Shown here in pieces: positions 1 to 64,000 of a stretch of 64,000 bases of DNA. How positions within the stretch are numbered: the first letter of the stretch is position 1; the number at the start of each line of letters is the position of its first letter. Under the pieces are notes generated by a model, which worked only from the letters and a program-made list of their open reading frames with translations, did no database searches and had not been told where the DNA came from. The translations under genes were made by a program, and so were the position numbers. The stretch is from positions 1 to 64,000 of the forward strand of contig JANYLH010000007.1 in assembly GCA_025357915.1 (NCBI GenBank), written 5' to 3'. Source of the DNA: Gammaproteobacteria bacterium (lineage in GTDB: Bacteria; Pseudomonadota; Gammaproteobacteria; Steroidobacterales; Steroidobacteraceae).

Positions 1-86
1 GGACGCTGCAAGGTTTACGACCGTGTTGATCTCGATGCGCACATGCAGGACGATAGGCAGCGAGGGCGGGCCTGGAAGGAGATTCT

Positions 87-1178
87 ATGGCCCGTGAACG
101 CGGAATCTACCGCCGCAAGGACTCGCGGTACTGGTGGATCAATCTCGTTCTGCCCGACGGACGACGAATATGCCAAAGCACTCGGTGTGCCTACCGTGCC
201 GACGCTGAGGCCTTCGTCCTCCGCCTGAAGAACGAGCTGCTCGAAGACCGAAGACAGGGCTTTCAGCAAGGTCATGCATGGCAGCAGGCTCTGGTGCGTT
301 ACCTGAAGGAGTTCGAGGGCAAGGCCAGCCTCCCGGATGATCGCGATCATTTGAGAAAGCTGGATCCTTACCTTCGCAACCGCACGCTGGAGGCGATCGA
401 CATGACGGTGTTGCAGCCGTTCATCGTCGAGCGCACGACGAGAGATGGAGTGGCGAACGCGACGGTCAACCGCGCGCTTGAGGTGGTGCGACGGATACTG
501 AACGTCGCCCACCAGGAGTGGCGCTGGCTCCGTGGAGTTCCGAAGGTCCGCATGCTGAAGGAGCCGCGCCGCAGGGTGCGGTTCCTGCGGCGCGAGGAGG
601 CCGACCGATTGATCGAGGCTTTACCCGTGCACGTGAAACCCGTGGTGCGCTTCGCGCTCGCCACCGGTTGTCGCGAGGGCGAGATCCTGGGGCTGGAATG
701 GGTCCGGGTCGATCTCGAACGGGGCGTGGCATGGCTCGATCACGGCACCACCAAGAACGGCGAAGGCCGCGGCATTCCCCTGAATGCCGATGCCCACGCC
801 GCACTGGAGGCCTGCCTCGGCAAGCACGAGCGCTGGGTGTTCACCTACGCCGGGCGGCGGTTCTTCAAAAACTCCTCGGCCTGGGACACCGCGAAGCGCA
901 AGGCAGGCATCTGCGACTTTCGCTTTCACGACTTGCGGCACACCTGGGCAAGCTGGCACGTGCAGAACGGCACGAGTCTGCAGGAGCTGATGGAGCTGGG
1001 AGGATGGAAGTCGTTCGAGATGGTGCTGCGCTACGCCCACCTCGCACCGGAGAAACTACTCTCCGTGGCGAGGCGGATCGAGCGCACACCCTCGACGGTA
1101 CCTGAACCTCAGCAGAGCGGCGCGGTGGTCAAGAACGTAGCGCACAACGCTACGTTTTCGCTACGTTCCGTGCATTGA
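87..1178 (+). CDS. Tyrosine recombinase / phage-type integrase
   Basis: Site-specific DNA recombinase of the tyrosine (phage integrase) family, 363 residues. All catalytic positions are visible: Arg196 (in TGCREGE), Lys223, His281 and Arg284 (FHDLRHTWAS), Trp307 in the His/Trp position, and the nucleophile Tyr316 (LRYAHL). The N-terminal part (about residues 1-75) resembles the arm-binding region and residues 80-150 the core-binding domain. A strong ribosome site (AAGGAG, 6 bases before ATG) supports the start. The gene ends 34 bases from the 3' end of a tRNA-Arg gene, the usual target of this family, so it should mark one end of an integrated element extending leftwards out of the window. 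It looks intact. What the rest of the element carries cannot be seen. Confidence 0.93.
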   Translation: MARERGIYRRKDSRYWWINLVLPDGRRICQSTRCAYRADAEAFVLRLKNELLEDRRQGFQQGHAWQQALVRYLKEFEGKASLPDDRDHLRKLDPYLRNRTLEAIDMTVLQPFIVERTTRDGVANATVNRALEVVRRILNVAHQEWRWLRGVPKVRMLKEPRRRVRFLRREEADRLIEALPVHVKPVVRFALATGCREGEILGLEWVRVDLERGVAWLDHGTTKNGEGRGIPLNADAHAALEACLGKHERWVFTYAGRRFFKNSSAWDTAKRKAGICDFRFHDLRHTWASWHVQNGTSLQELMELGGWKSFEMVLRYAHLAPEKLLSVARRIERTPSTVPEPQQSGAVVKNVAHNATFSLRSVH

Positions 1179-1212
1179 GATCGTCGCAGGGCTCGTCAAG
1201 CTTTTGATTTGA

Positions 1213-1240
1213 TGGCGCGCCCGGACGGATTCGAACCGCC
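1213..1240. other. Putative integration (att) site in the tRNA-Arg 3' end
   Basis: Tyrosine integrases next to a tRNA gene usually recombine in the T-arm and acceptor end of that tRNA. Here the integrase stop is 34 bases away and faces the tRNA 3' end. The extent is approximate: the duplicate copy that would define the core lies outside the window, to the left. Confidence 0.35.
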
Positions 1241-1289
1241 GACCACCTGGTTCGAAGCCAGGTGCTCTATCCAGCTGAGCTACGGGCGC
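1213..1289 (-). tRNA. tRNA-Arg (anticodon TCG)
   Basis: On the minus strand the sequence folds as a full 77-nt tRNA. The acceptor stem GCGCCCG pairs with CGGGCGC, the D-arm contains GCTCAGCTGGATAGAGC, the anticodon stem CCTGG/CCAGG encloses loop CTTCGAA (anticodon TCG, reading CGA), and the T-arm contains GGTTCGAAT. CCA is encoded at the 3' end. The 3' end faces the integrase gene. Confidence 0.97.
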
Positions 1290-1348
1290 TTTTTCAGGCC
1301 GCGTATGGTGTCACGAAGCGCCTGCCGGCACCATCGGCGGCCGGGCCG

Positions 1349-1376
1349 TTGTACTATCCCTTTCCCTCTTTAGATA
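1349..1376 (+). promoter_or_regulatory. Possible sigma70 promoter of the molybdopterin operon
   Basis: TTGTAC and TAGATA are separated by 16 bases, and the second box ends 16 bases before the GTG start of moeA. Position and spacing suit a housekeeping promoter for the moeA-moaE operon. This is pattern recognition only. Confidence 0.35.
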
Positions 1377-1392
1377 GGTGCGGGCCTGATTC

Positions 1393-2598
1393 GTGGCTGA
1401 GCTTGATCCCACTGCGGCCGGACGCCTGATCGGCGAGCACCTCGTGTGCCTGCCGATCGAATCGCTCCCCGTGGCGCAATGCGCTGGCGCGGTGCTGCGC
1501 GAGAACGTCTACGCCGAGCGCGACCAACCGCCGTTCGATCGCGTCAGCATGGACGGCATGGCGCTCGCCTCGGGCGGAGCGGCCGCCAACAGGAAGCGCT
1601 TCCGAATCCAGGGAACACAGGCGGCGGGCGAACCGCCGCTGACACTCAGCGATCCGCAGCACTGCATCGAGATCATGACCGGGGCAATGCTCCCGGTCGG
1701 GTGCGATTGCGTGGTGCCGGTCGAGCGCATCAAGGTCGACGACGGCACGGCCGAGATCGAATCGCTGGCATTGGCAACGCCGTGGAAAAACGTGCACCGG
1801 CGGGCGAGCGATCAACGCCAGGGCGCGCTGCTCCTGGCCACCGGTACGGTGCTGCATGCGCCTGAAATTGCCGTGGCGGCCTCGGCCGGCATGGCGCGGC
1901 TCCGTGTCAGCGGCCAGCCGTCGATCATCGTGATCTCGACGGGCAGCGAGCTGGTCGAGCCCGGCGAGCCGATCGCGCCGCACCAGATCCGCCGCTCGAA
2001 CGCCTACGCTGTCGCGGCGGCGCTGCGTGAACGTGGGTTTCAGCGGGTCGCAGAGGATCACGTCGACGACGACCTCGATGCGCTCCGCGAGCGCCTCGGC
2101 CGGCATCTGCGTACGCACGAGGTGCTGGTGCTCTCCGGCGGCGTCTCGATGGGCAAGTTCGACCTGGTGCCGCAGGCGCTCGCGTCGCTCGGCGTGCAGT
2201 GCGTCCTGCACGGCGTGGCGCAGCGGCCCGGCCGGCCGATGTGGTTCGGCACCACGCCCGAAGGCCGCGCCGTGTTCGCGCTGCCGGGCAACCCGGTTTC
2301 GACGCTGGTGTGCCTGTCGCGTTATGTATTGCCCGCGCTGTTTGCGGCGATGGGCGTGCGCCGCGAGAACTTCGAGCGCATTGCACTGGCCGCGGCGCTC
2401 GAATGGACGCCGGCGCTGACCGGGTTCATGCCGGTGAAGGTGAGCCACGACGAGTGGGGCCGGCCCTGGGCCACGCCCTGCCCCACCAACGGTTCCGGGG
2501 ACTTCACCGCGCTGGCGCTGACCGACGGTTTCGTCGAATTGCCGCCCGGCCCGGCCAGTCTGAGCAAGGGTTTCCTCACGCGGCTCTATCGCTGGTAG
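1393..2598 (+). CDS. moeA: Molybdopterin molybdotransferase MoeA
   Basis: Inserts molybdate into adenylylated molybdopterin in the last common step of molybdenum cofactor synthesis. At 401 residues it has normal family length. Visible family features are the N-terminal segment DQPPFDRVSMDGMA, the MoCF-binding core with VISTGSEL and LSGGVSMGKFD, and the C-terminal region with ALPGNPVST. Translation starts at GTG (1393). It is the first gene of a plus-strand cluster (moeA-moaA-moaC-mobA::moaD-moaE) with gaps of only 6-9 bases or overlaps, so it is probably co-transcribed with them. No mogA/moaB homologue is present here. Confidence 0.95.
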   Translation: MAELDPTAAGRLIGEHLVCLPIESLPVAQCAGAVLRENVYAERDQPPFDRVSMDGMALASGGAAANRKRFRIQGTQAAGEPPLTLSDPQHCIEIMTGAMLPVGCDCVVPVERIKVDDGTAEIESLALATPWKNVHRRASDQRQGALLLATGTVLHAPEIAVAASAGMARLRVSGQPSIIVISTGSELVEPGEPIAPHQIRRSNAYAVAAALRERGFQRVAEDHVDDDLDALRERLGRHLRTHEVLVLSGGVSMGKFDLVPQALASLGVQCVLHGVAQRPGRPMWFGTTPEGRAVFALPGNPVSTLVCLSRYVLPALFAAMGVRRENFERIALAAALEWTPALTGFMPVKVSHDEWGRPWATPCPTNGSGDFTALALTDGFVELPPGPASLSKGFLTRLYRW

Positions 2599-2607
2599 CC
2601 TAGCGCA

Positions 2608-3660
2608 ATGAGTTCCAGGCACACAGCGGCACTGGCCGCCTTCCAGCCCCGGCGCCCGCACGACACCCTCAGCCGCCCGCTGCGCGACCTGCGCATCTCG
2701 GTGACCGATCGCTGCAACTTCCGTTGCCCCTATTGCATGCCGCGCGAGCGCTACCACGAACACTACAAGTTCCTGAAGTCCTCCGAACGGCTGAGCTTCG
2801 AGGAAATCGTCCGGCTCACGCGCCTGTTCCTGCAACTGGGCGCCCGGAAACTGCGCATCACTGGGGGCGAGCCGCTGCTGCGCGCCGGCCTCGCCGAGCT
2901 GATCGGCGACCTGACCACGCTCCCGGGCGTGGACGACGTGGCGCTGACCACCAATGGCGTACTGCTACCACAGCATGCCGCAGAATTGCGGGCGGCGGGC
3001 CTGCAACGCGTCACCGTCAGTCTCGATAGCCTCGACCCCGAAGTGTTCGCGCGCATGGCTGGCGACCTGGGCAGTCCGGAAGAAGTGCTGGCCGGCATTG
3101 CCGCCGCGCAGCGCGCCGGCCTCGCGCCCATCAAGGTCAACGCCGTCGTGCAGCGCGGCGTCAACGATCACACCGTACTCCCGCTGCTCGAACATTTTCG
3201 CGGCACCGGCATCACGGTGCGCCTGATCGAATACATGGACGTGGGCAACCGCAACGAGTGGCAGCGCGCACAGGTGGTGCCGTCGCGCGAACTGCTCGAG
3301 CTCATCAGCACACGCTGGCCGCTCGTGCCTCTCGAGCGCGAGCATGTCGCCGAAGTGGCCGAGCGGCACGCCTACGCGGACGGCGCGGGCGAGGTCGGCT
3401 TCATCTCCTCCGTGTCGCAACCTTTCTGCGGCGATTGCTCGCGCGCACGCCTGTCATCCGACGGCGTGCTCTACACCTGCCTGTTTGCGACCCACGGACT
3501 CGGCCTGCGCGCCCCGCTCCGCGCCGGCGCCAGCGACGAGGAACTGCTCGCGGCGATCAGTGACCGCTGGCGCTCGCGCGCGGACCGCTACAGCGAGCTG
3601 CGCGGCCGCACCGCTGCCCCAGAGGCACCGCGGGTCGAAATGAACCACGTCGGCGGCTAG
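2608..3660 (+). CDS. moaA: GTP 3',8-cyclase MoaA
   Basis: Radical SAM enzyme that converts GTP to the cyclic intermediate of molybdopterin synthesis, acting with MoaC. 350 residues. The N-terminal radical SAM cluster motif is DRCNFRCPYC, and the C-terminal second [4Fe-4S] cluster is provided by the cysteines of QPFCGDCSRARLS and VLYTCLF. The protein ends in Gly-Gly, the C-terminal tail MoaA needs for catalysis. It starts 9 bases after moeA and is followed 6 bases later by moaC. Confidence 0.97.
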   Translation: MSSRHTAALAAFQPRRPHDTLSRPLRDLRISVTDRCNFRCPYCMPRERYHEHYKFLKSSERLSFEEIVRLTRLFLQLGARKLRITGGEPLLRAGLAELIGDLTTLPGVDDVALTTNGVLLPQHAAELRAAGLQRVTVSLDSLDPEVFARMAGDLGSPEEVLAGIAAAQRAGLAPIKVNAVVQRGVNDHTVLPLLEHFRGTGITVRLIEYMDVGNRNEWQRAQVVPSRELLELISTRWPLVPLEREHVAEVAERHAYADGAGEVGFISSVSQPFCGDCSRARLSSDGVLYTCLFATHGLGLRAPLRAGASDEELLAAISDRWRSRADRYSELRGRTAAPEAPRVEMNHVGG

Positions 3661-3666
3661 ACCCGG

Positions 3667-4173
3667 ATGCCCGCGATGAAGAAGCGACCTGGCAACGCCG
3701 GCCTCAGCCACCTCGACGCGGCGCGCCGCCCGACCATGGTCGGCGTCGGCAACAAGGCCGTCACACACCGGATCGCGGCGGCCGAGGCGCGCATGGTATT
3801 GCCGGCAGCTGTGGCACGCGCACTGCAGGCCAGTGGCCATCGCACTGCCAAGGGCCCGGTGTTCGACACCGCGATCATCGCCGGCGTCATGGCGGTCAAG
3901 CGCACCGCCGAGATCATTCCATTCTGCCACCCGCTGCCGATCGAGCATTGCCACATCGACATCGCGCGCGGCGCGCGCAACCAGCTGCGAATCCGCTGCC
4001 GCGTCGAAACGCACCATAAGACCGGTGTGGAAATGGAGGCACTCACCGGCGCCAGCGTGGCGGCGCTCACCATTTACGACATGTGCAAGGCGCTGTCGCA
4101 CGAGATCCGCATCGTCGAAGTGCGCCTGCTCCACAAGTCGGGCGGGCGCCGCGCCGTGGGCAAGGCACGATGA
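3667..4173 (+). CDS. moaC: Cyclic pyranopterin monophosphate synthase MoaC
   Basis: Converts the MoaA product to cyclic pyranopterin monophosphate. 168 residues. The family hallmarks are KRTAEIIPFCHPLPIEH and the later MEALTGASVAALTIYDMCKA, which carry active-site residues. Its TGA overlaps the ATG of the next gene in ATGA, so translation is probably coupled. Confidence 0.96.
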   Translation: MPAMKKRPGNAGLSHLDAARRPTMVGVGNKAVTHRIAAAEARMVLPAAVARALQASGHRTAKGPVFDTAIIAGVMAVKRTAEIIPFCHPLPIEHCHIDIARGARNQLRIRCRVETHHKTGVEMEALTGASVAALTIYDMCKALSHEIRIVEVRLLHKSGGRRAVGKAR

Positions 4174-5042
4174 GCGCACCGCTGTACGGATTGCTGCTGA
4201 CCGGCGGACGGAGCCGGCGCATGCAACGCGACAAGGCGAACCTCGAGTACGCCGGCCGGTCGCAGCTGGCGCGCGCGATGGCCCTGCTCGAGCCGCTCGT
4301 GGCGCGCACCTTCGTGTCAGTGCGCGCCGACCAGCTCGGCGACCCGCAGCGCGTAGCGTACGAATGCATTGTCGACGCCTGGCCCGATCTCGGGCCCATC
4401 GGCGGTATCCACGCCGCGCTCCACGCGCATCCGGCCACCGCCTGGCTGGTGCTCGCCTGCGACCTGCCGTTCCTCGACGCCGCGACGCTCCAGCAGCTGA
4501 TCGCCGCGCGCGAACCGCGCCGCCTCGCCACCGCGTTTCGCAGCAGCCACGACGGCAAGCCCGAACCGCTGTGCGCGATCTACGAACCGGCGAGCACTGC
4601 CGCGATCGATGCCTGGATCGCCGCCGACCGGCGTTGTCCACGCGACTTCCTGGCCAACGCGGATGCCGCGCTGCTCACGCTCCGCTCGCCCCGCGCGCTC
4701 GACAACATCAACACCGCGGAGGAATACCGCGCGGCGCAGGACCGGCTCGACGGCGCGCAGGATGGCGCCGCGCACGCTGCCGCCAGCGCGCCGTCCGTGC
4801 CACGCACACTGCAAATTCAGTACTTTGCCCTGCTGCGCGAACAGGCGGGGCGCAATGCCGAGACCGTGACCAGCCGCGCGCGCGATGCGCGCGAACTCTA
4901 TGAGGAACTGCGCGCGCGCCATGGCCTGCAGCTGCGCCCGGAGCAATTGCGCGTCGCGGTCAACGAAGAGTTTGCCGACTGGTCGCGGGCCCTGGCCGAG
5001 GGCGATACCGTGGTGTTCCTGCCGCCGGTGGCGGGCGGATGA
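4170..5042 (+). CDS. MobA-MoaD fusion: Moco guanylyltransferase joined to molybdopterin synthase small subunit
   Basis: A single 290-residue reading frame holds two cofactor enzymes. Residues 1 to about 192 are MobA-like, with the nucleotide-binding signature LLLTGGRSRRMQRDKA and LVLACDLPFL; MobA attaches GMP to molybdopterin. After an Ala-rich linker (about 193-209), residues 210-290 are a complete MoaD, the ubiquitin-like sulfur carrier, ending in the required Gly-Gly (residues 289-290). A GTG at 4797 could start MoaD separately, but no ribosome site precedes it, so a true fusion is favoured. The start is set by the ATGA overlap with moaC, and the end overlaps moaE by four bases. MoaD keeps a free C-terminal tail, so it should still be able to dock into MoaE. 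Confidence 0.9.
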   Translation: MSAPLYGLLLTGGRSRRMQRDKANLEYAGRSQLARAMALLEPLVARTFVSVRADQLGDPQRVAYECIVDAWPDLGPIGGIHAALHAHPATAWLVLACDLPFLDAATLQQLIAAREPRRLATAFRSSHDGKPEPLCAIYEPASTAAIDAWIAADRRCPRDFLANADAALLTLRSPRALDNINTAEEYRAAQDRLDGAQDGAAHAAASAPSVPRTLQIQYFALLREQAGRNAETVTSRARDARELYEELRARHGLQLRPEQLRVAVNEEFADWSRALAEGDTVVFLPPVAGG

Positions 5043-5545
5043 GCGCGTTCCGGCTGAGCGCCGCACCGCTCGATACGCGCTCGCTACAGGGTGAACTCGC
5101 CGACCCCGCTTGCGGCGGCTTTGCCGCGTTCGAAGGCTGGGTGCGCGACCACAGCGCGGGGCTGCGCGTCACGCGGCTCGAATACGAGGCGTTCGCGCCG
5201 CTCGCGCTGCGCGAGGGCGAGCGCATCGTTGCCGAGGCGCGCGAGCGCTTCGGGCTGCACGGCGCACTGTGCGTGCACCGGGTGGGTGCGCTGGCATTGG
5301 GCGAAGTGGCGGTCTGGGTCGGCGTCGCCGCCCCGCACCGCGACGAGGCGTTTCGCGGCTGCCGCTTCATCATCGATGAAATCAAACACCGGTTGCCGAT
5401 CTGGAAGAAAGAACACTACGAAAACGGCGACTCCGGCTGGGTCAACTGCGAGCGTTGCGCCTCCGTCCCGGCGCATGATGAGCACCCTGGTGCTGCGCAC
5501 CACGACCATCACGGGGAGCATCACGCTCACGGGAAGCCGCGCTAG
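5039..5545 (+). CDS. moaE: Molybdopterin synthase catalytic subunit MoaE
   Basis: Large subunit of molybdopterin synthase; receives sulfur from MoaD to make the dithiolene. 168 residues. Family motifs include AFEGWVRDH, LEYEAF, VHRVGALALGE and the catalytic region IKHRLPIWKKEHY. It is about 15-20 residues longer than usual because of a histidine-rich C-terminal tail (about residues 149-168, eight His). The ATG overlaps the stop of mobA::moaD in ATGA. The last 104 bases overlap, tail to tail, an opposite-strand membrane protein gene. Confidence 0.95.
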   Translation: MSAFRLSAAPLDTRSLQGELADPACGGFAAFEGWVRDHSAGLRVTRLEYEAFAPLALREGERIVAEARERFGLHGALCVHRVGALALGEVAVWVGVAAPHRDEAFRGCRFIIDEIKHRLPIWKKEHYENGDSGWVNCERCASVPAHDEHPGAAHHDHHGEHHAHGKPR

Positions 5546-5999
5546 CACGACGCCCGTGCGCCAGCACCGGCAGGAGTAGTGCCGCGCCCAGCACTTCGTG
5601 CACCACTGCGACGTTGGCTTGCCAGGTGGCGCTGGTCAGGAACAGCTGCGCACAGCCGGCCACGACCAGCGCCGCCGTCAGCACCGTGAGCAGCCAGCCG
5701 CTGCCGACGCGCCGCCCGCTGCTCGCCGCGGCGGTGTGGCGGCCGGCAAACCAGCCAAGCAGGAACAGCGCCAGCATGGCGATCACGCCGTGCACCAGCA
5801 GCACCGGCGCCTCGAGCGGGTGGCGGATGACGCCGAACTCGCCGGGCTGCGCGAACAGATAGTGCAGCAGCAGCCAGAGCACGCCCGACACCCACAGCAC
5901 GGCCAGCGCCGCCAGCAACGCGCCGCTGATGCGGCGCGAGAGAAGCGAGCCGTACTCACCGGCCATCGCGGCCGAACGACGTCCGGCGCGCCGGATCAC
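5442..5999 (-). CDS. Membrane protein, possible b-type cytochrome (DUF4405-like)
   Basis: 185 residues with four predicted membrane helices (about residues 24-48, 64-85, 101-121 and 130-147). Histidines lie in or at the ends of helices: His46, His70, His88, and His134 with His148 (14 apart, the spacing of a bis-heme pair). This suggests heme b binding but does not prove it. GTG at 5999 overlaps the TGA of the FMN-binding protein gene (GTGA), so it is the third gene of a porin / FMN-protein / membrane-protein operon behind a Fur-like box. The role inferred from context is to pass electrons from the membrane to the periplasmic flavoprotein. The polar C-terminal tail is encoded by DNA shared with the 3' end of moaE. 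Confidence 0.7.
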   Translation of the reverse strand: MIRRAGRRSAAMAGEYGSLLSRRISGALLAALAVLWVSGVLWLLLHYLFAQPGEFGVIRHPLEAPVLLVHGVIAMLALFLLGWFAGRHTAAASSGRRVGSGWLLTVLTAALVVAGCAQLFLTSATWQANVAVVHEVLGAALLLPVLAHGRRASAASRERDAPRDGRGAQHQGAHHAPGRRRNARS

Positions 6000-6568
6000 C
6001 GCGCCGTCTCCGCCGCGCCCTGCAAGGCAACCTGCCAGATTGAGACGAGGTAGCGCACGCCCGCGGTCACGTGGGCGCAGGACAGCGTGGCGCCGGCGAT
6101 GTTGCGGATGTCGAGCGCGGGGCGCAGCGTCGCCCCGTCATGCCGGTGTGCGAACTGGCCGCGCCAGGCGCCATTGCGTATTTCACCGCCATGGCTTTCC
6201 CGGTAGCTCATGATTTCCGGCGTCCGCAGCGTCCCGTCGGTATTGATGCCCAGCGCATAGTCGATGAAATCCTGCCGGCCGACCACCTCGTCGGTGAAGA
6301 AAAAGCCCAGTGCGCCGGCGGGGCCCAGCACGCGCCACACCGCAAGGCGCCCGCGCGGCGGCTGCGGGCCGGCGAGCATCGTCAGCTCCTGACGCTGTGC
6401 CGGCGTCAGCTGCAGCGCCACGGGTTCGAAGCCCGTGGCTTCGGGAAACACCGCCCGCTGCGCCGCGGCCACTGACAGGTACTCCGCGGCTACGACCGCC
6501 GGCGCGGGCGCGATCAGTGCGAGCGTGCAACCGCCAACCCAGCGCCACGGCAGCGGCTCAGAATTCAT
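5996..6568 (-). CDS. Exported FMN-binding domain protein
   Basis: 190 residues: an N-terminal Sec-type signal (hydrophobic 11-27, cleavage near VAA/E), then an FMN_bind-type domain. The segment DIRNIAGAT (Thr161) fits the recognition pattern by which ApbE links FMN to a threonine, and SYRESHGGEI lies just before it. Covalently flavinylated periplasmic proteins of this kind act as electron carriers. Its 5' end overlaps the porin gene by 11 bases and its stop overlaps the next GTG. A divergent apbE across the Fur-like box would supply the flavin transferase. The acceptor, perhaps ferric iron, is inferred only. Confidence 0.8.
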   Translation of the reverse strand: MNSEPLPWRWVGGCTLALIAPAPAVVAAEYLSVAAAQRAVFPEATGFEPVALQLTPAQRQELTMLAGPQPPRGRLAVWRVLGPAGALGFFFTDEVVGRQDFIDYALGINTDGTLRTPEIMSYRESHGGEIRNGAWRGQFAHRHDGATLRPALDIRNIAGATLSCAHVTAGVRYLVSIWQVALQGAAETAR

Positions 6569-7898
6569 AGCCCAGCCCCAGATCGAACCGATCGAGCGAA
6601 TTGCCGTCCGTGAAATCCACGTAGTCGGCCTTGAATATCACGCCTGGCGCAAATTCCAGCTGCAGGCCGCCCGTGTAGGCCGTCTGGTCTGGGCGCGCGG
6701 CCGGCGTCAGGCCGGGGCCGAGGTACGCATATGCGGCGCCCGTGTTGAAGCGCTCGACGCGCAGGAAGGGAACGAACGGCCAGGCCCGGCCCACGCGCGC
6801 GCGCCATGCGGCTTCGAGGTAGCCGCCGAAGAACGTTTCCGGCACCAGCGTCGCGTTGCCCGCCAGCGCGAGGTTGAACGGCGCCGTGTTCGAAATGCGT
6901 CCGCGTGCGTACAGCGCGGAGAAATCCCAGGCGCCCGGCTGCCACCGCGCGTGCCCTTCCCACAGCGTCACGCGGCAATCGGGCAGGCCCGGCTGCCGTT
7001 GCGATGCGCCGCCCGTGAACACCGAGGCGCCGATGCGCAGGCCGTTGACGCCCGTGTAGTTGGCGGCCAAATATACGGAAAGCTGCGCCGCGCGCGCGAG
7101 CGCCAGCTCCTGGTGGATCGAACCGAGCGGCGAATCGGCGCCATCGCCCGAGGCGGCGTCCCACCGGGAGAGATCAAAGCCGGTCGTGACACCGGCGTCC
7201 CAGCGCAAGCCGCTGCGGGTCAGTCCCTGCAGACCGATGCCACCCTCGCGCCAGGTGGTGGGAATGATCGCGGTCTCGATGCTATTGCGGAACACGCCGT
7301 AGTAGCGCGTCGGCTCGTGATTCTCATTGAGCAGGCCGCTCGGGATCAGGAACAGGCCGGCTCGCGCGCGCACGTCGCGACCGAGCTCGTGCTCGATGTA
7401 GGCCTGCTCGATCTCGACTTCACCCGGGTCGCTTGCCGAAGACACGGCGTGCTCGATCTCGATCTCGCTTTGCAGGCGCGTGCGCTCGTCGAACCGGTAA
7501 CCCGCGCCGATCACGAAGCGTCCGAGATCGGCGCGTGCCTGACCGGGGTCGCCCGTGGGCCTGGTGTAACTGAGCTCGCCGTAACCGAACCAGGTGAGCG
7601 GGGGTCGGCCCGCGCCAGCCTCGCCGCCGGCTGCCGATTCCAGCGCCACGGCCGCGGGCGTCGGAGGCGCCGCCGGCGTCGCGACATTCTGCGGCGCCGG
7701 AGTCGCCGCGCGCAGCGCGGCCAGCTGCGCCTTCAGTTCGCGCAGTTCCGCTTCCAGCGCAGACACCCGCGTCTCGAGCTCGGGCGCGGAGGGTGAGCTC
7801 ATGGCGGGCATCGCCAGGAGGGCCACCATCGCCGCCAGGCTGGCCGCCACGCGGGCCGTGCCGTTGCGCTCCGTATCTGCCATCGGGGTTGGCCTCAT
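6558..7898 (-). CDS. Outer-membrane porin with N-terminal coiled coil
   Basis: About 446 residues. A signal peptide is followed by a heptad-rich segment (SALEAELRELKAQLAAL), an Ala/Pro linker and a long run of alternating amphipathic strands beginning near WFGYGELSYT. The chain ends LGLGYEF with the C-terminal Phe expected of outer-membrane barrels. Coiled-coil plus 16-strand-like barrel resembles OprO/P and other trimeric porins. Possible starts are GTG 7901, ATG 7898 and ATG 7883; the last has AGG 9 bases upstream. It is first in a three-gene operon. The Fur-like box just upstream suggests iron-controlled expression and a role in moving an iron species or chelator. Confidence 0.8.
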   Translation of the reverse strand: MRPTPMADTERNGTARVAASLAAMVALLAMPAMSSPSAPELETRVSALEAELRELKAQLAALRAATPAPQNVATPAAPPTPAAVALESAAGGEAGAGRPPLTWFGYGELSYTRPTGDPGQARADLGRFVIGAGYRFDERTRLQSEIEIEHAVSSASDPGEVEIEQAYIEHELGRDVRARAGLFLIPSGLLNENHEPTRYYGVFRNSIETAIIPTTWREGGIGLQGLTRSGLRWDAGVTTGFDLSRWDAASGDGADSPLGSIHQELALARAAQLSVYLAANYTGVNGLRIGASVFTGGASQRQPGLPDCRVTLWEGHARWQPGAWDFSALYARGRISNTAPFNLALAGNATLVPETFFGGYLEAAWRARVGRAWPFVPFLRVERFNTGAAYAYLGPGLTPAARPDQTAYTGGLQLEFAPGVIFKADYVDFTDGNSLDRFDLGLGYEF

Positions 7899-7915
7899 CA
7901 CCTTAAGGGCTTATT

Positions 7916-7934
7916 GCGAATGCGAATGATTCTT
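7916..7934. promoter_or_regulatory. Putative Fur box between porin and apbE
   Basis: GCGAATGCGAATGATTCTT matches the 19-base Fur consensus at 12 of 19 positions by eye. It lies in the 50-base gap between two divergent starts, so one site could control both the porin operon and apbE. This AT-rich patch stands out in a GC-rich region. Confidence 0.55.
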
Positions 7935-7948
7935 ACTAAGATTAACGA

Positions 7949-8722
7949 ATGTGTCAAGACAAGGCCGTCGCAAGGCTGCGTCCCGCCATGGGGACCCTGG
8001 TGGCCGTCGAAGCCCGGTCAGCGGATGCCGCGCTGGCCGAAAAGGCCGTCAACGCCGCGTTTGCCGTTATACATAAGATGGAAGGCCTGCTGCATCCGAC
8101 GCGTGCGGGGAGTGACCTCGCCCGCCTGAACCGGGCGGCGGCGGGTTGCCGGCTGCCCGTACATCCCTGGACGGTGACCCTGCTGCGGCTCAGCCGGGAG
8201 TTGTGCGCCCGCTCTGGCGGGCTCTTCGAACCCGCGTTGCCGGCGGCCGGCTCGATCATGCATTGGGTTCCCGCAGGGTCTTGCGCGGTGGTGGTGCGGC
8301 AGCGTGCCCGCGTGGATTTCGGCGGCATCGCCAAGGGCTACGCGGTGGACCTCGCCGCCGCCGCCGTGCAACGCGCCGGGATTCGCCACGGCCTGATCAA
8401 TGCAGGCGGTGACCTGAGAGTCTTTGGCGACCTGCCCTGGCCGGTGACCATCAGGACCGGCGACAGCGCCGTGGCGCTGGAGTTGCGCAACTGCGCGCTG
8501 GCCACGAGCGATCCGGGTTGCATTCAGCAGCCGGCCGGGCACCGCGGGTACTACCGGGGCGGCATAGGCCCAGTGCGGCGCCCGCCGCGGCCCGCGTCCG
8601 TGGTGGCGGCTACGGCGGCGATCGCCGATGCGCTCACGAAGATCGTGATGTTCGCGGCTCCGGCGAATTCAGCGCGGCTGCTCGCGCACTATGGCGCGCG
8701 GAACGGTCGCTGGTACAGCTGA
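7949..8722 (+). CDS. apbE: FAD:protein FMN transferase (ApbE family), short form
   Basis: Transfers FMN from FAD to a threonine of target proteins. 257 residues, against about 330 for typical ApbE. The family core is clear: MGTLVAVEA near the start, VDFGGIAKGYAVDLA and GLINAGGDLRVFG in the middle, and a C-terminal IADALTKIVMF in place of the usual Mg-binding ADALAT. There is no signal peptide or lipobox: an in-frame stop (7943-7945) lies immediately upstream of the ATG, so the short N-terminus is real unless a sequencing error is present. The likely client is the FMN-binding protein encoded divergently. The 3' end overlaps the convergent lipoprotein gene by 34 bases. Confidence 0.85.
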   Translation: MCQDKAVARLRPAMGTLVAVEARSADAALAEKAVNAAFAVIHKMEGLLHPTRAGSDLARLNRAAAGCRLPVHPWTVTLLRLSRELCARSGGLFEPALPAAGSIMHWVPAGSCAVVVRQRARVDFGGIAKGYAVDLAAAAVQRAGIRHGLINAGGDLRVFGDLPWPVTIRTGDSAVALELRNCALATSDPGCIQQPAGHRGYYRGGIGPVRRPPRPASVVAATAAIADALTKIVMFAAPANSARLLAHYGARNGRWYS

Positions 8723-9792
8723 TCCCAGGCGGCGAGCGCCGGCTTGGCGGAGAAATCGCTGCGCGTCAGGCCGATCTGGGTGAACAGCGGCAAATTGGCT
8801 GGCACCGGCGGCGGCACCGCTGTCAGATCAATGTCGGCAAATTCCAGCTGCAGCAGGCCCCGCGCGCTGACGCCATCGAGCAGCTGCGCGTGGCGCGCAA
8901 CATAGCGCGCCTGCGCTTCGGGTGAGGAAACGATTGCGCCGACGCTGGCGCTGGTCCAGCCGCCCTCGACCACACAAACCGGCCGCGCTTGGCCGGCAGC
9001 GAGCCGCGAGTAGTAATCCACCGGTATGTCTTCGGGCTGCGCGTAGCGGAAATACGGATAAGAGGAATAGCCCAGCAGTTCGCTGAATGCGAAATCGAGC
9101 AGGTCCGGCGCAATGCCGGCGAACCATCCGCCCGGGGCAAGACCGCCCCATGCCGTCTCGACCTGCACGCTGGTGAACAGCGTAGCGGGCGAACCGGCCG
9201 CCTTCAGCGCCGACGCGGCGGCGTTGGCGGACTGCACCACGGCGGCATAGACGGCCGGGCCGGCGGCGACGCGAATCAGGTTGGTTTCCGCGGCCAGGCC
9301 CAGGTAGCGCGGCGTGAGCTTGCTGCTGACCGCGAGCATGTAGTCGCGGTACAGCGCCTGCACAACCGGCTCGGTGATGCTGCGCCCGAGCGCACGCAGC
9401 TGCGGAGCTTCCTGCTCGCGCGCCAGGCCGTCGGTCAGGTCGCCCATGAAGACCAGCTCCAGACCCTTGCCGCGCAGGTAGTTCACGAGCGCGACCTTGT
9501 CGCGATCAAGAATCGCGTCGGGACTCATGCCGGCAAGCAGGTCGGTCCACGGCAATTCTTCGTGAATGATGGCGAGTTCGGCGCGCTGGCTCCACAGCTC
9601 GATCCCCGCGAGAACCGCCGCGACCGTCGGCACCGGGGGATTGGGGGAAAACCCGAGTTGCCAGCTGCGTGTCGCCGGCGCCGGTTGCACACTGCCACCA
9701 CTCCCGCCGCCACAGGCCGCAAGCGCCGCGCCCAGGGGCAGCATGGCCAGGGCCTGCAGCGCGACGCGCCGATCAGGATCGGGACCGCTCAT
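8689..9792 (-). CDS. Lipoprotein with glycoside-hydrolase-like TIM barrel
   Basis: 367 residues beginning with a lipoprotein signal and lipobox LAAC (Cys27), then a Gly/Ser linker. The mature part looks like a clan GH-A TIM barrel: AAETN would place the acid/base Glu and CVVEGGW the nucleophile Glu. Family and substrate are not recognised; GH53-like is only a guess. ATG at 9792 overlaps the proA stop in ATGA, so it is probably translated from the proBA message. The same frame stays open further upstream inside proA, but the lipoprotein signal fixes the start here. Confidence 0.7.
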
Positions 9793-11060
9793 CCTGGCCG
9801 GATCTGCCCGGAGCCGCGCACCACGTACTTGTAGCTGGTGAGCTGTTCGACCCCGACGGGGCCGCGCGCGTGGAAGCGATCGGTCGAGATGCCGATTTCG
9901 GCGCCCATGCCGAACTCGCCGCCATCGGCGAACTGCGTCGAGGCGTTGTGCAGCACGATTGCGCTGTCGACCTGCGCGAGGAAACGCTCGGCGGTGGCGG
10001 CGTTGGCGGTCACGATCGACTCGGTGTGCGAGGAGCCGTAGGCGGCGATGTGCGCGATGGCCCCGTCGACCCCGTCGACCAGGCGCACGGCGATGATCGC
10101 GTCGAGAAATTCGGTGCGCCAGTCCTCTTCGGTGGCGCTGCGAATCCGCGCGTCGCTGCAAAGCGCACGCACACCTTCATCCGCGCGCACTTCGCAGCCG
10201 GCGTCGAGGAGCGCCGCGATCAGCGATTGCGCCAACGCCGGCGCGGCCGCGCGATCGATCAGCAGGGTTTCCGCGGCGCCGCACACGCCGGTACGGCGGA
10301 GCTTTGAATTGAGCAGGATGGTACGGGCCATCTGCGCATCAGCGTCACGATCGACATAGACGTGGCAGTTGCCCTCCAGGTGGCCGATGACCGGCACGCG
10401 CGCCTCCGCCTGGACGCGCGCCACCAGGCTCTTGCCGCCACGCGGCACCAGCACGTCGATGAAATCGCGCATGCCGCCCAGCATTTCGCCGACCGCGGCA
10501 CGATCGGCGGTCGGCACCAGCTGGATGCACCCGGCAGGCAACATCGCCGCATCCAGTCCGGTCAGCAAACAGGCATGGATCGCGGCGCTGGAGCGGCCGC
10601 TCTCGGAACCGCCGCGCAGGATCGCAGCATTGCCCGACTTCAGGCACAGCGCCCCAGCGTCCGCCGTGACGTTGGGGCGGCTCTCATAGATGATGCCGAT
10701 CACACCGAGCGGCACGCGCACGCGCTGGATGCGCAGCCCGTTGGGCCGCGACCACTCCGCGCTGACGCCGCCGATCGGGTCGGCGAGCACGGCGATTTCC
10801 TCGAGCCCCTTCGCCATCGCCTCGACGCGCTGCTCATCGAGCTGCAGGCGATCGAGGAGCGCGCCGCTCAATTGCGCCGCGCGCGCGCTGTCCATATCGG
10901 CGGCGTTGGCCGCGAGGATCTGCGCGCGCCGCGCGCGGAGCGCCGCGGCCGCAGCGAGCAACGCCCGGTTCTTGACCGCAGTATCGGCCAGGGCCAGCTG
11001 CGCTGCCGCGGCCACGGCGGCCCGGCCGATGTCCTGCATCAGCTGGTGCACGTCACTCAT
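9789..11060 (-). CDS. proA: Gamma-glutamyl phosphate reductase ProA
   Basis: NADPH-dependent reduction of glutamyl-5-phosphate to the semialdehyde, second step of proline synthesis. 423 residues, normal length. Recognisable segments are [27 protein letters not shown], the catalytic cysteine region [13 protein letters not shown] and [10 protein letters not shown]. The start overlaps the end of proB by 8 bases and the stop overlaps the next lipoprotein gene. Confidence 0.97.
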
Positions 11061-12207
11061 GGCGCAGGATCACCAGGTCATCGCGGTGGATCAGCTCCTC
11101 GCGGCCGCGATACCCCAGGAGCGCTTCGATCTCGCCGCTCCGGCGGCCGAGGATCCGGGCCGTTTCGACGTCGGAGTAGCCGGCGATGCCGCGCGCCACT
11201 TCACGGCCGTCGAGTCCCATGACACTCACCGTGTCGCCCGACTCGAAGCGGCCGAGCGTGCCGGTCACGCCGGCGGGCAGCAGGCTTTTGCCCGCAGCCA
11301 GCGCACGCAGCGCGCCCGCATCGATATGCACGGCGCCAGCCGGGCGGAGCGTGCCGGCGATCCATTGCTTGCGGGCCGCGACCGGGGTCGACGCCGGCAG
11401 GAACCAGGTGCAGCGGGCGCCGGACTCGATGCGCTTGAGCGGATGGCGGTGCTCGCCGGCCGCGATGCACATGTGGCAGCCCGCCCCCACCGCGATGCGC
11501 GCGGCGGCGATCTTGGTCGCCATGCCCCCCGAGCCGAGGTTCGAGGCCGAGCCGCCCGCCATGGCCTCGATCTCCGGTGTGATCTGCGGCACTTCGGCGA
11601 TGAACCGGGCATCACCGGCGCGATTCGGATCGGCCGTATAGAGGCCGTCAACGTCGGAGAGCAGCACCAGGCAATCGGCGCTGATCATCTGCGCCACGCG
11701 CGCGGCCAGGCGGTCGTTGTCGCCGTAGCGGATCTCGGCGGTTGCGACCGTATCGTTCTCGTTGATCACCGGGATCGCGCCCAGCCCGAGGAGCGATTCG
11801 AGCGTGGCGCGGGCATTGAGGTAACGGGTGCGCTGCTCGCTGTCCTCGAGCGTAAGCAGCACCTGCGCCACGGTGACCTCGTGCGCTTCCAGCAACTCCT
11901 TGTAGGCGTGCGCCAGGCGGATCTGGCCGACCGCCGCCGCCGCCTGGCTCTCCTCCAGCCGCAGCGTTCCCGCAGCCAGCCCCAGATGACGGCGCCCGAG
12001 GGCGATCGCACCGGAGGACACGAGGATGACCTGCTGGCCCCGGCGGCGCAGCCGCAGCAGGTCCTCGACCAGCGTTTCGAGCCAGGCACGGTTCAGCCGG
12101 CCGGTGCGCGCGTCGACCAGCAGGGCCGAGCCGACCTTGACGACCACGCGCCGCGCCGCCGCCAGGGGGCCGCGCGATCTGCTGTTGACTGGCGTGCCGG
12201 AACTCAT
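11053..12207 (-). CDS. proB: Glutamate 5-kinase ProB
   Basis: Phosphorylates glutamate to start proline synthesis and is usually the feedback-inhibited step. 384 residues: an amino-acid kinase domain ([45 protein letters not shown]) followed by a C-terminal PUA domain (about residues 285-370). First gene of a minus-strand proB-proA-lipoprotein operon, divergent from ccoN across 132 bases. Confidence 0.97.
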
Positions 12208-12339
12208 TGCAATAGTGGCTAGTACGTAGGATCGGTGTCGGGACTTAAGTGTACCTACGGATTCGCGCGCGCACAGCTTTCACCGAACATTTGCGGGCGC
12301 ATGAGACCCGCGCCCACCCTATCGGCGGAGAACAGCACA

Positions 12340-13779
12340 ATGGCCCAGGGAACCGAAGGCACGCTGGCCGGAGCGACCTATAACGATCGCGTGGTGCGCC
12401 AGTTTGCCCTGATGACGATCGTCTGGGGCGTGGTCGGCATGAGCGTGGGGGTGCTGCTCGCGGCGCAGCTGATCTGGCCGGCACTCAATTTCGACGTCCC
12501 CTGGCTGACCTACAGCCGGCTGCGGCCGCTCCATACCAATGCCGTGATCTTCGCCTTCGGCGGTTCGGCGCTGTTCGCCTCCTCGTACTACATCGTGCAG
12601 CGCACCTGCCATGTGCGGCTGATCTCCGACAAGCTGGCCGGCTTTACCTTCTGGGGCTGGCAGCTGGTCATCCTGCTGGCGGCGATCACGCTTCCGCTCG
12701 GGATCACCAGCGGCAAGGAATACGCCGAGCTCGAGTGGCCGATCGACATCCTGATCGCGATCGTGTGGGTGGTGTACGCGATCGTGTTCCTCGGCACGCT
12801 GGCGATCCGCCGCGTCAAGCACATCTATGTCGCCAACTGGTTCTTCGCCGCGTTCATCATCACGGTTGCGATACTGCATATCGTCAACAGTGCCGAGATT
12901 CCGGTGACGCTGACCAAGTCGTACTCCGTGTACGCGGGTACGGTCGATGCCATGGTGCAATGGTGGTACGGCCACAACGCCGTCGGGTTCTTTCTCACCG
13001 CCGGGTTCCTCGGCATGATGTACTACTTCGTGCCCAAGCAGGCCGGGCGCCCGGTGTATTCCTACCGCCTCTCGGTGGTGCACTTCTGGTCGCTGATCTC
13101 CATATATATGTGGGCCGGCCCGCACCACCTGCACTACACCACGCTACCCGACTGGGCGCAGTCGCTGGGCATGGTGTTTTCGCTCATGCTGCTGGCGCCT
13201 TCCTGGGGCGGCATGATCAACGGCATCATGACCCTGTCGGGCGCCTGGCATAAGCTGCGTACCGACCCGATCCTCAAGTTCCTGATCGTCTCGTTGTCGT
13301 TCTACGGCATGTCGACCTTCGAAGGGCCGATGATGTCGATCAAGACCGTCAACGCGCTCTCCCACTACACCGACTGGACGATAGGACACGTCCATTCGGG
13401 CGCCCTGGGCTGGGTGGCGATGGTTACAGTAGGGTCGCTGTACGTGCTGATACCGCGGCTGTATGGGCGCACCAGCATGTGGAGCACGCGGCTCATCGAC
13501 TGGCATTTCTGGACCACCACCATCGGCATCGTGCTGTACATCACCGCGATGTGGATCGCCGGTGTCATGCAGGGCCTGATGTGGCGGGCGACGAACGCGG
13601 ACGGCACGCTGACCTACACCTTCGTCGAGGCGCTGCAGGCCACGCATCCCTTCTACATCGTGCGCCTGTGCGGCGGCGCGCTGGTGCTCGCAGGCATGTT
13701 CCTCATGATCTACAACGTGCGCCGAACGCTCCAGGAGCGCGGCCCGGTGATCGACCAGCCCGTCATGGCCCCGGCATAG
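12340..13779 (+). CDS. ccoN: cbb3-type cytochrome c oxidase subunit I CcoN
   Basis: Catalytic heme b / heme b3-CuB subunit of the high-affinity terminal oxidase, 479 residues and about 12 helices. Helix-borne histidines are visible in [33 protein letters not shown] and [11 protein letters not shown]. The ATG at 12340 is chosen because GGAG lies 9 bases upstream and the length then fits the family; the frame remains open back to 12235. The 132-base gap from proB holds a small inverted repeat (CGTAGG at 12225, CCTACG at 12254) but no clear FNR/Anr site. Confidence 0.97.
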
Positions 13780-13793
13780 GGAGAGCGTCGCAC

Positions 13794-14402
13794 GTGAAAC
13801 ACGACATCATCGAAAAACGCGTCGGGCTGCTGGCGGTGCTGATCGCCCTGGTCATCAGTGTCGGGGGCCTGGTGGAGATCGTGCCGCTGTACCTGTCCGG
13901 ACAGGTAACGAAGCCCGCACCCGGCGTCATGCCGCTCAGTGCGCTGGCGCTCGAGGGGCGCGACATCTACGTCCGCGAGGGCTGCTACAACTGCCACTCG
14001 CAGATGATCCGCCCGCTCCGCGGCGAGACCGAACGCTACGGGCACTACTCGCTGGCCGGCGAATCGGTCTATGACCATCCGTTCCAGTTCGGCTCCAAGC
14101 GCACCGGGCCCGATCTGGCGCGCGTCGGCGGCCGCTACTCGGACGACTGGCAGCGCATCCACCTGCTGAACCCGCGTGATGTCGTGCCCGAATCCAACAT
14201 GCCCGGTTTCCCCTGGCTGGCGCGCAACAAGATCGACGCGCGCGTCACGCCGAAGAAGCTGCGTGCACTGCGCTCGGTGGGCGTGCCCTATACGGACCAG
14301 CAGATCGCCGGGGCGAGCGCCGAAGTCGCGGGCCAGACGGAACTGACGGCGCTGATCACATACCTGCAGGGCCTGGGGCTGGCCTCGCAGGGCTGGAAAT
14401 AA
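13794..14402 (+). CDS. ccoO: cbb3 oxidase monoheme subunit CcoO
   Basis: Membrane-anchored monoheme c-type subunit that passes electrons to CcoN, 202 residues. One N-terminal helix (about 12-33) and one heme motif CYNCH within [16 protein letters not shown], with the family sequences ERYGHYS and [20 protein letters not shown] start at 13794 with a GGGAGAG ribosome site. Fourteen bases after ccoN. Confidence 0.97.
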
Positions 14403-14414
14403 CGGAGCGGAGCC

Positions 14415-14606
14415 ATGGAGCACATGCAGGGCCTGTTCGGAACACTCAGCGGCATCTTCACCGCCGTGCTGATCGTGCTGTTCACGGGGCTGGCTGCCTG
14501 GGCCTGGAGCGGCAAGCGGCGCAAGGCCTTCGACGCCGCCGCACGGATCCCCCTGGAAGAAGACAGTGTGGTAGCCGAGCCTGGCCACAGGGAGCAAGCG
14601 CCGTGA
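14415..14606 (+). CDS. ccoQ: cbb3 oxidase small subunit CcoQ (FixQ)
   Basis: 63 residues with one helix (about 10-31) and the FixQ-type segment AWAWSGKRRKAFDAAARIPLE. It stabilises the oxidase. Its stop overlaps the GTG of ccoP (GTGA). Confidence 0.92.
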   Translation: MEHMQGLFGTLSGIFTAVLIVLFTGLAAWAWSGKRRKAFDAAARIPLEEDSVVAEPGHREQAP

Positions 14607-15520
14607 CACCGGGATTAAGCGCCTTCATCATCATCCTGACCACCCTCAACGTGGTCGGCGCCGTGTGGCTGATGCTCTCGATGCGCCGCCGCCGCGGCGA
14701 CGAGCCCGGGCCCGGCGCCGAGACCACCGGTCACGTCTGGGACGGCGACCTGGGCGAATACAACAATCCGCTGCCGCGCTGGTGGTTGTGGTTGTTCTTC
14801 ATCAGCGTGGCCTTCGCGATTGGTTACCTGGTGCTCTACCCTGGCATGGGCAACTATGCCGGGCGCCTGGGCTGGACCTCCATCAACCAGCATGAGGCAC
14901 AGCAGCGCGCCAGCGAAGCACAGGCGCAGCAGATCATGGCGCGCTTTACCGGCAAGTCGGTGGCGCAACTGCGCGACGACCCGGCCGCGCGCGTCGTCGG
15001 CCGGAACCTGTTCGCAAACAACTGCGCTGTCTGCCACGGTTCCGATGCGCACGGCAACCCGGGCTTTCCGAATCTCACCGACCAGGACTGGCTCTATGGC
15101 GGCGCGCCCGAACAGCTCGAGGCCACGATCGCCGGCGGCCGCGCGGGCGTCATGATTCCCTGGCAGGATGCGCTGGGCGCGAGCGGCGTCGAGAACGTGC
15201 TCGCCTACGTGCTCACATTGTCGGGTCGCTCCGTGCCGGCCGGCGACGTTGCAACCGGCAAGCAGCTGTTCGCGGCCAACTGCGCCGCCTGCCATGGCGA
15301 GGACGCGCACGGCAACCAGGCGCTCGGCGCGCCGAACCTGACCGATCACACCTGGCTCTACGGCGGCTCGGTGGATGCGGTGCGCGCCTCCATTGCCGGC
15401 GGCCGGCAGGGACAGATGCCCGCCCAGCTCGAACGCCTCGGGCCGCAACGCGTAAAACTCCTGGCCGCCTATGTCCTGTCGCTCGGCGCGGGCGGAGGGA
15501 GCGGTGCAGCCGCACCCTGA
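14603..15520 (+). CDS. ccoP: cbb3 oxidase diheme subunit CcoP
   Basis: Diheme c-type subunit, 305 residues. Two N-terminal hydrophobic segments flank HVWDGDLGEYNNPLPRWW, a CcoP hallmark. Two heme motifs follow, CAVCH and CAACH, each in a c-type domain with the repeated pattern HGNxxx..NLTD..WLYGG. GTG start coupled to ccoQ. Confidence 0.97.
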   Translation: MTPGLSAFIIILTTLNVVGAVWLMLSMRRRRGDEPGPGAETTGHVWDGDLGEYNNPLPRWWLWLFFISVAFAIGYLVLYPGMGNYAGRLGWTSINQHEAQQRASEAQAQQIMARFTGKSVAQLRDDPAARVVGRNLFANNCAVCHGSDAHGNPGFPNLTDQDWLYGGAPEQLEATIAGGRAGVMIPWQDALGASGVENVLAYVLTLSGRSVPAGDVATGKQLFAANCAACHGEDAHGNQALGAPNLTDHTWLYGGSVDAVRASIAGGRQGQMPAQLERLGPQRVKLLAAYVLSLGAGGGSGAAAP

Positions 15521-15812
15521 AACGCAGCCCCCTACGGCCCGGCGCCGGCGCGCGCTCGCCGTCGGCGCGGTGCTGTGGGCGTCATTCCTGGCGGCCAGCG
15601 CGGGCACCATGTTCTTCTTCGCGTTCGTGGCGCCCGAATCGCTGCTCGGCGATTTTCCCGAAAGCGACCGCATCGATCGCCTCGGTGTCTACACGCTCGG
15701 TTTCTTCGGCCTGTGGTGCCTGAGCGCGCTCGCCAGCGCGCTGGCGCTCTACGTGCATCGCCAGATCAGCGGCAGCGACGGGCGCGCCCGCACGCCCAGG
15801 GCGCCCTCATGA
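15504..15812 (+). CDS. Small two-helix membrane protein between ccoP and ccoG
   Basis: 102 residues from GTG 15504, which has a strong GGAGGGAG site and overlaps the ccoP end by 17 bases. It has two membrane helices (about 17-41 and 61-83) and an Arg-rich tail. Its stop overlaps the ccoG ATG (ATGA). Proteins of this size occur at this position in other cbb3 clusters; I do not recognise a named function. A small assembly or stability factor of the oxidase is the natural guess. Confidence 0.75.
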   Translation: MQPHPETQPPTARRRRALAVGAVLWASFLAASAGTMFFFAFVAPESLLGDFPESDRIDRLGVYTLGFFGLWCLSALASALALYVHRQISGSDGRARTPRAPS

Positions 15813-17203
15813 ACACCACGCCTGGCGCATCGGCCGATGCCGCCAGCGCTTCCTACTACCAGGCCCACGAGAAGATCTATCCGCGCGAAGTACACGGCCG
15901 CTTCGCGCGCCTGCGCGTGCTGGCGGTGTGGGTGTTGCTCGGGCTCTACTACCTGCTGCCCTGGCTCGAGCTGCACGGCCGCCAGGCGGTGCTGTTCGAT
16001 CTGGCGGAACGCAAGTTCTACGTCTTCTCGCTGGTCATGTGGCCGCAGGACTTCATCTTCCTGACCTGGCTGCTGGTGCTGGCCGCATTGTCGCTGTTCT
16101 TCTTCACCGCGCTGGCCGGGCGCCTCTGGTGCTCCTACGCCTGCCCGCAGACGGTGTGGACCGAGGCCTTCTTGTGGCTGGAGCGGCTGACCGAGGGCAC
16201 GCGCCAGGCCCGCATCAAGCTCGATGCCGCACCCTGGGGGCCGCGCAAATGGCTGCGGAAAGGCTCGAAGCAGATCCTCTGGGTCGGTTTCGCGCTCTGG
16301 ACCGGCTTCAGCTTCGTCGGTTTCTTCACGCCGATCCGCACACTGTTCGCCGACGTGCTGGCGCTCACAGCGAGCCCGTGGGAAACCTTCTGGATCCTGT
16401 TCTACGGTTTCGCGACCTACGGCAATGCCGGGTACCTGCGCGAACAGGTGTGCCTGTACATGTGCCCCTACGCGCGCTTCCAGAGCGCCATGTTCGACCA
16501 GGACACGCTGATCATCACCTATGACGCAGAGCGCGGCGAGCCGCGCGGTTCGCGCCGGCGTGAAGCGCCGCGCGGCGCCACCGGCCTGGGTGACTGCATC
16601 GACTGCACCTGGTGCGTGCAGGTGTGCCCCACCGGAATCGACATCCGCAAGGGGCTGCAGTACGAGTGCATCGCCTGTGCCGCCTGCATCGACGCCTGCG
16701 ACAACGTGATGGACCGCATCGGCTATCCGCGCGGCCTGATCCGCTACACGACCCAGCATGCGCTGGATCACCGCACCACGCATGTCATGCGTCCCCGGGT
16801 GCTGGTGTACGGCGCCATTCTCGCCCTCCTCGCGGTGGGCTTCGCCGTGGCACTGTACCTGCGCACGCCGCTCGGGCTGGACGTGATCCGCGACCGCAAC
16901 AGCCTGTTCCGGCTGCTCGATGACGGCCGCATCGAGAACGTCTACACGCTGAAGATCCTCAACAAGTCGGAGCTCAACCGCACTTTCGACCTCACGGTCA
17001 CCGGAGCCGGTGCGCTGACGCTCGACCCGCCGCGACCGGCCTATAGCGTCGCTCCCGGCGAGGTCTACCCGGCGGTGGTGCGCGTGGTACGCGACGCTTA
17101 CCAGCCGGCCGGATCCGAAACCATTCACTTCCGGATCGTGGCGCGCGATGATCCGCGCGTCACGGCAACACACGACGCGCGGCTGCTCGCGCCATCGCGG
17201 TAA
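15809..17203 (+). CDS. ccoG: CcoG, membrane iron-sulfur protein for cbb3 oxidase assembly
   Basis: 464 residues. CcoG reduces copper for delivery to the CuB centre of CcoN. Membrane helices and a NapH/RdxA-like CACPQT segment (WCSYACPQTVWTE) precede two ferredoxin-type clusters (CIDCTWCVQVCP, then CIACAACIDACD) and a C-terminal Ig-like domain in the periplasm (about 360-464). The start is fixed by the ATGA overlap with the preceding small gene. Confidence 0.95.
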   Translation: MNTTPGASADAASASYYQAHEKIYPREVHGRFARLRVLAVWVLLGLYYLLPWLELHGRQAVLFDLAERKFYVFSLVMWPQDFIFLTWLLVLAALSLFFFTALAGRLWCSYACPQTVWTEAFLWLERLTEGTRQARIKLDAAPWGPRKWLRKGSKQILWVGFALWTGFSFVGFFTPIRTLFADVLALTASPWETFWILFYGFATYGNAGYLREQVCLYMCPYARFQSAMFDQDTLIITYDAERGEPRGSRRREAPRGATGLGDCIDCTWCVQVCPTGIDIRKGLQYECIACAACIDACDNVMDRIGYPRGLIRYTTQHALDHRTTHVMRPRVLVYGAILALLAVGFAVALYLRTPLGLDVIRDRNSLFRLLDDGRIENVYTLKILNKSELNRTFDLTVTGAGALTLDPPRPAYSVAPGEVYPAVVRVVRDAYQPAGSETIHFRIVARDDPRVTATHDARLLAPSR

Positions 17204-17208
17204 TCTTC

Positions 17209-17703
17209 ATGCGCAGCCCTGCCAACCCGGTATTGGTCCTGGTCATCGCCCTGCCACTGCTCGCCGTTGCGGGCAGCTTCGCCTCGCTCGCGCTCGCCCT
17301 GGCGCGCGGCGACAGCGAGCTGCCGAAAAATTACCACTGGGAGGGCGGCGCTCTGGATCGCGAACAGGAACGGATGGCGCGCGCGGCGCAACTGGGCATC
17401 GGCGCCACCATTGCGATCGATCCGCTCGCACAGCGCTGCACGGTGGCGCTCCATGGCGCCGCGCCCGCGGCACTGCGCCTTACGCTGACGCATCCGACCA
17501 GCACTGGCGCCGATCGCGCCGTTACGCTGGCGCGGAACGGCACCAGCTACTCCGCGCCCTGCCCCGCCCTGGCGGCCGCCCACTGGTGGCTGGAGCTCGC
17601 CGACGACCAGGAGCAGTGGCTCCTGCGTGGCCGCCTGCACGGCGACCTGCAGGAGCCCTCGGCGCTGGGTGCCGCGGCGGCACCGGCCGTGGCCTCGCCT
17701 TGA
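17209..17703 (+). CDS. ccoH: FixH/CcoH family assembly protein
   Basis: 164 residues with one N-terminal helix (about 5-28) and a periplasmic domain containing NYHWEGGALDRE, typical of FixH. Needed for cbb3 assembly and for CcoI function. Five bases after ccoG; its stop overlaps the proposed TTG start of ccoI. Confidence 0.9.
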   Translation: MRSPANPVLVLVIALPLLAVAGSFASLALALARGDSELPKNYHWEGGALDREQERMARAAQLGIGATIAIDPLAQRCTVALHGAAPAALRLTLTHPTSTGADRAVTLARNGTSYSAPCPALAAAHWWLELADDQEQWLLRGRLHGDLQEPSALGAAAAPAVASP

Positions 17704-19892
17704 ACGCAGCGGGCGCACACCTGCATTGGCAACGCGAGGGCGGGCTCGAGCAGGTCGAATTTTTCGCCGAGGGCATGCATTGCGCAAACTGCGCGCGCTC
17801 GATCCGCACCCGGGTCGGCGCGCTCCCCGGCGTGCAGCAGGTCGAGGTCAACCTCACCACCGCGCGCGTCAGCGTCGCCTGGGATCCGCAGCGTTCGCGC
17901 CTGGGCACGGTGCTCGATGCGGTCGAACGCCTCGGCTTCCACGCCGTGCCGCTCAACGGCACGGCCGGGAGCGCCGCACAGCACGCCGAGCGGCGCCGCT
18001 CGCTCAAGCGCATCGGCCTCGCCGGGCTCGCCGCGATGCAGATGTCGATGTACACGGTCGGGCTCTATGCCGGGGCGTTGAGCGGGATCGATCCGTGGAT
18101 CGAGCAGCTGCTGCGCGTAACGGCGATGCTGATCGCCGTGCCGGTGATGTTCTACTCCGGCGCACCCTTCCTGCGCGGCGCCTGGCACGACCTGCGCCGC
18201 CGCTCCCTGGGGATGGATGTGCCGGTGGCCGCGGCGCTCCTGCTGGCCTTCTTCGCCAGCGTCCTCAACACCTGGCGCGGAAGCGGCGCGATCTATTTTG
18301 ATTCGGTGGCCATGTTCATTTTCTTCCTGCTGGTCGGCCGCCACGTGGAAATGAACGTGCGGCGCGGGAGCCTCAATGCCGGCGAGGCGCTGGTCCGGAG
18401 CCTGCCTGCCACCGTGACACGGCTCCGTGCCGACGGCGGGAGCGAGCGGGTGGAGCTTGCGGCCGTGGCCGCGGGTGACCGGCTGGTCGTGCCGCTCGGC
18501 GCGGTGATCCCCGTCGACTGCGTGCTCGAGAGCGGGTCCACGCTGGTGGATGAATCGCTCATCAGCGGCGAAGCGGTGGCCGTGACCCGGGATACGGGCG
18601 CACGGCTCCCCGGAGGCGCCATCAACCTGGGGGCGGCGTGTACGGTGCGGGCCGATGCGGACGCGCTGCACTCCACGCTGGCTTCGATGGCCGCGCTGAT
18701 CGAGCGCGCGCAGTCCGCGCGGCCGCCCCAGGCCCTGGCCGCCGACCGGGCCGCGAGTCACTTCGTGTTCTGGATCGTGCTGGTGGCCGCCGCGGTGGCA
18801 GGACTGTGGCTCTGGCTCGATCCGGCGCGCGCCTTCGGCGCCACGCTGGCGGTGCTGGTCGTCACCTGCCCCTGTGCGCTGTCGCTGGCGACGCCCGTGG
18901 CCCTGGCTGCCGCCACCACCCGCCTCGCGCGGCGCGGGGTGCTGGTGACGCGCGCCGACGCGCTCGAGCGCCTGGCCAGCATCGATACAGTCGTGCTCGA
19001 CAAAACCGGCACGCTGACCAGCGCGCGCATGCGCCTGGGCGAAGTCCGCTGCCTGGGCGGCCTGGAGCGCGAGCGCGCCCTGGCGCTCGCGGCCAGCCTG
19101 GAGCAACTCTCGGCCCATCCCCTGGCCGCGGCGTTCACGGCGGCCACCACTGCGCGCGTCGCGGTCACGGACGCGCGCGAGTCCGCCGGCCGGGGCGTCG
19201 AGGGCTCGGCCGCAGGCGCCACCTGGCGCATCGGGCGCCGCGACTACGTGGCGGAACTCACCGCCACCGGGCTGAGCGCGGACGCGCCACGCGACGACGA
19301 CGACGAATTCGTCTGGCTCGGCTCGGCCCGCGGCTTCGCGGCGGCCTTCGCGCTCACCGATACGCTGCGCGCGGACGCGGTGGCGGCGGTCAATTCGCTC
19401 CGCGCGCTGGGGCTGTCGGTACGCATCGCCAGCGGCGACCGACGCTCAACCGTGGCGCGCGTCGCCGCCGAGCTCGGCATCACCGATGCGGCCGGCCGTA
19501 TGAATCCAGAGGAAAAGCTGATGCTGATGCGCGGCCTCCAGCAACAGGGGCACCGGGTCCTGATGGTCGGCGACGGCATCAACGACGGCCCGGTGCTGGC
19601 CTCGGCCCACGTTTCCTGTGCCATGGGCGGCGGCGCGGCGCTGGCTCATGCGGCTTCCGACCTGCTGCTCATGAACGAGTCGCTCGGCTCGGTGGCCGCT
19701 GCGATCCAAATCGCCCGCGGCACCAGGGGGCTGGTGCGCTCGAACCTGCGCTGGGCCCTGGGGTACAACCTGTGCGCGGTGCCACTCGCCGCGGCGGGCC
19801 TGGTCTCGCCCTGGCTGGCGGCGCTGGGGATGTCGGCCAGCTCGCTGTACGTGGTCGAGCGCGCGCGCCGTTTCGCGCGGAGCGCGGCATGA
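17700..19892 (+). CDS. ccoI: Copper-transporting P1B-ATPase CcoI
   Basis: About 730 residues. It exports copper for cbb3 oxidase maturation. An N-terminal heavy-metal domain has GMHCANC. The ATPase core shows SGEAVAV, the copper-path CPC in VTCPCALSLATP, the phosphorylation motif DKTGT, the His-Pro of SAHPLA and the hinge VGDGINDGP. The frame is open well upstream inside ccoH, but a TTG at 17700, overlapping the ccoH stop, is the nearest start that keeps the whole metal domain. No good ribosome site is seen, so translational coupling is likely. Confidence 0.93.
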   Translation: MNAAGAHLHWQREGGLEQVEFFAEGMHCANCARSIRTRVGALPGVQQVEVNLTTARVSVAWDPQRSRLGTVLDAVERLGFHAVPLNGTAGSAAQHAERRRSLKRIGLAGLAAMQMSMYTVGLYAGALSGIDPWIEQLLRVTAMLIAVPVMFYSGAPFLRGAWHDLRRRSLGMDVPVAAALLLAFFASVLNTWRGSGAIYFDSVAMFIFFLLVGRHVEMNVRRGSLNAGEALVRSLPATVTRLRADGGSERVELAAVAAGDRLVVPLGAVIPVDCVLESGSTLVDESLISGEAVAVTRDTGARLPGGAINLGAACTVRADADALHSTLASMAALIERAQSARPPQALAADRAASHFVFWIVLVAAAVAGLWLWLDPARAFGATLAVLVVTCPCALSLATPVALAAATTRLARRGVLVTRADALERLASIDTVVLDKTGTLTSARMRLGEVRCLGGLERERALALAASLEQLSAHPLAAAFTAATTARVAVTDARESAGRGVEGSAAGATWRIGRRDYVAELTATGLSADAPRDDDDEFVWLGSARGFAAAFALTDTLRADAVAAVNSLRALGLSVRIASGDRRSTVARVAAELGITDAAGRMNPEEKLMLMRGLQQQGHRVLMVGDGINDGPVLASAHVSCAMGGGAALAHAASDLLLMNESLGSVAAAIQIARGTRGLVRSNLRWALGYNLCAVPLAAAGLVSPWLAALGMSASSLYVVERARRFARSAA

Positions 19893-20059
19893 GCGTTTCG
19901 CTGCTGCTGATTCCGCTCGGGCTCCTGCTGCTCGCGGCAGCGGTCGGCGCCTTCTTCTGGGCCGTCAACAACGACCAGTTCGAGGACCTGGACCATGTCG
20001 CCGACGGCGCCGCGGAAGACGACCCGGCACCGCCCGCGTTGCCTAAGGAGCCGCCCTGA
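19889..20059 (+). CDS. ccoS: CcoS, small cbb3 oxidase maturation protein
   Basis: 56 residues: one helix (about 4-26) followed by FWAVNNDQFEDLD, the CcoS signature, and an acidic Pro-rich tail. CcoS is needed for cofactor insertion into CcoN. ATG overlaps the ccoI stop (ATGA). Confidence 0.93.
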   Translation: MSVSLLLIPLGLLLLAAAVGAFFWAVNNDQFEDLDHVADGAAEDDPAPPALPKEPP

Positions 20060-20113
20060 CCCTAATATCTGTCCTGGAGCCGCGGTGCGGCGGCGAGCAC
20101 GAGGATCAGACCG

Positions 20114-20443
20114 GTGGCCAGAGAATTCGAGCCCGTGGTGGGCCAGTGGTACGAGAACATCGACGAGAACGACAGCTTTCGCGTGCTGTCGGTGGACGAG
20201 GACGCCGAACTGATCGAGATTGAATACCTCGATGGCGACATCGAGGAAATCGATGTCGACACCTGGGCGGAATTCGACCTCGACAAGATCGAGCAGCCCG
20301 AGGGCTGGTCGGGTGCGGATATCGCCAAGCCGAAAGAAGAAGAAGACGAGGACGAAGACGAGGATGACGACTGGGATGACGATGACGACGACGACGACGA
20401 CGACGATGACGATCTCGACGAGGAGACCGACGAGAACTATTGA
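20114..20443 (+). CDS. DUF6763-like small protein with acidic tail
   Basis: 109 residues starting at GTG 20114. The first ~70 residues (VVGQWYENIDENDSFRVL, then IEIEYLDGDIEEIDVDTW) match a short conserved gammaproteobacterial family I know as DUF6763; the function is unknown. The C-terminal third is almost entirely Asp and Glu, encoded by runs of GAC/GAT/GAA. It stands alone between ccoS and fixL, 3 bases before the earliest possible fixL start. Confidence 0.75.
   Translation: MAREFEPVVGQWYENIDENDSFRVLSVDEDAELIEIEYLDGDIEEIDVDTWAEFDLDKIEQPEGWSGADIAKPKEEEDEDEDEDDDWDDDDDDDDDDDDDLDEETDENY
20336..20436 (+). repeat. Low-complexity GAC/GAT/GAA trinucleotide run
   Basis: About 100 bases of near-uninterrupted Asp/Glu codons in the 3' end of the preceding gene, including 14 consecutive Asp codons. 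Codons vary between GAC and GAT, so it is an impure repeat, but slippage could still change its length. Confidence 0.8.
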
Positions 20444-20455
20444 GCGTTGTCGGCC

Positions 20456-21577
20456 GTGAACCGCGAGCTGCAGGCACTGCTTGACGCCTGCGTAGACGCA
20501 GTGATCATCATCGATCACCGCGGCATCATCGACACCTTCAACCTGACCGCCTGCCGCATGTTCGACTACACCGCCGAAGCAGCCCTTGGGCGCAATATCA
20601 GCATGCTGATGCCCCCTCCCGACCAGGGCCAGCACGACCAGTACCTCAAACGCTACCTGGACACCGGCGAGGCGCACGTCATCGGCATCGGCCGCGAGGT
20701 CGTCGCGCTGCGGCGCGACGGCAGCCAGTTCCCGGCCTCGCTGACCCTGGGCCGGATCGACGGCGGCGAACAACCTCGTTTTGTAGGCTTCCTGCACGAC
20801 CTGAGCGCGCGGCGGGCGCAGGAGGAGCAGCGGCGCACCGCCGAGGAAGCGACGCGCGAGGCGCGCGAGCGGCTCATGCATGTAGCACGGCTCTCCACAT
20901 TGGGCGAGTTGACGACGGGCCTGGCGCATGAGATCAACCAGCCGTTGACCGCCATCACCATGTACGCACAGGCGGCCGAGCGAATCGCGGCGCAGCAGGC
21001 GCCCGACCTGGGCGAGATCGCCAGCGCGCTCCGCCAGATCAGCGCGCAGTCGCTCCGTGCCGGCGGCATCATCGAGCGGCTGCGCTCGCTGGTGCGCAAC
21101 CGCGAGACACGCGAAGATTTGCTCAATTTCAATGCCGTGGTGCGCGAGCTGGCGGTGCTGGTCGAAGCCGACGCCCGGATCAACGGCGTGCAGATGGTCA
21201 TCGACCTGAGCCCGGACCTGCCGCGCGTGCTGGGCGACAGCATCCAGCTGCAGCAGGTGATGCTCAATCTGGTGCGCAACGCGATCGAAGCGGTCCAGGG
21301 CGAAGGCTGGGATCGCCAGGTGCTGCTGCGCACGGCGCGCGCCGGGGGGGGCATTGAAATGAGCGTCAGCGACCTGGGACCGGGACTCGACCCGGCGATC
21401 CGGGGCCGGCTGTTCGAAGCCTTCGCCACCACCAAGCCGGATGGGACGGGCCTCGGACTGGCAATCAGCCGCTCCATCGTCGACAGTCACGGTGGGCAAC
21501 TTGCCTGGCGCCCCAACGAGCCACGCGGCAGCTGTTTCTACTTCTTCCTGCCAGCAGCAAGTGGAGTGACGTTATGA
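20456..21577 (+). CDS. fixL: FixL-type heme-PAS sensor histidine kinase
   Basis: Soluble oxygen-sensing kinase, about 373 residues. Numbering from the alternative TTG 20447, the PAS domain (about 8-120) keeps the FixL heme pocket: proximal His63 in GQHDQYLKRY, distal His77 and Arg83 in HVIGIGRE. The spacing is the same as His200/His214/Arg220 of Bradyrhizobium FixL. The kinase part has the phosphorylated His161 (GLAHEINQP), an N box (NLVRNAIEA) and G boxes (DLGPGLD, GTGLGLAI). No membrane segments are seen, as in Bradyrhizobium FixL. Start is either TTG 20447 or GTG 20456. The stop overlaps fixJ in ATGA. Adjacency to the cbb3 cluster suggests control of that operon by oxygen. Confidence 0.92.
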   Translation: MNRELQALLDACVDAVIIIDHRGIIDTFNLTACRMFDYTAEAALGRNISMLMPPPDQGQHDQYLKRYLDTGEAHVIGIGREVVALRRDGSQFPASLTLGRIDGGEQPRFVGFLHDLSARRAQEEQRRTAEEATREARERLMHVARLSTLGELTTGLAHEINQPLTAITMYAQAAERIAAQQAPDLGEIASALRQISAQSLRAGGIIERLRSLVRNRETREDLLNFNAVVRELAVLVEADARINGVQMVIDLSPDLPRVLGDSIQLQQVMLNLVRNAIEAVQGEGWDRQVLLRTARAGGGIEMSVSDLGPGLDPAIRGRLFEAFATTKPDGTGLGLAISRSIVDSHGGQLAWRPNEPRGSCFYFFLPAASGVTL

Positions 21578-22200
21578 AGAACCTCCCGGCCAGCGTGTAC
21601 ATCGTGGACGATGACGAGGCGGTGCGCAGCTCGGTGCGGTTCCTGATCCGCTCGGTGGGCCTGCAGGCGCAGGTGTTTGCCTCGGCGCAGGAGTTCCTGG
21701 CTGCCTACGACCCGCGGCAGCCTGGCTGCCTGCTGCTCGACGTGCGCATGCCGGGCATGAGCGGGCTCGATCTGCAGCAGGAACTCAACCGGCGCGGCGC
21801 CACGATCCCGGTGGTCTTCATCACCGGCCATGGCGACGTGCCGATGGCCGTCGAGGCCATGCAGCAGGGCGCCTTTGATTTCCTGCAGAAGCCGTTCCGC
21901 GACCAGGACCTGCTGGACCGGGTCCAGCGGGCGCTGGCGCGTGACGCCGACTCGCGCTCACGCCTTGCCGCCCGCGCCGAGATCCTGGCGCAGCTGGCGA
22001 CGCTGACGCCGCGCGAAACCGAAGTCATGCGGCTGGTCACCCATGGCAAGGCCAACAAGGTGGTGGGCGCCGAGCTGGGCGTGAGCCAGCGCACCGTGGA
22101 GATACACCGCGCCCACGTCATGGAAAAGATGCACGCCAGCTCGCTCGCCGAGCTGGTGCGGATGGTGCTGGATGCGGAGGATTCTACGCACAATCCCTGA
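21574..22200 (+). CDS. fixJ: FixJ-type response regulator
   Basis: 208 residues. The receiver domain (1-125) has the acidic pair Asp12/Asp13, phosphoacceptor Asp56 (LLLDVRMPG), Thr84 and Lys106 (FLQKPF). The C-terminal LuxR/FixJ helix-turn-helix spans about 140-200 (LTPRETEVMRL, GVSQRTVEIHRAHVMEKM). It should activate genes when phosphorylated by FixL under low oxygen. Its own target sites were not identified upstream of ccoN. Confidence 0.95.
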   Translation: MKNLPASVYIVDDDEAVRSSVRFLIRSVGLQAQVFASAQEFLAAYDPRQPGCLLLDVRMPGMSGLDLQQELNRRGATIPVVFITGHGDVPMAVEAMQQGAFDFLQKPFRDQDLLDRVQRALARDADSRSRLAARAEILAQLATLTPRETEVMRLVTHGKANKVVGAELGVSQRTVEIHRAHVMEKMHASSLAELVRMVLDAEDSTHNP

Positions 22201-22205
22201 TTTCC

Positions 22206-22226
22206 GTGCCCGGCGCTCCCGGGCAC
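22206..22226. terminator. GC-rich hairpin after fixJ
   Basis: GTGCCCGG and CCGGGCAC form a perfect 8-base stem around a 5-base loop, starting 5 bases after the fixJ stop. No run of U follows, so it is an imperfect terminator or an attenuating or processing structure. Confidence 0.4.
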
Positions 22227-22235
22227 ACTCGCCCG

Positions 22236-22655
22236 GTGCGCAACGTCCAACCCAGTGCAGCATCGGCCGCGGAGCCAACTGGGGGCGCAACGGCGGGCCG
22301 CCCCGCCGTGCTGTGCGTGCGGCAGCCCGACAGCGAGGAGATCCGGCGCGTCCTGGAAGCGCTCCATGCGCCGATTCGTGATTGTGCCGACGGCCGCACC
22401 GCGATCGCGGCGGCGCGCGCCGGGCCGCTCAGCTGCGCCATCATTCCGCTGCAGGCGCCCGATATGGTCGCCAGCGCGCTGATCGACGCCCTGCACGGTG
22501 TCGCCCCCGGACTGGCCGTATTCGTGGTCGTGGACAACCCGGCGGTCAGCGAAGCGGTGGCGGTCATGCGCTCCGGCGCCCATGCCGTGATCGACAGCCG
22601 CATTCTCAGCACCGGCCTGATGGTTCACCTCGCGCCACTCCTGCGCAGCCGCTAG
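22236..22655 (+). CDS. Degenerate receiver-domain protein, possible FixT-like modulator
   Basis: About 139 residues (GTG 22236; GTG 22206 lies in the hairpin stem and is less likely). It aligns with the FixJ receiver: CAIIPLQAPDM sits exactly on CLLLDVRMPGM of FixJ. However, the phosphoacceptor Asp is Pro, the acidic pair is gone (VLCVRQPD), and the conserved Thr and Lys are also replaced. It therefore cannot be phosphorylated in the usual way. In rhizobia the single-domain protein FixT inhibits FixL, and this could play a similar decoy role; that is inference from position and fold only. Confidence 0.65.
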   Translation: MRNVQPSAASAAEPTGGATAGRPAVLCVRQPDSEEIRRVLEALHAPIRDCADGRTAIAAARAGPLSCAIIPLQAPDMVASALIDALHGVAPGLAVFVVVDNPAVSEAVAVMRSGAHAVIDSRILSTGLMVHLAPLLRSR

Positions 22656-22700
22656 GCTCCGCCGCAAGCATCGCGCGGCATTGTTTGCTAGCCTTGACCC

Positions 22701-23729
22701 ATGAGCAACCCCTACGACAGCTGGTACCACGAATGCGAATCCGCCTGGCTCTATCGCGTGGTGGCCGACAAGGAATCCGACCCGCGCCACCAGCAGCTGT
22801 TCCGCGCGCTGGCCAACGCGGCGGAAGAGCAGGCCACGCATTGGGCCCGGAGCGCAAACCCCGGTGAATTCCGGCCGCGCTCGCGCGCCCGGCTGGTGGC
22901 GGCACTGGTCAGGCGCCTCGGGCCCCGCGCCCTCAAGCCGGTGCTGGCGGCCATGAAGCTGCGGGGCCTGTCGGTGTACGCGGCGACACCGGCCGTCGAT
23001 GGCCACCTGATGCCCGTGACCGTGCACGATGTCGGGCAGCGGCACCGCAGCGTCACCGGCGGCAACAACCTGCGCGCCGCGGTATTCGGCGTCAATGACG
23101 GGCTGGTGTCGAACCTCAGCCTGATCCTTGGCGTGGCCGGCGCCGGCGCGAGCGGCCAGGTCATTCTTACCAGTGGACTGGCAGGATTGCTGGCTGGCTC
23201 GCTGTCGATGGCATCGGGCGAATACGTTTCGGTGCGCTCGCAGCGCGAGATGTACGAATACCAGATCGGCCTCGAGCGCGACGAGCTGGCGGAATACCCG
23301 GCCGAGGAAGCCGAGGAGCTGGCGCTGATCTACCAGGCGCGCGGCGTGGACCTCGAAGTCGCGCGCGGTATCGCCACGCGGCTGATGTCCAACCCCGAGC
23401 ACGCGCTCAATACGCTGGCCCGCGAGGAACTGGGCCTGAACCCGGACGACCTGGCATCGCCCTGGGCCGCCGCCATTTTTTCTTTCAGTGCCTTCGGTGC
23501 GGGCGCGCTGCTGCCGCTGCTCCCCTATCTCGTACAGGCCGGAAGCGGTACCGCGCTCTACTGGTCCGCCGGCACGACCATGGTGGCGCTGTTCGGCGTC
23601 GGCATGGCGCTCAGTCTGTTCAACGGGCGCAGCGCCGTGCGCGGGGGGCTGCGCATGCTGCTGATCGGTGCCGCCGCGGCAGGGTGCACCTGGGCGGTCG
23701 GTCATGCCATGGGCACCGCCCTCGCCTGA
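22701..23729 (+). CDS. Ferritin-like/VIT1 fusion membrane protein (MbfA-like)
   Basis: 342 residues. An N-terminal rubrerythrin-like region (about 1-75) carries Glu/His in YHECE and AAEEQATHW. From about residue 110 there is a CCC1/VIT1 iron/manganese transporter domain (AAVFGVNDGLVSNLSLILGV, GSLSMASGEYVSVRSQRE, EELGLNPDD) with about five helices. MbfA-type fusions export iron from the cytoplasm under iron stress. No Fur/Irr-like box was recognised upstream. It is the only iron-export candidate here and may complement the Fur-linked locus at 6-8 kb. Confidence 0.85.
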   Translation: MSNPYDSWYHECESAWLYRVVADKESDPRHQQLFRALANAAEEQATHWARSANPGEFRPRSRARLVAALVRRLGPRALKPVLAAMKLRGLSVYAATPAVDGHLMPVTVHDVGQRHRSVTGGNNLRAAVFGVNDGLVSNLSLILGVAGAGASGQVILTSGLAGLLAGSLSMASGEYVSVRSQREMYEYQIGLERDELAEYPAEEAEELALIYQARGVDLEVARGIATRLMSNPEHALNTLAREELGLNPDDLASPWAAAIFSFSAFGAGALLPLLPYLVQAGSGTALYWSAGTTMVALFGVGMALSLFNGRSAVRGGLRMLLIGAAAAGCTWAVGHAMGTALA

Positions 23730-23863
23730 TGTCGCAGCGCCGCGCGGCCCGAGCTAACGCGCTGTAATTGCTGGTATTTAAGGCCGGGACTTGAACTTCA
23801 GGCGTCCGGTATCATCTCAGGCTGGTACCGCATCCGATTTCCCCCACGAGGCCACTGCCCATC

Positions 23864-24742
23864 ATGAAGCGAATACTGCTGTTCCTGGTCACGAACCTGG
23901 CTGTTGTCATGGTCCTGTCGATCGTCGCCCGAGTGACGGGACTCGATCGCTGGGTGGCGCTGCATGGCGGCAGCTATGAGGGGTTGCTGGCGATGGCGGC
24001 GCTGTTCGGATTCGGCGGCGCGCTGATCTCGCTGGCCATGTCTAAATGGATGGCCAAGCGGGCGATGGGCGTGCAGGTCATCGAACGCCCCGCCAACGCG
24101 AACGAAGAGTGGCTGGTGAGCACGGTGCGCCAGCTCGCCACCCAGGCGGGCATTGGCATGCCGGAAGTCGGCGTATTCGACTCGCCCCAGCCCAACGCCT
24201 TCGCCACCGGCGCGCGCCGCGATGCCGCGCTCGTCGCAGTCAGCACCGGCCTCCTGCAGAGCATGAACCGCACCGAAGTCGAGGCGGTGCTCGGCCACGA
24301 AATCACGCATGTCGCCAACGGCGACATGGTCACCCTCACGCTGATCCAGGGCGTGGTGAACACATTTGTGATCTTCCTGTCGCGGGTGATCGGCGGCATC
24401 GTCGACCGGTCGCTGTCACGCGACGGTGAAGGGCGCGGCGGCATGGGCTACTTCGTCACCGTCATGGTCACGCAGGTCGTGCTGGGCATTGCCGCCAGCA
24501 TGATTGTCATGTGGTTCTCGAGGCGCCGTGAATTCCGGGCCGACGCTGGCGGCGCGCGCCTCGCCGGTCGCAACAACATGATCGGAGCGCTCGAACGGCT
24601 CAAGATGGCCCACGAGCCCAGCCTCCCCAAACAGCTGGCCGCCTTTGGCATCGGCGGCGGGCCGGGTACCGGCTTCCAGCGGCTGTTCATGAGTCACCCG
24701 CCGCTCGACGAGCGCATCGCCGCCCTGCGGGCGCAAGTGTGA
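23864..24742 (+). CDS. htpX: Protease HtpX
   Basis: Inner-membrane zinc metalloprotease that clears damaged membrane proteins. 292 residues with two N-terminal helices, the HEITH zinc motif (145-149), two further helices and a C-terminal [16 protein letters not shown] possible promoter lies upstream (TTGAAC at 23791, TATCAT at 23810), but its 13-base spacer is short for sigma70. CTTGAAC resembles a sigma32 -35 box, which would suit a heat-shock gene. Confidence 0.96.
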
Positions 24743-24856
24743 TGGAGTTCGCCTAAGTCATTGAATTTGAAGCAGTCGATTGCAAGAGCGCCTCGCCTTC
24801 GGTACAGTCCGCCACCACTTGACAGTACGCCGGTCGCGATACCGGCCCAGGATCCC

Positions 24857-25837
24857 ATGCCCGCCTCCGCCGAACACCGCTCCTTCCGTCTGACCGCGCG
24901 CATCCGCGACGTCCTGACAGGGTTCTGGGACACCAGCCGCTTGAATATGGCCGCGGCGCGCGAAGCCATGCCGGACCGCGTCGACTGGGCGCGCAGCATC
25001 CCTTTCCTGCTGATGCACCTCGCCTGCCTGGCGGCGATCTGGACCGGGGTGAGCCCCGTGGCCTTGGGCGTGGCCATCGGTGCCTACGTGGTGCGCATGT
25101 TCGCGATAACCGGTTTTTACCACCGTTATTTTTCGCACCGCACCTTCAAGACCTCGCGCGCCGGTCAGTTCATATTCGGGTTGCTGGGCGCCTCCGCCGT
25201 GCAGCGCGGCCCGGTCTGGTGGGCGGCGCATCACCGCCACCACCACGCGCACTCCGACCGCACTGAGGACGTGCACTCGCCCTCCCAGCATGGCTTCTGG
25301 CGCTCGCACACCGGCTGGTTTCTCACCATCAAGGGCTTCGCGCCCGATTTTCAGCTGGTTCGTGACCTGATGAAATTCCCGGAACTGCGCTGGCTCGACC
25401 GCTACGATATCTTCGTGCCGGTACTGCTGGGCGTGGGCATGTTCCTGCTGGGCGTGATCCTGCACAACGTCGCGCCGGGCCTGGGCACGACCGGCTGGCA
25501 GATGCTGGTGTGGGGCTTCGTCATCTCGACGGTGTTCTGCTGGCACGCCACCTACACCATCAATTCACTCTCCCACGTGTTCGGCCGCCAGCGCTACAAG
25601 ACCGGCGACACCAGCCGCAACAACTGGCTGCTGGCGATCCTCACGCTCGGCGAAGGCTGGCACAACAACCACCATTACTACCCGAACACAGTGCGCCAGG
25701 GTTTCTACTGGTGGGAATACGACTTCACTTTCTATGTCCTCAAGCTCCTGAGCTGGTGCGGCATCATCTGGGATCTGAAGCCGATCCCGCTCGCGGTACG
25801 CGAGAACCCGGCCCGCCGGCTGCCCAAGGGCGCGTAG
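24857..25837 (+). CDS. Acyl-CoA/acyl-lipid delta-9 fatty acid desaturase
   Basis: 326 residues, integral-membrane di-iron desaturase. The three histidine boxes are HRYFSHR, HRHHH and HNNHH, with four or more helices between. ATG 24857 is preceded by AGGA and chosen over an upstream TTG at 24761. The next gene, a cyclopropane fatty acid synthase, acts on unsaturated chains, so the pair probably tunes membrane lipids. Confidence 0.9.
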   Translation: MPASAEHRSFRLTARIRDVLTGFWDTSRLNMAAAREAMPDRVDWARSIPFLLMHLACLAAIWTGVSPVALGVAIGAYVVRMFAITGFYHRYFSHRTFKTSRAGQFIFGLLGASAVQRGPVWWAAHHRHHHAHSDRTEDVHSPSQHGFWRSHTGWFLTIKGFAPDFQLVRDLMKFPELRWLDRYDIFVPVLLGVGMFLLGVILHNVAPGLGTTGWQMLVWGFVISTVFCWHATYTINSLSHVFGRQRYKTGDTSRNNWLLAILTLGEGWHNNHHYYPNTVRQGFYWWEYDFTFYVLKLLSWCGIIWDLKPIPLAVRENPARRLPKGA

Positions 25838-25885
25838 CCCCGGCCGTCGTTGTCGGCCGCGCGGTGTTCGGGCGATACTGGCGCC

Positions 25886-27160
25886 GTGAAACCGAGCATC
25901 ATTCCCGCGGATCTCGACCGGCCTGAAGCGACCCAACCCGGAGCGCTGGCGGCGCTCGCCCGCCGCCTGCTGCGCTCCCAGTTGCGGCGCCTCCGCGATG
26001 GCGAGATCCGCATTCTCGACGGCGAGTCGGAAGAGCGCTATGGGGCGCGTACCGAACGCTGTCAGCTCTCCGTGACGATCGAAGTGCGTCACCCCCGTTT
26101 CTACGCTGATGCCGTTTTTGGCGGCACCGTTGGCGCCGGCGCCGCCTACGTGCGCGGCCTGTGGGGTTGCAGCGACCTCACGGGCCTGACGCGCATCATG
26201 TACGCGAATCGTGCGCTCATGGACGACATGGATCGACGCTGGACCTTCATCAGCCGCCCGTTGCTGCGCGCCTTCCACTGGCTGCATCGCAACAGCGAGG
26301 ACGGGAGCGAGCGCAACATCCGCGCGCACTATGACCTGGGGAATGATTTCTACCGGCTGATGCTCGATGAGACCATGGCCTACTCCTGCGGCATCTTCGC
26401 CGACGAATCGACCACGCTTGCCGATGCCTCGCGCGCCAAGTTTGACGCCGCCTGCCGCAAGCTGGCGCTCGTGCCAGGCGACCGACTGCTCGAGATCGGT
26501 ACCGGCTGGGGAGGGCTCGCGATTCACGCCGCGCAGCATTACGGGTGCCATGTCACCACGACGACCATCTCGCGCGAGCAGCACGACTACGCCCGCGAGC
26601 AGATCGTGCGCTCGGGCCTCGGCGATAAGGTCACGCTGCTGCTCGAGGATTATCGCAACCTCAAGGGCCAGTACGACAAGCTCGTCTCGGTCGAGATGAT
26701 CGAGGCGGTCGGCGCGCCCTACCTCGATACCTACCTCGCCAAGTGCGCTTCGCTCCTGCGCGACTCCGGCGCGATGCTGCTGCAGGCGATTACCATCCAG
26801 GACCAGGATTACCGCGCCCAGCTGCGCTCGATCAACTTCATCCAGCGTTACGTGTTCCCGGGCAGCTTCATTCCCTCGGTCAGCGCCATCGGCGATTCGC
26901 TGCGCCGCGTGACGGATCTCAAGATCTTCCACCTCGAGGACATCGGCCCCCACTACGTACGCACGCTCGCGCAGTGGCGCCGGAATTTCCTCGATCACCT
27001 GGCTGCGGTGCGCAAACTCGGCTACAGCGAGCACTTCGTCCGCATGTGGGAGTTCTACCTCTGCAGCTGCGAGGGCGGCTTCGCCGAGCGTGCACTCGGC
27101 GACGTGCAGATGCTGCTGACCAAGCCCGGCTGCCGGCGCGCCGTCATCGCCGCCTGCTGA
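25886..27160 (+). CDS. cfa: Cyclopropane-fatty-acyl-phospholipid synthase family methyltransferase
   Basis: 424 residues from GTG 25886. The SAM-binding signature is LLEIGTGWGGLAIHAA, preceded by AHYDLGNDFYRLMLD and followed by CHVTTTTISREQ, all typical of CFA synthase. It methylenates double bonds of membrane phospholipid acyl chains. It follows the desaturase by 48 bases, so they may form one unit. Confidence 0.9.
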   Translation: MKPSIIPADLDRPEATQPGALAALARRLLRSQLRRLRDGEIRILDGESEERYGARTERCQLSVTIEVRHPRFYADAVFGGTVGAGAAYVRGLWGCSDLTGLTRIMYANRALMDDMDRRWTFISRPLLRAFHWLHRNSEDGSERNIRAHYDLGNDFYRLMLDETMAYSCGIFADESTTLADASRAKFDAACRKLALVPGDRLLEIGTGWGGLAIHAAQHYGCHVTTTTISREQHDYAREQIVRSGLGDKVTLLLEDYRNLKGQYDKLVSVEMIEAVGAPYLDTYLAKCASLLRDSGAMLLQAITIQDQDYRAQLRSINFIQRYVFPGSFIPSVSAIGDSLRRVTDLKIFHLEDIGPHYVRTLAQWRRNFLDHLAAVRKLGYSEHFVRMWEFYLCSCEGGFAERALGDVQMLLTKPGCRRAVIAAC

Positions 27161-27167
27161 AGGCTCG

Positions 27168-28601
27168 ATGCTCCCTTCCAGCGCCGACGCGGCGGCCCTG
27201 CTTGAATCCCTGCGTGCGAGCGTCCCGAGCGGTGTTCTGCTCGAGGACGCGGCGGATCAGGCCCCCTTCCTGACCGATCACCGGCGCCTGTACCAGGGCC
27301 GGGCGCTGGGCGTTGCGCTGCCGCGCGAGATCGCCGAAGTCTCGGCGCTCCTCGCCTGGTGTAACGCGCAGCGCATTGGCGTCGTGCCGCAGGGAGGCAA
27401 TACCAGTTACTGCGGCGGCGCGACTCCGGACCCGTCGGGCCTGCAGCTGGTCATCGGGCTGCGGCGGCTCAACCGCATCCGTGCCATCGACGCGGCCGAT
27501 TTCTCGATCACCGTGGAGGCCGGGTGCACGCTCGCCCAGGTACAGCGCGCCGCCGCCGAGGCCGGGCGGTTCTTCCCGCTGGAACTCGGCTCCGCGGGCA
27601 CCTGCCAGATCGGCGGGAACCTCGCCACCAATGCCGGGGGCCTCAACGTGCTGCGCTTCGGCATGGCGCGCGCGCTCACCCTGGGCATCGAGGCGGTACT
27701 CGCCGACGGCCGCGTTTACCAGCGCCTGCGCGCGCTGCACAAGGACAACACCGGCTATGACCTGACCGGGCTGCTGGTGGGATCCGAGGGCACGCTCGGC
27801 ATCATCACCGCCGCCACGCTCAAGTTGTGGCCGCCGCTGCGCAGTACCGCCACCGCCTTCGCGGCCGTGCCCGACGTCGCCGCGGCGGTAGCGCTGCTGA
27901 CCGAGCTGCAGGCCGCCGCCGGCGGACGCGTCAATTCCTACGAACTGCTGCCACGCAGCGCTCTCGAGCTCGCGCTGCGCCACATCGAAGGCGTCACCGA
28001 TCCACTGGCTGCGGCTCACGAATGGTACGTGCTGTGCGAACTGAGCTCGTTCGCGGACGAAGCGCTCGGCACCGTGCTGGCGCAGGCGCTGGAGACAGCG
28101 ACCGATGCCGGCCTGGTGCAGGACGCGGTGCTCGCCGCGAACGAGCGCCAGCGTGCGAGCCTGTGGCAACTGCGCGAAAACGTGCCGGAAGCACAACGGC
28201 GCGCGGGGCCCAGCCTCAAGCACGATGTTTCGGTGCCGGTTGCGCGACTGGCTGGGTTCGTTGCGGCCGCGTCGCAGTGGGTGCGCGATCACGTGCCGTC
28301 CGGCACTCTGGTCGCCTACGGGCACGCGGGCGATGGCAATTTGCATTTCAACATCAGCTTCGCGGCAAACACCCTGCCCGCCGCGCTGGCTGCCCAGGAG
28401 CCAGTGGTCCGCCGCGCGATCCACGACCTGGTGGCCGCGCATGGCGGGAGCTTCAGCGCCGAGCACGGCATTGGCCGCCTCAAGGTCGGCGAGCTTGAGC
28501 GCTACGCCTCGCCGGTGTCGCTGGCGATGATGCGCGAGATCAAGCGCGCGCTCGACCCCAACGGCATCATGAACCCGGGAAAAGTGCTGGCCATTTCCTA
28601 G
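27168..28601 (+). CDS. FAD-binding oxidase, D-2-hydroxyacid (GlcD/D2HGDH) family
   Basis: 477 residues of the VAO/PCMH flavoprotein type: FAD-binding half ([42 protein letters not shown]) and C-terminal oxidase half ([32 protein letters not shown]). Members oxidise D-lactate, glycolate or D-2-hydroxyglutarate and pass electrons to the respiratory chain. The substrate cannot be fixed from sequence. Seven bases after cfa; converges with tesB, with a 4-base overlap. Confidence 0.88.
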
Positions 28602-29464
28602 GCACCGGCTGGGGGCAACACCCGCACCAGTCCTTCCTGCGCCGTGCTGACGACCAGCACACCTGCGCGCGTGAACAGGCTCCCGCGGGCGAAGCCACGC
28701 GCGCCCGAGGCACTCGGACTGTCGGCCGCGTACAGCAGCCACTCATCCATGCGCGCCGGGCGATGAAACCACATCACATGATCGATGCTGGCGATCATGA
28801 GCGTGCCCTGCGCGATGCTGTGCTCATGGCCCGCCAGCGCCGTGCCCAGCAGGTGGAAATCCGAGGCGTAGGCGAGCAGGCAGCGGTGCAGCCGGTCGTC
28901 GTCCGGCAGCCGGTCGACCGTGCGGATCCACAGGTACTGGCGCGGAGCGCCCGCCTGCGTCGCCGTGGCGGACGCCGGCACGGCGCGCAATTCGATCGGG
29001 CGCTCGTGCACCAGCTCGCGCAGGCGCGGCGAAAGTCCCGCGAGAAATTCCGAGCCCGGCAGGGGCGATTCGGGCAGGTCTTCCGGGGGCGGCACCTGCG
29101 GCATGGGCAGCTGGTGTTCGAACCCGGCCTCGGGCAGCTGGAACGAAGCGGAACAGTTGAAGATCTGCTCGCCATGCTGGATCGCCGTCACGCGCCGGCT
29201 GGTGAAACTGTGGCCGTCGCGACTGCGGTCGACGAAGTAGACGATCGGCGCGTTGAAATCGCCGCGCCGCAGGAAATACGCGTGAAGCGAGTGCACCACC
29301 CGGCCGCCCTCGACCGTGGCATAGGCCGCCTGCAAAGCCTGCCCCAGCACCTGCCCGCCGTAGACCTGCGGACTGCCGATGTCGCGGCTCTCGCCGCGGA
29401 AGATGTTGACCTCGAGGCGCTCGAGTTCAAGCAGACGCAGGAGCCCAGCGAGGCGGTGGTCCAT
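28598..29464 (-). CDS. tesB: Acyl-CoA thioesterase II TesB
   Basis: 288 residues in a double hot-dog fold. Markers are VYGGQVLGQALQAA and SLHAYFLRRGD in the first half and MIASIDHVMWFHRPARMDEWLLY in the second. ATG 29464 is preceded by a clear GGAG site and preferred over GTG 29491. Hydrolyses medium/long-chain acyl-CoA. Confidence 0.93.
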   Translation of the reverse strand: MDHRLAGLLRLLELERLEVNIFRGESRDIGSPQVYGGQVLGQALQAAYATVEGGRVVHSLHAYFLRRGDFNAPIVYFVDRSRDGHSFTSRRVTAIQHGEQIFNCSASFQLPEAGFEHQLPMPQVPPPEDLPESPLPGSEFLAGLSPRLRELVHERPIELRAVPASATATQAGAPRQYLWIRTVDRLPDDDRLHRCLLAYASDFHLLGTALAGHEHSIAQGTLMIASIDHVMWFHRPARMDEWLLYAADSPSASGARGFARGSLFTRAGVLVVSTAQEGLVRVLPPAGA

Positions 29465-29487
29465 CTGGCTCCTGCCCGCCTGCCGGG

Positions 29488-30555
29488 TCACTCGGCCGCG
29501 ACGCCCAGGCGCTTCTGCATCGCCGGGCTCGTGGTGGTGTACTGCAGGAACTGCTTCTTGGCCGGATAAAGGTAGTGCTGCACGGCGAATGATACGAGCG
29601 CCGCCTCATGAAACCCGGACAGGATCAGCTTCTTCTTGCCGGGGTAGGTGTTGATATCGCCCACGGCGAATATACCCGGGATGTTCGACTGGAATTTCTC
29701 CGTGTCGACCTTGATGGCGCGCTTGTCGAGTTCCAGGCCCCACTCGGCTACCGGACCGAGCTTGGGTGCCAGGCCGAAGAATACCAGCAGCTGCTCGGCG
29801 TCGACCCACTGCAGCGTGCCGTCGGCGTGCCTGATCTCGACGCCCGTCATGCGCGCGTCGGCGACGCGCAGCGCGTGGGCGACGCCTTCCGTGAAGCGCA
29901 GCTTGCCGCCGGCCTCGAGCTCGCGCATGCGGGCCACGGAAGCCGGCGCGCCGCGGAATTCCGCGCGCCGGTGCACGAGCGTGAGCGCAGCGGCCTTCGG
30001 CGCCAGCTCATTGGCCCAGTCCAGCGCCGAATCGCCACCGCCAAAAACCACCAGCCGCTGGCCGTGGAGCCCGGCGGCGTTGCGCACCTTGTAGTGAACC
30101 TGCCGGTCCTCGAAGGCTTCAACCCCCTCGATACCCAGTCGCCGTGGCTGGAACGAACCCACGCCGGCGGCAATCACCACCGCGCCGGCGTCGAACACCG
30201 TGGCCGCGCTGGTGACGACGTGGAACCGGCCGTTTTCCAGCTTGCGCAGCCCGACGGCCTCCTCGCCCAGGTGGAGTTCAGCGCCAAAGGGCTTGATCTG
30301 CTGCAGCAGGCGGTCGACCAGCTCCTGCGCGCCACAGATCGGGAGCGCCGGAATGTCATAGATGGGCTTATCAGGGTAGAGCTCGGTGCACTGCCCGCCC
30401 GGGGCCGCCAGCGAATCAAGCACATGCGCCTTGATGCCCAGCAGCCCGAGTTCAAACACCTGGAACAGCCCCGCCGGACCGGCGCCGATGATGACCACTT
30501 CGGTCGCAATGGGTTCGCGCAATTGGGGCCGCCAGGGGAAGTAATGGGCGGGCAA
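29488..30555 (-). CDS. Ferredoxin--NADP reductase, thioredoxin-reductase-like type
   Basis: 355-residue flavoprotein with FAD motif VVIIGAGPAGLF, NADPH motif VVFGGGDSALDWA and C-terminal GIFAVGDINTYPGKKKLILSGFHEAA. The TrxR redox CxxC is absent, and LYPDKPIYDIPALP is typical of the bacterial FNR (Bacillus YumC/Chlorobium) family. It exchanges electrons between NADPH and ferredoxin. Upstream of tesB in the same direction, 23 bases apart. Confidence 0.9.
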   Translation of the reverse strand: MPAHYFPWRPQLREPIATEVVIIGAGPAGLFQVFELGLLGIKAHVLDSLAAPGGQCTELYPDKPIYDIPALPICGAQELVDRLLQQIKPFGAELHLGEEAVGLRKLENGRFHVVTSAATVFDAGAVVIAAGVGSFQPRRLGIEGVEAFEDRQVHYKVRNAAGLHGQRLVVFGGGDSALDWANELAPKAAALTLVHRRAEFRGAPASVARMRELEAGGKLRFTEGVAHALRVADARMTGVEIRHADGTLQWVDAEQLLVFFGLAPKLGPVAEWGLELDKRAIKVDTEKFQSNIPGIFAVGDINTYPGKKKLILSGFHEAALVSFAVQHYLYPAKKQFLQYTTTSPAMQKRLGVAAE

Positions 30556-30660
30556 TTCTAGCGACGCAACCCCTAGTCATCAAACGAAAATACAGGGACA
30601 ATCGATTCAAACCCTATGTGCCGCGGGCCATATCGGCCCCCAATCGAGCAGAGGACGACC

Positions 30661-31962
30661 ATGAGCACCAATGCAGAACTCCACCAGCGCCGTGTTGCCG
30701 CCGTGCCGCGCGGCGTCGCCAATTCACTGGCGATCTATGCTGACCGCGCCACCAACGCTGAGCTGTGGGACGTCGAGGGCAAGCGCTACATCGATTTCGC
30801 CAGCGGCATTGCCGTGCTCAATACCGGTCACCGCCACCCCACTGTCGTCAAGGCGGTCGCGGCGCAGCTCGAGCGCCTGATGCATACCTGCTTCCAGATC
30901 ACGCCCTATGCGAATTACATCGAATTGTGCGAGCAGTTGAACAAGCTGACGCCGGGCCCGACGGCGAAGAAATCGATGCTGTTCTCCACCGGCGCCGAGG
31001 CCATCGAGAACGCGCTCAAGATCGCGCGCTACCACACCAGGCGCTCGGGCGTGATCGCGTTCACGGGGAGCTTTCACGGCCGCACGCTCGCGGCCATGAC
31101 GCTGACCGGCAAGGTGCAGCCCTACAAGGCCGGGTTCGGCCCGATGATGCCCTCGGTCTTCCACGCGCCCTTTCCACTCGCCTACCACGGCGTCAGCGTC
31201 GCCGACTCGCTCGAGGCCATCGAGCAACTGTTCAAGGCCGACATCGATCCCGCGCAGGTCGCGGCCATCATCGTCGAGCCGGTGCAGGGCGAAGGCGGTT
31301 TCTACATCGCGCCGCCGGAATTCCTGCGCGCGCTCCGTGCGCTGTGCGACCGCCATGGCATCGTGCTGATCATCGATGAAATCCAGTCCGGTTTCGGCCG
31401 CACCGGCCGGATGTTCGCGATCGAATACGCGGGCGTCGAGCCCGACCTGATGACGGTGGCCAAGAGCATCGCCGGCGGCGTGCCGCTCTCGGCGCTGATC
31501 GGCAAGGCCGAGATCATGGACGCGCCGCCCCCCGGGGGCCTTGGCGGCACCTACGCCGGCTCGCCGCTCGGCTGCGCCGCGGCGCTCGCGGTGCTCGAGG
31601 TCATGAAGAGCGAGAAGCTGCTCGAGCGCTCGCTGCGCCTGGGCGAAGCGCTGCAGGCGCGGCTGCGCGCCCTGCAGAAGCGCTTCGGCGTGATCGGCGA
31701 GATCCGCGGCCTCGGCTCGATGGTGGCGATGGAGCTGGTCAAGAACGGCAAGGCCGACCAGCCTGACGCCGACCTGACGCGCGCGCTGGTGCAGGCGGCG
31801 GCACGCCACGGGCTGGTGATCCTGTCCTGCGGCGTCTATGGCAACGTGATCCGGTTCCTGGCGCCGCTGACGATACCGGAGCCGCTGCTCGCCGAAGGCC
31901 TGGACAAGCTCGAGGCTGCGCTGGCGGAAGTGACGGCGGCGTCCAGCCAGGCGGCGGCCTGA
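30661..31962 (+). CDS. gabT: 4-aminobutyrate--2-oxoglutarate aminotransferase (GabT-type)
   Basis: Class III PLP aminotransferase, 433 residues. Cofactor and active-site regions are STGAEAIENALKIAR, AFTGSFHGRT, IIVEPVQGEGGF, IIDEIQSGFGRTG and the Lys of TVAKSIAGGVPL. ATG 30661 with a GAGGA site is taken over upstream in-frame codons. GabT is the best match; other omega-aminotransferases remain possible. No gabD is adjacent. Confidence 0.88.
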   Translation: MSTNAELHQRRVAAVPRGVANSLAIYADRATNAELWDVEGKRYIDFASGIAVLNTGHRHPTVVKAVAAQLERLMHTCFQITPYANYIELCEQLNKLTPGPTAKKSMLFSTGAEAIENALKIARYHTRRSGVIAFTGSFHGRTLAAMTLTGKVQPYKAGFGPMMPSVFHAPFPLAYHGVSVADSLEAIEQLFKADIDPAQVAAIIVEPVQGEGGFYIAPPEFLRALRALCDRHGIVLIIDEIQSGFGRTGRMFAIEYAGVEPDLMTVAKSIAGGVPLSALIGKAEIMDAPPPGGLGGTYAGSPLGCAAALAVLEVMKSEKLLERSLRLGEALQARLRALQKRFGVIGEIRGLGSMVAMELVKNGKADQPDADLTRALVQAAARHGLVILSCGVYGNVIRFLAPLTIPEPLLAEGLDKLEAALAEVTAASSQAAA

Positions 31963-31975
31963 GCTACCCAGGCGG

Positions 31976-31991
31976 CGGCCAGTACTGGCCG
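31976..31991. repeat. 16-base perfect palindrome after gabT
   Basis: CGGCCAGTACTGGCCG lies 14 bases after the gabT stop, between convergent genes. With no loop or U run it is a weak terminator candidate. Confidence 0.4.
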
Positions 31992-32004
31992 GGGCCGTGG
32001 TGCG

Positions 32005-32304
32005 CTACGCGCGACCGACGTTGGCGTCGGTCGGCGAGTGGAAGTACTCGCTCTCCGCGGCCAGCTGGCCGATCAGGCGCTTGAGCTCGGTGAGCCGCGC
32101 CTCGGCGGTGTTGACGGCCAGGCAGTCTTCGCAGCGCGCATCACCACAGGGCTGGCGGGCATAGAGCCAGTACTGCACGGCGCCGGCCAGTAGTCCGTCG
32201 GCAATATCCCACAGGTCCGCTTCCTTGTCCTTGCCGGCCAGGCGGTTGCCCAGGTCGACGGCCTTGGTGAACGCCGAATCAAACGTGTCTGCCATTTCTT
32301 CCAT
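32005..32304 (-). CDS. Small conserved-looking protein with a Cys cluster
   Basis: 99 residues, soluble and mostly helical, acidic N-terminal half, with CGDARCEDC in the middle (Cys spacing 5 and 3), which could bind metal. The start may be the first ATG (32304) or the fourth codon ATG. It is downstream of the ABC exporter on the same strand but read separately after a 95-base gap that contains an 18-base repeat. Function not recognised. Confidence 0.6.
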   Translation of the reverse strand: MEEMADTFDSAFTKAVDLGNRLAGKDKEADLWDIADGLLAGAVQYWLYARQPCGDARCEDCLAVNTAEARLTELKRLIGQLAAESEYFHSPTDANVGRA

Positions 32305-32356
32305 GAGCCTATTGTACCTGAGGGCCTGCGGGCCTGTCGGCGTGCCTGCCTGCCGC

Positions 32357-32410
32357 CCACTGCTACTGGTTGGCCCACTGCTACTGGTTGGCCCGCTGCT
32401 ACTGGTAACC
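32357..32410. repeat. Three tandem 18-base units spanning the ABC exporter stop codon
   Basis: Units CCACTGCTACTGGTTGGC (32357-32374), the same again (32375-32392) and a variant (32393-32410). On the minus strand they repeat the end of the exporter gene, so the CAG-TAG stop occurs three times in the same frame, six codons apart. Confidence 0.9.
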
Positions 32411-34248
32411 GCGCGCCTGCAGAGCGAACAGTTGCGCGTAGTGCCCGCCCGCGGCGGTCAGCGCCGCGTGGGTGCCCCGCTCGATGATGCGGCCGCGCTC
32501 CAGCACCGCGATCTGGTCGGCCATGCGCACCGTGGAAAAGCGATGCGAAATCAGGATCGTGATGCGCTCGCGCGCGAGCTGGCGGAAGTGCTCGAACACT
32601 TCGGCTTCGGCGCGTGCATCCATCGCCGCCGTGGGCTCGTCGAGCACCAGCACGTCGGCGCCGGTGCGCATGAAGGCGCGCGACAGCGCGATCTTCTGCC
32701 ACTGCCCGCCCGAAAGTTCCCGGCCATCGCGGAACCACTTGCCAAGCTGCGTCTCGTAACCCTGCGGCAGCTCGGCGATGAACGCCGCGGCTCGGCCCTT
32801 CTGCGCGGCTTGGCGCCAGCGCGCCTGGTCCTCGAAGTGCGCGTCGTCGCCGGCGCCGACGTTCTCGCCGACGCGCAGCTGGTAGCGGGCGAAATCCTGG
32901 AAGATGACGCCGATCCGCTCGCGCAGCGCCGCCTCGTCCCACTCGCGGATATCCAGGCCCTCGAACAGGATCCGTCCCGCCGTGGGCTCGTACAGGCGCG
33001 TCAGCAGCTTGATGAGCGTGGTTTTACCTGAGCCGTTCTCGCCGACCAGCGCCAGCGAGCTGCCCGGCGGGAGCTGCAGCGAGATATCGACGAGCGTTGG
33101 CTCGGTGGCGCCCGGATAGCTGAAGGACACATGCTCGAAGACAATGCCCTCGTGTGGCCGCGGGCCACGCCGGGCCGTGCCGCCCGGGCGTGCTACCGGC
33201 GTATCCAGGTATTCGTACAGCGTGGAGAGGTACAGGTTGTCTTCGTACATGCCGCCGACCGCAGCCAGCATTGCCGCGACCGCGCCCTGGCCCTGGCGGA
33301 ACAGCAGCAGGTACATGGTCATCTGACCGAGGGTGATGCCGCCGGCGACCGCGGCCAGCGCAATCCAGGCGTAGGCGCCGTAGAGTGTGACGGTCGCGAG
33401 CAGCCCCAGCACGAACCCCCAGGCATCGCGCCGGATCGACAGCGCGCGATCCTGACCGTACAGCCGCGCGAAGATGTCGCGATAGCGCTGCAGGAAGCGC
33501 CCGCCGAGCCCAAAGAGCCGCACCTCCTTGACGTGATCCTCGCGCGCCAGCACCGTCTCGAGATACATCTGCATGCGCGTCTCGGGTGAGCGCCAGCGGA
33601 ACAGCCGGAACGCGTCGCCGGAGAACTTGGTCTCGGCGATGAAGGCCGGGACGCCGGCGAGCAGCAGTACCACCACCGCCCACGGTGAGAATCGCACCAG
33701 CAGCACCGCGAAGCTCAGCAGCGAGACCGCGTTCTGTACCAGTCCGAAGGTGCGCATCACCAGGCTCAGCGGCCGGCTCGAGGCCTCGCGGCGTGCGCGC
33801 GTCAGCTTATCGTAGAACTCAGAGTCCTCGAACTGCCGCAACTCCAGCGTCAGCGCCTTCTCGAGGATCATCACGTTGACGCGCTGGCCGAGCTGCGCGC
33901 GCAGCAGCGCCTGGCACAGCGACAGGCCGCGCTGCACGCCCGAGAGCGCGGCCACCAGCACGCCTTCCAGCACGACCAGCCGCAACATGTGGCGCACGTC
34001 GTGGCCGGCTGAGTGCATGGCCTGCAGCACGGCGTCGACGATCTGTGCGCCCACCCAGGCGATGCCCGCCGGCAGCAGGCCGCCTACCAGCGTCAGCGCC
34101 GCAGCGGCGAACAGCAGCGTGCGGTTGGTATCCCAGACCAACTCGATGGCGTGGCGGCTGTAGCGGAAAACCCCGAAGAAACTCCGCAGCGCTTCGCCGG
34201 TGCGTCGCTTCGGCGCCGCCGGGAGCGGATGCGGCGGACCGTAGGAAC

Positions 34249-34252
<4 letters not shown>
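32399..34252 (-). CDS. ABC exporter, fused membrane and ATPase domains
   Basis: 617-residue half transporter that would act as a dimer. Six helices occupy about 40-330. The ATPase domain has Walker [11 protein letters not shown], signature [15 protein letters not shown], Walker [13 protein letters not shown] and the switch His (ISHRFSTV). Substrate unknown; overall it resembles multidrug/lipid or peptide exporters. It appears to start at TTG 34252, overlapping the metH stop (TTGA), so it would be the last gene of the metF-metH transcript. That is an unusual partner for methionine synthesis. Confidence 0.85.
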
Positions 34253-37988
<3,736 letters not shown>

Positions 37989-37992
<4 letters not shown>

Positions 37993-38945
37993 GACCAGCC
38001 TCCAGCCACGGTGGCAGTTGCCACCACGGCCGCCGGCACCGCCCGCTCGCCGCGCACACCGAGCGCGTGACAGATTGCGTAGGTCAGCTCAGCGCGATTG
38101 AGCGTGTAGAAATGAAATTCGTCGACACCTTCGCGAGCCAGCGCCTCCACCTGGGCGATGGCGATGGCTGCCGAGATCAGCCGCCGCGTCTTTGCATCCC
38201 CATCCAGTCCCTCGAAGCGCTGGCGCAGCCAGTCGGGCACCGTGGCGCCGCAGCGCCCAGCAAATCGCAGCAGTTGCGGCAGGCGTGTGATCGGCAGAAT
38301 CCCGGGCACCAGACTGGCGCTGATCCCAGCGCCCGCGCAGCGGTCGCGGAAGCGCAGGAAAGTGTCCGCATCAAAGAAAAACTGCGTGATTGCCCGCGTG
38401 GCCCCCGCATCCAGCTTTGCCTTCAGACAATCGAGATCAGATTGGGCGCTGCGCGCCTCAGGATGAGTTTCCGGGTAGGCGGCCACCGAAATATCGAAAT
38501 CTTCGACGCTGCGCAGATCGCGCACCAGGTCCACGGCAAAGGCGTAACCACCCGGAAACGGCTCATGGCCGACGGTGCCTGCCGGCGCGTCGCCGCGCAG
38601 GGCGACGATGTGGCGCACACCCTGCCGCCAGTAGTCACGTGCGACAGCCCGTATCGACTCGCGATCCGCGCCGATGCAGGTGAGATGCGGCGCGGGCGTC
38701 AGCTCGGTCTCACGCAGCACGCGCCTCACCACGTTGTGGGTGCGTTCACGCGTCGAGCCGTCAGCCCCGTAGGTGATCGACACGAAGCGCGGCCGGAGCG
38801 GGCTCAGGCGCTGGATCGAGCGCCACAGCACCTGCTCCATCCCGGCATCGCCCGGTGGAAAAAATTCAAAGGACACGGCCACCGGGCGCCGCAAGCGCGC
38901 CAGCGCGCCACCGATCTGGTCCTGTAACAGCGCTTGCGAGGACAT
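37989..38945 (-). CDS. metF: 5,10-methylenetetrahydrofolate reductase MetF
   Basis: About 318 residues, FAD-dependent TIM barrel with VSFEFFPPG near the start, SITYGADGS and [11 protein letters not shown]. Makes the methyl-THF used by MetH. ATG 38945 has a GGGAAG site upstream. An alternative TTG at 38969 overlaps the regulator stop. Second gene of the regulator-metF-metH-ABC unit. Confidence 0.95.
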
Positions 38946-38965
38946 CCGGCCGTGCTTCCCTGGAA

Positions 38966-39871
38966 TCAATTGGCGTGCTGCGCGAGGGCCAGCAGGTGAT
39001 GACCGCTGGCCAGGTCACAGGGCCGCAGTCGATTGAGCCGCAATCCCGAGCCGTCGAGCCATTGCCGCAGGCTCTGCAGCGGATTGGCGCCGGTGCAGGC
39101 TTCGATGTCGTCAAAGCGTTCGACCACCAGCAACCGCCCGGCGCCGCGCAGGGTGCGCGCGGCCTCGGTGAGTACCGCCACCGGGCGCTCGGCGCCCGCG
39201 AGCACGCGATCGATGGTCACGGTGTCAAAGGCGCCGGATTCGAATGGCAGGGCGTACATGTCGCCACGATGAAATTCGCAATGCGACAGGCCGATGCTGT
39301 GGACGCGGGTGCGTGCCAGGCGCAGCGCCGGAGAAGAGATGTCGATGCCCACGGCGTGCGAAGTCTGGGCACCGAGCATTTCCAGCATGCGCCCGGCGCC
39401 GGTGCCGATGTCCAGCAGTTCGCCCAGTGCCACCGGGCCGAGTTCCTCGCGCAGCACCGCGGCCAGGCCGGCGTCGCCCGGGTCGGGCGGCGCATTGGCG
39501 CCGAGCTGCCCGGCGGCCGTGCGGCCACGGTCGCCGACCACCACGGCCATGCGCACCCGATCGCGCCGGAGCGCGGGGTCTTCCGGATCAACCGCAGCGA
39601 GCAGTGCGCGCACCCAGCCCGCGCGCGGGCCCGCTGCCGGCGTCCGGTAGTACACGCATTGCTGTTCGCGGAAACGATCCAGGAACCCGGCTTCCGCCAG
39701 CAGCCGCAGGTGCCTCGAGATCCGCGGCTGGCTCTGGCCGAGGATCCGGCCGATCTCCCCCACGGTGAGTTCACCGTGCCCCAGGAGCGACAGCAGGCGC
39801 AGGCGCGTGGGGTCGGCCAGCCCCTTGAGGGCCTGGACCACCTGGTCGATACGGGGGGCTGTTTCCACCAT
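38966..39871 (-). CDS. ArsR-family regulator fused to a SAM methyltransferase-like domain (SahR-like)
   Basis: 301 residues. A winged-helix ArsR domain (about 1-85; LADPTRLRLLSLL, SQPRISRHLRLLAEAGFL) is followed by a class I methyltransferase fold (LLDIGTGAGRMLEMLG, about 140-290). Regulators of this build upstream of metF/metH are known to sense S-adenosylhomocysteine and repress methionine-cycle genes. ATG 39871 lies 4 bases from a perfect AT-rich palindrome, which fits autorepression and control of the operon. Confidence 0.88.
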   Translation of the reverse strand: MVETAPRIDQVVQALKGLADPTRLRLLSLLGHGELTVGEIGRILGQSQPRISRHLRLLAEAGFLDRFREQQCVYYRTPAAGPRAGWVRALLAAVDPEDPALRRDRVRMAVVVGDRGRTAAGQLGANAPPDPGDAGLAAVLREELGPVALGELLDIGTGAGRMLEMLGAQTSHAVGIDISSPALRLARTRVHSIGLSHCEFHRGDMYALPFESGAFDTVTIDRVLAGAERPVAVLTEAARTLRGAGRLLVVERFDDIEACTGANPLQSLRQWLDGSGLRLNRLRPCDLASGHHLLALAQHAN

Positions 39872-39875
39872 AGTT

Positions 39876-39903
39876 AAATATATAAACAAATCCTTATATA
39901 TTT
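39876..39903. promoter_or_regulatory. Perfect AT-rich inverted repeat, likely operator of the met operon
   Basis: AAATATATAA and TTATATATTT are exact 10-base inverted arms around an 8-base spacer, immediately upstream of the ArsR-type regulator ATG. A TATATT box on the minus strand lies in it, so bound repressor would cover both promoter and translation start. It is strikingly AT-rich against the surrounding DNA. Confidence 0.75.
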
Positions 39904-39990
39904 GCTAGTCTGGCGTATTGATTCTGCCTGTGGCCTGGGTTTAGCTCCTGCCTGGCGCTTCTGGTACCCTGCACGGCCTTTTTGCCCCAG

Positions 39991-40007
39991 AGGCCCCTTT
40001 GGGGCCT
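39991..40007 (+). promoter_or_regulatory. Stable hairpin in the typA leader
   Basis: AGGCCCC-TTT-GGGGCCT forms a perfect 7-base stem ending 11 bases before the typA ATG. No typical ribosome site is present, so the hairpin could affect translation or mRNA stability. Confidence 0.45.
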
Positions 40008-40018
40008 TCCGAGACCCC

Positions 40019-41848
<1,830 letters not shown>

Positions 41849-41914
41849 TTATCCTTGATTTAACACTGCATGGCTGTCGGTAGGCCGCGACAGACAGTAG
41901 CAGACCGGTAATCC

Positions 41915-43192
41915 GTGATAGAAAAGCGCGTGGCAACCCAACCCTTCAATCCTCGCCCGCGGTCCCTTGCCGCGCTGCTTGCGCTTGGCCTTTTGGCCGG
42001 CTGCGGCGGCGACCTGGGCGGCGGCGGCACGGTCGTGCCGGGCAGCAACGTGGCCTCCATCTTTGTCGACGGTGGGCCCGCCGGCGCGGTCAACGGCGTC
42101 AACGCGGCCTATGTATCGGTCACGGTGTGCGCACCGGGCTCGACCACCAACTGCCAGACCATCGATCACGTGCTGCTCGATACCGGCTCGACCGGCCTGC
42201 GGTTGCTGGCCACGGTGGCCGGCAGTGCCCTGACCTTTCCGCAGCAAGCGACGGCGGCCAGCGATCCGCTATGGGAATGCCTGGGCTTTGCCAATAGCTA
42301 CGCCTGGGGCAGCGTCCGCCTCGCGGATGTCCAGATCGCCGACGGCAAGGCCATGAGCCTGCCCATCCAGCTGATCGCCGACCCTTCGGCACCCGCCCCA
42401 CCCACCGACTGCACTTCACCGCTGACGCAGCCACCACCGCTCCCCGTGGATACCGTGGCCGCGCTCAATGCCAACGGTGTGCTGGGCGTGGGCGTGTTTC
42501 GCGAGGACTGCGGTACGGCCTGCAACAGCCCGCCGCCGCCAAACGTCGGCTATCAATACTACGTGTGCACGCCCGCCTGTGCAGGCGCCCTGGTGGCCAC
42601 GGCGCTGCAGGTGCAGAACCCCGTGTTCCGCTTCACGACCAACAACAACGGCGTGGTCATCGACCTGCCCGCCGTAGGCGCAGCCGGCTCCTTCGGCGCC
42701 CGCGGCTCGCTGATCCTGGGCATCGGCACCCAGAGCAACAATGCGCTGGGCACTGCCACGGTGCTGGCGACCGACCCCGCGACGGGCTTTGTGATCACCG
42801 ACTACAACGGACTGCCGCACGCCAATAGCCTCATAGACTCAGGTTCGCGGGGCATTTATTTCGATGACGCAGCCATTACCGCCTGTCCGGTCGGTAGCGT
42901 CGCCGAGGGGCTCTACTGCCCTGGCACGCCGCTGCCGCTTTCGGCTACCGTCCGCGACACCAATGGCGCCTCGGTCACGGTCAGTTTTTCGGTGGGCGAT
43001 GCGTTCAGCTTGCTGGACCCCGGTCCGCCAGCGTCGCCCAGCGCCAACTACAACGCGTTCAGCAATTTCGCGGGGCCGTTTCCCACAGCGGACGCCACCG
43101 CGTTTGACTGGGGCCTGCCGTTCTTCTACGGACGCAAGGTGTTCGTGGGCATCGAGGGCCAGTCGGCCACGGGGCCGTACTTCGCGTTCTGA
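41915..43192 (+). CDS. DUF3443-like lipoprotein with two aspartic-protease-like motifs
   Basis: 425 residues. A lipoprotein signal ends at a lipobox LLAGC (residue ~30) followed by a Gly-rich spacer. Two motifs recall the two lobes of pepsin-type enzymes: LLDTGSTGLRLL (about 88-99) and LIDSGSRGIYF (about 306-316). Eight or more cysteines suggest disulfides. The DUF3443 assignment is from memory of the family; its activity is unknown to me. GTG start at 41915, or GTG 41930. It is 66 bases after typA and convergent with the next gene. Confidence 0.75.
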   Translation: MIEKRVATQPFNPRPRSLAALLALGLLAGCGGDLGGGGTVVPGSNVASIFVDGGPAGAVNGVNAAYVSVTVCAPGSTTNCQTIDHVLLDTGSTGLRLLATVAGSALTFPQQATAASDPLWECLGFANSYAWGSVRLADVQIADGKAMSLPIQLIADPSAPAPPTDCTSPLTQPPPLPVDTVAALNANGVLGVGVFREDCGTACNSPPPPNVGYQYYVCTPACAGALVATALQVQNPVFRFTTNNNGVVIDLPAVGAAGSFGARGSLILGIGTQSNNALGTATVLATDPATGFVITDYNGLPHANSLIDSGSRGIYFDDAAITACPVGSVAEGLYCPGTPLPLSATVRDTNGASVTVSFSVGDAFSLLDPGPPASPSANYNAFSNFAGPFPTADATAFDWGLPFFYGRKVFVGIEGQSATGPYFAF

Positions 43193-43195
43193 TCT

Positions 43196-43214
43196 GCGCT
43201 GCACGCGGCAGCGC
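43196..43214. terminator. Hairpin between convergent genes
   Basis: GCGCTGC and GCAGCGC form a perfect 7-base stem with loop ACGCG, sitting exactly between two convergent stop codons. It could end transcription both ways, though no U run is seen. Confidence 0.45.
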
Positions 43215-43804
43215 TAGCGTTCGCCGTCCATGAAGCGCACGTAGCGCGTGAGCGCACGCCGCTGGTCATCCCACAGTTCGTAGCTGACCGTCTCCTCGCC
43301 AAGCTGCGTCTGCACCGCGAGGCTCCGCGCCGCAGCGATGAAGCGGAGCGTGGCCAGGTCGGTCGGGAACACCAGCGGATTGATATCCTGCCCCGGCGGT
43401 GCGTGCACCGCACGCGCGATGCCCAGGTCGGAGGGCGTCTTGCCGTTGGCCTCGAGCCTGATGCGGCGATCGTCGGCGATCAGCAGGAGCGAATCGGCGA
43501 GCGCCGAGGCGGGCGCATAGCGCGGGTCGAGAGTCGACCAGACGTAGGCGATCAGCACGTATTCGAGCTTGCCGCCACGATCAACCGAAGCGGCGGCGAG
43601 CGTGACGTAGTCGCGCAGGTTCGCGGCGCGCTCGCTGCGTTCGCGCGCGAAGATCAGGGGCGAGTCGACCACGTCGACGGTGGCGCCGGTCTGCTCGTCG
43701 AGGTATTCCTCGGGCTGTGGCACGGCCCGTCCGCCAGAGGCACCGGCACTGACGGCCAGCGCGCCCAGCCACAGCGCAGACAGAAACCATTGACGCGGCG
43801 CCAT
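43214..43804 (-). CDS. Exported protein of unknown function, last gene of the multiheme locus
   Basis: 196 residues with a signal peptide (hydrophobic 7-23) and a soluble domain without cysteines, heme motifs or recognised fold. Its ATG overlaps the stop of the outer-membrane barrel gene by one base (TGATG), so it is very likely co-translated with it and may assist the barrel or cytochromes in the periplasm. Confidence 0.7.
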   Translation of the reverse strand: MAPRQWFLSALWLGALAVSAGASGGRAVPQPEEYLDEQTGATVDVVDSPLIFARERSERAANLRDYVTLAAASVDRGGKLEYVLIAYVWSTLDPRYAPASALADSLLLIADDRRIRLEANGKTPSDLGIARAVHAPPGQDINPLVFPTDLATLRFIAAARSLAVQTQLGEETVSYELWDDQRRALTRYVRFMDGER

Positions 43805-46260
43805 CAGAACCCGATGCGGTAAGCAAGACTCACATAATAGCGCGATGTCTTCTGCGTCTGTACCGTGGCATCGCGCTTGCCCAGCTGGCCGCCGACCTCG
43901 AACTGCAGCAGGCGCCGGCCGCGCTGGTAGTCGATGAGCGCCGAAGGCAGGAACGACAGCTCGGTGCTGCCGTCGCTGCTCAACTGGCGATGGTCGATGG
44001 TCAGGCGCGGCCCGAGCCGCCAGTCGCCGCCGATCGGCATGCGGCTGGTCGCGGACAGCGAGCTGATCTTGCCCGTTTCGGTGTCGGCGTAAGCCACGCT
44101 GAGCACGTTGAAATCGCCCTTCCGCCACAGGTTCGAGCCATAGACCTGCGCCTGGTAGGACAGCGTCACTCCGGTGGCCGGCTGTGCGGGCACACCGCCA
44201 CTGGCGGGCGAGGCGCCGATTTTCGCCGCGTCCACGGTCGCCGAGAACTGGAAGCGCTGTCCGAGCGGCCGCGTTGCAGTCAGGCTGTAATTGGACGATA
44301 CGGCAGTGCGATCGCGCGCCAGCTGCAATATCTCATCGTCCGTAAACAGTGTCCGCAACTCGGCGATGATCGTCGTGCCCTGGCCGATCAGCGCGTTGCG
44401 GAGCGAGATGACCGGAGCGTTGCGCTTTTCGGCGTCGAAACTCAGGCTCCAGCGGTCGGGAAGCTGCACGGTGCCCAGCAGCGCCGCGGCATTCAGCGAC
44501 TTGAAATAGACGTCGTAATCGACCAGCGCCGTCAGTGAACTGTGGGGCAAGAGCAGGCGAGCCTCCAGGCCGGCGCCGCGCCGATCGGTGAAGCCATCGA
44601 AGCGCTGCTGCGCAAAGAACACGCTCGCATCCCAGTGCGCGCCCGGCGGCGTGTACGGAATGGCGATGGCCCAGAAGTTACGTCCGCGCTGAATCCCGCC
44701 GCTGGTCCGCTCAACCGGGTAACCAGCGGCAATATTGACGCCCAGCGCCGGCAGGAATTGCCATGAGGCAAAGGCGCCGTCGAAGGTGCCGAGCACGCCG
44801 CCGCCGTTGTTCGACTGACGGCCGAGGCGGGCCACCAGCCCCCACTTGCGGTCGGCAATCTCAAAGGACGCCACGCTGATGCGCTTGGTGGAGTCACCCG
44901 TGCTGGTGGCGGAGGCGCCGGCAAAATTCTTCGAGTAACCGGCGCTGACGCGGCCCATGAGGTCAAAGCGCTCGCCGCGCCGCCGCGCCAGCAGGTCGAT
45001 GTCGTTGTAGAGCGAATTCTGTTTCTGGCTCTGGCTGCCGTTGGGCACGACGCCGGTGCTGCCCGAGGCGGTATTGCTGACCGTCGAGCTGTCGTTCCGA
45101 TACATCTGCGCGAAGCCGCCGCTGAGGTTCCAGCCCTTGGCCGCCTCGCCCCCGCCGCCCGTGCCGGTGCGCGCACTGGTCGAGGCAGCGCGCAGTGTCG
45201 CCAGCCGGCGCGCAATGCGTTCGGCCGCCTCGCCCGCCGGGTAGCGGCGCAGATACTCCTCGTATTCGGCCTTGGCGTGGGCCAGCTGGCTCGCGCGTTC
45301 GCGCGCCAGGCCCAGCTGTTCCTGCATCGCGGCCCGCTGCGGGAACTCCGGCTGGCGCTGGAGTTTGGTGAGCGTGGCGATGGCAGCCGGGTAATTGCGC
45401 GCCGTCATGGCAACACGCGCCTCCGCCACGAGCTTGGCCAACGCGGCCGGATCGAGCGCCGGGTCGGCGCCGATCCGTTCCACCGCCGGCAGCACTTCTG
45501 CGCTGCCGCTCCCGGCAGCTGCGCTGACGTCGTCGCCAATCGCCAGCCAGGCGCGCGGATAGTCGGCGAGCGCCTGGTTAAGGAGCCGCTCGGCATCGGC
45601 GCGCTTGTCGAAGGGGCCCGCACGCAGGCGATACCAGGTCTGCTCGTCGACCACGGCCTGGCTTACGAACACCGGCGCCTTGAGCCGCTCGCGCGCCAGC
45701 TGCAGCTTCTCGGGCGCGAAATCCTTGGGCTGGGATTCCAGGTTGACGGCATAGGTGCTGACCGGGCCGGACGGTTCGTTGATCATGACCTTGCCGCGGC
45801 CGCGGGCGCGATCAATCAGTCGCAACCGCAGGCCGCGCGGATCGACGCCCTGCGCCAGCACGTAGCGTTCAGCCTTGCGGAAGCTGAACACCAGCGTGAC
45901 CTGGCCGGGCACATCGGATTCGACGCGCACGGCGTCGACAATGTGCTCGCCGCCTGAGAGCGGTGGCAGTTCGCCGGCAATCTGCGTGCCCGGCGTCAGC
46001 TGGCAATCGCCCTGCGGCTGCAGCTGGATGCGCAGTTCCTTCGATTCCGCGGCGGGCTGGTGCGTGATATAGCGCAGCGAACAGGTGAACTGCGCGACGA
46101 TGTCAGCCTGGTCGTCGTGATCATTGAGCTCGATGATATCGACGAAGCGCCCGGGGCCTGCCCCGGAGAGTTGCGCTATCGCCGCGTGGCCCAGGCCAAA
46201 CGCGGCAAATAGCGCAAATCCGAACCCCGCTGCCCGCACCCTAGTGCTTGAAGGCGGCAT
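43804..46260 (-). CDS. Outer-membrane beta-barrel protein with SPOR and TPR-like domains
   Basis: 818 residues. Signal peptide (about 1-29), a beta-rich N-terminal domain (40-165), a SPOR domain (about 168-243, TYAVNLESQ to AWLAIGDD), a helical TPR-like stretch (270-360), a Gly-rich linker, then about 440 residues of alternating strands ending SLAYRIGF with terminal Phe. The last part should be a large outer-membrane barrel. SPOR domains usually bind peptidoglycan, so this protein would span from cell wall to outer membrane. It overlaps the giant cytochrome gene by 20 bases, which suggests a working partnership like MtrB with MtrA, but no sequence likeness to MtrB was recognised. Confidence 0.8.
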   Translation of the reverse strand: MPPSSTRVRAAGFGFALFAAFGLGHAAIAQLSGAGPGRFVDIIELNDHDDQADIVAQFTCSLRYITHQPAAESKELRIQLQPQGDCQLTPGTQIAGELPPLSGGEHIVDAVRVESDVPGQVTLVFSFRKAERYVLAQGVDPRGLRLRLIDRARGRGKVMINEPSGPVSTYAVNLESQPKDFAPEKLQLARERLKAPVFVSQAVVDEQTWYRLRAGPFDKRADAERLLNQALADYPRAWLAIGDDVSAAAGSGSAEVLPAVERIGADPALDPAALAKLVAEARVAMTARNYPAAIATLTKLQRQPEFPQRAAMQEQLGLARERASQLAHAKAEYEEYLRRYPAGEAAERIARRLATLRAASTSARTGTGGGGEAAKGWNLSGGFAQMYRNDSSTVSNTASGSTGVVPNGSQSQKQNSLYNDIDLLARRRGERFDLMGRVSAGYSKNFAGASATSTGDSTKRISVASFEIADRKWGLVARLGRQSNNGGGVLGTFDGAFASWQFLPALGVNIAAGYPVERTSGGIQRGRNFWAIAIPYTPPGAHWDASVFFAQQRFDGFTDRRGAGLEARLLLPHSSLTALVDYDVYFKSLNAAALLGTVQLPDRWSLSFDAEKRNAPVISLRNALIGQGTTIIAELRTLFTDDEILQLARDRTAVSSNYSLTATRPLGQRFQFSATVDAAKIGASPASGGVPAQPATGVTLSYQAQVYGSNLWRKGDFNVLSVAYADTETGKISSLSATSRMPIGGDWRLGPRLTIDHRQLSSDGSTELSFLPSALIDYQRGRRLLQFEVGGQLGKRDATVQTQKTSRYYVSLAYRIGF

Positions 46261-49200
46261 CGCTTACCCGGTGATACGGCCCTGGCATCGGCTTGGCGAC
46301 CGTGCCCAGCGTCGCGTCACTGTATACATGGCAGGCACCGGTGCAGTTGCGCAGTTCGCCCGCGGTGTACTTCAGGCCATCGAGCGACTTCGGGTGCAGA
46401 TCCGGGCGGAAGTTCTTCGCGTGACAACCGGCGCAGCTACCGGTATCGGCCGGCGAAGCCCAGGGGATCTGCTCGGTGTTGCTGGTGTGGCAGGCCACGC
46501 AGGTCAGCGCAGCACGATGCTCACCCGGGTACGCCGCCGAGGCGTGGGCGAAATGCAGCACCGCCCAGTCCGGATAGCTATGGCAGGTCGCGCAGTCGCG
46601 CGTCATGACCATGTGCGTCGGCGTCACGCCCAGCGCAATGTTGTTGTCGTGGCAACTCGCGCAGCTGGCCGTCAGCCGGGTGTGATCAAGCCTGGCGGGT
46701 TTCCAGCCCAGCGTGCCATGGCAGGTATCGCACTGCGCGCTGGTCGGCACGTGGTTGGCCGGGAGCCCGGTGGCATGCAAGGAGTCGTGACAGGTCCTGC
46801 AGGTGTGCGCCGCCACGCCGACGTGATCGAAGTGCGCCGGCGTCCAGGCGTTGGTGGTATGGCAGGTCTCGCAGGTATCGCTGCTGGCGATGTGCTTGCT
46901 GCCCCTGCCCTTGGCCGCTGTGCCGTTGTGGCAGCTCACGCAGCTGCCCTTGACCTGCATATGATCGACGCGCGCGACCGGCAGCCAGGCCGCTGTCATG
47001 TGACAGCTCTCGCAACTGTCGCTGGTGGCGATGTGGCTGGCGGGCATGCCGATGCCGCTGGTCGGGCCGTGGCAGCTGACGCAGGCGGTGCCGGCGACGC
47101 GCCGGTGGTTGAAGCCCGTCGCGCCACCCAGCGAAGCGGCAGCGCTCAGCGCCGGGGCAGACCCCGCGACGGCGGTCCCCTTCTGGGTCGCATTGGCCGC
47201 CGCGCCGCGCCGCGTGGCGTACCGGTCGCGCGTGGAATGACATCCTGAGCCCCCGCAGTCCTGGCCCTTGTAGTGGTTCGCGCCATCGCGCACCCAGAGC
47301 CTGACGCCGGTGTTGGTCTTCCACTGCATGCCGAGTTCATGACAGTCCACGCATTTCATGGCTCTGACGACCGCGTGCTTCATGATCGTGCCGGCGAAAC
47401 TCGTGAACACCGTCGGCACATGGCACAGCTCGCAGGCAAAATTGTGTGCGCTGCTGTTGGGAGGATTGGTGGGAATGTGCCCGGTCGGCCCCGATGGTGG
47501 CTGCTTGAGCGCCGGCGGCGCGATGCCCGCGAAGCTCAGCCCGTAGGCGTGGCACTGCATGCAGTTGCTGGTGATGTTGACGTGGCTCATCACCGCCAGG
47601 CTGTAGTTGCCCGGCGTGGTGTGGCACAGCGCGCAATTGTTTTTGTCGGCTGCCGGAAGCGGAATGTGATTGGACGGCAGATCCGTGGCGCCCTTGAAGC
47701 TCGTGGTGTTGAAGTGGCAGGTGTTGCATTCACCTGCGACCACGTGCGCCGTGCCGTCCGCCTTCAGATCGGGGCGGACCTTGGTCGCGGGTGTGCCGAT
47801 CCAGGTCTTGCCCTTCTGGTGACAGGTCGAGCAGGCGATCGAAGTGACCACGCTGTGCACCATCGCCGAGGGCGACGTGTTGCTCACGTTGTTGAACATG
47901 AAAGTGTCGAAGGCCGTCTTCGAATGACACCCTTCGCAGGCGATCGTGCCAGTCGGGATGTGCGTTGCAGGCAGGGTCACCGTACGTTTTGGCGTAACGC
48001 CAACGTCCGTCTTGCCGCTGCCGTGACAGGTGATGCAGGCCACGCCGGCGACCGCCGTGTGCACCATGGCGGGCGGCGCCGTACCGCTCTGGTTCGGTAT
48101 CTTGAAGCCGCCAGGCTGCGTAAAGGTCGAGCTCGAATGGCACGCCTCGCAGGCCGCGGCGCCAAAGGGCACGTGCGTGGCCGGCGCCATGACCAGCACC
48201 GGAGCCGCCATGTTGGCAAAGCTCTTGCCGACCGCATGGCAGGTCGCGCAGACCGTGCTGACCAGGGCGTGGCCGGCGGACCCCATCGTGTAGACGGCAA
48301 AGTCGCCCCCGCCGGTGTGGCAGGTGCCGCAGTTGGCCGACTGGCCATTGGTCAGCGGAATGTGATTGGCCGGATAGTTCGTCGCACCCTGGAAGGTACT
48401 CGTCGACTTGTGGCAATCGGAGCACTCCCCGCTAACGGGGTGTGGCGGGTTCCCCGTCTGATGGGGCTCCGTCAACGGGCGCACGACGGTCGGCGGCGTG
48501 CCGGCGTCGGTCTTGCCTTTCTCATGGCAGGTCGAGCACACGGTTGCCGCCACCACGGTGTGCACCATCCCGGGAGGACTCGTGTTACTGGCGTTGCCAA
48601 ATCTGAAGGTGTCGAAGGCAGTGCTCGAGTGGCAGCTCTCGCAGGCGGCGCCCGCGAACGACACGTGGTTGTTCGCCGGTTGCTTCAGTACCGGCGGCGC
48701 CATGTTGGCGAAACTCTTGCCGGCGGCGTGGCAGGTCGAACAGACGTTGCTCACCAGGGCGTGTCCCGCGGTGCCCATCGCATAGGTGGCAAAATTGTTG
48801 GGGTCGGCGTGGCAGGTCGTGCAATTGGCTGACTGTCCGTTGGTGAGCGGAATGTGATTGACCGGGTAGTTGGTCGCGCCCTTGAAGCTGGTCGTCGACT
48901 TGTGGCAATCCGAGCACTCGCCGCTGGTCGGATGCGTAGCCCCGGAAGCTTCGAGGATCGGTCGCACGACCGTCGGCGGCACACCGACGTCAGTCTTGCC
49001 CTTCTCGTGGCAGGTCGAACAGACGATCGAGGTGACCACGCTGTGCACCATGGACGCAGGCACCGTGCCGCTGGCGTTGGTGAACTGGAACGTATTGAAG
49101 TTGCTGCCGGAATGGCAGCCGCCACAGGCGATCGCGCCGGTGGGGATGTGATTGACGGACGAGATCGTGACGGTGGCCTTCGGGGCTGTGCCGAAATCGG

Positions 49201-50428
49201 TCACTCCCGCACCGTGACAGGTGACGCACGCGGTCGCCGCCACGGCCGTGTGCACCATTGCCGGCGGCGTAGCGCCACTCTGGTTCGGAATCCGGAAACC
49301 GCCCGGGGTCGTGAAAGTCGCGTTCGAATGGCAGCTCTCGCAGGCCGCGCCACCGAAGTTAATGTGTCCGGACATCGGCGAGTTGGGCATCACCAGCACC
49401 AGCGGCGCCATGTTCGTGAAGCTGGACCCGTCGGCATGGCAGGTTGCGCAGGCGTTCGTGATGCCCGTGTGATCCATGATCTTGGTGGTGAAATCGCCAG
49501 GGACCGTATGGCAGAGCGTGCAGGGCTGCGCGGTGGGAATGTGACCAACGGGCTGCAGGTTGCCGGTGGCGAACGACACCGTGGACAAATGGCATATGCC
49601 GCAATCGCCAGTGGCCGGGTGGACCACGCCGCGCACGGTATCCGGGCGGGTCACGATGGTGGGGCCGATGAAGCTGCGGCCTTTTTCATGGCAGTCGGCG
49701 CACTGCAGGGGCGGGATCAGATTCGGCGCCAGGTGATTCATCGCCGTGCCGGAGAAGGAAACGTAGTTGGTCGGCGTGTGGCAGGCCTCGCAGGGCGCAT
49801 TGCCCACGTCGGCCTGGTTGGGCGAGAGCCCGGTCGGTATATGGGTCGGCGGCGCGCCCTTGGCGCCGGCGCCGTTGTGGCAGCTCTTGCAGCCGGTAGT
49901 CACATTGGTGTGATTGAACACCGCTCCGCCCCAGCCAATGGTGGAGTGGCAGAGGTTGCATTCGAGCGAAGTGTCGATATGCCCCGGCCCCTTACCCTGG
50001 GCCTTGCCCTTTTCGCCAGTGTGACAGCTCGAGCAGCTGCCGCGCGTTTCAGCATGATCGAAGTTGACCGCCGGACTCCAGGCCACCGGCGTATGACAGG
50101 CCTCGCAGCGATTCGAACTGAGAATATGATCGACGGTCTTGCCGGGCGCGCGCACGGCGGTGCCGACGCCGTGGCAGGCGGCGCAGTCCTTCGGGGTGCC
50201 CTTGAATATCGCGTTGACGTGGCAGGATTCACACGGCAGGTCGCGATGCTGGCCGATCAGCTCAAAGCCGGTAGTGAGGTGGTCGAAGGGCGTGCGGTCG
50301 GCGGCGTGCGCGCTGCCCACTGACAGCAGCAGCGCGGCGCTCACCGCGATGGCGACCAGCCAGGGTCGTACCGCCAGCGCGGCATGGACCGGCAGGAACT
50401 GCAATGAGAATCGTTTTGCGTTGTTCAT
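46241..50428 (-). CDS. Giant multiheme c-type cytochrome (42 CXXCH plus two variant motifs)
   Basis: 1395 residues from ATG 50428 (AGGA site 7 bases upstream). Sec signal with cleavage likely after residue 42 (AHA). I count 42 canonical CXXCH motifs, one CX4CH (CGGSGCH) and one CX3CH (CTGACH), giving up to 44 hemes. Three blocks are seen. An N-terminal block (hemes 1-11) and a C-terminal block (from the 33rd canonical motif on) share the pattern FDH..GSCxSCHxG..KG..HI. A central block is built of internal duplications. A polar Ala/Gly linker precedes the last block. No lipobox or membrane anchor is present, so it should be periplasmic or secreted. It lies between genes for a 21-heme cytochrome and an outer-membrane barrel. 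A role in long-range electron conduction is inferred. Confidence 0.9.
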   Translation of the reverse strand: MNNAKRFSLQFLPVHAALAVRPWLVAIAVSAALLLSVGSAHAADRTPFDHLTTGFELIGQHRDLPCESCHVNAIFKGTPKDCAACHGVGTAVRAPGKTVDHILSSNRCEACHTPVAWSPAVNFDHAETRGSCSSCHTGEKGKAQGKGPGHIDTSLECNLCHSTIGWGGAVFNHTNVTTGCKSCHNGAGAKGAPPTHIPTGLSPNQADVGNAPCEACHTPTNYVSFSGTAMNHLAPNLIPPLQCADCHEKGRSFIGPTIVTRPDTVRGVVHPATGDCGICHLSTVSFATGNLQPVGHIPTAQPCTLCHTVPGDFTTKIMDHTGITNACATCHADGSSFTNMAPLVLVMPNSPMSGHINFGGAACESCHSNATFTTPGGFRIPNQSGATPPAMVHTAVAATACVTCHGAGVTDFGTAPKATVTISSVNHIPTGAIACGGCHSGSNFNTFQFTNASGTVPASMVHSVVTSIVCSTCHEKGKTDVGVPPTVVRPILEASGATHPTSGECSDCHKSTTSFKGATNYPVNHIPLTNGQSANCTTCHADPNNFATYAMGTAGHALVSNVCSTCHAAGKSFANMAPPVLKQPANNHVSFAGAACESCHSSTAFDTFRFGNASNTSPPGMVHTVVAATVCSTCHEKGKTDAGTPPTVVRPLTEPHQTGNPPHPVSGECSDCHKSTSTFQGATNYPANHIPLTNGQSANCGTCHTGGGDFAVYTMGSAGHALVSTVCATCHAVGKSFANMAAPVLVMAPATHVPFGAAACEACHSSSTFTQPGGFKIPNQSGTAPPAMVHTAVAGVACITCHGSGKTDVGVTPKRTVTLPATHIPTGTIACEGCHSKTAFDTFMFNNVSNTSPSAMVHSVVTSIACSTCHQKGKTWIGTPATKVRPDLKADGTAHVVAGECNTCHFNTTSFKGATDLPSNHIPLPAADKNNCALCHTTPGNYSLAVMSHVNITSNCMQCHAYGLSFAGIAPPALKQPPSGPTGHIPTNPPNSSAHNFACELCHVPTVFTSFAGTIMKHAVVRAMKCVDCHELGMQWKTNTGVRLWVRDGANHYKGQDCGGSGCHSTRDRYATRRGAAANATQKGTAVAGSAPALSAAASLGGATGFNHRRVAGTACVSCHGPTSGIGMPASHIATSDSCESCHMTAAWLPVARVDHMQVKGSCVSCHNGTAAKGRGSKHIASSDTCETCHTTNAWTPAHFDHVGVAAHTCRTCHDSLHATGLPANHVPTSAQCDTCHGTLGWKPARLDHTRLTASCASCHDNNIALGVTPTHMVMTRDCATCHSYPDWAVLHFAHASAAYPGEHRAALTCVACHTSNTEQIPWASPADTGSCAGCHAKNFRPDLHPKSLDGLKYTAGELRNCTGACHVYSDATLGTVAKPMPGPYHRVSDAAFKH
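48060..49030 (-). repeat. Tandem internal duplication in the giant cytochrome gene
   Basis: Two adjacent copies, about 161-164 codons each and carrying five hemes each, are closely similar in DNA and protein. CSTCHEKGKTD, GECSDCHKST, NHIPLTNGQSANC and GHALVS recur in both, at an offset of 492 bases in the middle and 483 at one end. Similarity extends at a larger period, since the segment around the 12th-15th motifs resembles that around the 24th-27th. This points to stepwise growth by nested duplication. Confidence 0.8.
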
Positions 50429-50436
50429 AAAAATTC

Positions 50437-52002
50437 CTACCGGGCTCGGCCGCCCTGGAATGTCACCGTACCGTGGCAGCGTTGGCACTGCCTCCCGAAC
50501 TGGCCTGCGTGGATGTCATCCTTCTGATGACACGACACGCAATCCTGCGAAAGCTTCACTTCGGCCGCGGGCCTGCGATGGCAATCGGCGCACTTGATCT
50601 TACCGTGCGCGCCCGACAAGGCGAAACCTGTCTGTTTTTGGTGATCAAATACCCACACGGCCCAGGCGTTGGGCGTGTGACAGGTATCACACTTGTCGCC
50701 GAGCCCGCCTTTGTGGACGTCGTCTTTCTTGTGGCAATCGATGCAGCGGGACTTCACGTCAGTGAAGGCCTGGGTGCGATGGCACTGCGCGCAGCTGACG
50801 ACGTTATGTAAACCGAGCAGTGGGAATTTTGTCAGGTCGTGATCGAAGCTGATGTCGCTGTGCCAGTCCTGCTGGCCGTGGCAGCTGTCGCAGGCGGTCT
50901 TGAACTTCGCACCGTGCGGATTCGCCGCCTTGTGGCAGGCGACGCAGTCGCTGCCGAGTTTCTGTGTAGCGACGCTCGCGGTATGGCAAACATGGCAATC
51001 GAGTTTGGCATGAATGCCAACCAGCGCGAATTTGGTCTGCGCCAGGTGGTCGTACTTCACCGGCCGCCACTCGTCGTTACCGTGGCAGCTTTCGCATTTA
51101 ACCCCCAGGCGCCCGGCGTGCGAATCGTCCGCCTTGTGGCAGCCGACGCAGTCCTTCGGGAGTTTGTCCTTGAAATTGCCGCTCCGGTGACACCCCAGGC
51201 AATCCATCCTTGAGTGATGCCCGAGCAGCGCGAAGCCCGTCTGCTTCAGGTGATCGAACTTTGCTTCCTTCCAGCCCGTGGTGGTGTGGCACTTGCCGCA
51301 GTCATCGCCACGCTCGCCGCGGTGCGCATCGTCAGTGGCATGGCAGCCGACGCACACCTTGGGCGCCGGCTTATAGCGGCCGCCCAGGTGGCAGCCGCCG
51401 CAGCTCACTTCCAGGTGCGAGCCGGTAAGCCCGAACGCCGTCTTGCTGTGATCGAAGCGCGCGCCCGCCCAGCTGTCCGGATTGTGGCAGTCGCCGCAGG
51501 TGGCGGCCAGCTGCCCCTCATGATAATCGTCTTTCTTGTGGCAGCTGAGGCAGGCGGGCTCGGCCTTGCGGTAGGCCTCGCCGCTCTTGTGACAGCTCGC
51601 GCAGGCGAGCGCGCGATGCGCGCCTGCCAGGGTGAAGCCGGTGCGTTCATGATCGAACTCGAGCTTGTTCAGGCGCACGATGTCACCGTCGCGCCCCAGG
51701 TGCTCGGTGTGGCAGCCGACGCACTTGCCGGCGCCCGCATTGGGCATGCGCCCGTGGTACCCGCGGCGGTCGCGCACGTCGGCGGCGATGTCCTTGTGAC
51801 AGGCGAGGCACAGCGCGCTCTGACGCCCCCGGTCGGTGCGGTCGTGGCAATTGGTGCAGGTCTCCTCGAGCTTGGCGTGGGCGTTGGCGATCTTGCCGGG
51901 CATGAGCAGGGCCTCGACGGAAGTCGCATGCGCGGTCGCCGCGCTCACCAGGCTTGCTGCTGCCACCACTCGCACGAACCAGTGCACTCCTGTGCGTCTC
52001 AA
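50437..52002 (-). CDS. 21-heme c-type cytochrome
   Basis: 521 residues with a signal peptide (hydrophobic region about 8-25, ending TAHA). It has 21 CXXCH motifs in a regular array, with the recurring unit FDHxxTxFxLxGxHxxxxCxxCH and DCVxCHxxDDxHxG, as in cytochrome c3/paired-CXXCH families. The start is TTG 52002 or one of several GTG codons just inside. Eight bases separate its stop from the giant cytochrome ATG. Likely a periplasmic electron carrier taking electrons from the membrane cytochrome b encoded upstream. Confidence 0.9.
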   Translation of the reverse strand: MRRTGVHWFVRVVAAASLVSAATAHATSVEALLMPGKIANAHAKLEETCTNCHDRTDRGRQSALCLACHKDIAADVRDRRGYHGRMPNAGAGKCVGCHTEHLGRDGDIVRLNKLEFDHERTGFTLAGAHRALACASCHKSGEAYRKAEPACLSCHKKDDYHEGQLAATCGDCHNPDSWAGARFDHSKTAFGLTGSHLEVSCGGCHLGGRYKPAPKVCVGCHATDDAHRGERGDDCGKCHTTTGWKEAKFDHLKQTGFALLGHHSRMDCLGCHRSGNFKDKLPKDCVGCHKADDSHAGRLGVKCESCHGNDEWRPVKYDHLAQTKFALVGIHAKLDCHVCHTASVATQKLGSDCVACHKAANPHGAKFKTACDSCHGQQDWHSDISFDHDLTKFPLLGLHNVVSCAQCHRTQAFTDVKSRCIDCHKKDDVHKGGLGDKCDTCHTPNAWAVWVFDHQKQTGFALSGAHGKIKCADCHRRPAAEVKLSQDCVSCHQKDDIHAGQFGRQCQRCHGTVTFQGGRAR

Positions 52003-52018
52003 AATCGGTCTCTCGGGC

Positions 52019-52867
52019 TCAGTACACGTTGACCGAAATCACGTGCACGATTCCAGCCACCAGCGTCATGATGAAAAATGGCACGTGCGCCACGTGCCAG
52101 AGCGAGAACAGCTTGACGTACATACCGTGCTCGCGCACCCGGCGCGCCGCGTCCAGGCGGCGCGTGGCGTAGCCCATCGCCGTGGCCGTCAACCGCGCGC
52201 CGTGAGCCGCCAGCGTGGGCGACTGCCGCGCTGCCTCGATCACCATATGGCGAATCTGGCCGTCGAGGCGCCAGCGCGCCAGCACCGAGCGCATGCCGAT
52301 CGTGACCGGATACAGCACTGCGCCCAGCGGTGATTTAGCCGGGCGAAACAGCCGCTTCTCCTCCGCCTCAATGGCGCTGAGGAAGTTGGGCAGCAGCGTC
52401 ACCGTGGTGGTCTGCTTGCGCAACTGCTCGGCCACGGCCTGGAGTTCCTCGAGCGAACTCTTGTGATTATCCCAGCCGTCGTAGACGCGGGTGTAGATAT
52501 AGCGCCCGATCAGTCCGCTGCCCGAGACCAGCAGCATGCACACCAGCGCGACGTTGCTGTTGGTGGCGCCGAGTGAAAAATTCGCGTGAAACAGCACCAG
52601 CAGCGGACCGACTACGCCGAGGGTCATGTGAGCCTTGAACCACCCCGGCACGCCGCCGAAGATCTTCAGCCAGGCGGCGCGCTTGCGCGCCGGGTACATC
52701 AGCAGCACCAGCATCATCGAGCCGCCGATGATGCCAAGCGCGTAGCCCAGCCCGCGGTCCGGCGTGATATAGTGATCGAGCCGCACGTTCAGGCCCCACA
52801 CGATCGCCAGGCAAACCACCAGGCCGAAGGCGCGTACCGGCGTCAGATGGCGCGCGATCAGGCCCAT
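52019..52867 (-). CDS. Membrane diheme-type cytochrome b
   Basis: 282 residues. About five hydrophobic helices. Two pairs of histidines are each 14 residues apart: His80/His94 in one helix and His261/His275 in the last, the classic arrangement for two b hemes held between two helices. A long soluble loop lies between (about 130-245). It probably links the quinone pool to the periplasmic multiheme cytochromes encoded downstream. The gap to the 21-heme gene is 16 bases and to the CcmI-like gene 3 bases, so all are one operon. Confidence 0.8.
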   Translation of the reverse strand: MGLIARHLTPVRAFGLVVCLAIVWGLNVRLDHYITPDRGLGYALGIIGGSMMLVLLMYPARKRAAWLKIFGGVPGWFKAHMTLGVVGPLLVLFHANFSLGATNSNVALVCMLLVSGSGLIGRYIYTRVYDGWDNHKSSLEELQAVAEQLRKQTTTVTLLPNFLSAIEAEEKRLFRPAKSPLGAVLYPVTIGMRSVLARWRLDGQIRHMVIEAARQSPTLAAHGARLTATAMGYATRRLDAARRVREHGMYVKLFSLWHVAHVPFFIMTLVAGIVHVISVNVY

Positions 52868-52870
52868 GGG

Positions 52871-54136
52871 CTAGCCGATCACCTTCTGGATGACGATGCG
52901 CACCGGCTTTGCGGCCGCGGGATCGAGTTGCGCCGTAACGCCCTGGAAGTCACCCGCCGCGGGCATCGCCTGCCCGGTCCGGGAGGTACGCGCCTCGATC
53001 GTGACGGGACCCGCCGAGGACAGGTTGCGCGAGGGCACCATGGCCTGCGAATCATCGAGCTGAAACGATACCGGCCACGAGCCCGTAGTCGTGCGCCAGA
53101 TCGCCACCGGTGGCCCTGGCGAATTCACCGACTTGGCCACGATGAACAGCGTCAGCCCGGCGGGTACCTTTCCCTTGAGGGCGTCAGCCAGCACGACTTC
53201 GCCGCGTACGATCACGCCGCCGGCCGCAGCGGCGGTGGCCGTGGCCGTGCCGCCACCGCCGCCAGCCAGCCGCTGGTCTTCAGCGAGATTCGCGGCAATC
53301 ACCTTGGCGTCTGCCGAGTTCGGGCCCAACGCCGCCGCCAGCCGCTGCCAGCTGCTCACCGCGGCCGGGTACTGGCGGGCCTCATGCTGCATGCTCGCCT
53401 GGAGCCACAGTGCCTTGGGATGCTGCGGATTGAGGCGCAGCGCGTTGCCCAGGTAGGTTGCTGGTGTGCCGAGGAGCGAACGGCCATTGAGCGATGCGGC
53501 GACGTCGGCGTAGTCCGCCCAGGTGTCGGCGGTCATTTCATTGCGTGCGGCGAGCTTCGCGTACAGTTTGTCCGCAGCGGCAAAATCGCGCCGGGATCGC
53601 GCCGCATCGGCGGCGGCGGCCAGTTTCGTCCCCTCAGTGGACAGCGACACTGCTGCGGCGGCAGCGAGTGGCCCCGCGGCGGCGCCCGCTCCGGCGGGCA
53701 GGCGCTTCTGGCGAGCCAGCGCGGCGTCATCCGGCCGGCCCATGAATTCATAGGACTTGGCCAACAGCTCCCAATCGCCATCTGCGCCGCCGCCCGCGGC
53801 AAGGCGACGCTCGAGCCCGGAAACCGCACTGTCCATGGGCCCGGCGGGCTGCTTCTGTGCCGGCGCCGCGCCAGGCTCGCCGGCCATCGCGCCACTCGCG
53901 GTGCCCGGCGTGGTGCCGGGGGTGGCATCCTGGTCATTCAGCTGCGGGCTGCCAAGCTTTATGTAAAGCACCAGCACCGCCACCAGCGCGGCGGCTCCGG
54001 CCACCGGCACCCAGCGCGGCAGGCCGCTGAGCATGGCAAGGCGCGGCTTGCCTGCGAGCCACGGATATACGGCGAACAGCAGCGCCACGGTCGCCAGGAC
54101 GCCTGCGGCAAAAAAGAAGGTGTTACCAGAATTCAT
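52871..54136 (-). CDS. CcmI-like cytochrome c biogenesis protein
   Basis: 421 residues. Two N-terminal helices (about 5-25 and 45-62), a soluble TPR-type domain (about 105-285) and a C-terminal beta domain. The order and the segment VIVRGEVVLADALKGKVPAGLTLFIVAKS fit CcmI/CycH, which holds unfolded apocytochromes for heme attachment. First gene of the multiheme operon. A dedicated chaperone copy would suit the attachment of some 65 hemes to the two cytochromes. Confidence 0.82.
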   Translation of the reverse strand: MNSGNTFFFAAGVLATVALLFAVYPWLAGKPRLAMLSGLPRWVPVAGAAALVAVLVLYIKLGSPQLNDQDATPGTTPGTASGAMAGEPGAAPAQKQPAGPMDSAVSGLERRLAAGGGADGDWELLAKSYEFMGRPDDAALARQKRLPAGAGAAAGPLAAAAAVSLSTEGTKLAAAADAARSRRDFAAADKLYAKLAARNEMTADTWADYADVAASLNGRSLLGTPATYLGNALRLNPQHPKALWLQASMQHEARQYPAAVSSWQRLAAALGPNSADAKVIAANLAEDQRLAGGGGGTATATAAAAGGVIVRGEVVLADALKGKVPAGLTLFIVAKSVNSPGPPVAIWRTTTGSWPVSFQLDDSQAMVPSRNLSSAGPVTIEARTSRTGQAMPAAGDFQGVTAQLDPAAAKPVRIVIQKVIG

Positions 54137-54354
54137 GCTATTAAGATGTTCTTAACGCGCCTTACGCACAATGTCACGAATTGTAAAGCCTCCACCAAGG
54201 GCGTCACACTGTCGCTACTGCGGGACACGTCACAATTGGCGACAAAACTGGCGACATGTTGACACGTGCGCCGACTCACGGAAGCCTAGCAGCATGTACA
54301 TTAATCTCCGTTCGATGTGTAACACAAAGCGCCAGGCTGGTTGAGGCTAAAGGC
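54137..54354. promoter_or_regulatory. Divergent control region of the multiheme locus
   Basis: 218 bases between two divergent operons, more AT-rich than the flanks. TGGCGACA occurs twice as a direct repeat (54237-54244 and 54249-54256, 12 bases apart), and TGTCGC, the inverse of its core, lies at 54210-54215. These may be regulator sites. No clear sigma54, FNR or Fur site was recognised. Confidence 0.45.
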
Positions 54355-55665
54355 ATGAACTCGAGCCTGATCGTCATCTACGCCGCACCGCTCGTGGTCA
54401 CCATGTACTGGTACCTGCGGCGGCATTTCCGTATGGAAAACCACAGCCGCGCAGTCCACTTCGAGGCGAAGGAGGCGGGGCTTCTGGAACCCGCGTCGAT
54501 CCATCCGGTCATCGATCCGGTCCGCTGCCTCGGTTGCGGCGCCTGCGTGCGCGCCTGCCCCGAGTACCCGCAGCACACCGTGCTCGGTCTCATCGACAAC
54601 AAGGCGCATCTGGTCGCGCCGACTGAATGCATCGGGCACAGTGCCTGCAAGTCCGCCTGTCCGGTGGACGCGATTACACTGGTGTTCGGTACCGAGACGC
54701 GCGGCATCGACCTGCCGGTGCTCAATCCGAATTTCGAGACCAATGTTCCCGGCGTGTTCATCGCCGGCGAGCTCGGCGGCATGGGCCTGATCCGCAATGC
54801 CCTCACGCAGGGCGTCCAGGCGATGCAGGCGATCGCCAAGAAAGGCAACCGCGCGCCGGGCAAGCGCCTCGACGTGCTGATCGTGGGCGCCGGCCCCGCC
54901 GGCATGGGGGCCGCACTCACCGCCAAGTCGCTCAACCTCAACTACCGCTGCATCGAACAGGAATCGCTCGGCGGCTGCGTCTACAAGTATCCACGCGGCA
55001 AACTGGTCATGACCGCGCCGGTCGAGCTGCCGCTGGTGGGCAAGTTCCATTTCCGCCAGACCTCCAAGGAAGCGCTGCTCGGGGTGTGGACCGAGATCAT
55101 GAAGCAGCAGGAACTGCTCATTCAGTGCAATGAGCGCATTGAGGCCGTGGAGAAGGAAGGCGATGGTTTCATCGTCCGCACCACCAAAGACGTGTATCAG
55201 GCCTCGAACGTCCTGCTCGCCATCGGCCGACGCGGCACGCCGCGCAAGCTCGCGGTGCCCGGGGAGGAATTGCCGAAAGTCGTGTACCGCCTGATCGACC
55301 CCGACCAGTACATCGGCCAGGAAGTGCTGGTGGTGGGCGGCGGCGACAGCGCGCTCGAGGCCGCCGCGAGCATCGCGGAAGTGAGTGGCACACAGGTCAC
55401 GCTGTCCTACCGCGGCGATGCCTTTGGCCGCGCCAAGCCGAAGAACCGGCAGCGCGTCGCCGCGGCCGCCGACCGGGGCAACCTGAGACTCCTGCTGTCC
55501 TCGAACGTCAGTCACATCCACGACGACCTCGTGATCCTGGAACAGGGCGGCAAGAAAGTGGAAATCCGCAACAAGGCCGTGATCGTCAGCGCCGGCGGAG
55601 TGCTGCCCAACGAATTCCTCAACAAGGTCGGGATCCGCGTCGAAACCAAGTACGGTACGGCCTGA
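54355..55665 (+). CDS. Membrane-anchored iron-sulfur flavoprotein oxidoreductase
   Basis: 436 residues from ATG 54355. One N-terminal helix (about 5-21), then a ferredoxin-like part with cluster 1 cysteines 58, 61, 64 and 68 (CLGCGACVRACP). The second cluster has Cys92, Cys98 and Cys102, but His95 in place of the second cysteine (CIGHSACKSACP). From about 170 a thioredoxin-reductase-like domain has FAD motif VLIVGAGPAGMG and NAD(P) motif VLVVGGGDSALEAA. It probably moves electrons between NAD(P)H and a membrane or iron-sulfur partner. Divergent from the multiheme operon and followed immediately by the ankyrin gene. Confidence 0.82.
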   Translation: MNSSLIVIYAAPLVVTMYWYLRRHFRMENHSRAVHFEAKEAGLLEPASIHPVIDPVRCLGCGACVRACPEYPQHTVLGLIDNKAHLVAPTECIGHSACKSACPVDAITLVFGTETRGIDLPVLNPNFETNVPGVFIAGELGGMGLIRNALTQGVQAMQAIAKKGNRAPGKRLDVLIVGAGPAGMGAALTAKSLNLNYRCIEQESLGGCVYKYPRGKLVMTAPVELPLVGKFHFRQTSKEALLGVWTEIMKQQELLIQCNERIEAVEKEGDGFIVRTTKDVYQASNVLLAIGRRGTPRKLAVPGEELPKVVYRLIDPDQYIGQEVLVVGGGDSALEAAASIAEVSGTQVTLSYRGDAFGRAKPKNRQRVAAAADRGNLRLLLSSNVSHIHDDLVILEQGGKKVEIRNKAVIVSAGGVLPNEFLNKVGIRVETKYGTA

Positions 55666-57644
55666 TGAGCCGCGCGATGCGCTACCGGCTGGCGGCGCTG
55701 GCAGTGGCTGCCGTGCTGGCCGCCGGCGAGCTCAACGCTGCCGCACCAAAGGCGCCCGACCCGCTCGATGGCGCAAGGCTCGCGCTGCGCACCCGCGATT
55801 TTCCGACCGCTCTCGCCAAACTCCAGCTGAGCGCAAACGCCGGTAACGCCGAAGCGCAGCTGCTGCTCGGCCTCGTGCACCTCAACGGCGTAGGCACCGC
55901 CATCGACCGCGCGGCCGCCGAAACCTGGCTGTCGAAAAGCGCGGCGCAGAACAACGCCACGGCTCTGTACGTACTCGCCGCCCTGACCGCCAACAAGGCG
56001 GACGCGCGGCCCGGTGAGGCGCAAGCCCTGCTGCACAGGTCCGCTGCGCTCGGCTATCCGGCCGCCGTCGAGGACGAACGCGCCCGGCGCACGCCGCTCA
56101 GTCCGGAGTGGGCCGGGCTCGGCGAGTCCACGCTGCGCGTGGACCTCGCCATATACAGCGCCCGCAACGGCGACCTCGCCTGCCTCGGGACGCTGGGCGC
56201 CGGACTCAAGGAAATGCGCGATGTATTTGGCGCCACCGTGCTCGCGCATGCTGCGGCGGCCGGTGCGCTGGCGTCCGTGCAGTTCCTGATCGAGGGCGGA
56301 AGCAATGTGAACCGCGCCGACAGTTTTGGCGTGACACCGCTCATGCACGCTGCCGGGCTCGCGGACCCGCAGGTGCTCGAGCTGCTGCTGGCGAAGGGCG
56401 CGTCGGTCAACGCGGCCGACAATCAGCAGCGCACGGCGCTCTTTTATGCCGCGCGCGCCGATCGCGTCGCGGCCGTCACCGCGCTCGCCAAAGCCGGCGC
56501 GAAAGTGGACGCTGTCGACAGCCGCAACTACACCGCGCTGGATGCCGCGCTCACCGTGGACGCCAATCAGGCGGCAGCGCTGCTGCGCTCGCTCGGCGCG
56601 AAGACCCTGGTTGTGCATGCCAGTCGCCAGAGCACGGCCGGGAAATTCGACGCCGCCCGGCCGGGCGACATCTATCGGGGCTGGCCGGTAATCGCCCTCG
56701 CGGTAGCGCGCGGCGACACGGAATCGGTGCAGAGACTATTGGCCGGCGGCGCTGATGCCAACAGCCGCTCCGCCCAGGGCGACACGCTCCTGCACATCGC
56801 GATCCACGCCGGTTCCGAAGCCGGCGTCAAGGCGCTGCTCGCGGCGCACGCCAATCCGCGCCTGCCGGACAAGCGCGGCCGCACCGTGCTGGTCCTGGCG
56901 GCTACGCGCGGCGAGCTCAGCATTGTCAATGCCCTGCTGGCGGGCGGAGTCAACGCCGATACGCACGCCGACAAGGAATCGACGCCGCTTCTGGCGGCAG
57001 TGCGTGCCGGACGCATGGAGGTTGCCCAGAGCCTGCTGGCCGCGGGCGCAAAGCCCGACGCAGCCGACGAGCGCGGCGAGACGGCGCTCCACGCCGCCGC
57101 GAGCGCCGCCAACGACCCGCTCGTGAAACTCCTGCTCGCCAAAGGCGCCAGCGTCGACCTGGCTGACCGTGAGGGCCAGACGCCGCTGTGGCGCGCGGCC
57201 CGCGCCGGCGCAGCGGGGGCGGCGCGCTCGCTGCTGGCGGCCAATGCTGACGCCAACGCGGCCGCCAAGGAAGGCCTTACGCCGCTGATGAGCGCGATCG
57301 ACGCGGGCCAGGAACCGCTGGTGACGATCCTGCTGCAGGCACACGCCCGCGCTGATGTGAAGGCGGCACGCGGCGATACGCCGCTGATGCTGGCTGCGGT
57401 GCACGGCAGCGAGGCCATGGTGCAATTGCTCCTGCAACGCTCAGCGGCCGTGAATGCCCAGAACCAGGACGGCGACACCGCATTGATGGTGGCCAGCCGC
57501 GCCGGCAACGCCGCGGCGGTCAAGGCGCTGCTGGCGTCCGGGGCCAGCAAGGCGCTGCGCAACAACAAGCGGGCGACCGCGGGCGATGTGGCGCGCGACC
57601 GCGGTTTTGCGGCGCTGGCCTCGGCCATTGAAGGCGAGGGTTAG
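55665..57644 (+). CDS. Exported Sel1-like plus ankyrin-repeat protein
   Basis: 659 residues. A signal peptide (about 1-24) is followed by two or three Sel1-like helical repeats (about 35-125) and at least a dozen ankyrin repeats (about 165-650; recurring GxTPLxxAxxxGxxxxVxxLLxxGAxxN). Such scaffolds bind proteins. Its ATG overlaps the flavoprotein stop by one base (TGATG), so the two are co-translated. A periplasmic assembly or docking role for the multiheme system is inferred. Confidence 0.85.
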   Translation: MSRAMRYRLAALAVAAVLAAGELNAAAPKAPDPLDGARLALRTRDFPTALAKLQLSANAGNAEAQLLLGLVHLNGVGTAIDRAAAETWLSKSAAQNNATALYVLAALTANKADARPGEAQALLHRSAALGYPAAVEDERARRTPLSPEWAGLGESTLRVDLAIYSARNGDLACLGTLGAGLKEMRDVFGATVLAHAAAAGALASVQFLIEGGSNVNRADSFGVTPLMHAAGLADPQVLELLLAKGASVNAADNQQRTALFYAARADRVAAVTALAKAGAKVDAVDSRNYTALDAALTVDANQAAALLRSLGAKTLVVHASRQSTAGKFDAARPGDIYRGWPVIALAVARGDTESVQRLLAGGADANSRSAQGDTLLHIAIHAGSEAGVKALLAAHANPRLPDKRGRTVLVLAATRGELSIVNALLAGGVNADTHADKESTPLLAAVRAGRMEVAQSLLAAGAKPDAADERGETALHAAASAANDPLVKLLLAKGASVDLADREGQTPLWRAARAGAAGAARSLLAANADANAAAKEGLTPLMSAIDAGQEPLVTILLQAHARADVKAARGDTPLMLAAVHGSEAMVQLLLQRSAAVNAQNQDGDTALMVASRAGNAAAVKALLASGASKALRNNKRATAGDVARDRGFAALASAIEGEG

Positions 57645-57650
57645 CTCCGC

Positions 57651-58184
57651 CTAGTCGTCCCGCACGTCCTGTCCCGGGAATAACTCCTCGATGAAACCGA
57701 ACTTGCGCAGATCCTTGATGCGCGTCGGATAGAGCACGCCATCGAGGTGGTCGACCTCGTGCTGCACGACGCGGGCGTGGAAACCGGAAACCGTGCGATC
57801 GATCGGTCGGCCCCATTGATCAAAGCCCCGGTAACGAAGCCGGCGGTAACGTGGCACCATCCCGCGCATGCCGGGCACCGACAGGCACCCCTCCCAGTCG
57901 GACTCCCGGCCGCCACGCAGCGCCCTGAGCCTGGGGTTGACGAGCACCGTGTAGGGCACGGCGTCGGCATCCGGATAGCGCGGCGTGACGGCGCCCCCGA
58001 AAATCACCACGCGCCAGGCAACACCGATCTGCGGGGCCGCCAGGCCGGCGCCCTGGGCGGAGCGCATCGTGTCGTCCATGTCGGCGACCAGCTCCTGGAG
58101 CGCGGGCGTGCCAAATTCGCGTACCGGCGCGCTGGCTTGCAGCAGCCGCGGGTCGCCCATCCGCAGTAGGGGTCTGATGGCCAT
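57651..58184 (-). CDS. def: Peptide deformylase
   Basis: Removes the formyl group from new proteins. 177 residues with all three motifs: GAGLAAPQIG, EGCLSVPG (metal Cys) and QHEVDHLDG (HExxH). Convergent with the ankyrin gene with a 6-base gap. A 9-base-stem hairpin precedes its start. Confidence 0.97.
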   Translation of the reverse strand: MAIRPLLRMGDPRLLQASAPVREFGTPALQELVADMDDTMRSAQGAGLAAPQIGVAWRVVIFGGAVTPRYPDADAVPYTVLVNPRLRALRGGRESDWEGCLSVPGMRGMVPRYRRLRYRGFDQWGRPIDRTVSGFHARVVQHEVDHLDGVLYPTRIKDLRKFGFIEELFPGQDVRDD

Positions 58185-58206
58185 GAATCCCGAACCTCGA
58201 AGCTGG

Positions 58207-58228
58207 CGCCCGGACCGGAGTCCGGGCG
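58207..58228. other. Strong hairpin upstream of def
   Basis: CGCCCGGAC-CGGA-GTCCGGGCG, perfect 9-base stem with a 4-base loop, 22 bases upstream of the def ATG on its leader side. It may be a leader structure of def or part of the divergent control region; no U run is present. Confidence 0.45.
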
Positions 58229-58361
58229 AAATCCCGCTACATTTGCGCCAGATCCGTCATGGGGGTTGGCATTAGCGGCTGCAGAATCTTAACATGCGCC
58301 ACAGCGGGGGAATTTCGCATCGCCTGTGCCACCCAATCCGATTCTTGGAGGAAAACCACTG

Positions 58362-58781
58362 ATGAAAGCCCTTTTGCCCATGTCGCTCCTGGCGACCCTG
58401 CTCGCGGCGAGCGCATTTGCCGACTGCGTCGCACCCACCATCGACATCAAGGTTCCGGATGGCACCACCGCGACGCTGGATGAAATGCTCGCCGCCAAGC
58501 ACGCGATCAAGGATGCCGACGCGACCGTCGCGCAGTTCGCGGATTGCCTGAAGGCTGAACAGGACGCGAAGATCGCCGCCGGTGGCGACAAGATGAAGGA
58601 CGAGGAAAAGGTCAAGATCAGTGCCGGGTACGTCGACCGCCAGAACGCGGTGGCCGATCAGCTGCAGAAGGTGGCCGACCAGTTCAACGTGGCCGTGCGC
58701 GCCTACAAGGCCAAGTCGGCCGCGGCTGGGCCTGCCCCCCCCGCCCCGCCTGCACCGCCAGCGCCACCCGCGAATCCCTGA
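58362..58781 (+). CDS. Small exported protein with Pro/Ala tail
   Basis: 139 residues from ATG 58362, with GGAGG upstream. Signal peptide ending ASAFA/D, then a mainly helical charged domain with two cysteines (about 22 and 61), and a C-terminal repeat of PPAPPA. Function not recognised; the helical part could form a coiled coil on the periplasmic side. Single gene between def and ypfJ. Confidence 0.7.
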   Translation: MKALLPMSLLATLLAASAFADCVAPTIDIKVPDGTTATLDEMLAAKHAIKDADATVAQFADCLKAEQDAKIAAGGDKMKDEEKVKISAGYVDRQNAVADQLQKVADQFNVAVRAYKAKSAAAGPAPPAPPAPPAPPANP

Positions 58782-58793
58782 GCGGCGCGGATC

Positions 58794-59633
58794 CTAGAGC
58801 TGCGACCCGGCAGAGTTCGTGTCGCAGCTTTCGATCCGGCCGCCATCGAAGCCGCGCTGGAACCAGCGCTGCCTTTGTGCAGCAGTGCCATGCGTGAAGG
58901 TTTCGGGCACGACGCGGCCCTGGGTGCGCCGTTGCAACGTGTCATCGCCCACGGCGGCGGCGGCGGCCAGCGCCTGCTGCGCGTCGCCCGGTTCGATCAC
59001 GCGCTGATCCTGCATCGCCCAGACACCCGCAAGGCAATCCGCCTGCAGCTCGAGCGCAACCGAGCGCGCCTGCGCGCCGGACCGCGCTGATCCTGCGCTG
59101 AGGCCCAGCAGGTTCTGGACATGGTGACCCACTTCATGCGCCAGGACGTAGGCGCGGGCGAAGTCGCCCGGGGCGCCAAATTCAGTGGCCAGCGACTTGA
59201 AGAAATCGAGGTCGATATAGACCTGCTGATCGCCAGGGCAATAGAAGGGCCCAGCCGCGGCGCTCGCCTCACCGCAAGCCGAAGCCACCTCGCCACTGAA
59301 CAGCACCAGGGTCGGCGGCGTGTAACGCTGGCCGGCAGCGGCGAAATACTTCGACCAGACGTCCTCGGTTTCGCCCAGCACCGCGGCGGCGAAATCGCCC
59401 TGCGGGTCAGTTGGCTTGCCCGTCGGCACCGTCGCCGCCGGATTGGCGCTGCCCTGCGTCACGCTGTCGCCGATGCCGATGAGGTTCATCATGGTGGCCG
59501 GGCTGACGCCGAGAAAATAACCGGCGATCAGCAGCACGATCGTGCCGATGCCAATCGTGGCGCCGCGCCGCCCCACGGGCATGCCGCGCCGGTCCTCGAC
59601 GTTCTCGCTCCGCCGCATGTCTTCCAGGCGCAT
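58794..59633 (-). CDS. ypfJ: YpfJ-family neutral zinc metallopeptidase-like protein
   Basis: 279 residues. N-terminal basic segment RRSENVEDRRG, one helix (about 26-45), then a soluble domain with the zinc motif HEVGHHVQNLLG and QADCLAGVWA. This is the standard YpfJ/YbfA-type architecture of gammaproteobacteria. Biological substrate unknown. Confidence 0.93.
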   Translation of the reverse strand: MRLEDMRRSENVEDRRGMPVGRRGATIGIGTIVLLIAGYFLGVSPATMMNLIGIGDSVTQGSANPAATVPTGKPTDPQGDFAAAVLGETEDVWSKYFAAAGQRYTPPTLVLFSGEVASACGEASAAAGPFYCPGDQQVYIDLDFFKSLATEFGAPGDFARAYVLAHEVGHHVQNLLGLSAGSARSGAQARSVALELQADCLAGVWAMQDQRVIEPGDAQQALAAAAAVGDDTLQRRTQGRVVPETFTHGTAAQRQRWFQRGFDGGRIESCDTNSAGSQL

Positions 59634-59657
59634 GGTGGTCTCCCTGATCTGTGTACG

Positions 59658-60659
59658 CTAGTGATTCGCCGACGGTGGCTCGAGCCCTTTCGTATAGAGC
59701 ACTTTGCCATCCGGCTTGACGAGAATCGCATCGACGTCGCCGAGGCGCTCGTAGATCGCCAGCGCGGCCTCCGCGCCCAGGACGAAGGCGGTCTTGGATA
59801 GCCCGTCGGTACGCGTGGCGGTCGGCGCCAGGATGGTCGCGCTGCGGACCGCGCTGGCCGAATGGCCGGTGCGCGGATCGATGATGTGGTGATAGCGGAC
59901 GCCGTTCTCGTCGTAGTAGCGCTCGTAATCGCCTGAAGTGGAGATGGCCGTGTCCACCAGCGGCAGGCGGGCGATGACCTCGTCCTTGCGATCCGGGTGG
60001 CGGATGCCCACGATCCACGGCTTGCCGAAGCGGTCGCCGATGATGCGGCTGTCGCCGCCGGCCGAGACCAGCGCGTGCCGGATGCCAAGCCTTTGCAATA
60101 TGGCGATGCCGCGATCGACGGCGTAGCCCTTGGCAATGCCGCCCAGGTCGATGCGCACGCCAGCTTGCGAAAAACGCACCGTCCGCGCCGCACGATCGAG
60201 CAGCACGTGGCGGTAGTTGACGGCCGGAAGCGCGGACTCGATCTGTTGCTCGGTGGGACGGTGGCGCGCTCGAAAATCGTACATGAAGCCGACGCTCGCA
60301 TACGTGATATCGAAGGCGCCGTCGGTGAGGCGCGAATAATCGAGCGCGGTCTCGAGCAGGCCAAACAGTTCCCGGCTGATCTTCACCGGACCGCGGGCCG
60401 CGCGGGCGTTGACGCGCGAAATCTCGCTGTCGGGCTTGTAGGTGCTCATCGAGGCATCGACGTGGCGCATCTCGGCCATCACCGCGTCAATGGCGCGCTC
60501 GCCGGCGGCGTGGTCGCGCGACCACAGTTCGACCACGATGCGCGTGCCCATGGTCCCATCGACGGTTCGCGACAGCCATTCGGCCTGCGCTGGCGCAGCC
60601 AGCGCCAGCACCGCGATGGGCGCCAGCGCAGCCGCCAGGGAGCGTGCGGCCGTGCTCAC
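59658..60659 (-). CDS. apbE: FAD:protein FMN transferase ApbE, exported form
   Basis: 333 residues with a signal peptide (about 8-26, ending APAQA). Conserved core: VDGTMGTRIVVEL, IDLGGIAKGYAVDRG, ALVSAGGDSRIIG, and the C-terminal segment RTDGLSKTAFVLG near the Mg/FAD site. Full family length. This is the second ApbE in the window and unlike the one near 8 kb is clearly periplasmic. GTG 60659 overlaps the stop of the nuclease gene (GTGA). Confidence 0.93.
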   Translation of the reverse strand: MSTAARSLAAALAPIAVLALAAPAQAEWLSRTVDGTMGTRIVVELWSRDHAAGERAIDAVMAEMRHVDASMSTYKPDSEISRVNARAARGPVKISRELFGLLETALDYSRLTDGAFDITYASVGFMYDFRARHRPTEQQIESALPAVNYRHVLLDRAARTVRFSQAGVRIDLGGIAKGYAVDRGIAILQRLGIRHALVSAGGDSRIIGDRFGKPWIVGIRHPDRKDEVIARLPLVDTAISTSGDYERYYDENGVRYHHIIDPRTGHSASAVRSATILAPTATRTDGLSKTAFVLGAEAALAIYERLGDVDAILVKPDGKVLYTKGLEPPSANH

Positions 60660-62032
60660 AGCGTCAGCCGCTCGCCGGGGGCGGGCATCGATACCGGCAC
60701 GCCCGGCAGGAGCGCGGCGAAGGCGCTCATCGCGCCCGCCTCGCCATGCACGAGCACGGTGCGCTCCGCGCCGCCGACGCGCGCATGCCAGCGCAGCAGC
60801 TCACCCTGGCCCGCGTGCGCGGAGAACCCGTTGATCGTGTGCACCTGTGCCCGCACCGGGATCTCCTCGCCAAACAGGGTAGTGGTGCGCGCCCCGTCGA
60901 TGATGCGCCGCGCCGGCGTACCCTGGGCGGCGTAGCCGACAAAGACGATGCTGGCATCCGGGCGCGGCAGGTTATGCACCAGGTGATGACGCACGCGCCC
61001 GCCGGTGCACATGCCGGAACCGGCCATGATCACGGCGCCGCCACTGATGCGGTTGATCGCCATGGAATCGCTGGTCGCGCGCACCAGGCGCAGGCCCGTG
61101 AAGCCGAACAGGTCGCGTCCGCCGGCGAACAGCGCCGCGGCTTCCGCGTCATAGCACTCCGGATGGGCGCGATAGACCTCGGTCGCGGACACCGCCATGG
61201 GCGAATCGACGTACACCGGCAGTTGCGGCGGCAGCGCACCCGCATCGACGGCGGCCCGCAGCGAATAGAGAATCTCCTGGCTGCGCTCGAGCGCAAAGCT
61301 CGGGATCACGACGTTGCCACCGCGCGCAATCGTGGCGCCGACGACGGCGACGAGTTCGGCAACGGATTCGGCGGGCGAGCGATGGGCGCGATCGCCATAG
61401 GTGGTCTCCATCAGCACGATCTCGGCGGCGGGTGGTGCCGGATCGCGAATGATGGGGCGGCCCGCGCCACCGATGTCGCCCGAGAACAGGACGCGGCGCA
61501 CGCGCCCGTTTTCCGTGACCTGCACCAGCACGTGGGCCGAACCGAGGATGTGTCCCGCATCGTGGAAGCCAACGCGCAGGCCGGGAGCCAGTTCAATCTC
61601 CTGGCCATAGGCGGCGACCCGGCCGAAACGCCCCATGGCCGCCACCACGTCGGCCTGCGTGTACAACGGCGCCACCGCCCCGCCGTTGCGCCCATGGCGA
61701 GTGCGCCAGCCGGCGTCGTCCTCGGCCATATGCGCGGCGTCCAGCATCACGATCTGCGCCAGCTCGCGCGTGGCGGCGGTGGCGATGATTTCGCCGCGGA
61801 AGCCGCGCTTCGCCAGCAGCGGGAGCCGGCCGCAGTGATCCAGGTGCGCGTGCGTCAGCAGCAGGAAATCAATCGCCGCGGCATCGAACCCGAGCGGTGC
61901 CGCGTTCTCCTCCTCGAGTTCGCGGCCGCCCTGGAACATGCCGCAGTCGATCAGCAGGAGTTTGCCGGCGCACTCGAGCAGGTGGCAGGAACCGGTGACG
62001 TCGCGGTCGGCGCCGTGAAAGGATAATTCCAT
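60656..62032 (-). CDS. Metallo-beta-lactamase/beta-CASP RNA-processing exonuclease
   Basis: 458 residues. MBL metal site HAHLDHCG, further histidines in DAGHILGSAHV, beta-CASP domain with SFALERSQEILY, and C-terminal RMMBL domain INGFSAHAGQGELLRW. Similar to CPSF73/YsgN-type nucleases. ATG overlaps the LOG-family stop by one base. Confidence 0.9.
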   Translation of the reverse strand: MELSFHGADRDVTGSCHLLECAGKLLLIDCGMFQGGRELEEENAAPLGFDAAAIDFLLLTHAHLDHCGRLPLLAKRGFRGEIIATAATRELAQIVMLDAAHMAEDDAGWRTRHGRNGGAVAPLYTQADVVAAMGRFGRVAAYGQEIELAPGLRVGFHDAGHILGSAHVLVQVTENGRVRRVLFSGDIGGAGRPIIRDPAPPAAEIVLMETTYGDRAHRSPAESVAELVAVVGATIARGGNVVIPSFALERSQEILYSLRAAVDAGALPPQLPVYVDSPMAVSATEVYRAHPECYDAEAAALFAGGRDLFGFTGLRLVRATSDSMAINRISGGAVIMAGSGMCTGGRVRHHLVHNLPRPDASIVFVGYAAQGTPARRIIDGARTTTLFGEEIPVRAQVHTINGFSAHAGQGELLRWHARVGGAERTVLVHGEAGAMSAFAALLPGVPVSMPAPGERLTL

Positions 62033-62961
62033 TATGCCGCTCCCTGGCTGCCAAAGATGTCATCACCGGACTTGCGGTACCACTCGATGATGCCGCTCCA
62101 GATCGAGGCGGCATCCTCGGCGAACCAGAACAGCTCGGCGTCTTCCGGGTCGATCACGCCTTCAGCCAGCAGGTAGGGGATGTCGATGACCCGCCGCCAA
62201 TATTGTTCGCCAACCAGTACCACGGGCACCATGCCCATCTTGCGCGTCTGCATGAGCGTGAGCGCCTCGAACAGCTCGTCCATGGTGCCAAAGCCCCCGG
62301 GGAAGGCCACCAGCGCGCGGGCGCGCTTGAGGAAATGGAGCTTGCGCATCGCGAAGTAATGGAAGCGGAAGCACAGCCCCGGCGTGATGTAGGGGTTGGG
62401 ATACTGTTCGTGGGGCAGCTCGATATTGAGGCCCACGGTTTGCGCGCCTGCGTCGAAGGCGCCGCGGTTTGCGGCCTCCATGATGCCCGGACCACCGCCG
62501 GTCATGATCGCCGTGCTGCCTTGCCGCGGGTCCGGATTGCTGCGCGCCACGAGGCGCGCGAATTCACGCGCCATGTCGTAGTAAGCGCTTTTGGCGTGCA
62601 GGCGCTCGGCCACCGCCGCCTGCCGCTCCAGCCCGGCATCGCCAGGCGCATGGCGGGCCGCCGCGCGCGCCGCCTCGGCGCGCCGCTGGGCCACGGCCGG
62701 TTCAGGAATCCGCGTGCTGCCGAACACCACGATGACGTGCCGGATGCCGGCCGCCTGCAGGAGCAGCTCGGGCTTGAGGTAGTCGAGCTGGAGTCGCGCC
62801 CCGCGCGTGTCCTCGCGCTGCAGAAAGGCCGGATCCGCATCCCCCGGCAGATAGCTGGAGCTGCCCATGATGGCCGCCAGGCGCGCGGGCGCACCGGGAT
62901 CATCCTCGGCGGACTTGGCAGTTTGCCAGGGGAGCGGCGCGCGGCGTGGCTTCTTCATCAT
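62032..62961 (-). CDS. LOG-family (TIGR00730) nucleotide phosphoribohydrolase-like protein
   Basis: 309 residues. Signature motifs are MTGGGPGIMEAANRGA and PGGFGTMDELFEALT. The family releases free base from nucleoside monophosphates (cytokinin-activating LOG in plants; PpnN-like in bacteria). N-terminal extension of about 60 residues. ATG 62961 is coupled to the permease stop (ATGA); the second ATG (62958) is possible. Confidence 0.9.
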   Translation of the reverse strand: MMKKPRRAPLPWQTAKSAEDDPGAPARLAAIMGSSSYLPGDADPAFLQREDTRGARLQLDYLKPELLLQAAGIRHVIVVFGSTRIPEPAVAQRRAEAARAAARHAPGDAGLERQAAVAERLHAKSAYYDMAREFARLVARSNPDPRQGSTAIMTGGGPGIMEAANRGAFDAGAQTVGLNIELPHEQYPNPYITPGLCFRFHYFAMRKLHFLKRARALVAFPGGFGTMDELFEALTLMQTRKMGMVPVVLVGEQYWRRVIDIPYLLAEGVIDPEDAELFWFAEDAASIWSGIIEWYRKSGDDIFGSQGAA

Positions 62962-64000
62962 TCGTAGCGCAAGGCATCTATGGGGTTGAGGCGCGCGGCC
63001 CGTCGCGCCGGCACAAATCCGAAGAGGATGCCGACCGCGGCCGAAGCGAGGATTGCCAGCGCCACGGTACCGATTCCGATGCTCACCGTCCAGCCGGCGA
63101 CATATGCGATGGCGACGGTGATGCCCACACCCAGCGCCAGCCCGACCAGCCCTCCCGCCAGGCACAGCAGTATGGCCTCGGTCAGGAACTGCGCCAGCAC
63201 GTCGATGCCGCGTGCCCCGACCGCCATGCGCAGGCCGATCTCGCGGGTGCGCTCGGTCACCGAGACCAGCATGATGTTCATGATGCCGATACCGCCGACC
63301 AGCAGCGACATCGCCGCAGTCGTGGCCAGCAGGTAGCTGAGCGTCTTCTGCTGCTCGTTGCGGGTCTGCAGGAGCGAGGCAAAATTGCGGATCGTGAAGT
63401 TGTCCTCCTCGCCCGGGTTCACGCGCCGCTGCTTGCGCAGCACCGCGCTCACGGCTCCCTGAGTTTCCGCCAGGTCGTAGCCATCGGCTACCCGGGCCGC
63501 GATGTTGCCGACAGCGTCCGGCACCGTGGCAAAGCCGCGGCCCACCAGCCGCGAGCGCGCAGTCGTCAGCGGCACGATGATCACGTCGTCAGCGTCATTT
63601 CCGCCCGATTGGCCGCGCACGCCGAGCGCGCCAATGATCTCGAAGGGCACGTTGCCGATGCGCAGCAGCTCGCCGGTCGGATCGGTGCCCGCGGCGAACA
63701 GCTCGCGGCGCACCGAGGCGCCGATGATGGCAACCCGCGCGCCGCTGGCGACTTCCGCGGCCGTGAAATAGCGGCCGGCGACCAGCGGCCAGGGGCGCAC
63801 ATCGAAATACTCCGCGTGCACGCCGCTCACCTGGGTGCTCCAGTTGGCCGCGCCATATACCGCGGTGACGCTGCCGTTGAGCTGGCCGGAAATCGCGGCG
63901 ATGCCAGGCACGCGCTCGCGGATCACCCGCAGATCCTTTTCCGACAGCGGCACTGCGCCGCCCACGCCCAGCTGCCGGCCGCCGATGCGCATCGAGCCGG
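62958..64000 (-). CDS. MacB/FtsX-type ABC transporter permease, 5' end cut by the window
   Basis: C-terminal ~347 residues of a permease of the MacB family. A periplasmic domain (up to about residue 210 of the visible part) is followed by three helices with GGIGIMNIMLVSVTERTREIGLRMAVGA and FVPARRAARLNPIDALRYE, both hallmarks of the family. The first helix and N-terminus lie beyond 64000. The partner ATPase is expected upstream. Probably part of a tripartite exporter; substrate unknown. Confidence 0.9.
   Translation of the reverse strand, partial: GSMRIGGRQLGVGGAVPLSEKDLRVIRERVPGIAAISGQLNGSVTAVYGAANWSTQVSGVHAEYFDVRPWPLVAGRYFTAAEVASGARVAIIGASVRRELFAAGTDPTGELLRIGNVPFEIIGALGVRGQSGGNDADDVIIVPLTTARSRLVGRGFATVPDAVGNIAARVADGYDLAETQGAVSAVLRKQRRVNPGEEDNFTIRNFASLLQTRNEQQKTLSYLLATTAAMSLLVGGIGIMNIMLVSVTERTREIGLRMAVGARGIDVLAQFLTEAILLCLAGGLVGLALGVGITVAIAYVAGWTVSIGIGTVALAILASAAVGILFGFVPARRAARLNPIDALRYE

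Follow-up and report, generated by a model that had tools for sequence, protein, structure and literature searches.

The question raised by this locus is whether a bacterium that encodes two haem-rich cytochromes, a cytochrome b-like inner-membrane protein, an outer-membrane barrel and an iron-sulfur (FeS) flavoprotein side by side possesses an undescribed electron conduit, as the original prediction proposed, and where its electrons would come from. In the window, by which we mean the whole 64,000-nucleotide stretch that was analysed, the locus comprises eight genes, six on the minus strand and two divergent from them, with the positions and orientations predicted (Table 1). Conserved starts shifted the beginning of the 44-haem gene to 50428, that of the exported protein to 43804 and that of the flavoprotein to 54355. 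No convincing promoter or terminator was found at 54137..54354, and no Rfam family matched at 40000-60000.

Table 1. Coordinates of the features of the locus, with the evidence for each.
Feature	Coordinates	Strand	Evidence or remark
Small exported protein, ~196 aa	43214..43804	-	Last gene of the operon; start MAPRQW at 43804
Barrel protein, outer-membrane type	43804..46260	-	SPOR/TPR in Pfam, AlphaFold2, Foldseek
Extracellular-type multihaem cytochrome, 44 haem sites	46241..50428	-	Motif count, Pfam, conserved start
Periplasmic multihaem cytochrome, 21 CXXCH	50437..52002	-	Motif count, Pfam; TTG start at 52002 uncertain
Dihaem cytochrome b-like inner-membrane protein (PCC3 "IMP")	52019..52867	-	Invariant motifs, AlphaFold2
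CcmI/CycH-like membrane protein	52871..54136	-	PF23892, 3.5e-27
Divergent intergenic region separating both transcription units	54137..54354	.	Conserved flanking starts
Membrane-anchored FeS flavoprotein, 436 aa	54355..55665	+	Pfam Fer4 and Pyr_redox_3
Signal-peptide Sel1/ankyrin-repeat protein	55665..57644	+	Pfam ankyrin; Sel1 weak

Judged by published features, the locus encodes a porin-cytochrome conduit of the PCC3 type. PCC3, the putative porin-cytochrome complex 3 (He et al. 2017, PMC5566968; Hoover et al. 2023), was later catalogued in Gallionellaceae and Leptothrix. It was described as having four parts: a porin gene adjoining multihaem genes, a periplasmic cytochrome of ~21 haems, an extracellular cytochrome (median of 34 haem sites, range to 85, about 22-39 amino acids per haem) and an inner-membrane protein, or IMP, of ~300 amino acids with five transmembrane helices, SGXXG on the fourth helix and WX3HX13H on the third and fifth (PMC5566968). 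Every testable feature of that description is present here, in the form of a 22-strand barrel beside two multihaem genes, a cytochrome with 21 CXXCH motifs, another whose 44 sites at 31.7 amino acids per haem lie inside the published values, and an IMP of 282 amino acids with five transmembrane helices, SGXXG and both WX3HX13H motifs. The claim that the system is undescribed is thus ruled out, since it matches, down to the exact IMP motifs, one named in 2017. Homology to the reference PCC3 of S. lithotrophicus ES-1 (Slit_0867-0870 and Slit_1446-1449) was judged solely through a homologous Gallionellaceae locus, L171, which encodes an IMP, a barrel, a flavoprotein and two cytochromes of 24 and 18 haems. 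PCC3 and the locus agree in porin, both cytochromes, IMP motifs, gene order and a spacing of 25-32 amino acids per haem. They differ in that the locus adds a near-constant fifth part, the FeS flavoprotein, to the published four, while three further proteins (ankyrin, CcmI-like and small exported) are often encoded nearby in addition to the published parts. No demonstrated function of PCC3 was found in the literature searched.

Membership in the MtrCAB group is ruled out at family cut-offs. TIGR03509, the MtrB/PioB family, does not match the barrel protein, and against TIGR03508 (MtrA-type decahaem, cut-off of 192.2 bits) the 44-haem cytochrome scores 106.9 and the 21-haem cytochrome 16, in keeping with the original prediction, which recognised no MtrB or PioAB signature. 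The locus shares with MtrCAB, MtoAB and PioAB the plan of a barrel combined with periplasmic and surface multihaem cytochromes, but where these use a CymA/NapC-type quinol oxidase it has a cytochrome b and a flavoprotein. What stands of the idea that the same job is done with unrelated parts is therefore the plan of a trans-envelope conduit made of parts unrelated to MtrCAB at family cut-offs; its novelty does not. The host genome also holds a separate, ordinary MtrCAB-type cluster, with the genome's sole TIGR03509 match on another contig, and encodes a NapC-type tetrahaem protein.

The roughly 65 haems foreseen for the two cytochromes were counted as exactly 44 and 21 sites. The 44-haem protein, rich in Thr, Ala, Gly and Ser, carries 42 CXXCH, one CX3CH and one CX4CH motif, and its partner holds 21 CXXCH at 24.8 amino acids per haem; shuffled proteins of the same composition contain on average 0.3-0.4 CXXCH, with a maximum of 4. 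Pfam finds repeats of Cytochrome_C7 and Cytochrom_c3_2 in both. The 21-haem cytochrome consists of seven three-haem units, spaced mostly 16-18, 18 and 32-33, and in 94/94 complete proteobacterial copies the number of CXXCH motifs is 18, 21, 24 or 27. As read from these motif counts, the periplasmic cytochrome is built from a three-haem module, for which no previous report was found in the literature searched; haem numbers in steps of three suggest that this cytochrome serves as a molecular ruler of the periplasm. The extracellular cytochrome encoded at the same gene position in relatives varies from 8 to 68 haem sites, with one copy reaching 144. By analogy with PCC3, we infer that the 44-haem protein resides at the cell surface.

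The IMP is predicted by AlphaFold2 to form five transmembrane helices (mean pLDDT of 90.5), and every residue of its motifs (W76-H80-H94, S117-G118-x2-G121 and W257-H261-H275) is invariant in 60 homologues. A helical stretch of about 100 residues between the fourth and fifth helices, cytoplasmic by charge, is a possible docking site in the model. The protein has no Pfam or NCBIfam match, including to the FRD domain PF01794; Foldseek returned no PDB match at E<=0.001, and a profile search of PDB sequences gave only chance matches to coiled coils. Comparison with cytochrome b561 (4o6y, VIA) gave a Z of 7.0 and an rmsd of 3.7 over 134 residues, no better than common helical arrangements score, and VIA places cytochrome b561 amid unrelated helical bundles.

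The barrel protein combines a signal peptide, a beta domain, SPOR (~169-242; 3.9e-06 in Pfam), TPR (~271-359; weak, under the Pfam cut-off) and a barrel (375-818), in which AlphaFold2 places 22 long strands with mostly high confidence (mean pLDDT of 82 for the protein). Foldseek retrieved outer-membrane barrels (best E of 3.6e-10; 319 matches at E<=1e-3), a profile search of PDB sequences retrieved TPR and SPOR proteins only, and the C-terminal Phe recurs in 27/37 homologous frames. The objection that this domain might be soluble falls because both the predicted strands and the Foldseek matches are those of an outer-membrane barrel. Regarding the neighbors, the CcmI-like protein contains an Ig_CycH domain (94.7 bits against a Pfam cut-off of 27) and is a probable dedicated apocytochrome chaperone. 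Another CcmI gene (C3) lies elsewhere in the genome. The ankyrin protein, present at 67 of the 80 named loci and usually encoded immediately downstream of the flavoprotein, has a hydrophobic N terminus in 67 of 68 homologous frames and is probably periplasmic. The small exported protein lacks Pfam and NCBIfam matches and has homologues at the same position in several relatives.

The flavoprotein had been noted as present and divergently encoded, which is correct, but as a mere neighbor; among the partners it proves to be both the best conserved and the most faithful. The genes of the locus do occur together in other genomes. Among 369 genomes of the host's class, 41 encode both the flavoprotein and a PCC3-type IMP, one the IMP only, two the flavoprotein only and 325 neither, a concordance of 366/369 (Fisher p of 7e-51). 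In a separate, phylum-wide sample, both proteins were present in 6/6 carriers, with a wide score gap to other genomes. Two copies of each occur in five genomes (G091, G094, G159, G357 and G374), while in three others (G093, G144 and G296) the flavoprotein is encoded away from the PCC3 genes. Identity across the class is ~55-60% for the flavoprotein and ~33-40% for the IMP. On a plasmid of Emticicia oligotrophica (Bacteroidota), ccsA, the IMP, the flavoprotein, two cytochromes of 23 and 40 haems and a candidate barrel are co-directional, apparently with the IMP and the flavoprotein in one operon.

The association extends to distant IMPs, which mostly accompany decahaem cytochromes and in 16 of 21 loci adjoin an FeS flavoprotein whose flavin domain is homologous. 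Among these 16 is a second locus of the host genome. Such loci resemble PCC4 and the other IMP-multihaem clusters of He et al. (2017), in which an IMP with two HX13H motifs adjoins a redox protein; at the loci analysed here, the redox protein is an FAD and FeS protein, in one scanned copy with a cyclic-nucleotide-binding domain. They differ from the present locus in having smaller cytochromes, no porin reported at most loci and a flavoprotein of 800-940 amino acids instead of the 436-residue anchored one. A search of openly accessible articles, supplementary tables excluded, found no mention of the flavoprotein or the ankyrin protein in PCC3, nor of multihaem cytochromes accompanied by the FeS flavoprotein of the cyclic-nucleotide type. 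A conserved neighborhood of this kind is a functional link, a direct electron path being beyond what neighborhood shows. The co-occurrence suggests that the FeS flavoprotein is a core partner of PCC3, of which we found no previous report in the literature searched.

The domains of this partner point to its role. It has one transmembrane helix, N-out/C-in, and positive-inside charge places the flavoprotein domain in the cytoplasm in 29/29 cases. Two ferredoxin-type cluster motifs, in one of which an invariant His replaces Cys, are followed by a permuted YpdA/thioredoxin-reductase-like FAD/NAD(P)H domain. The alignment with YpdA covers the FAD and NADPH domains (148 bits to 7a7b), the fold common to YpdA bacillithiol disulphide reductase, thioredoxin reductase and the flavoprotein, from which we infer that NAD(P)H is bound. 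The flavoprotein differs from YpdA in its fused transmembrane helix and FeS motifs, in the last FAD-binding segment preceding the first Rossmann motif, and in lacking the catalytic Cys: the first Rossmann motif reads GAGPAG where YpdA has GGGPCG, the position being non-Cys in 29 aligned relatives. A role as disulphide reductase is rejected, the reactive Cys being missing, and the replacement of this residue makes exit of electrons via the FeS clusters likelier than exit to a disulphide.

Taking these data together, we give about an even chance to a PCC3 conduit in which the FeS flavoprotein is a core subunit and electrons run from NAD(P)H to the outside. Provided that the subunits make contact and that haems and clusters are loaded, cytoplasmic NAD(P)H would reduce the FAD of the anchored flavoprotein, from which electrons would pass via its pair of FeS clusters to the IMP, reaching first the b haem on the cytoplasmic side (H80/H261) and then the one on the periplasmic side (H94/H275). 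The 21-haem cytochrome, a fixed-length wire long enough to span the periplasm, would then carry them to the 22-strand barrel, whose SPOR/TPR part may hold it in the periplasm, and thence to the 44-haem surface cytochrome and an extracellular acceptor. The CcmI-like protein would probably mature the haem-rich apoproteins, and the ankyrin protein would probably be a periplasmic scaffold. The faithful partnership of the flavoprotein makes NAD(P)H the likely electron source, whereas for PCC3 and MtrCAB the quinone pool has been assumed. Electrons entering the cytoplasm from the periplasmic side travel against the membrane potential, and their transfer from Fe(II) to NAD(P)+ is uphill; a path linked to NAD(P)H therefore favors outward flow. 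Overall, electrons probably move outward, much as they would in a ferric reductase or NADPH oxidase that reached across the outer membrane. The likeness to that family is one of functional analogy, with two b haems on HX13H pairs of two helices and a cytoplasmic NADPH flavoprotein sending electrons outside, whereas the IMP lacks PF01794 and the flavin domain resides on a separate FeS protein.

The leading alternative, though an unlikely one, is that PCC3 works inward as first proposed: extracellular Fe(II), Mn(II) or minerals would donate electrons that travel through barrel and cytochromes to the IMP, which would pass them to the quinone pool, with the flavoprotein an accessory or making NAD(P)H uphill. 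Electron exchange with quinones is common among dihaem cytochromes b, and many PCC3 hosts are Fe(II) oxidisers. In the published model the IMP exchanges electrons with quinones (He et al. 2017, PMC5566968). When Sideroxydans sp. CL21 is able to oxidise Fe(II), the IMP gene in its PCC3 copy 2 goes up (PMC12442390), a response that favors inward flow. However, S. lithotrophicus ES-1 shows lower levels of both PCC3 clusters with Fe(II) than with thiosulfate (PMC8788666), and magnetite did not raise most PCC3 proteins. Inward flow to quinones also gives no reason for the flavoprotein to be as faithful a member as the IMP itself, or for distant IMPs to be paired with FeS flavoproteins.

We consider it rather improbable that the conduit is driven outward by quinol, like CymA-MtrCAB, with the flavoprotein serving in regulation or in the filling of the quinone pool. 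The host, with its full MtrCAB-type cluster and NapC-type protein, is equipped for outward extracellular respiration, but electrons taking a direct path is what the fidelity of the flavoprotein suggests, as do its FeS clusters beside a cytochrome b. It is very unlikely that the flavoprotein is a maturation factor, acting alongside CcmI or CcsA to maintain, for example, the thiols of apocytochromes, or the haem iron, in reduced form for proteins to which 65 haems must be attached: such a function would suit its place in the thioredoxin-reductase/YpdA group and the maturation genes in the clusters (CcmI-like here, ccsA in Emticicia), but the reactive Cys of YpdA is absent, the CXXC of thioredoxin reductase was not seen in the flavin domain, the domain is cytoplasmic while haem attachment is periplasmic, and related flavoproteins accompany far smaller decahaem cytochromes. 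Finally, the notion that the multihaem proteins mainly store electrons or conduct them from cell to cell, instead of forming a substrate-specific reductase or oxidase, would suit the extreme and freely varying haem number of the surface cytochrome and the capacitor idea already raised for PCC3, but seems far-fetched beside a fixed-length periplasmic cytochrome and a barrel, which suggest directed transport across the envelope.

The broader form of the NAD(P)H-driven reading, to which we accord somewhat less than an even chance, is that PCC3 and the wider IMP-multihaem clusters are trans-envelope reductases in which a flavoprotein-IMP module bypasses the quinone pool and brings reducing power of the cytosol to extracellular acceptors, by way of a length-quantized periplasmic wire and a variable surface wire. 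PCC3 occurs widely among Proteobacteria, with Fe(II) oxidisers and symbionts of invertebrates among its hosts, and a single chain of its surface cytochrome can hold at least 144 haem motifs. For these organisms, the near-obligate FeS flavoprotein provides a concrete candidate for the cytoplasmic end of PCC3, and this link predicts an NAD(P)H-linked, probably outward flow of electrons in contrast to the published model of inward flow to quinones.

Our analysis assigns the locus with high confidence to porin-cytochrome complex 3 (PCC3), with the divergently encoded FeS flavoprotein belonging to the system. According to He et al. 2017 (PMC5566968), PCC3 comprises a porin, an extracellular and a periplasmic cytochrome (median haem sites 34 and 21, respectively) and an inner-membrane protein (IMP) of ~300 amino acids. 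The IMP has five transmembrane (TM) helices, of which TM4 bears SGXXG and TM3 and TM5 each bear WX3HX13H, and those authors interpret it as a two-haem cytochrome b. W76, H80, H94, S117, G118, G121, W257, H261 and H275 are invariant across the window's IMP and 59 homologues, and an AlphaFold2 model (mean pLDDT 90.5) has the motif residues on the presumed TM3, TM4 and TM5. The barrel protein is predicted to form a 22-strand barrel with SPOR and TPR regions ahead of it, and Foldseek matches it to outer-membrane barrels, in line with the outer-membrane location given in the original prediction. Residues per haem (31.7 in the 44-haem and 24.8 in the 21-haem cytochrome) lie inside the published 22-39. 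On the IMP motifs and helices, the 22-strand barrel and the residues per haem, we file the locus as PCC3; the gene set, previously termed undescribed, fits the complex of He et al. A Gallionellaceae locus (L171) carries an IMP, barrel and flavoprotein homologous to the window's, with both cytochromes in place. MtrCAB identity was rejected, as the barrel gave no MtrB match, in line with the absence of an MtrB signature noted before, and both cytochromes scored below the decahaem cut-offs.

The eight genes were found with the content and arrangement first described, a description that was accurate except for start codons; they are closely packed and overlap in part. Shuffled versions of both cytochromes contained a mean of 0.3-0.4 CXXCH. 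In several same-genus relatives the deformylase-like gene, named from sequence, keeps its place next to the ankyrin gene.

Features of the PCC3 locus, nearby genes and the largest related cytochrome
Feature	Location	Strand	Details
Minus-strand gene run	54136 down to 43214	-	six genes
CcmI-like protein	minus-strand gene 1	-	Ig_CycH, PF23892, 3.5e-27
IMP (membrane protein)	minus-strand gene 2, 52019-52867	-	282 aa
Periplasmic cytochrome	minus-strand gene 3, 50437-52002	-	21 CXXCH
Surface-type cytochrome	minus-strand gene 4, 46241-50428	-	42 CXXCH, one CX3CH, one CX4CH
Barrel protein	minus-strand gene 5, 43804-46260	-	SPOR match; weak TPR match
Small exported protein	minus-strand gene 6	-	
Flavoprotein, divergent	54355-55665	+	two ferredoxin-type motifs; pyridine-nucleotide-disulphide-oxidoreductase domain
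Sel1/ankyrin protein, divergent	55665-57644	+	beside flavoprotein
Peptide deformylase-like gene	57651-58184		adjoins ankyrin gene
ApbE-like FMN transferase	59658-60659		near cluster
144-site surface cytochrome	L071 + L096, G270:C17, about 42976-55233		

The flavoprotein is a near-constant partner of the IMP. In a class sample of 369 genomes, chosen evenly and not randomly (cut-offs E<=1e-20 for the PCC3-type IMP and E<=1e-60 for the flavoprotein), the IMP occurred in 42 and the flavoprotein in 43, with both in 41 and neither in 325 (Fisher p 7e-51, a value that assumes independent genomes, which these are not). The pair is spread over many families, and double IMP copies are matched by double flavoprotein copies (G091, G094, G159, G357, G374), which argues against simple shared descent of the pairing; the exceptions include a 72% complete genome (G235) and one with a partial match only (G156). 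Of 378 genomes in a second, phylum-level sample, six had an IMP with a very strong score and these six also had the flavoprotein with a very strong score; further IMP-like matches (E 1e-22 or weaker) came without the flavoprotein. Among 80 named loci retrieved via the flavoprotein, the IMP was within reach in 67 and the ankyrin gene in 67, many of the remainder being contig ends. The PCC3 passages covered, from main texts of open-licence papers, make no mention of such a flavoprotein as a cluster member.

The flavoprotein has a single N-terminal TM helix followed by net positive charge in 29/29 relatives, so the rest of the protein should face the cytoplasm. Its two ferredoxin-type motifs share six invariant cysteines and one invariant histidine between them. 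The second reads CxxHxxCxxxC; in the first, some relatives have Ser or Thr in place of one cysteine. The nearest PDB relative of the remaining part is YpdA (7a7b, 148 bits), whose last segment (residues 277-293, a weak match) precedes the first Rossmann motif in the flavoprotein; the flavin domain appears circularly permuted relative to YpdA. YpdA's reactive Cys is absent. Together these features suggest that the protein carries electrons between NAD(P)H, its FAD and its FeS clusters instead of reducing a disulphide.

The likeliest path starts at NAD(P)H, which would reduce the FAD of the flavoprotein. The FeS clusters would then hand electrons to the b haem on the cytoplasmic side of the IMP, and this haem to the one on the periplasmic side, from which they would travel along the 21-haem cytochrome, through the barrel and out over the 44-haem cytochrome to an acceptor outside the cell. 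Judged from sequences and models, this full route has about an even chance of being right. Inward transfer to NAD(P)+ would be uphill and opposed by the membrane potential. From this, and from the lower levels of both PCC3 clusters on Fe(II) in Sideroxydans lithotrophicus ES-1 (PMC8788666), we infer that flow is probably outward. Against outward flow, one PCC3 IMP gene of Sideroxydans sp. CL21 was up with iron-oxidising ability (PMC12442390).

Among 94 complete proteobacterial copies of the periplasmic cytochrome, some near-identical, CXXCH numbered 21 in 76, 24 in 10, 18 in seven and 27 in one, a multiple of three in 94/94, with a recurrent spacing of ~17, 18 and 33 residues. The surface cytochrome ranged from 8 to 68 haem sites, apart from a single 4086-aa open frame that has 144 (133 CXXCH and 11 CX3-4CH), exceeding the maximum of 85 reported by He et al. 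(PMC5566968). Some relatives have two surface-type cytochromes per cluster (L077 and L087; 24 + 70 and 24 + 48 haem sites). Constant periplasmic and free extracellular length fits a wire bridging a set distance, and a possible periplasm-spanning role of PCC3's periplasmic cytochrome was proposed earlier (PMC10734462).

Plasmid pEMTOL02 of Emticicia oligotrophica (L203, NC_018749.1; Bacteroidota) carries a PCC3-like cluster in which ccsA, the IMP and flavoprotein genes, those for two cytochromes (23 and 40 haems) and that for a candidate barrel all point the same way. Its IMP holds SGXXG and both WX3HX13H motifs, and ccsA stands in place of the CcmI-like gene. The 23 haem sites imply that the three-haem rule may fail outside Proteobacteria. 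A gammaproteobacterial-type cluster also lies in a Nitrospira-labelled bin (L105, JALWRU010000513.1), possibly on a mis-binned contig.

Elsewhere, the window's genome encodes a second CcmI and MtrC/OmcA-, MtrA- and MtrB/PioB-type proteins, each above cut-off, in a cluster adjoined by NapC-like and PdsA-like proteins (L180, G000:C85:18000-36000). By its predicted gene content, the organism is already equipped for extracellular electron transfer, and PCC3 is an additional conduit. The genome also holds a second, distant IMP (L181, G000:C38:50000-66000), in the order cyclic-nucleotide-binding FAD/FeS protein, IMP and a 10-haem-site frame with an FHA match.

Outside PCC3, an FeS flavoprotein of 800-940 aa with a homologous flavin domain adjoins the distant IMP gene at 16 of the 21 loci inspected, with a decahaem gene after the pair at those 16; that of the window's genome also carries a cyclic-nucleotide-binding domain. 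He et al. (PMC5566968) noted an unnamed redox protein in these other IMP clusters and none in PCC3. As judged from these gene neighbourhoods, pairing of IMP and FeS flavoprotein is general, and with the flavoprotein included PCC3 stops being the exception among IMP clusters.

Follow-up and report, generated by a model that had tools for sequence, protein, structure and literature searches.

The closest described system is the PCC3-type porin-cytochrome conduit, which is widespread and includes some of the largest multiheme proteins known. As defined in the accessible text of He et al. 2017 (PMC5566968), a PCC3 set comprises a porin, an extracellular and a periplasmic multiheme cytochrome, and an inner-membrane protein (IMP). 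The same text reports medians of 34 hemes for the extracellular and 21 for the periplasmic cytochromes, with 22–39 aa per heme and up to 85 hemes in the outer cytochromes, and describes an IMP of ~300 aa with five TM helices, two WX3HX13H motifs and SGXXG. CX3CH and CX4CH are already counted as heme sites there, and a molecular wire is proposed. In the available part of Hoover et al. 2023 (PMC10734462), the PCC3 cytochromes were modelled as long, mostly linear molecules.

The window, which is the whole stretch of 64,000 nucleotides analysed here, harbors a gene for an extracellular-type multiheme cytochrome (MHCe, Table 1). A script recount of its ORF gave 42 CXXCH motifs, one CGGSGCH and one CTGACH, 44 sites in all, in agreement with the count and the 1395 residues given in the preliminary description of this DNA, which mentioned neither the minus strand of the gene nor the gene cluster that gives it its context. 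The most likely start is an ATG, residue 21 in a longer ORF that opens with GTG at 50488, and the N-terminus carries an alanine-rich, putatively signal-like segment (...SVGSAHA/ADRTPF). The heme sites occur at a density of one per 31.7 residues, all 88 cysteines lie within heme motifs with none spare, and 54 histidines lie outside the motifs (1.23 per site), with at least one of them present in 42 of the 44 heme segments. Pfam matches to cytochrome c7/c3 domains were obtained with E 6e-57. A chance origin of the CXXCH motifs was ruled out by shuffling the residues 500 times, which yielded a mean of 0.41 and a maximum of 4 CXXCH against the 42 observed. An assembly error was likewise rejected, as the gene is free of exact internal repeats of ≥25 bases and the orthologues are intact and similar in size.

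The layout of the 44-heme cytochrome, derived by comparing its heme segments with one another, is given in Table 1. The positions of the CX4CH and CX3CH motifs are conserved in four contig relatives wherever the sequence reaches them, with 44 sites in L001, 50 sites each in L003 and L004, and the CX4CH motif visible in L002, which is ended by a contig edge; because of this conservation at equivalent places, the odd motifs are not sequencing noise. The reading of a heme-rich cytochrome with CX4CH and CX3CH heme-binding variants is supported by the complete use of cysteines, the conserved motifs and the relatives. Its description as exceptional holds in part: 44 sites exceed the published PCC3 median, but they are well below the published maximum, and same-family relatives carry 34–61 heme sites. 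Though remarkable by ordinary standards, the protein is ordinary within PCC3. In addition, three loci of genus g18 (L040:7333-12681, L052:8152-12000 and L053:8583-14123) carry a CX4CH at about every fifth site of the repeat block (12, 17, 22, 27, 32, 37, ...), which implies that the odd motif can belong to a repeat unit.

Table 1. Positions and contents of the features in the window, in the 44-heme cytochrome and elsewhere in the genome.
Feature	Position	Strand	Size and content	Remarks
Small exported-looking protein	43214..43804	-		Final gene of run; conserved near OMP in most order-level clusters
Outer-membrane protein (OMP)	43804..46260	-	818 aa; signal peptide, SPOR and TPR-like domains	
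MHCe, extracellular-type multiheme cytochrome	46241..50428	-	1395 aa, 44 heme motifs	Basis: motif count, repeat classes, Pfam c7/c3, orthologues
N-terminal block of MHCe	sites 1-8			
Repeat block of MHCe	sites 9-32		7-, 5-, 7- and 5-heme units	Shared segment classes
CX4CH motif CGGSGCH, site 33	47237..47257	-		11 sites before end; junction of repeat and C-terminal blocks
Doublet block of MHCe	sites 34-41		Short doublets of ~47 residues	Like sites 3-7
Conserved end of MHCe	sites 42-44			
Terminal CX3CH motif CTGACH, site 44	46328..46345	-		Followed by conserved C-terminal tail; His 19 residues past motif
MHCp, periplasmic-type multiheme cytochrome	50437..52002	-	521 aa, 21 CXXCH	Repeating triheme pattern
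Inner-membrane cytochrome b-like protein (PCC3 IMP)	52019..52867	-	282 aa	
CcmI/CycH-like protein	52871..54136	-	Ig_CycH domain	Extra copy
4Fe-4S/FAD pyridine-nucleotide oxidoreductase	54355..55665	+	436 aa	Divergent
Ankyrin-repeat-like protein	55665..57644	+	659 aa; putative repeats	Conserved neighbour
MtrCAB-type cluster	L065:5138-12773 (G000:C85)		OmcA/MtrC, DmsE/MtrA and MtrB/PioB families, PdsA-like diheme, NapC/CymA-like tetraheme	

The cytochrome gene lies in a run on the minus strand, in the order CcmI-like protein, IMP, MHCp, MHCe, OMP and small exported-looking protein, with gaps or overlaps of at most about 20 bases. The grouping IMP-MHCp-MHCe-OMP on one strand is common to relatives, and much of the cluster block recurs in relatives at the family, order and class levels. 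The IMP has five TM segments, two WX3HX13H motifs (WFKAH...H at 76 and WHVAH...H at 257) and SGLIG at 117, exactly as published for PCC3. MHCp, for which a periplasmic location is predicted, adjoins the IMP gene, its 21 CXXCH motifs equal the published median, and it has a density of 24.8 aa per heme. The 44-site cytochrome, predicted to be extracellular, contains 5- and 7-heme repeats, and its spacing falls within the published 22–39 aa per heme. The window cluster was filed as a PCC3 member because He et al. 2017 (PMC5566968) defined PCC3 by these same features. The 44-heme protein very probably serves as the extracellular cytochrome in a porin-cytochrome conduit of the PCC3 type, an assignment made against the published description of PCC3.

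The OMP gave a SPOR match and weak TPR matches, and it has an amphipathic C-terminal half and a final Phe, suggesting that this half is probably a beta-barrel 'porin'; no match to the curated barrel models was obtained for it. SPOR was also above the Pfam cut-off in six OMP homologues, and OMP homologues occur in the equivalent neighbouring position. A second CcmI-type copy and the sole CcmF match of the genome, which is high-scoring, sit together on contig C3. The divergent oxidoreductase gene is beside most clusters and among the best conserved genes, with 51–87% identity where found. A DUF3443 protein (window 41915-43192, plus strand) adjoins the cluster and is also near the clusters of several relatives.

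A paired comparison set of 53 clusters in which both cytochromes are complete was then used. The periplasmic partner carries 21 motifs in 49 of them, while three clusters have a partner with 24 and one has a partner with 18, whereas the outer cytochrome ranges from 16 to 144 motifs, with a median of 30. By a stricter rule than that of the initial terminal-motif list, which took in three periplasmic proteins, the outer cytochrome ends on an expanded motif in 46 of the 53, with CX3CH in 38, CX4CH in six, and CX6CH and CX9CH in one each. The remaining seven end on a CXXCH, and five of these, from the family of the window organism, are missing a few sites at the end of the C-terminal block. The order-level outer cytochromes with an expanded end contain 805 canonical motifs, and no expanded motif was found in the periplasmic partners of those clusters. 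The spacing class of the end motif changed at least 10 times on the tree of the periplasmic partners.

A histidine in the tail after the end motif was present in all 38 CX3CH endings and in none of the eight CX4CH, CX6CH and CX9CH endings. The association gave a Fisher p of 3e-10 on a slightly larger list of related rows (42/0 vs 0/9), and all five independent pairs on well-supported branches agree with it; the tail-His rule is suggestive and not proven, because the rows are related and the sign test gives p 0.06. What is new here is the enormous variation in outer length, the nearly fixed inner length and the almost constant, oddly spaced end heme site, rules that arose from inspecting the data while several definitions were adjusted. 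Neither the fixed-inner/variable-outer rule nor the end-motif rule was found stated in the available main texts of the PCC3 papers. We tentatively propose, at rather less than an even chance, that the outer cytochromes of PCC3 act as wires of variable length bearing one obligatory specialised end heme (CXnCH, n = 3, 4, 6 or 9), to which the tail His would supply a ligand at n = 3 but not at the larger spacings, giving two alternative designs of one end heme that serves as tip, docking contact or maturation signal.

The largest outer cytochrome of the set, L124:3022-15237 (G436:C17:43021-55236), has 4071 aa and 144 motifs (133 CXXCH, 10 CX4CH and a terminal CX3CH). Its gene adjoins a 24-heme partner and an IMP on a 104-kb contig, and its motif number exceeds the 85 and 86 of the published accounts, as far as their accessible texts go. 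Near another PCC3 cluster, L126:4783-9998 (G260:C126) holds two multiheme ORFs whose polyproline tails finish in repeats rich in Gly and His (GGGHGGGH).

The proposed conduit would have hemes attached at all 44 sites, mostly with bis-His coordination. The cytochrome b-like IMP would exchange electrons with the divergent FAD/4Fe-4S enzyme, with quinone or with both, the 21-heme partner would span the periplasm, the OMP would pass the chain across the outer membrane, and the 44-heme protein would carry electrons outside by heme-to-heme hopping, with the expanded terminal motif perhaps marking a distinct end heme that is a tip, a docking point or a maturation signal. The near-constant inner partner is consistent with a fixed width of the periplasm, and the variable outer cytochrome with reach or storage as the evolvable part. 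The preliminary description had suggested a single-chain wire, which is plausible and is also the hypothesis published for this family (PMC5566968). AlphaFold2 runs on two overlapping halves of the protein, with an alignment of only five rows, gave pLDDT values of 26.5 and 27.1, too low for the models to be used.

Expanded motifs are generally rarer substrates of the maturation machinery, and the extra CcmI-like protein in the gene run could reflect a demanding maturation, both of which would suit a partly loaded protein in which many sites are empty or the odd-spaced motifs are without heme. However, every cysteine sits in a motif, the CX3CH and CX4CH sites are kept across relatives and not decayed, and the genome has a high-scoring CcmF-family gene, making partial loading highly improbable. 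It is also conceivable, though unlikely, that the protein works chiefly as a capacitor, outside the cell or on its surface, in which the heme number sets charge capacity and not reach, an idea raised in the available parts of PMC10734462 and PMC7399161. The spread of outer heme numbers from 16 to 144 beside a partner near 21 speaks for such storage, but the apparent operon with an outer-membrane protein and an inner-membrane redox protein suggests conduction, and the two roles are not mutually exclusive. The comparison of clusters yields testable rules, namely a fixed inner length, a variable outer length, a special end heme and conserved extra partner genes (the CcmI-like protein, the FAD/4Fe-4S enzyme and the SPOR-bearing outer-membrane protein), which indicate the parts to cut and the quantities to measure in a culturable isolate and would help to decide whether heme number means reach or charge storage.

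Import of electrons from Fe(II) or minerals and export to them are both candidate directions for the conduit. An importing conduit that oxidises Fe(II) or minerals would feed the quinone pool and, via the divergent FAD/4Fe-4S enzyme, NAD(P)H; it is a possibility that falls somewhat short of an even chance. PCC3 has been found in known iron oxidisers (PMC5566968, accessible text), most clusters have the FAD/4Fe-4S gene as a conserved neighbour, and three COX1-type genes in the window genome would provide an acceptor, whereas no RuBisCO was found in this genome (2.67 Mb, 93% complete) and both PCC3 clusters of S. lithotrophicus ES-1 were down-regulated on Fe(II), according to the available part of PMC8788666. 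One ES-1 PCC3 outer cytochrome also has the value 0 in every proteome listed in the accessible portion of PMC12016527, and because of this value and the down-regulation, an iron-oxidase activity is doubtful. In strain CL21 the PCC3 genes were expressed above the mean, and the available text of PMC12442390 calls PCC3 functionally unverified. A conduit that exports electrons in parallel with MtrCAB, allowing oxides or humics to be respired anaerobically, can be entertained with similar reserve. The window genome has an OmcA/MtrC-family cytochrome, a DmsE/MtrA-family decaheme, an MtrB/PioB porin, a PdsA-like diheme and a NapC/CymA-like tetraheme in support of it; but the complete MtrCAB set would already fill the role, Mtr systems may run in both directions, and nothing links PCC3 to export.

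Other multiheme genes were also observed in the window genome. The contig ends L037:11745-14845 (G000:C71 end) and L038:1-3328 (G000:C6 start) share an exact overlap of 141 bases, and when joined they form one ORF of 2109 codons with 64 CXXCH, one CRGACH and one CGGSGCH, 66 sites in all. This ORF is probably a second, orphan paralogue of the outer cytochrome, next to which neither a porin nor an IMP was seen. At L066:235-2854 (G000:C38), a second protein resembling the IMP (28% identity) adjoins an ORF with ten motifs, and the two are possibly a porin-less relative module. A DNA pattern for paired CXXCH motifs, which was too strict, gave no match in this genome.

Compared with PCC3, the window cluster is alike in its gene set, gene order, IMP motif signature and 21-heme periplasmic cytochrome, as well as in its large outer cytochrome with repeats and a low number of residues per heme. 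It adds a conserved CcmI-like gene, the divergent FAD/4Fe-4S oxidoreductase, an ankyrin-like gene and the SPOR/TPR domains on the OMP, four additions that were not found in the accessible published PCC3 text. With MtrCAB, MtoAB and PioAB it shares the logic of a periplasmic cytochrome, an outer-membrane barrel and a surface cytochrome, and a weak similarity to TIGR03508 and TIGR03507, but its IMP and OMP differ and the genome has a separate MtrCAB-type set. Both of these families were rejected for the 44-heme cytochrome: the OmcA/MtrC family (TIGR03507) scored 61.3 bits against a curated cut-off of 209.3, and the DmsE/MtrA family (TIGR03508, ~10 hemes, against 44 sites here) scored 107.6 bits against 192.2. 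The best PDB match was 9eov (E 3.6e-05), and no OmcS, OmcE or OmcZ entry was among the matches to E 10. Those nanowires are nevertheless alike in having dense heme chains, for which long-range extracellular transfer has been proposed, and OmcZ has one expanded motif, CX14CH, according to the available text of PMC11208441, but they are polymers of small cytochromes, whereas the 44-heme protein is one long chain. The large ANME multiheme cytochromes (PMC9012536, accessible part) are archaeal, carry S-layer domains and occur without the porin or PCC3 partners, yet they resemble the 44-heme protein in their very high heme number per chain, which reaches 86.
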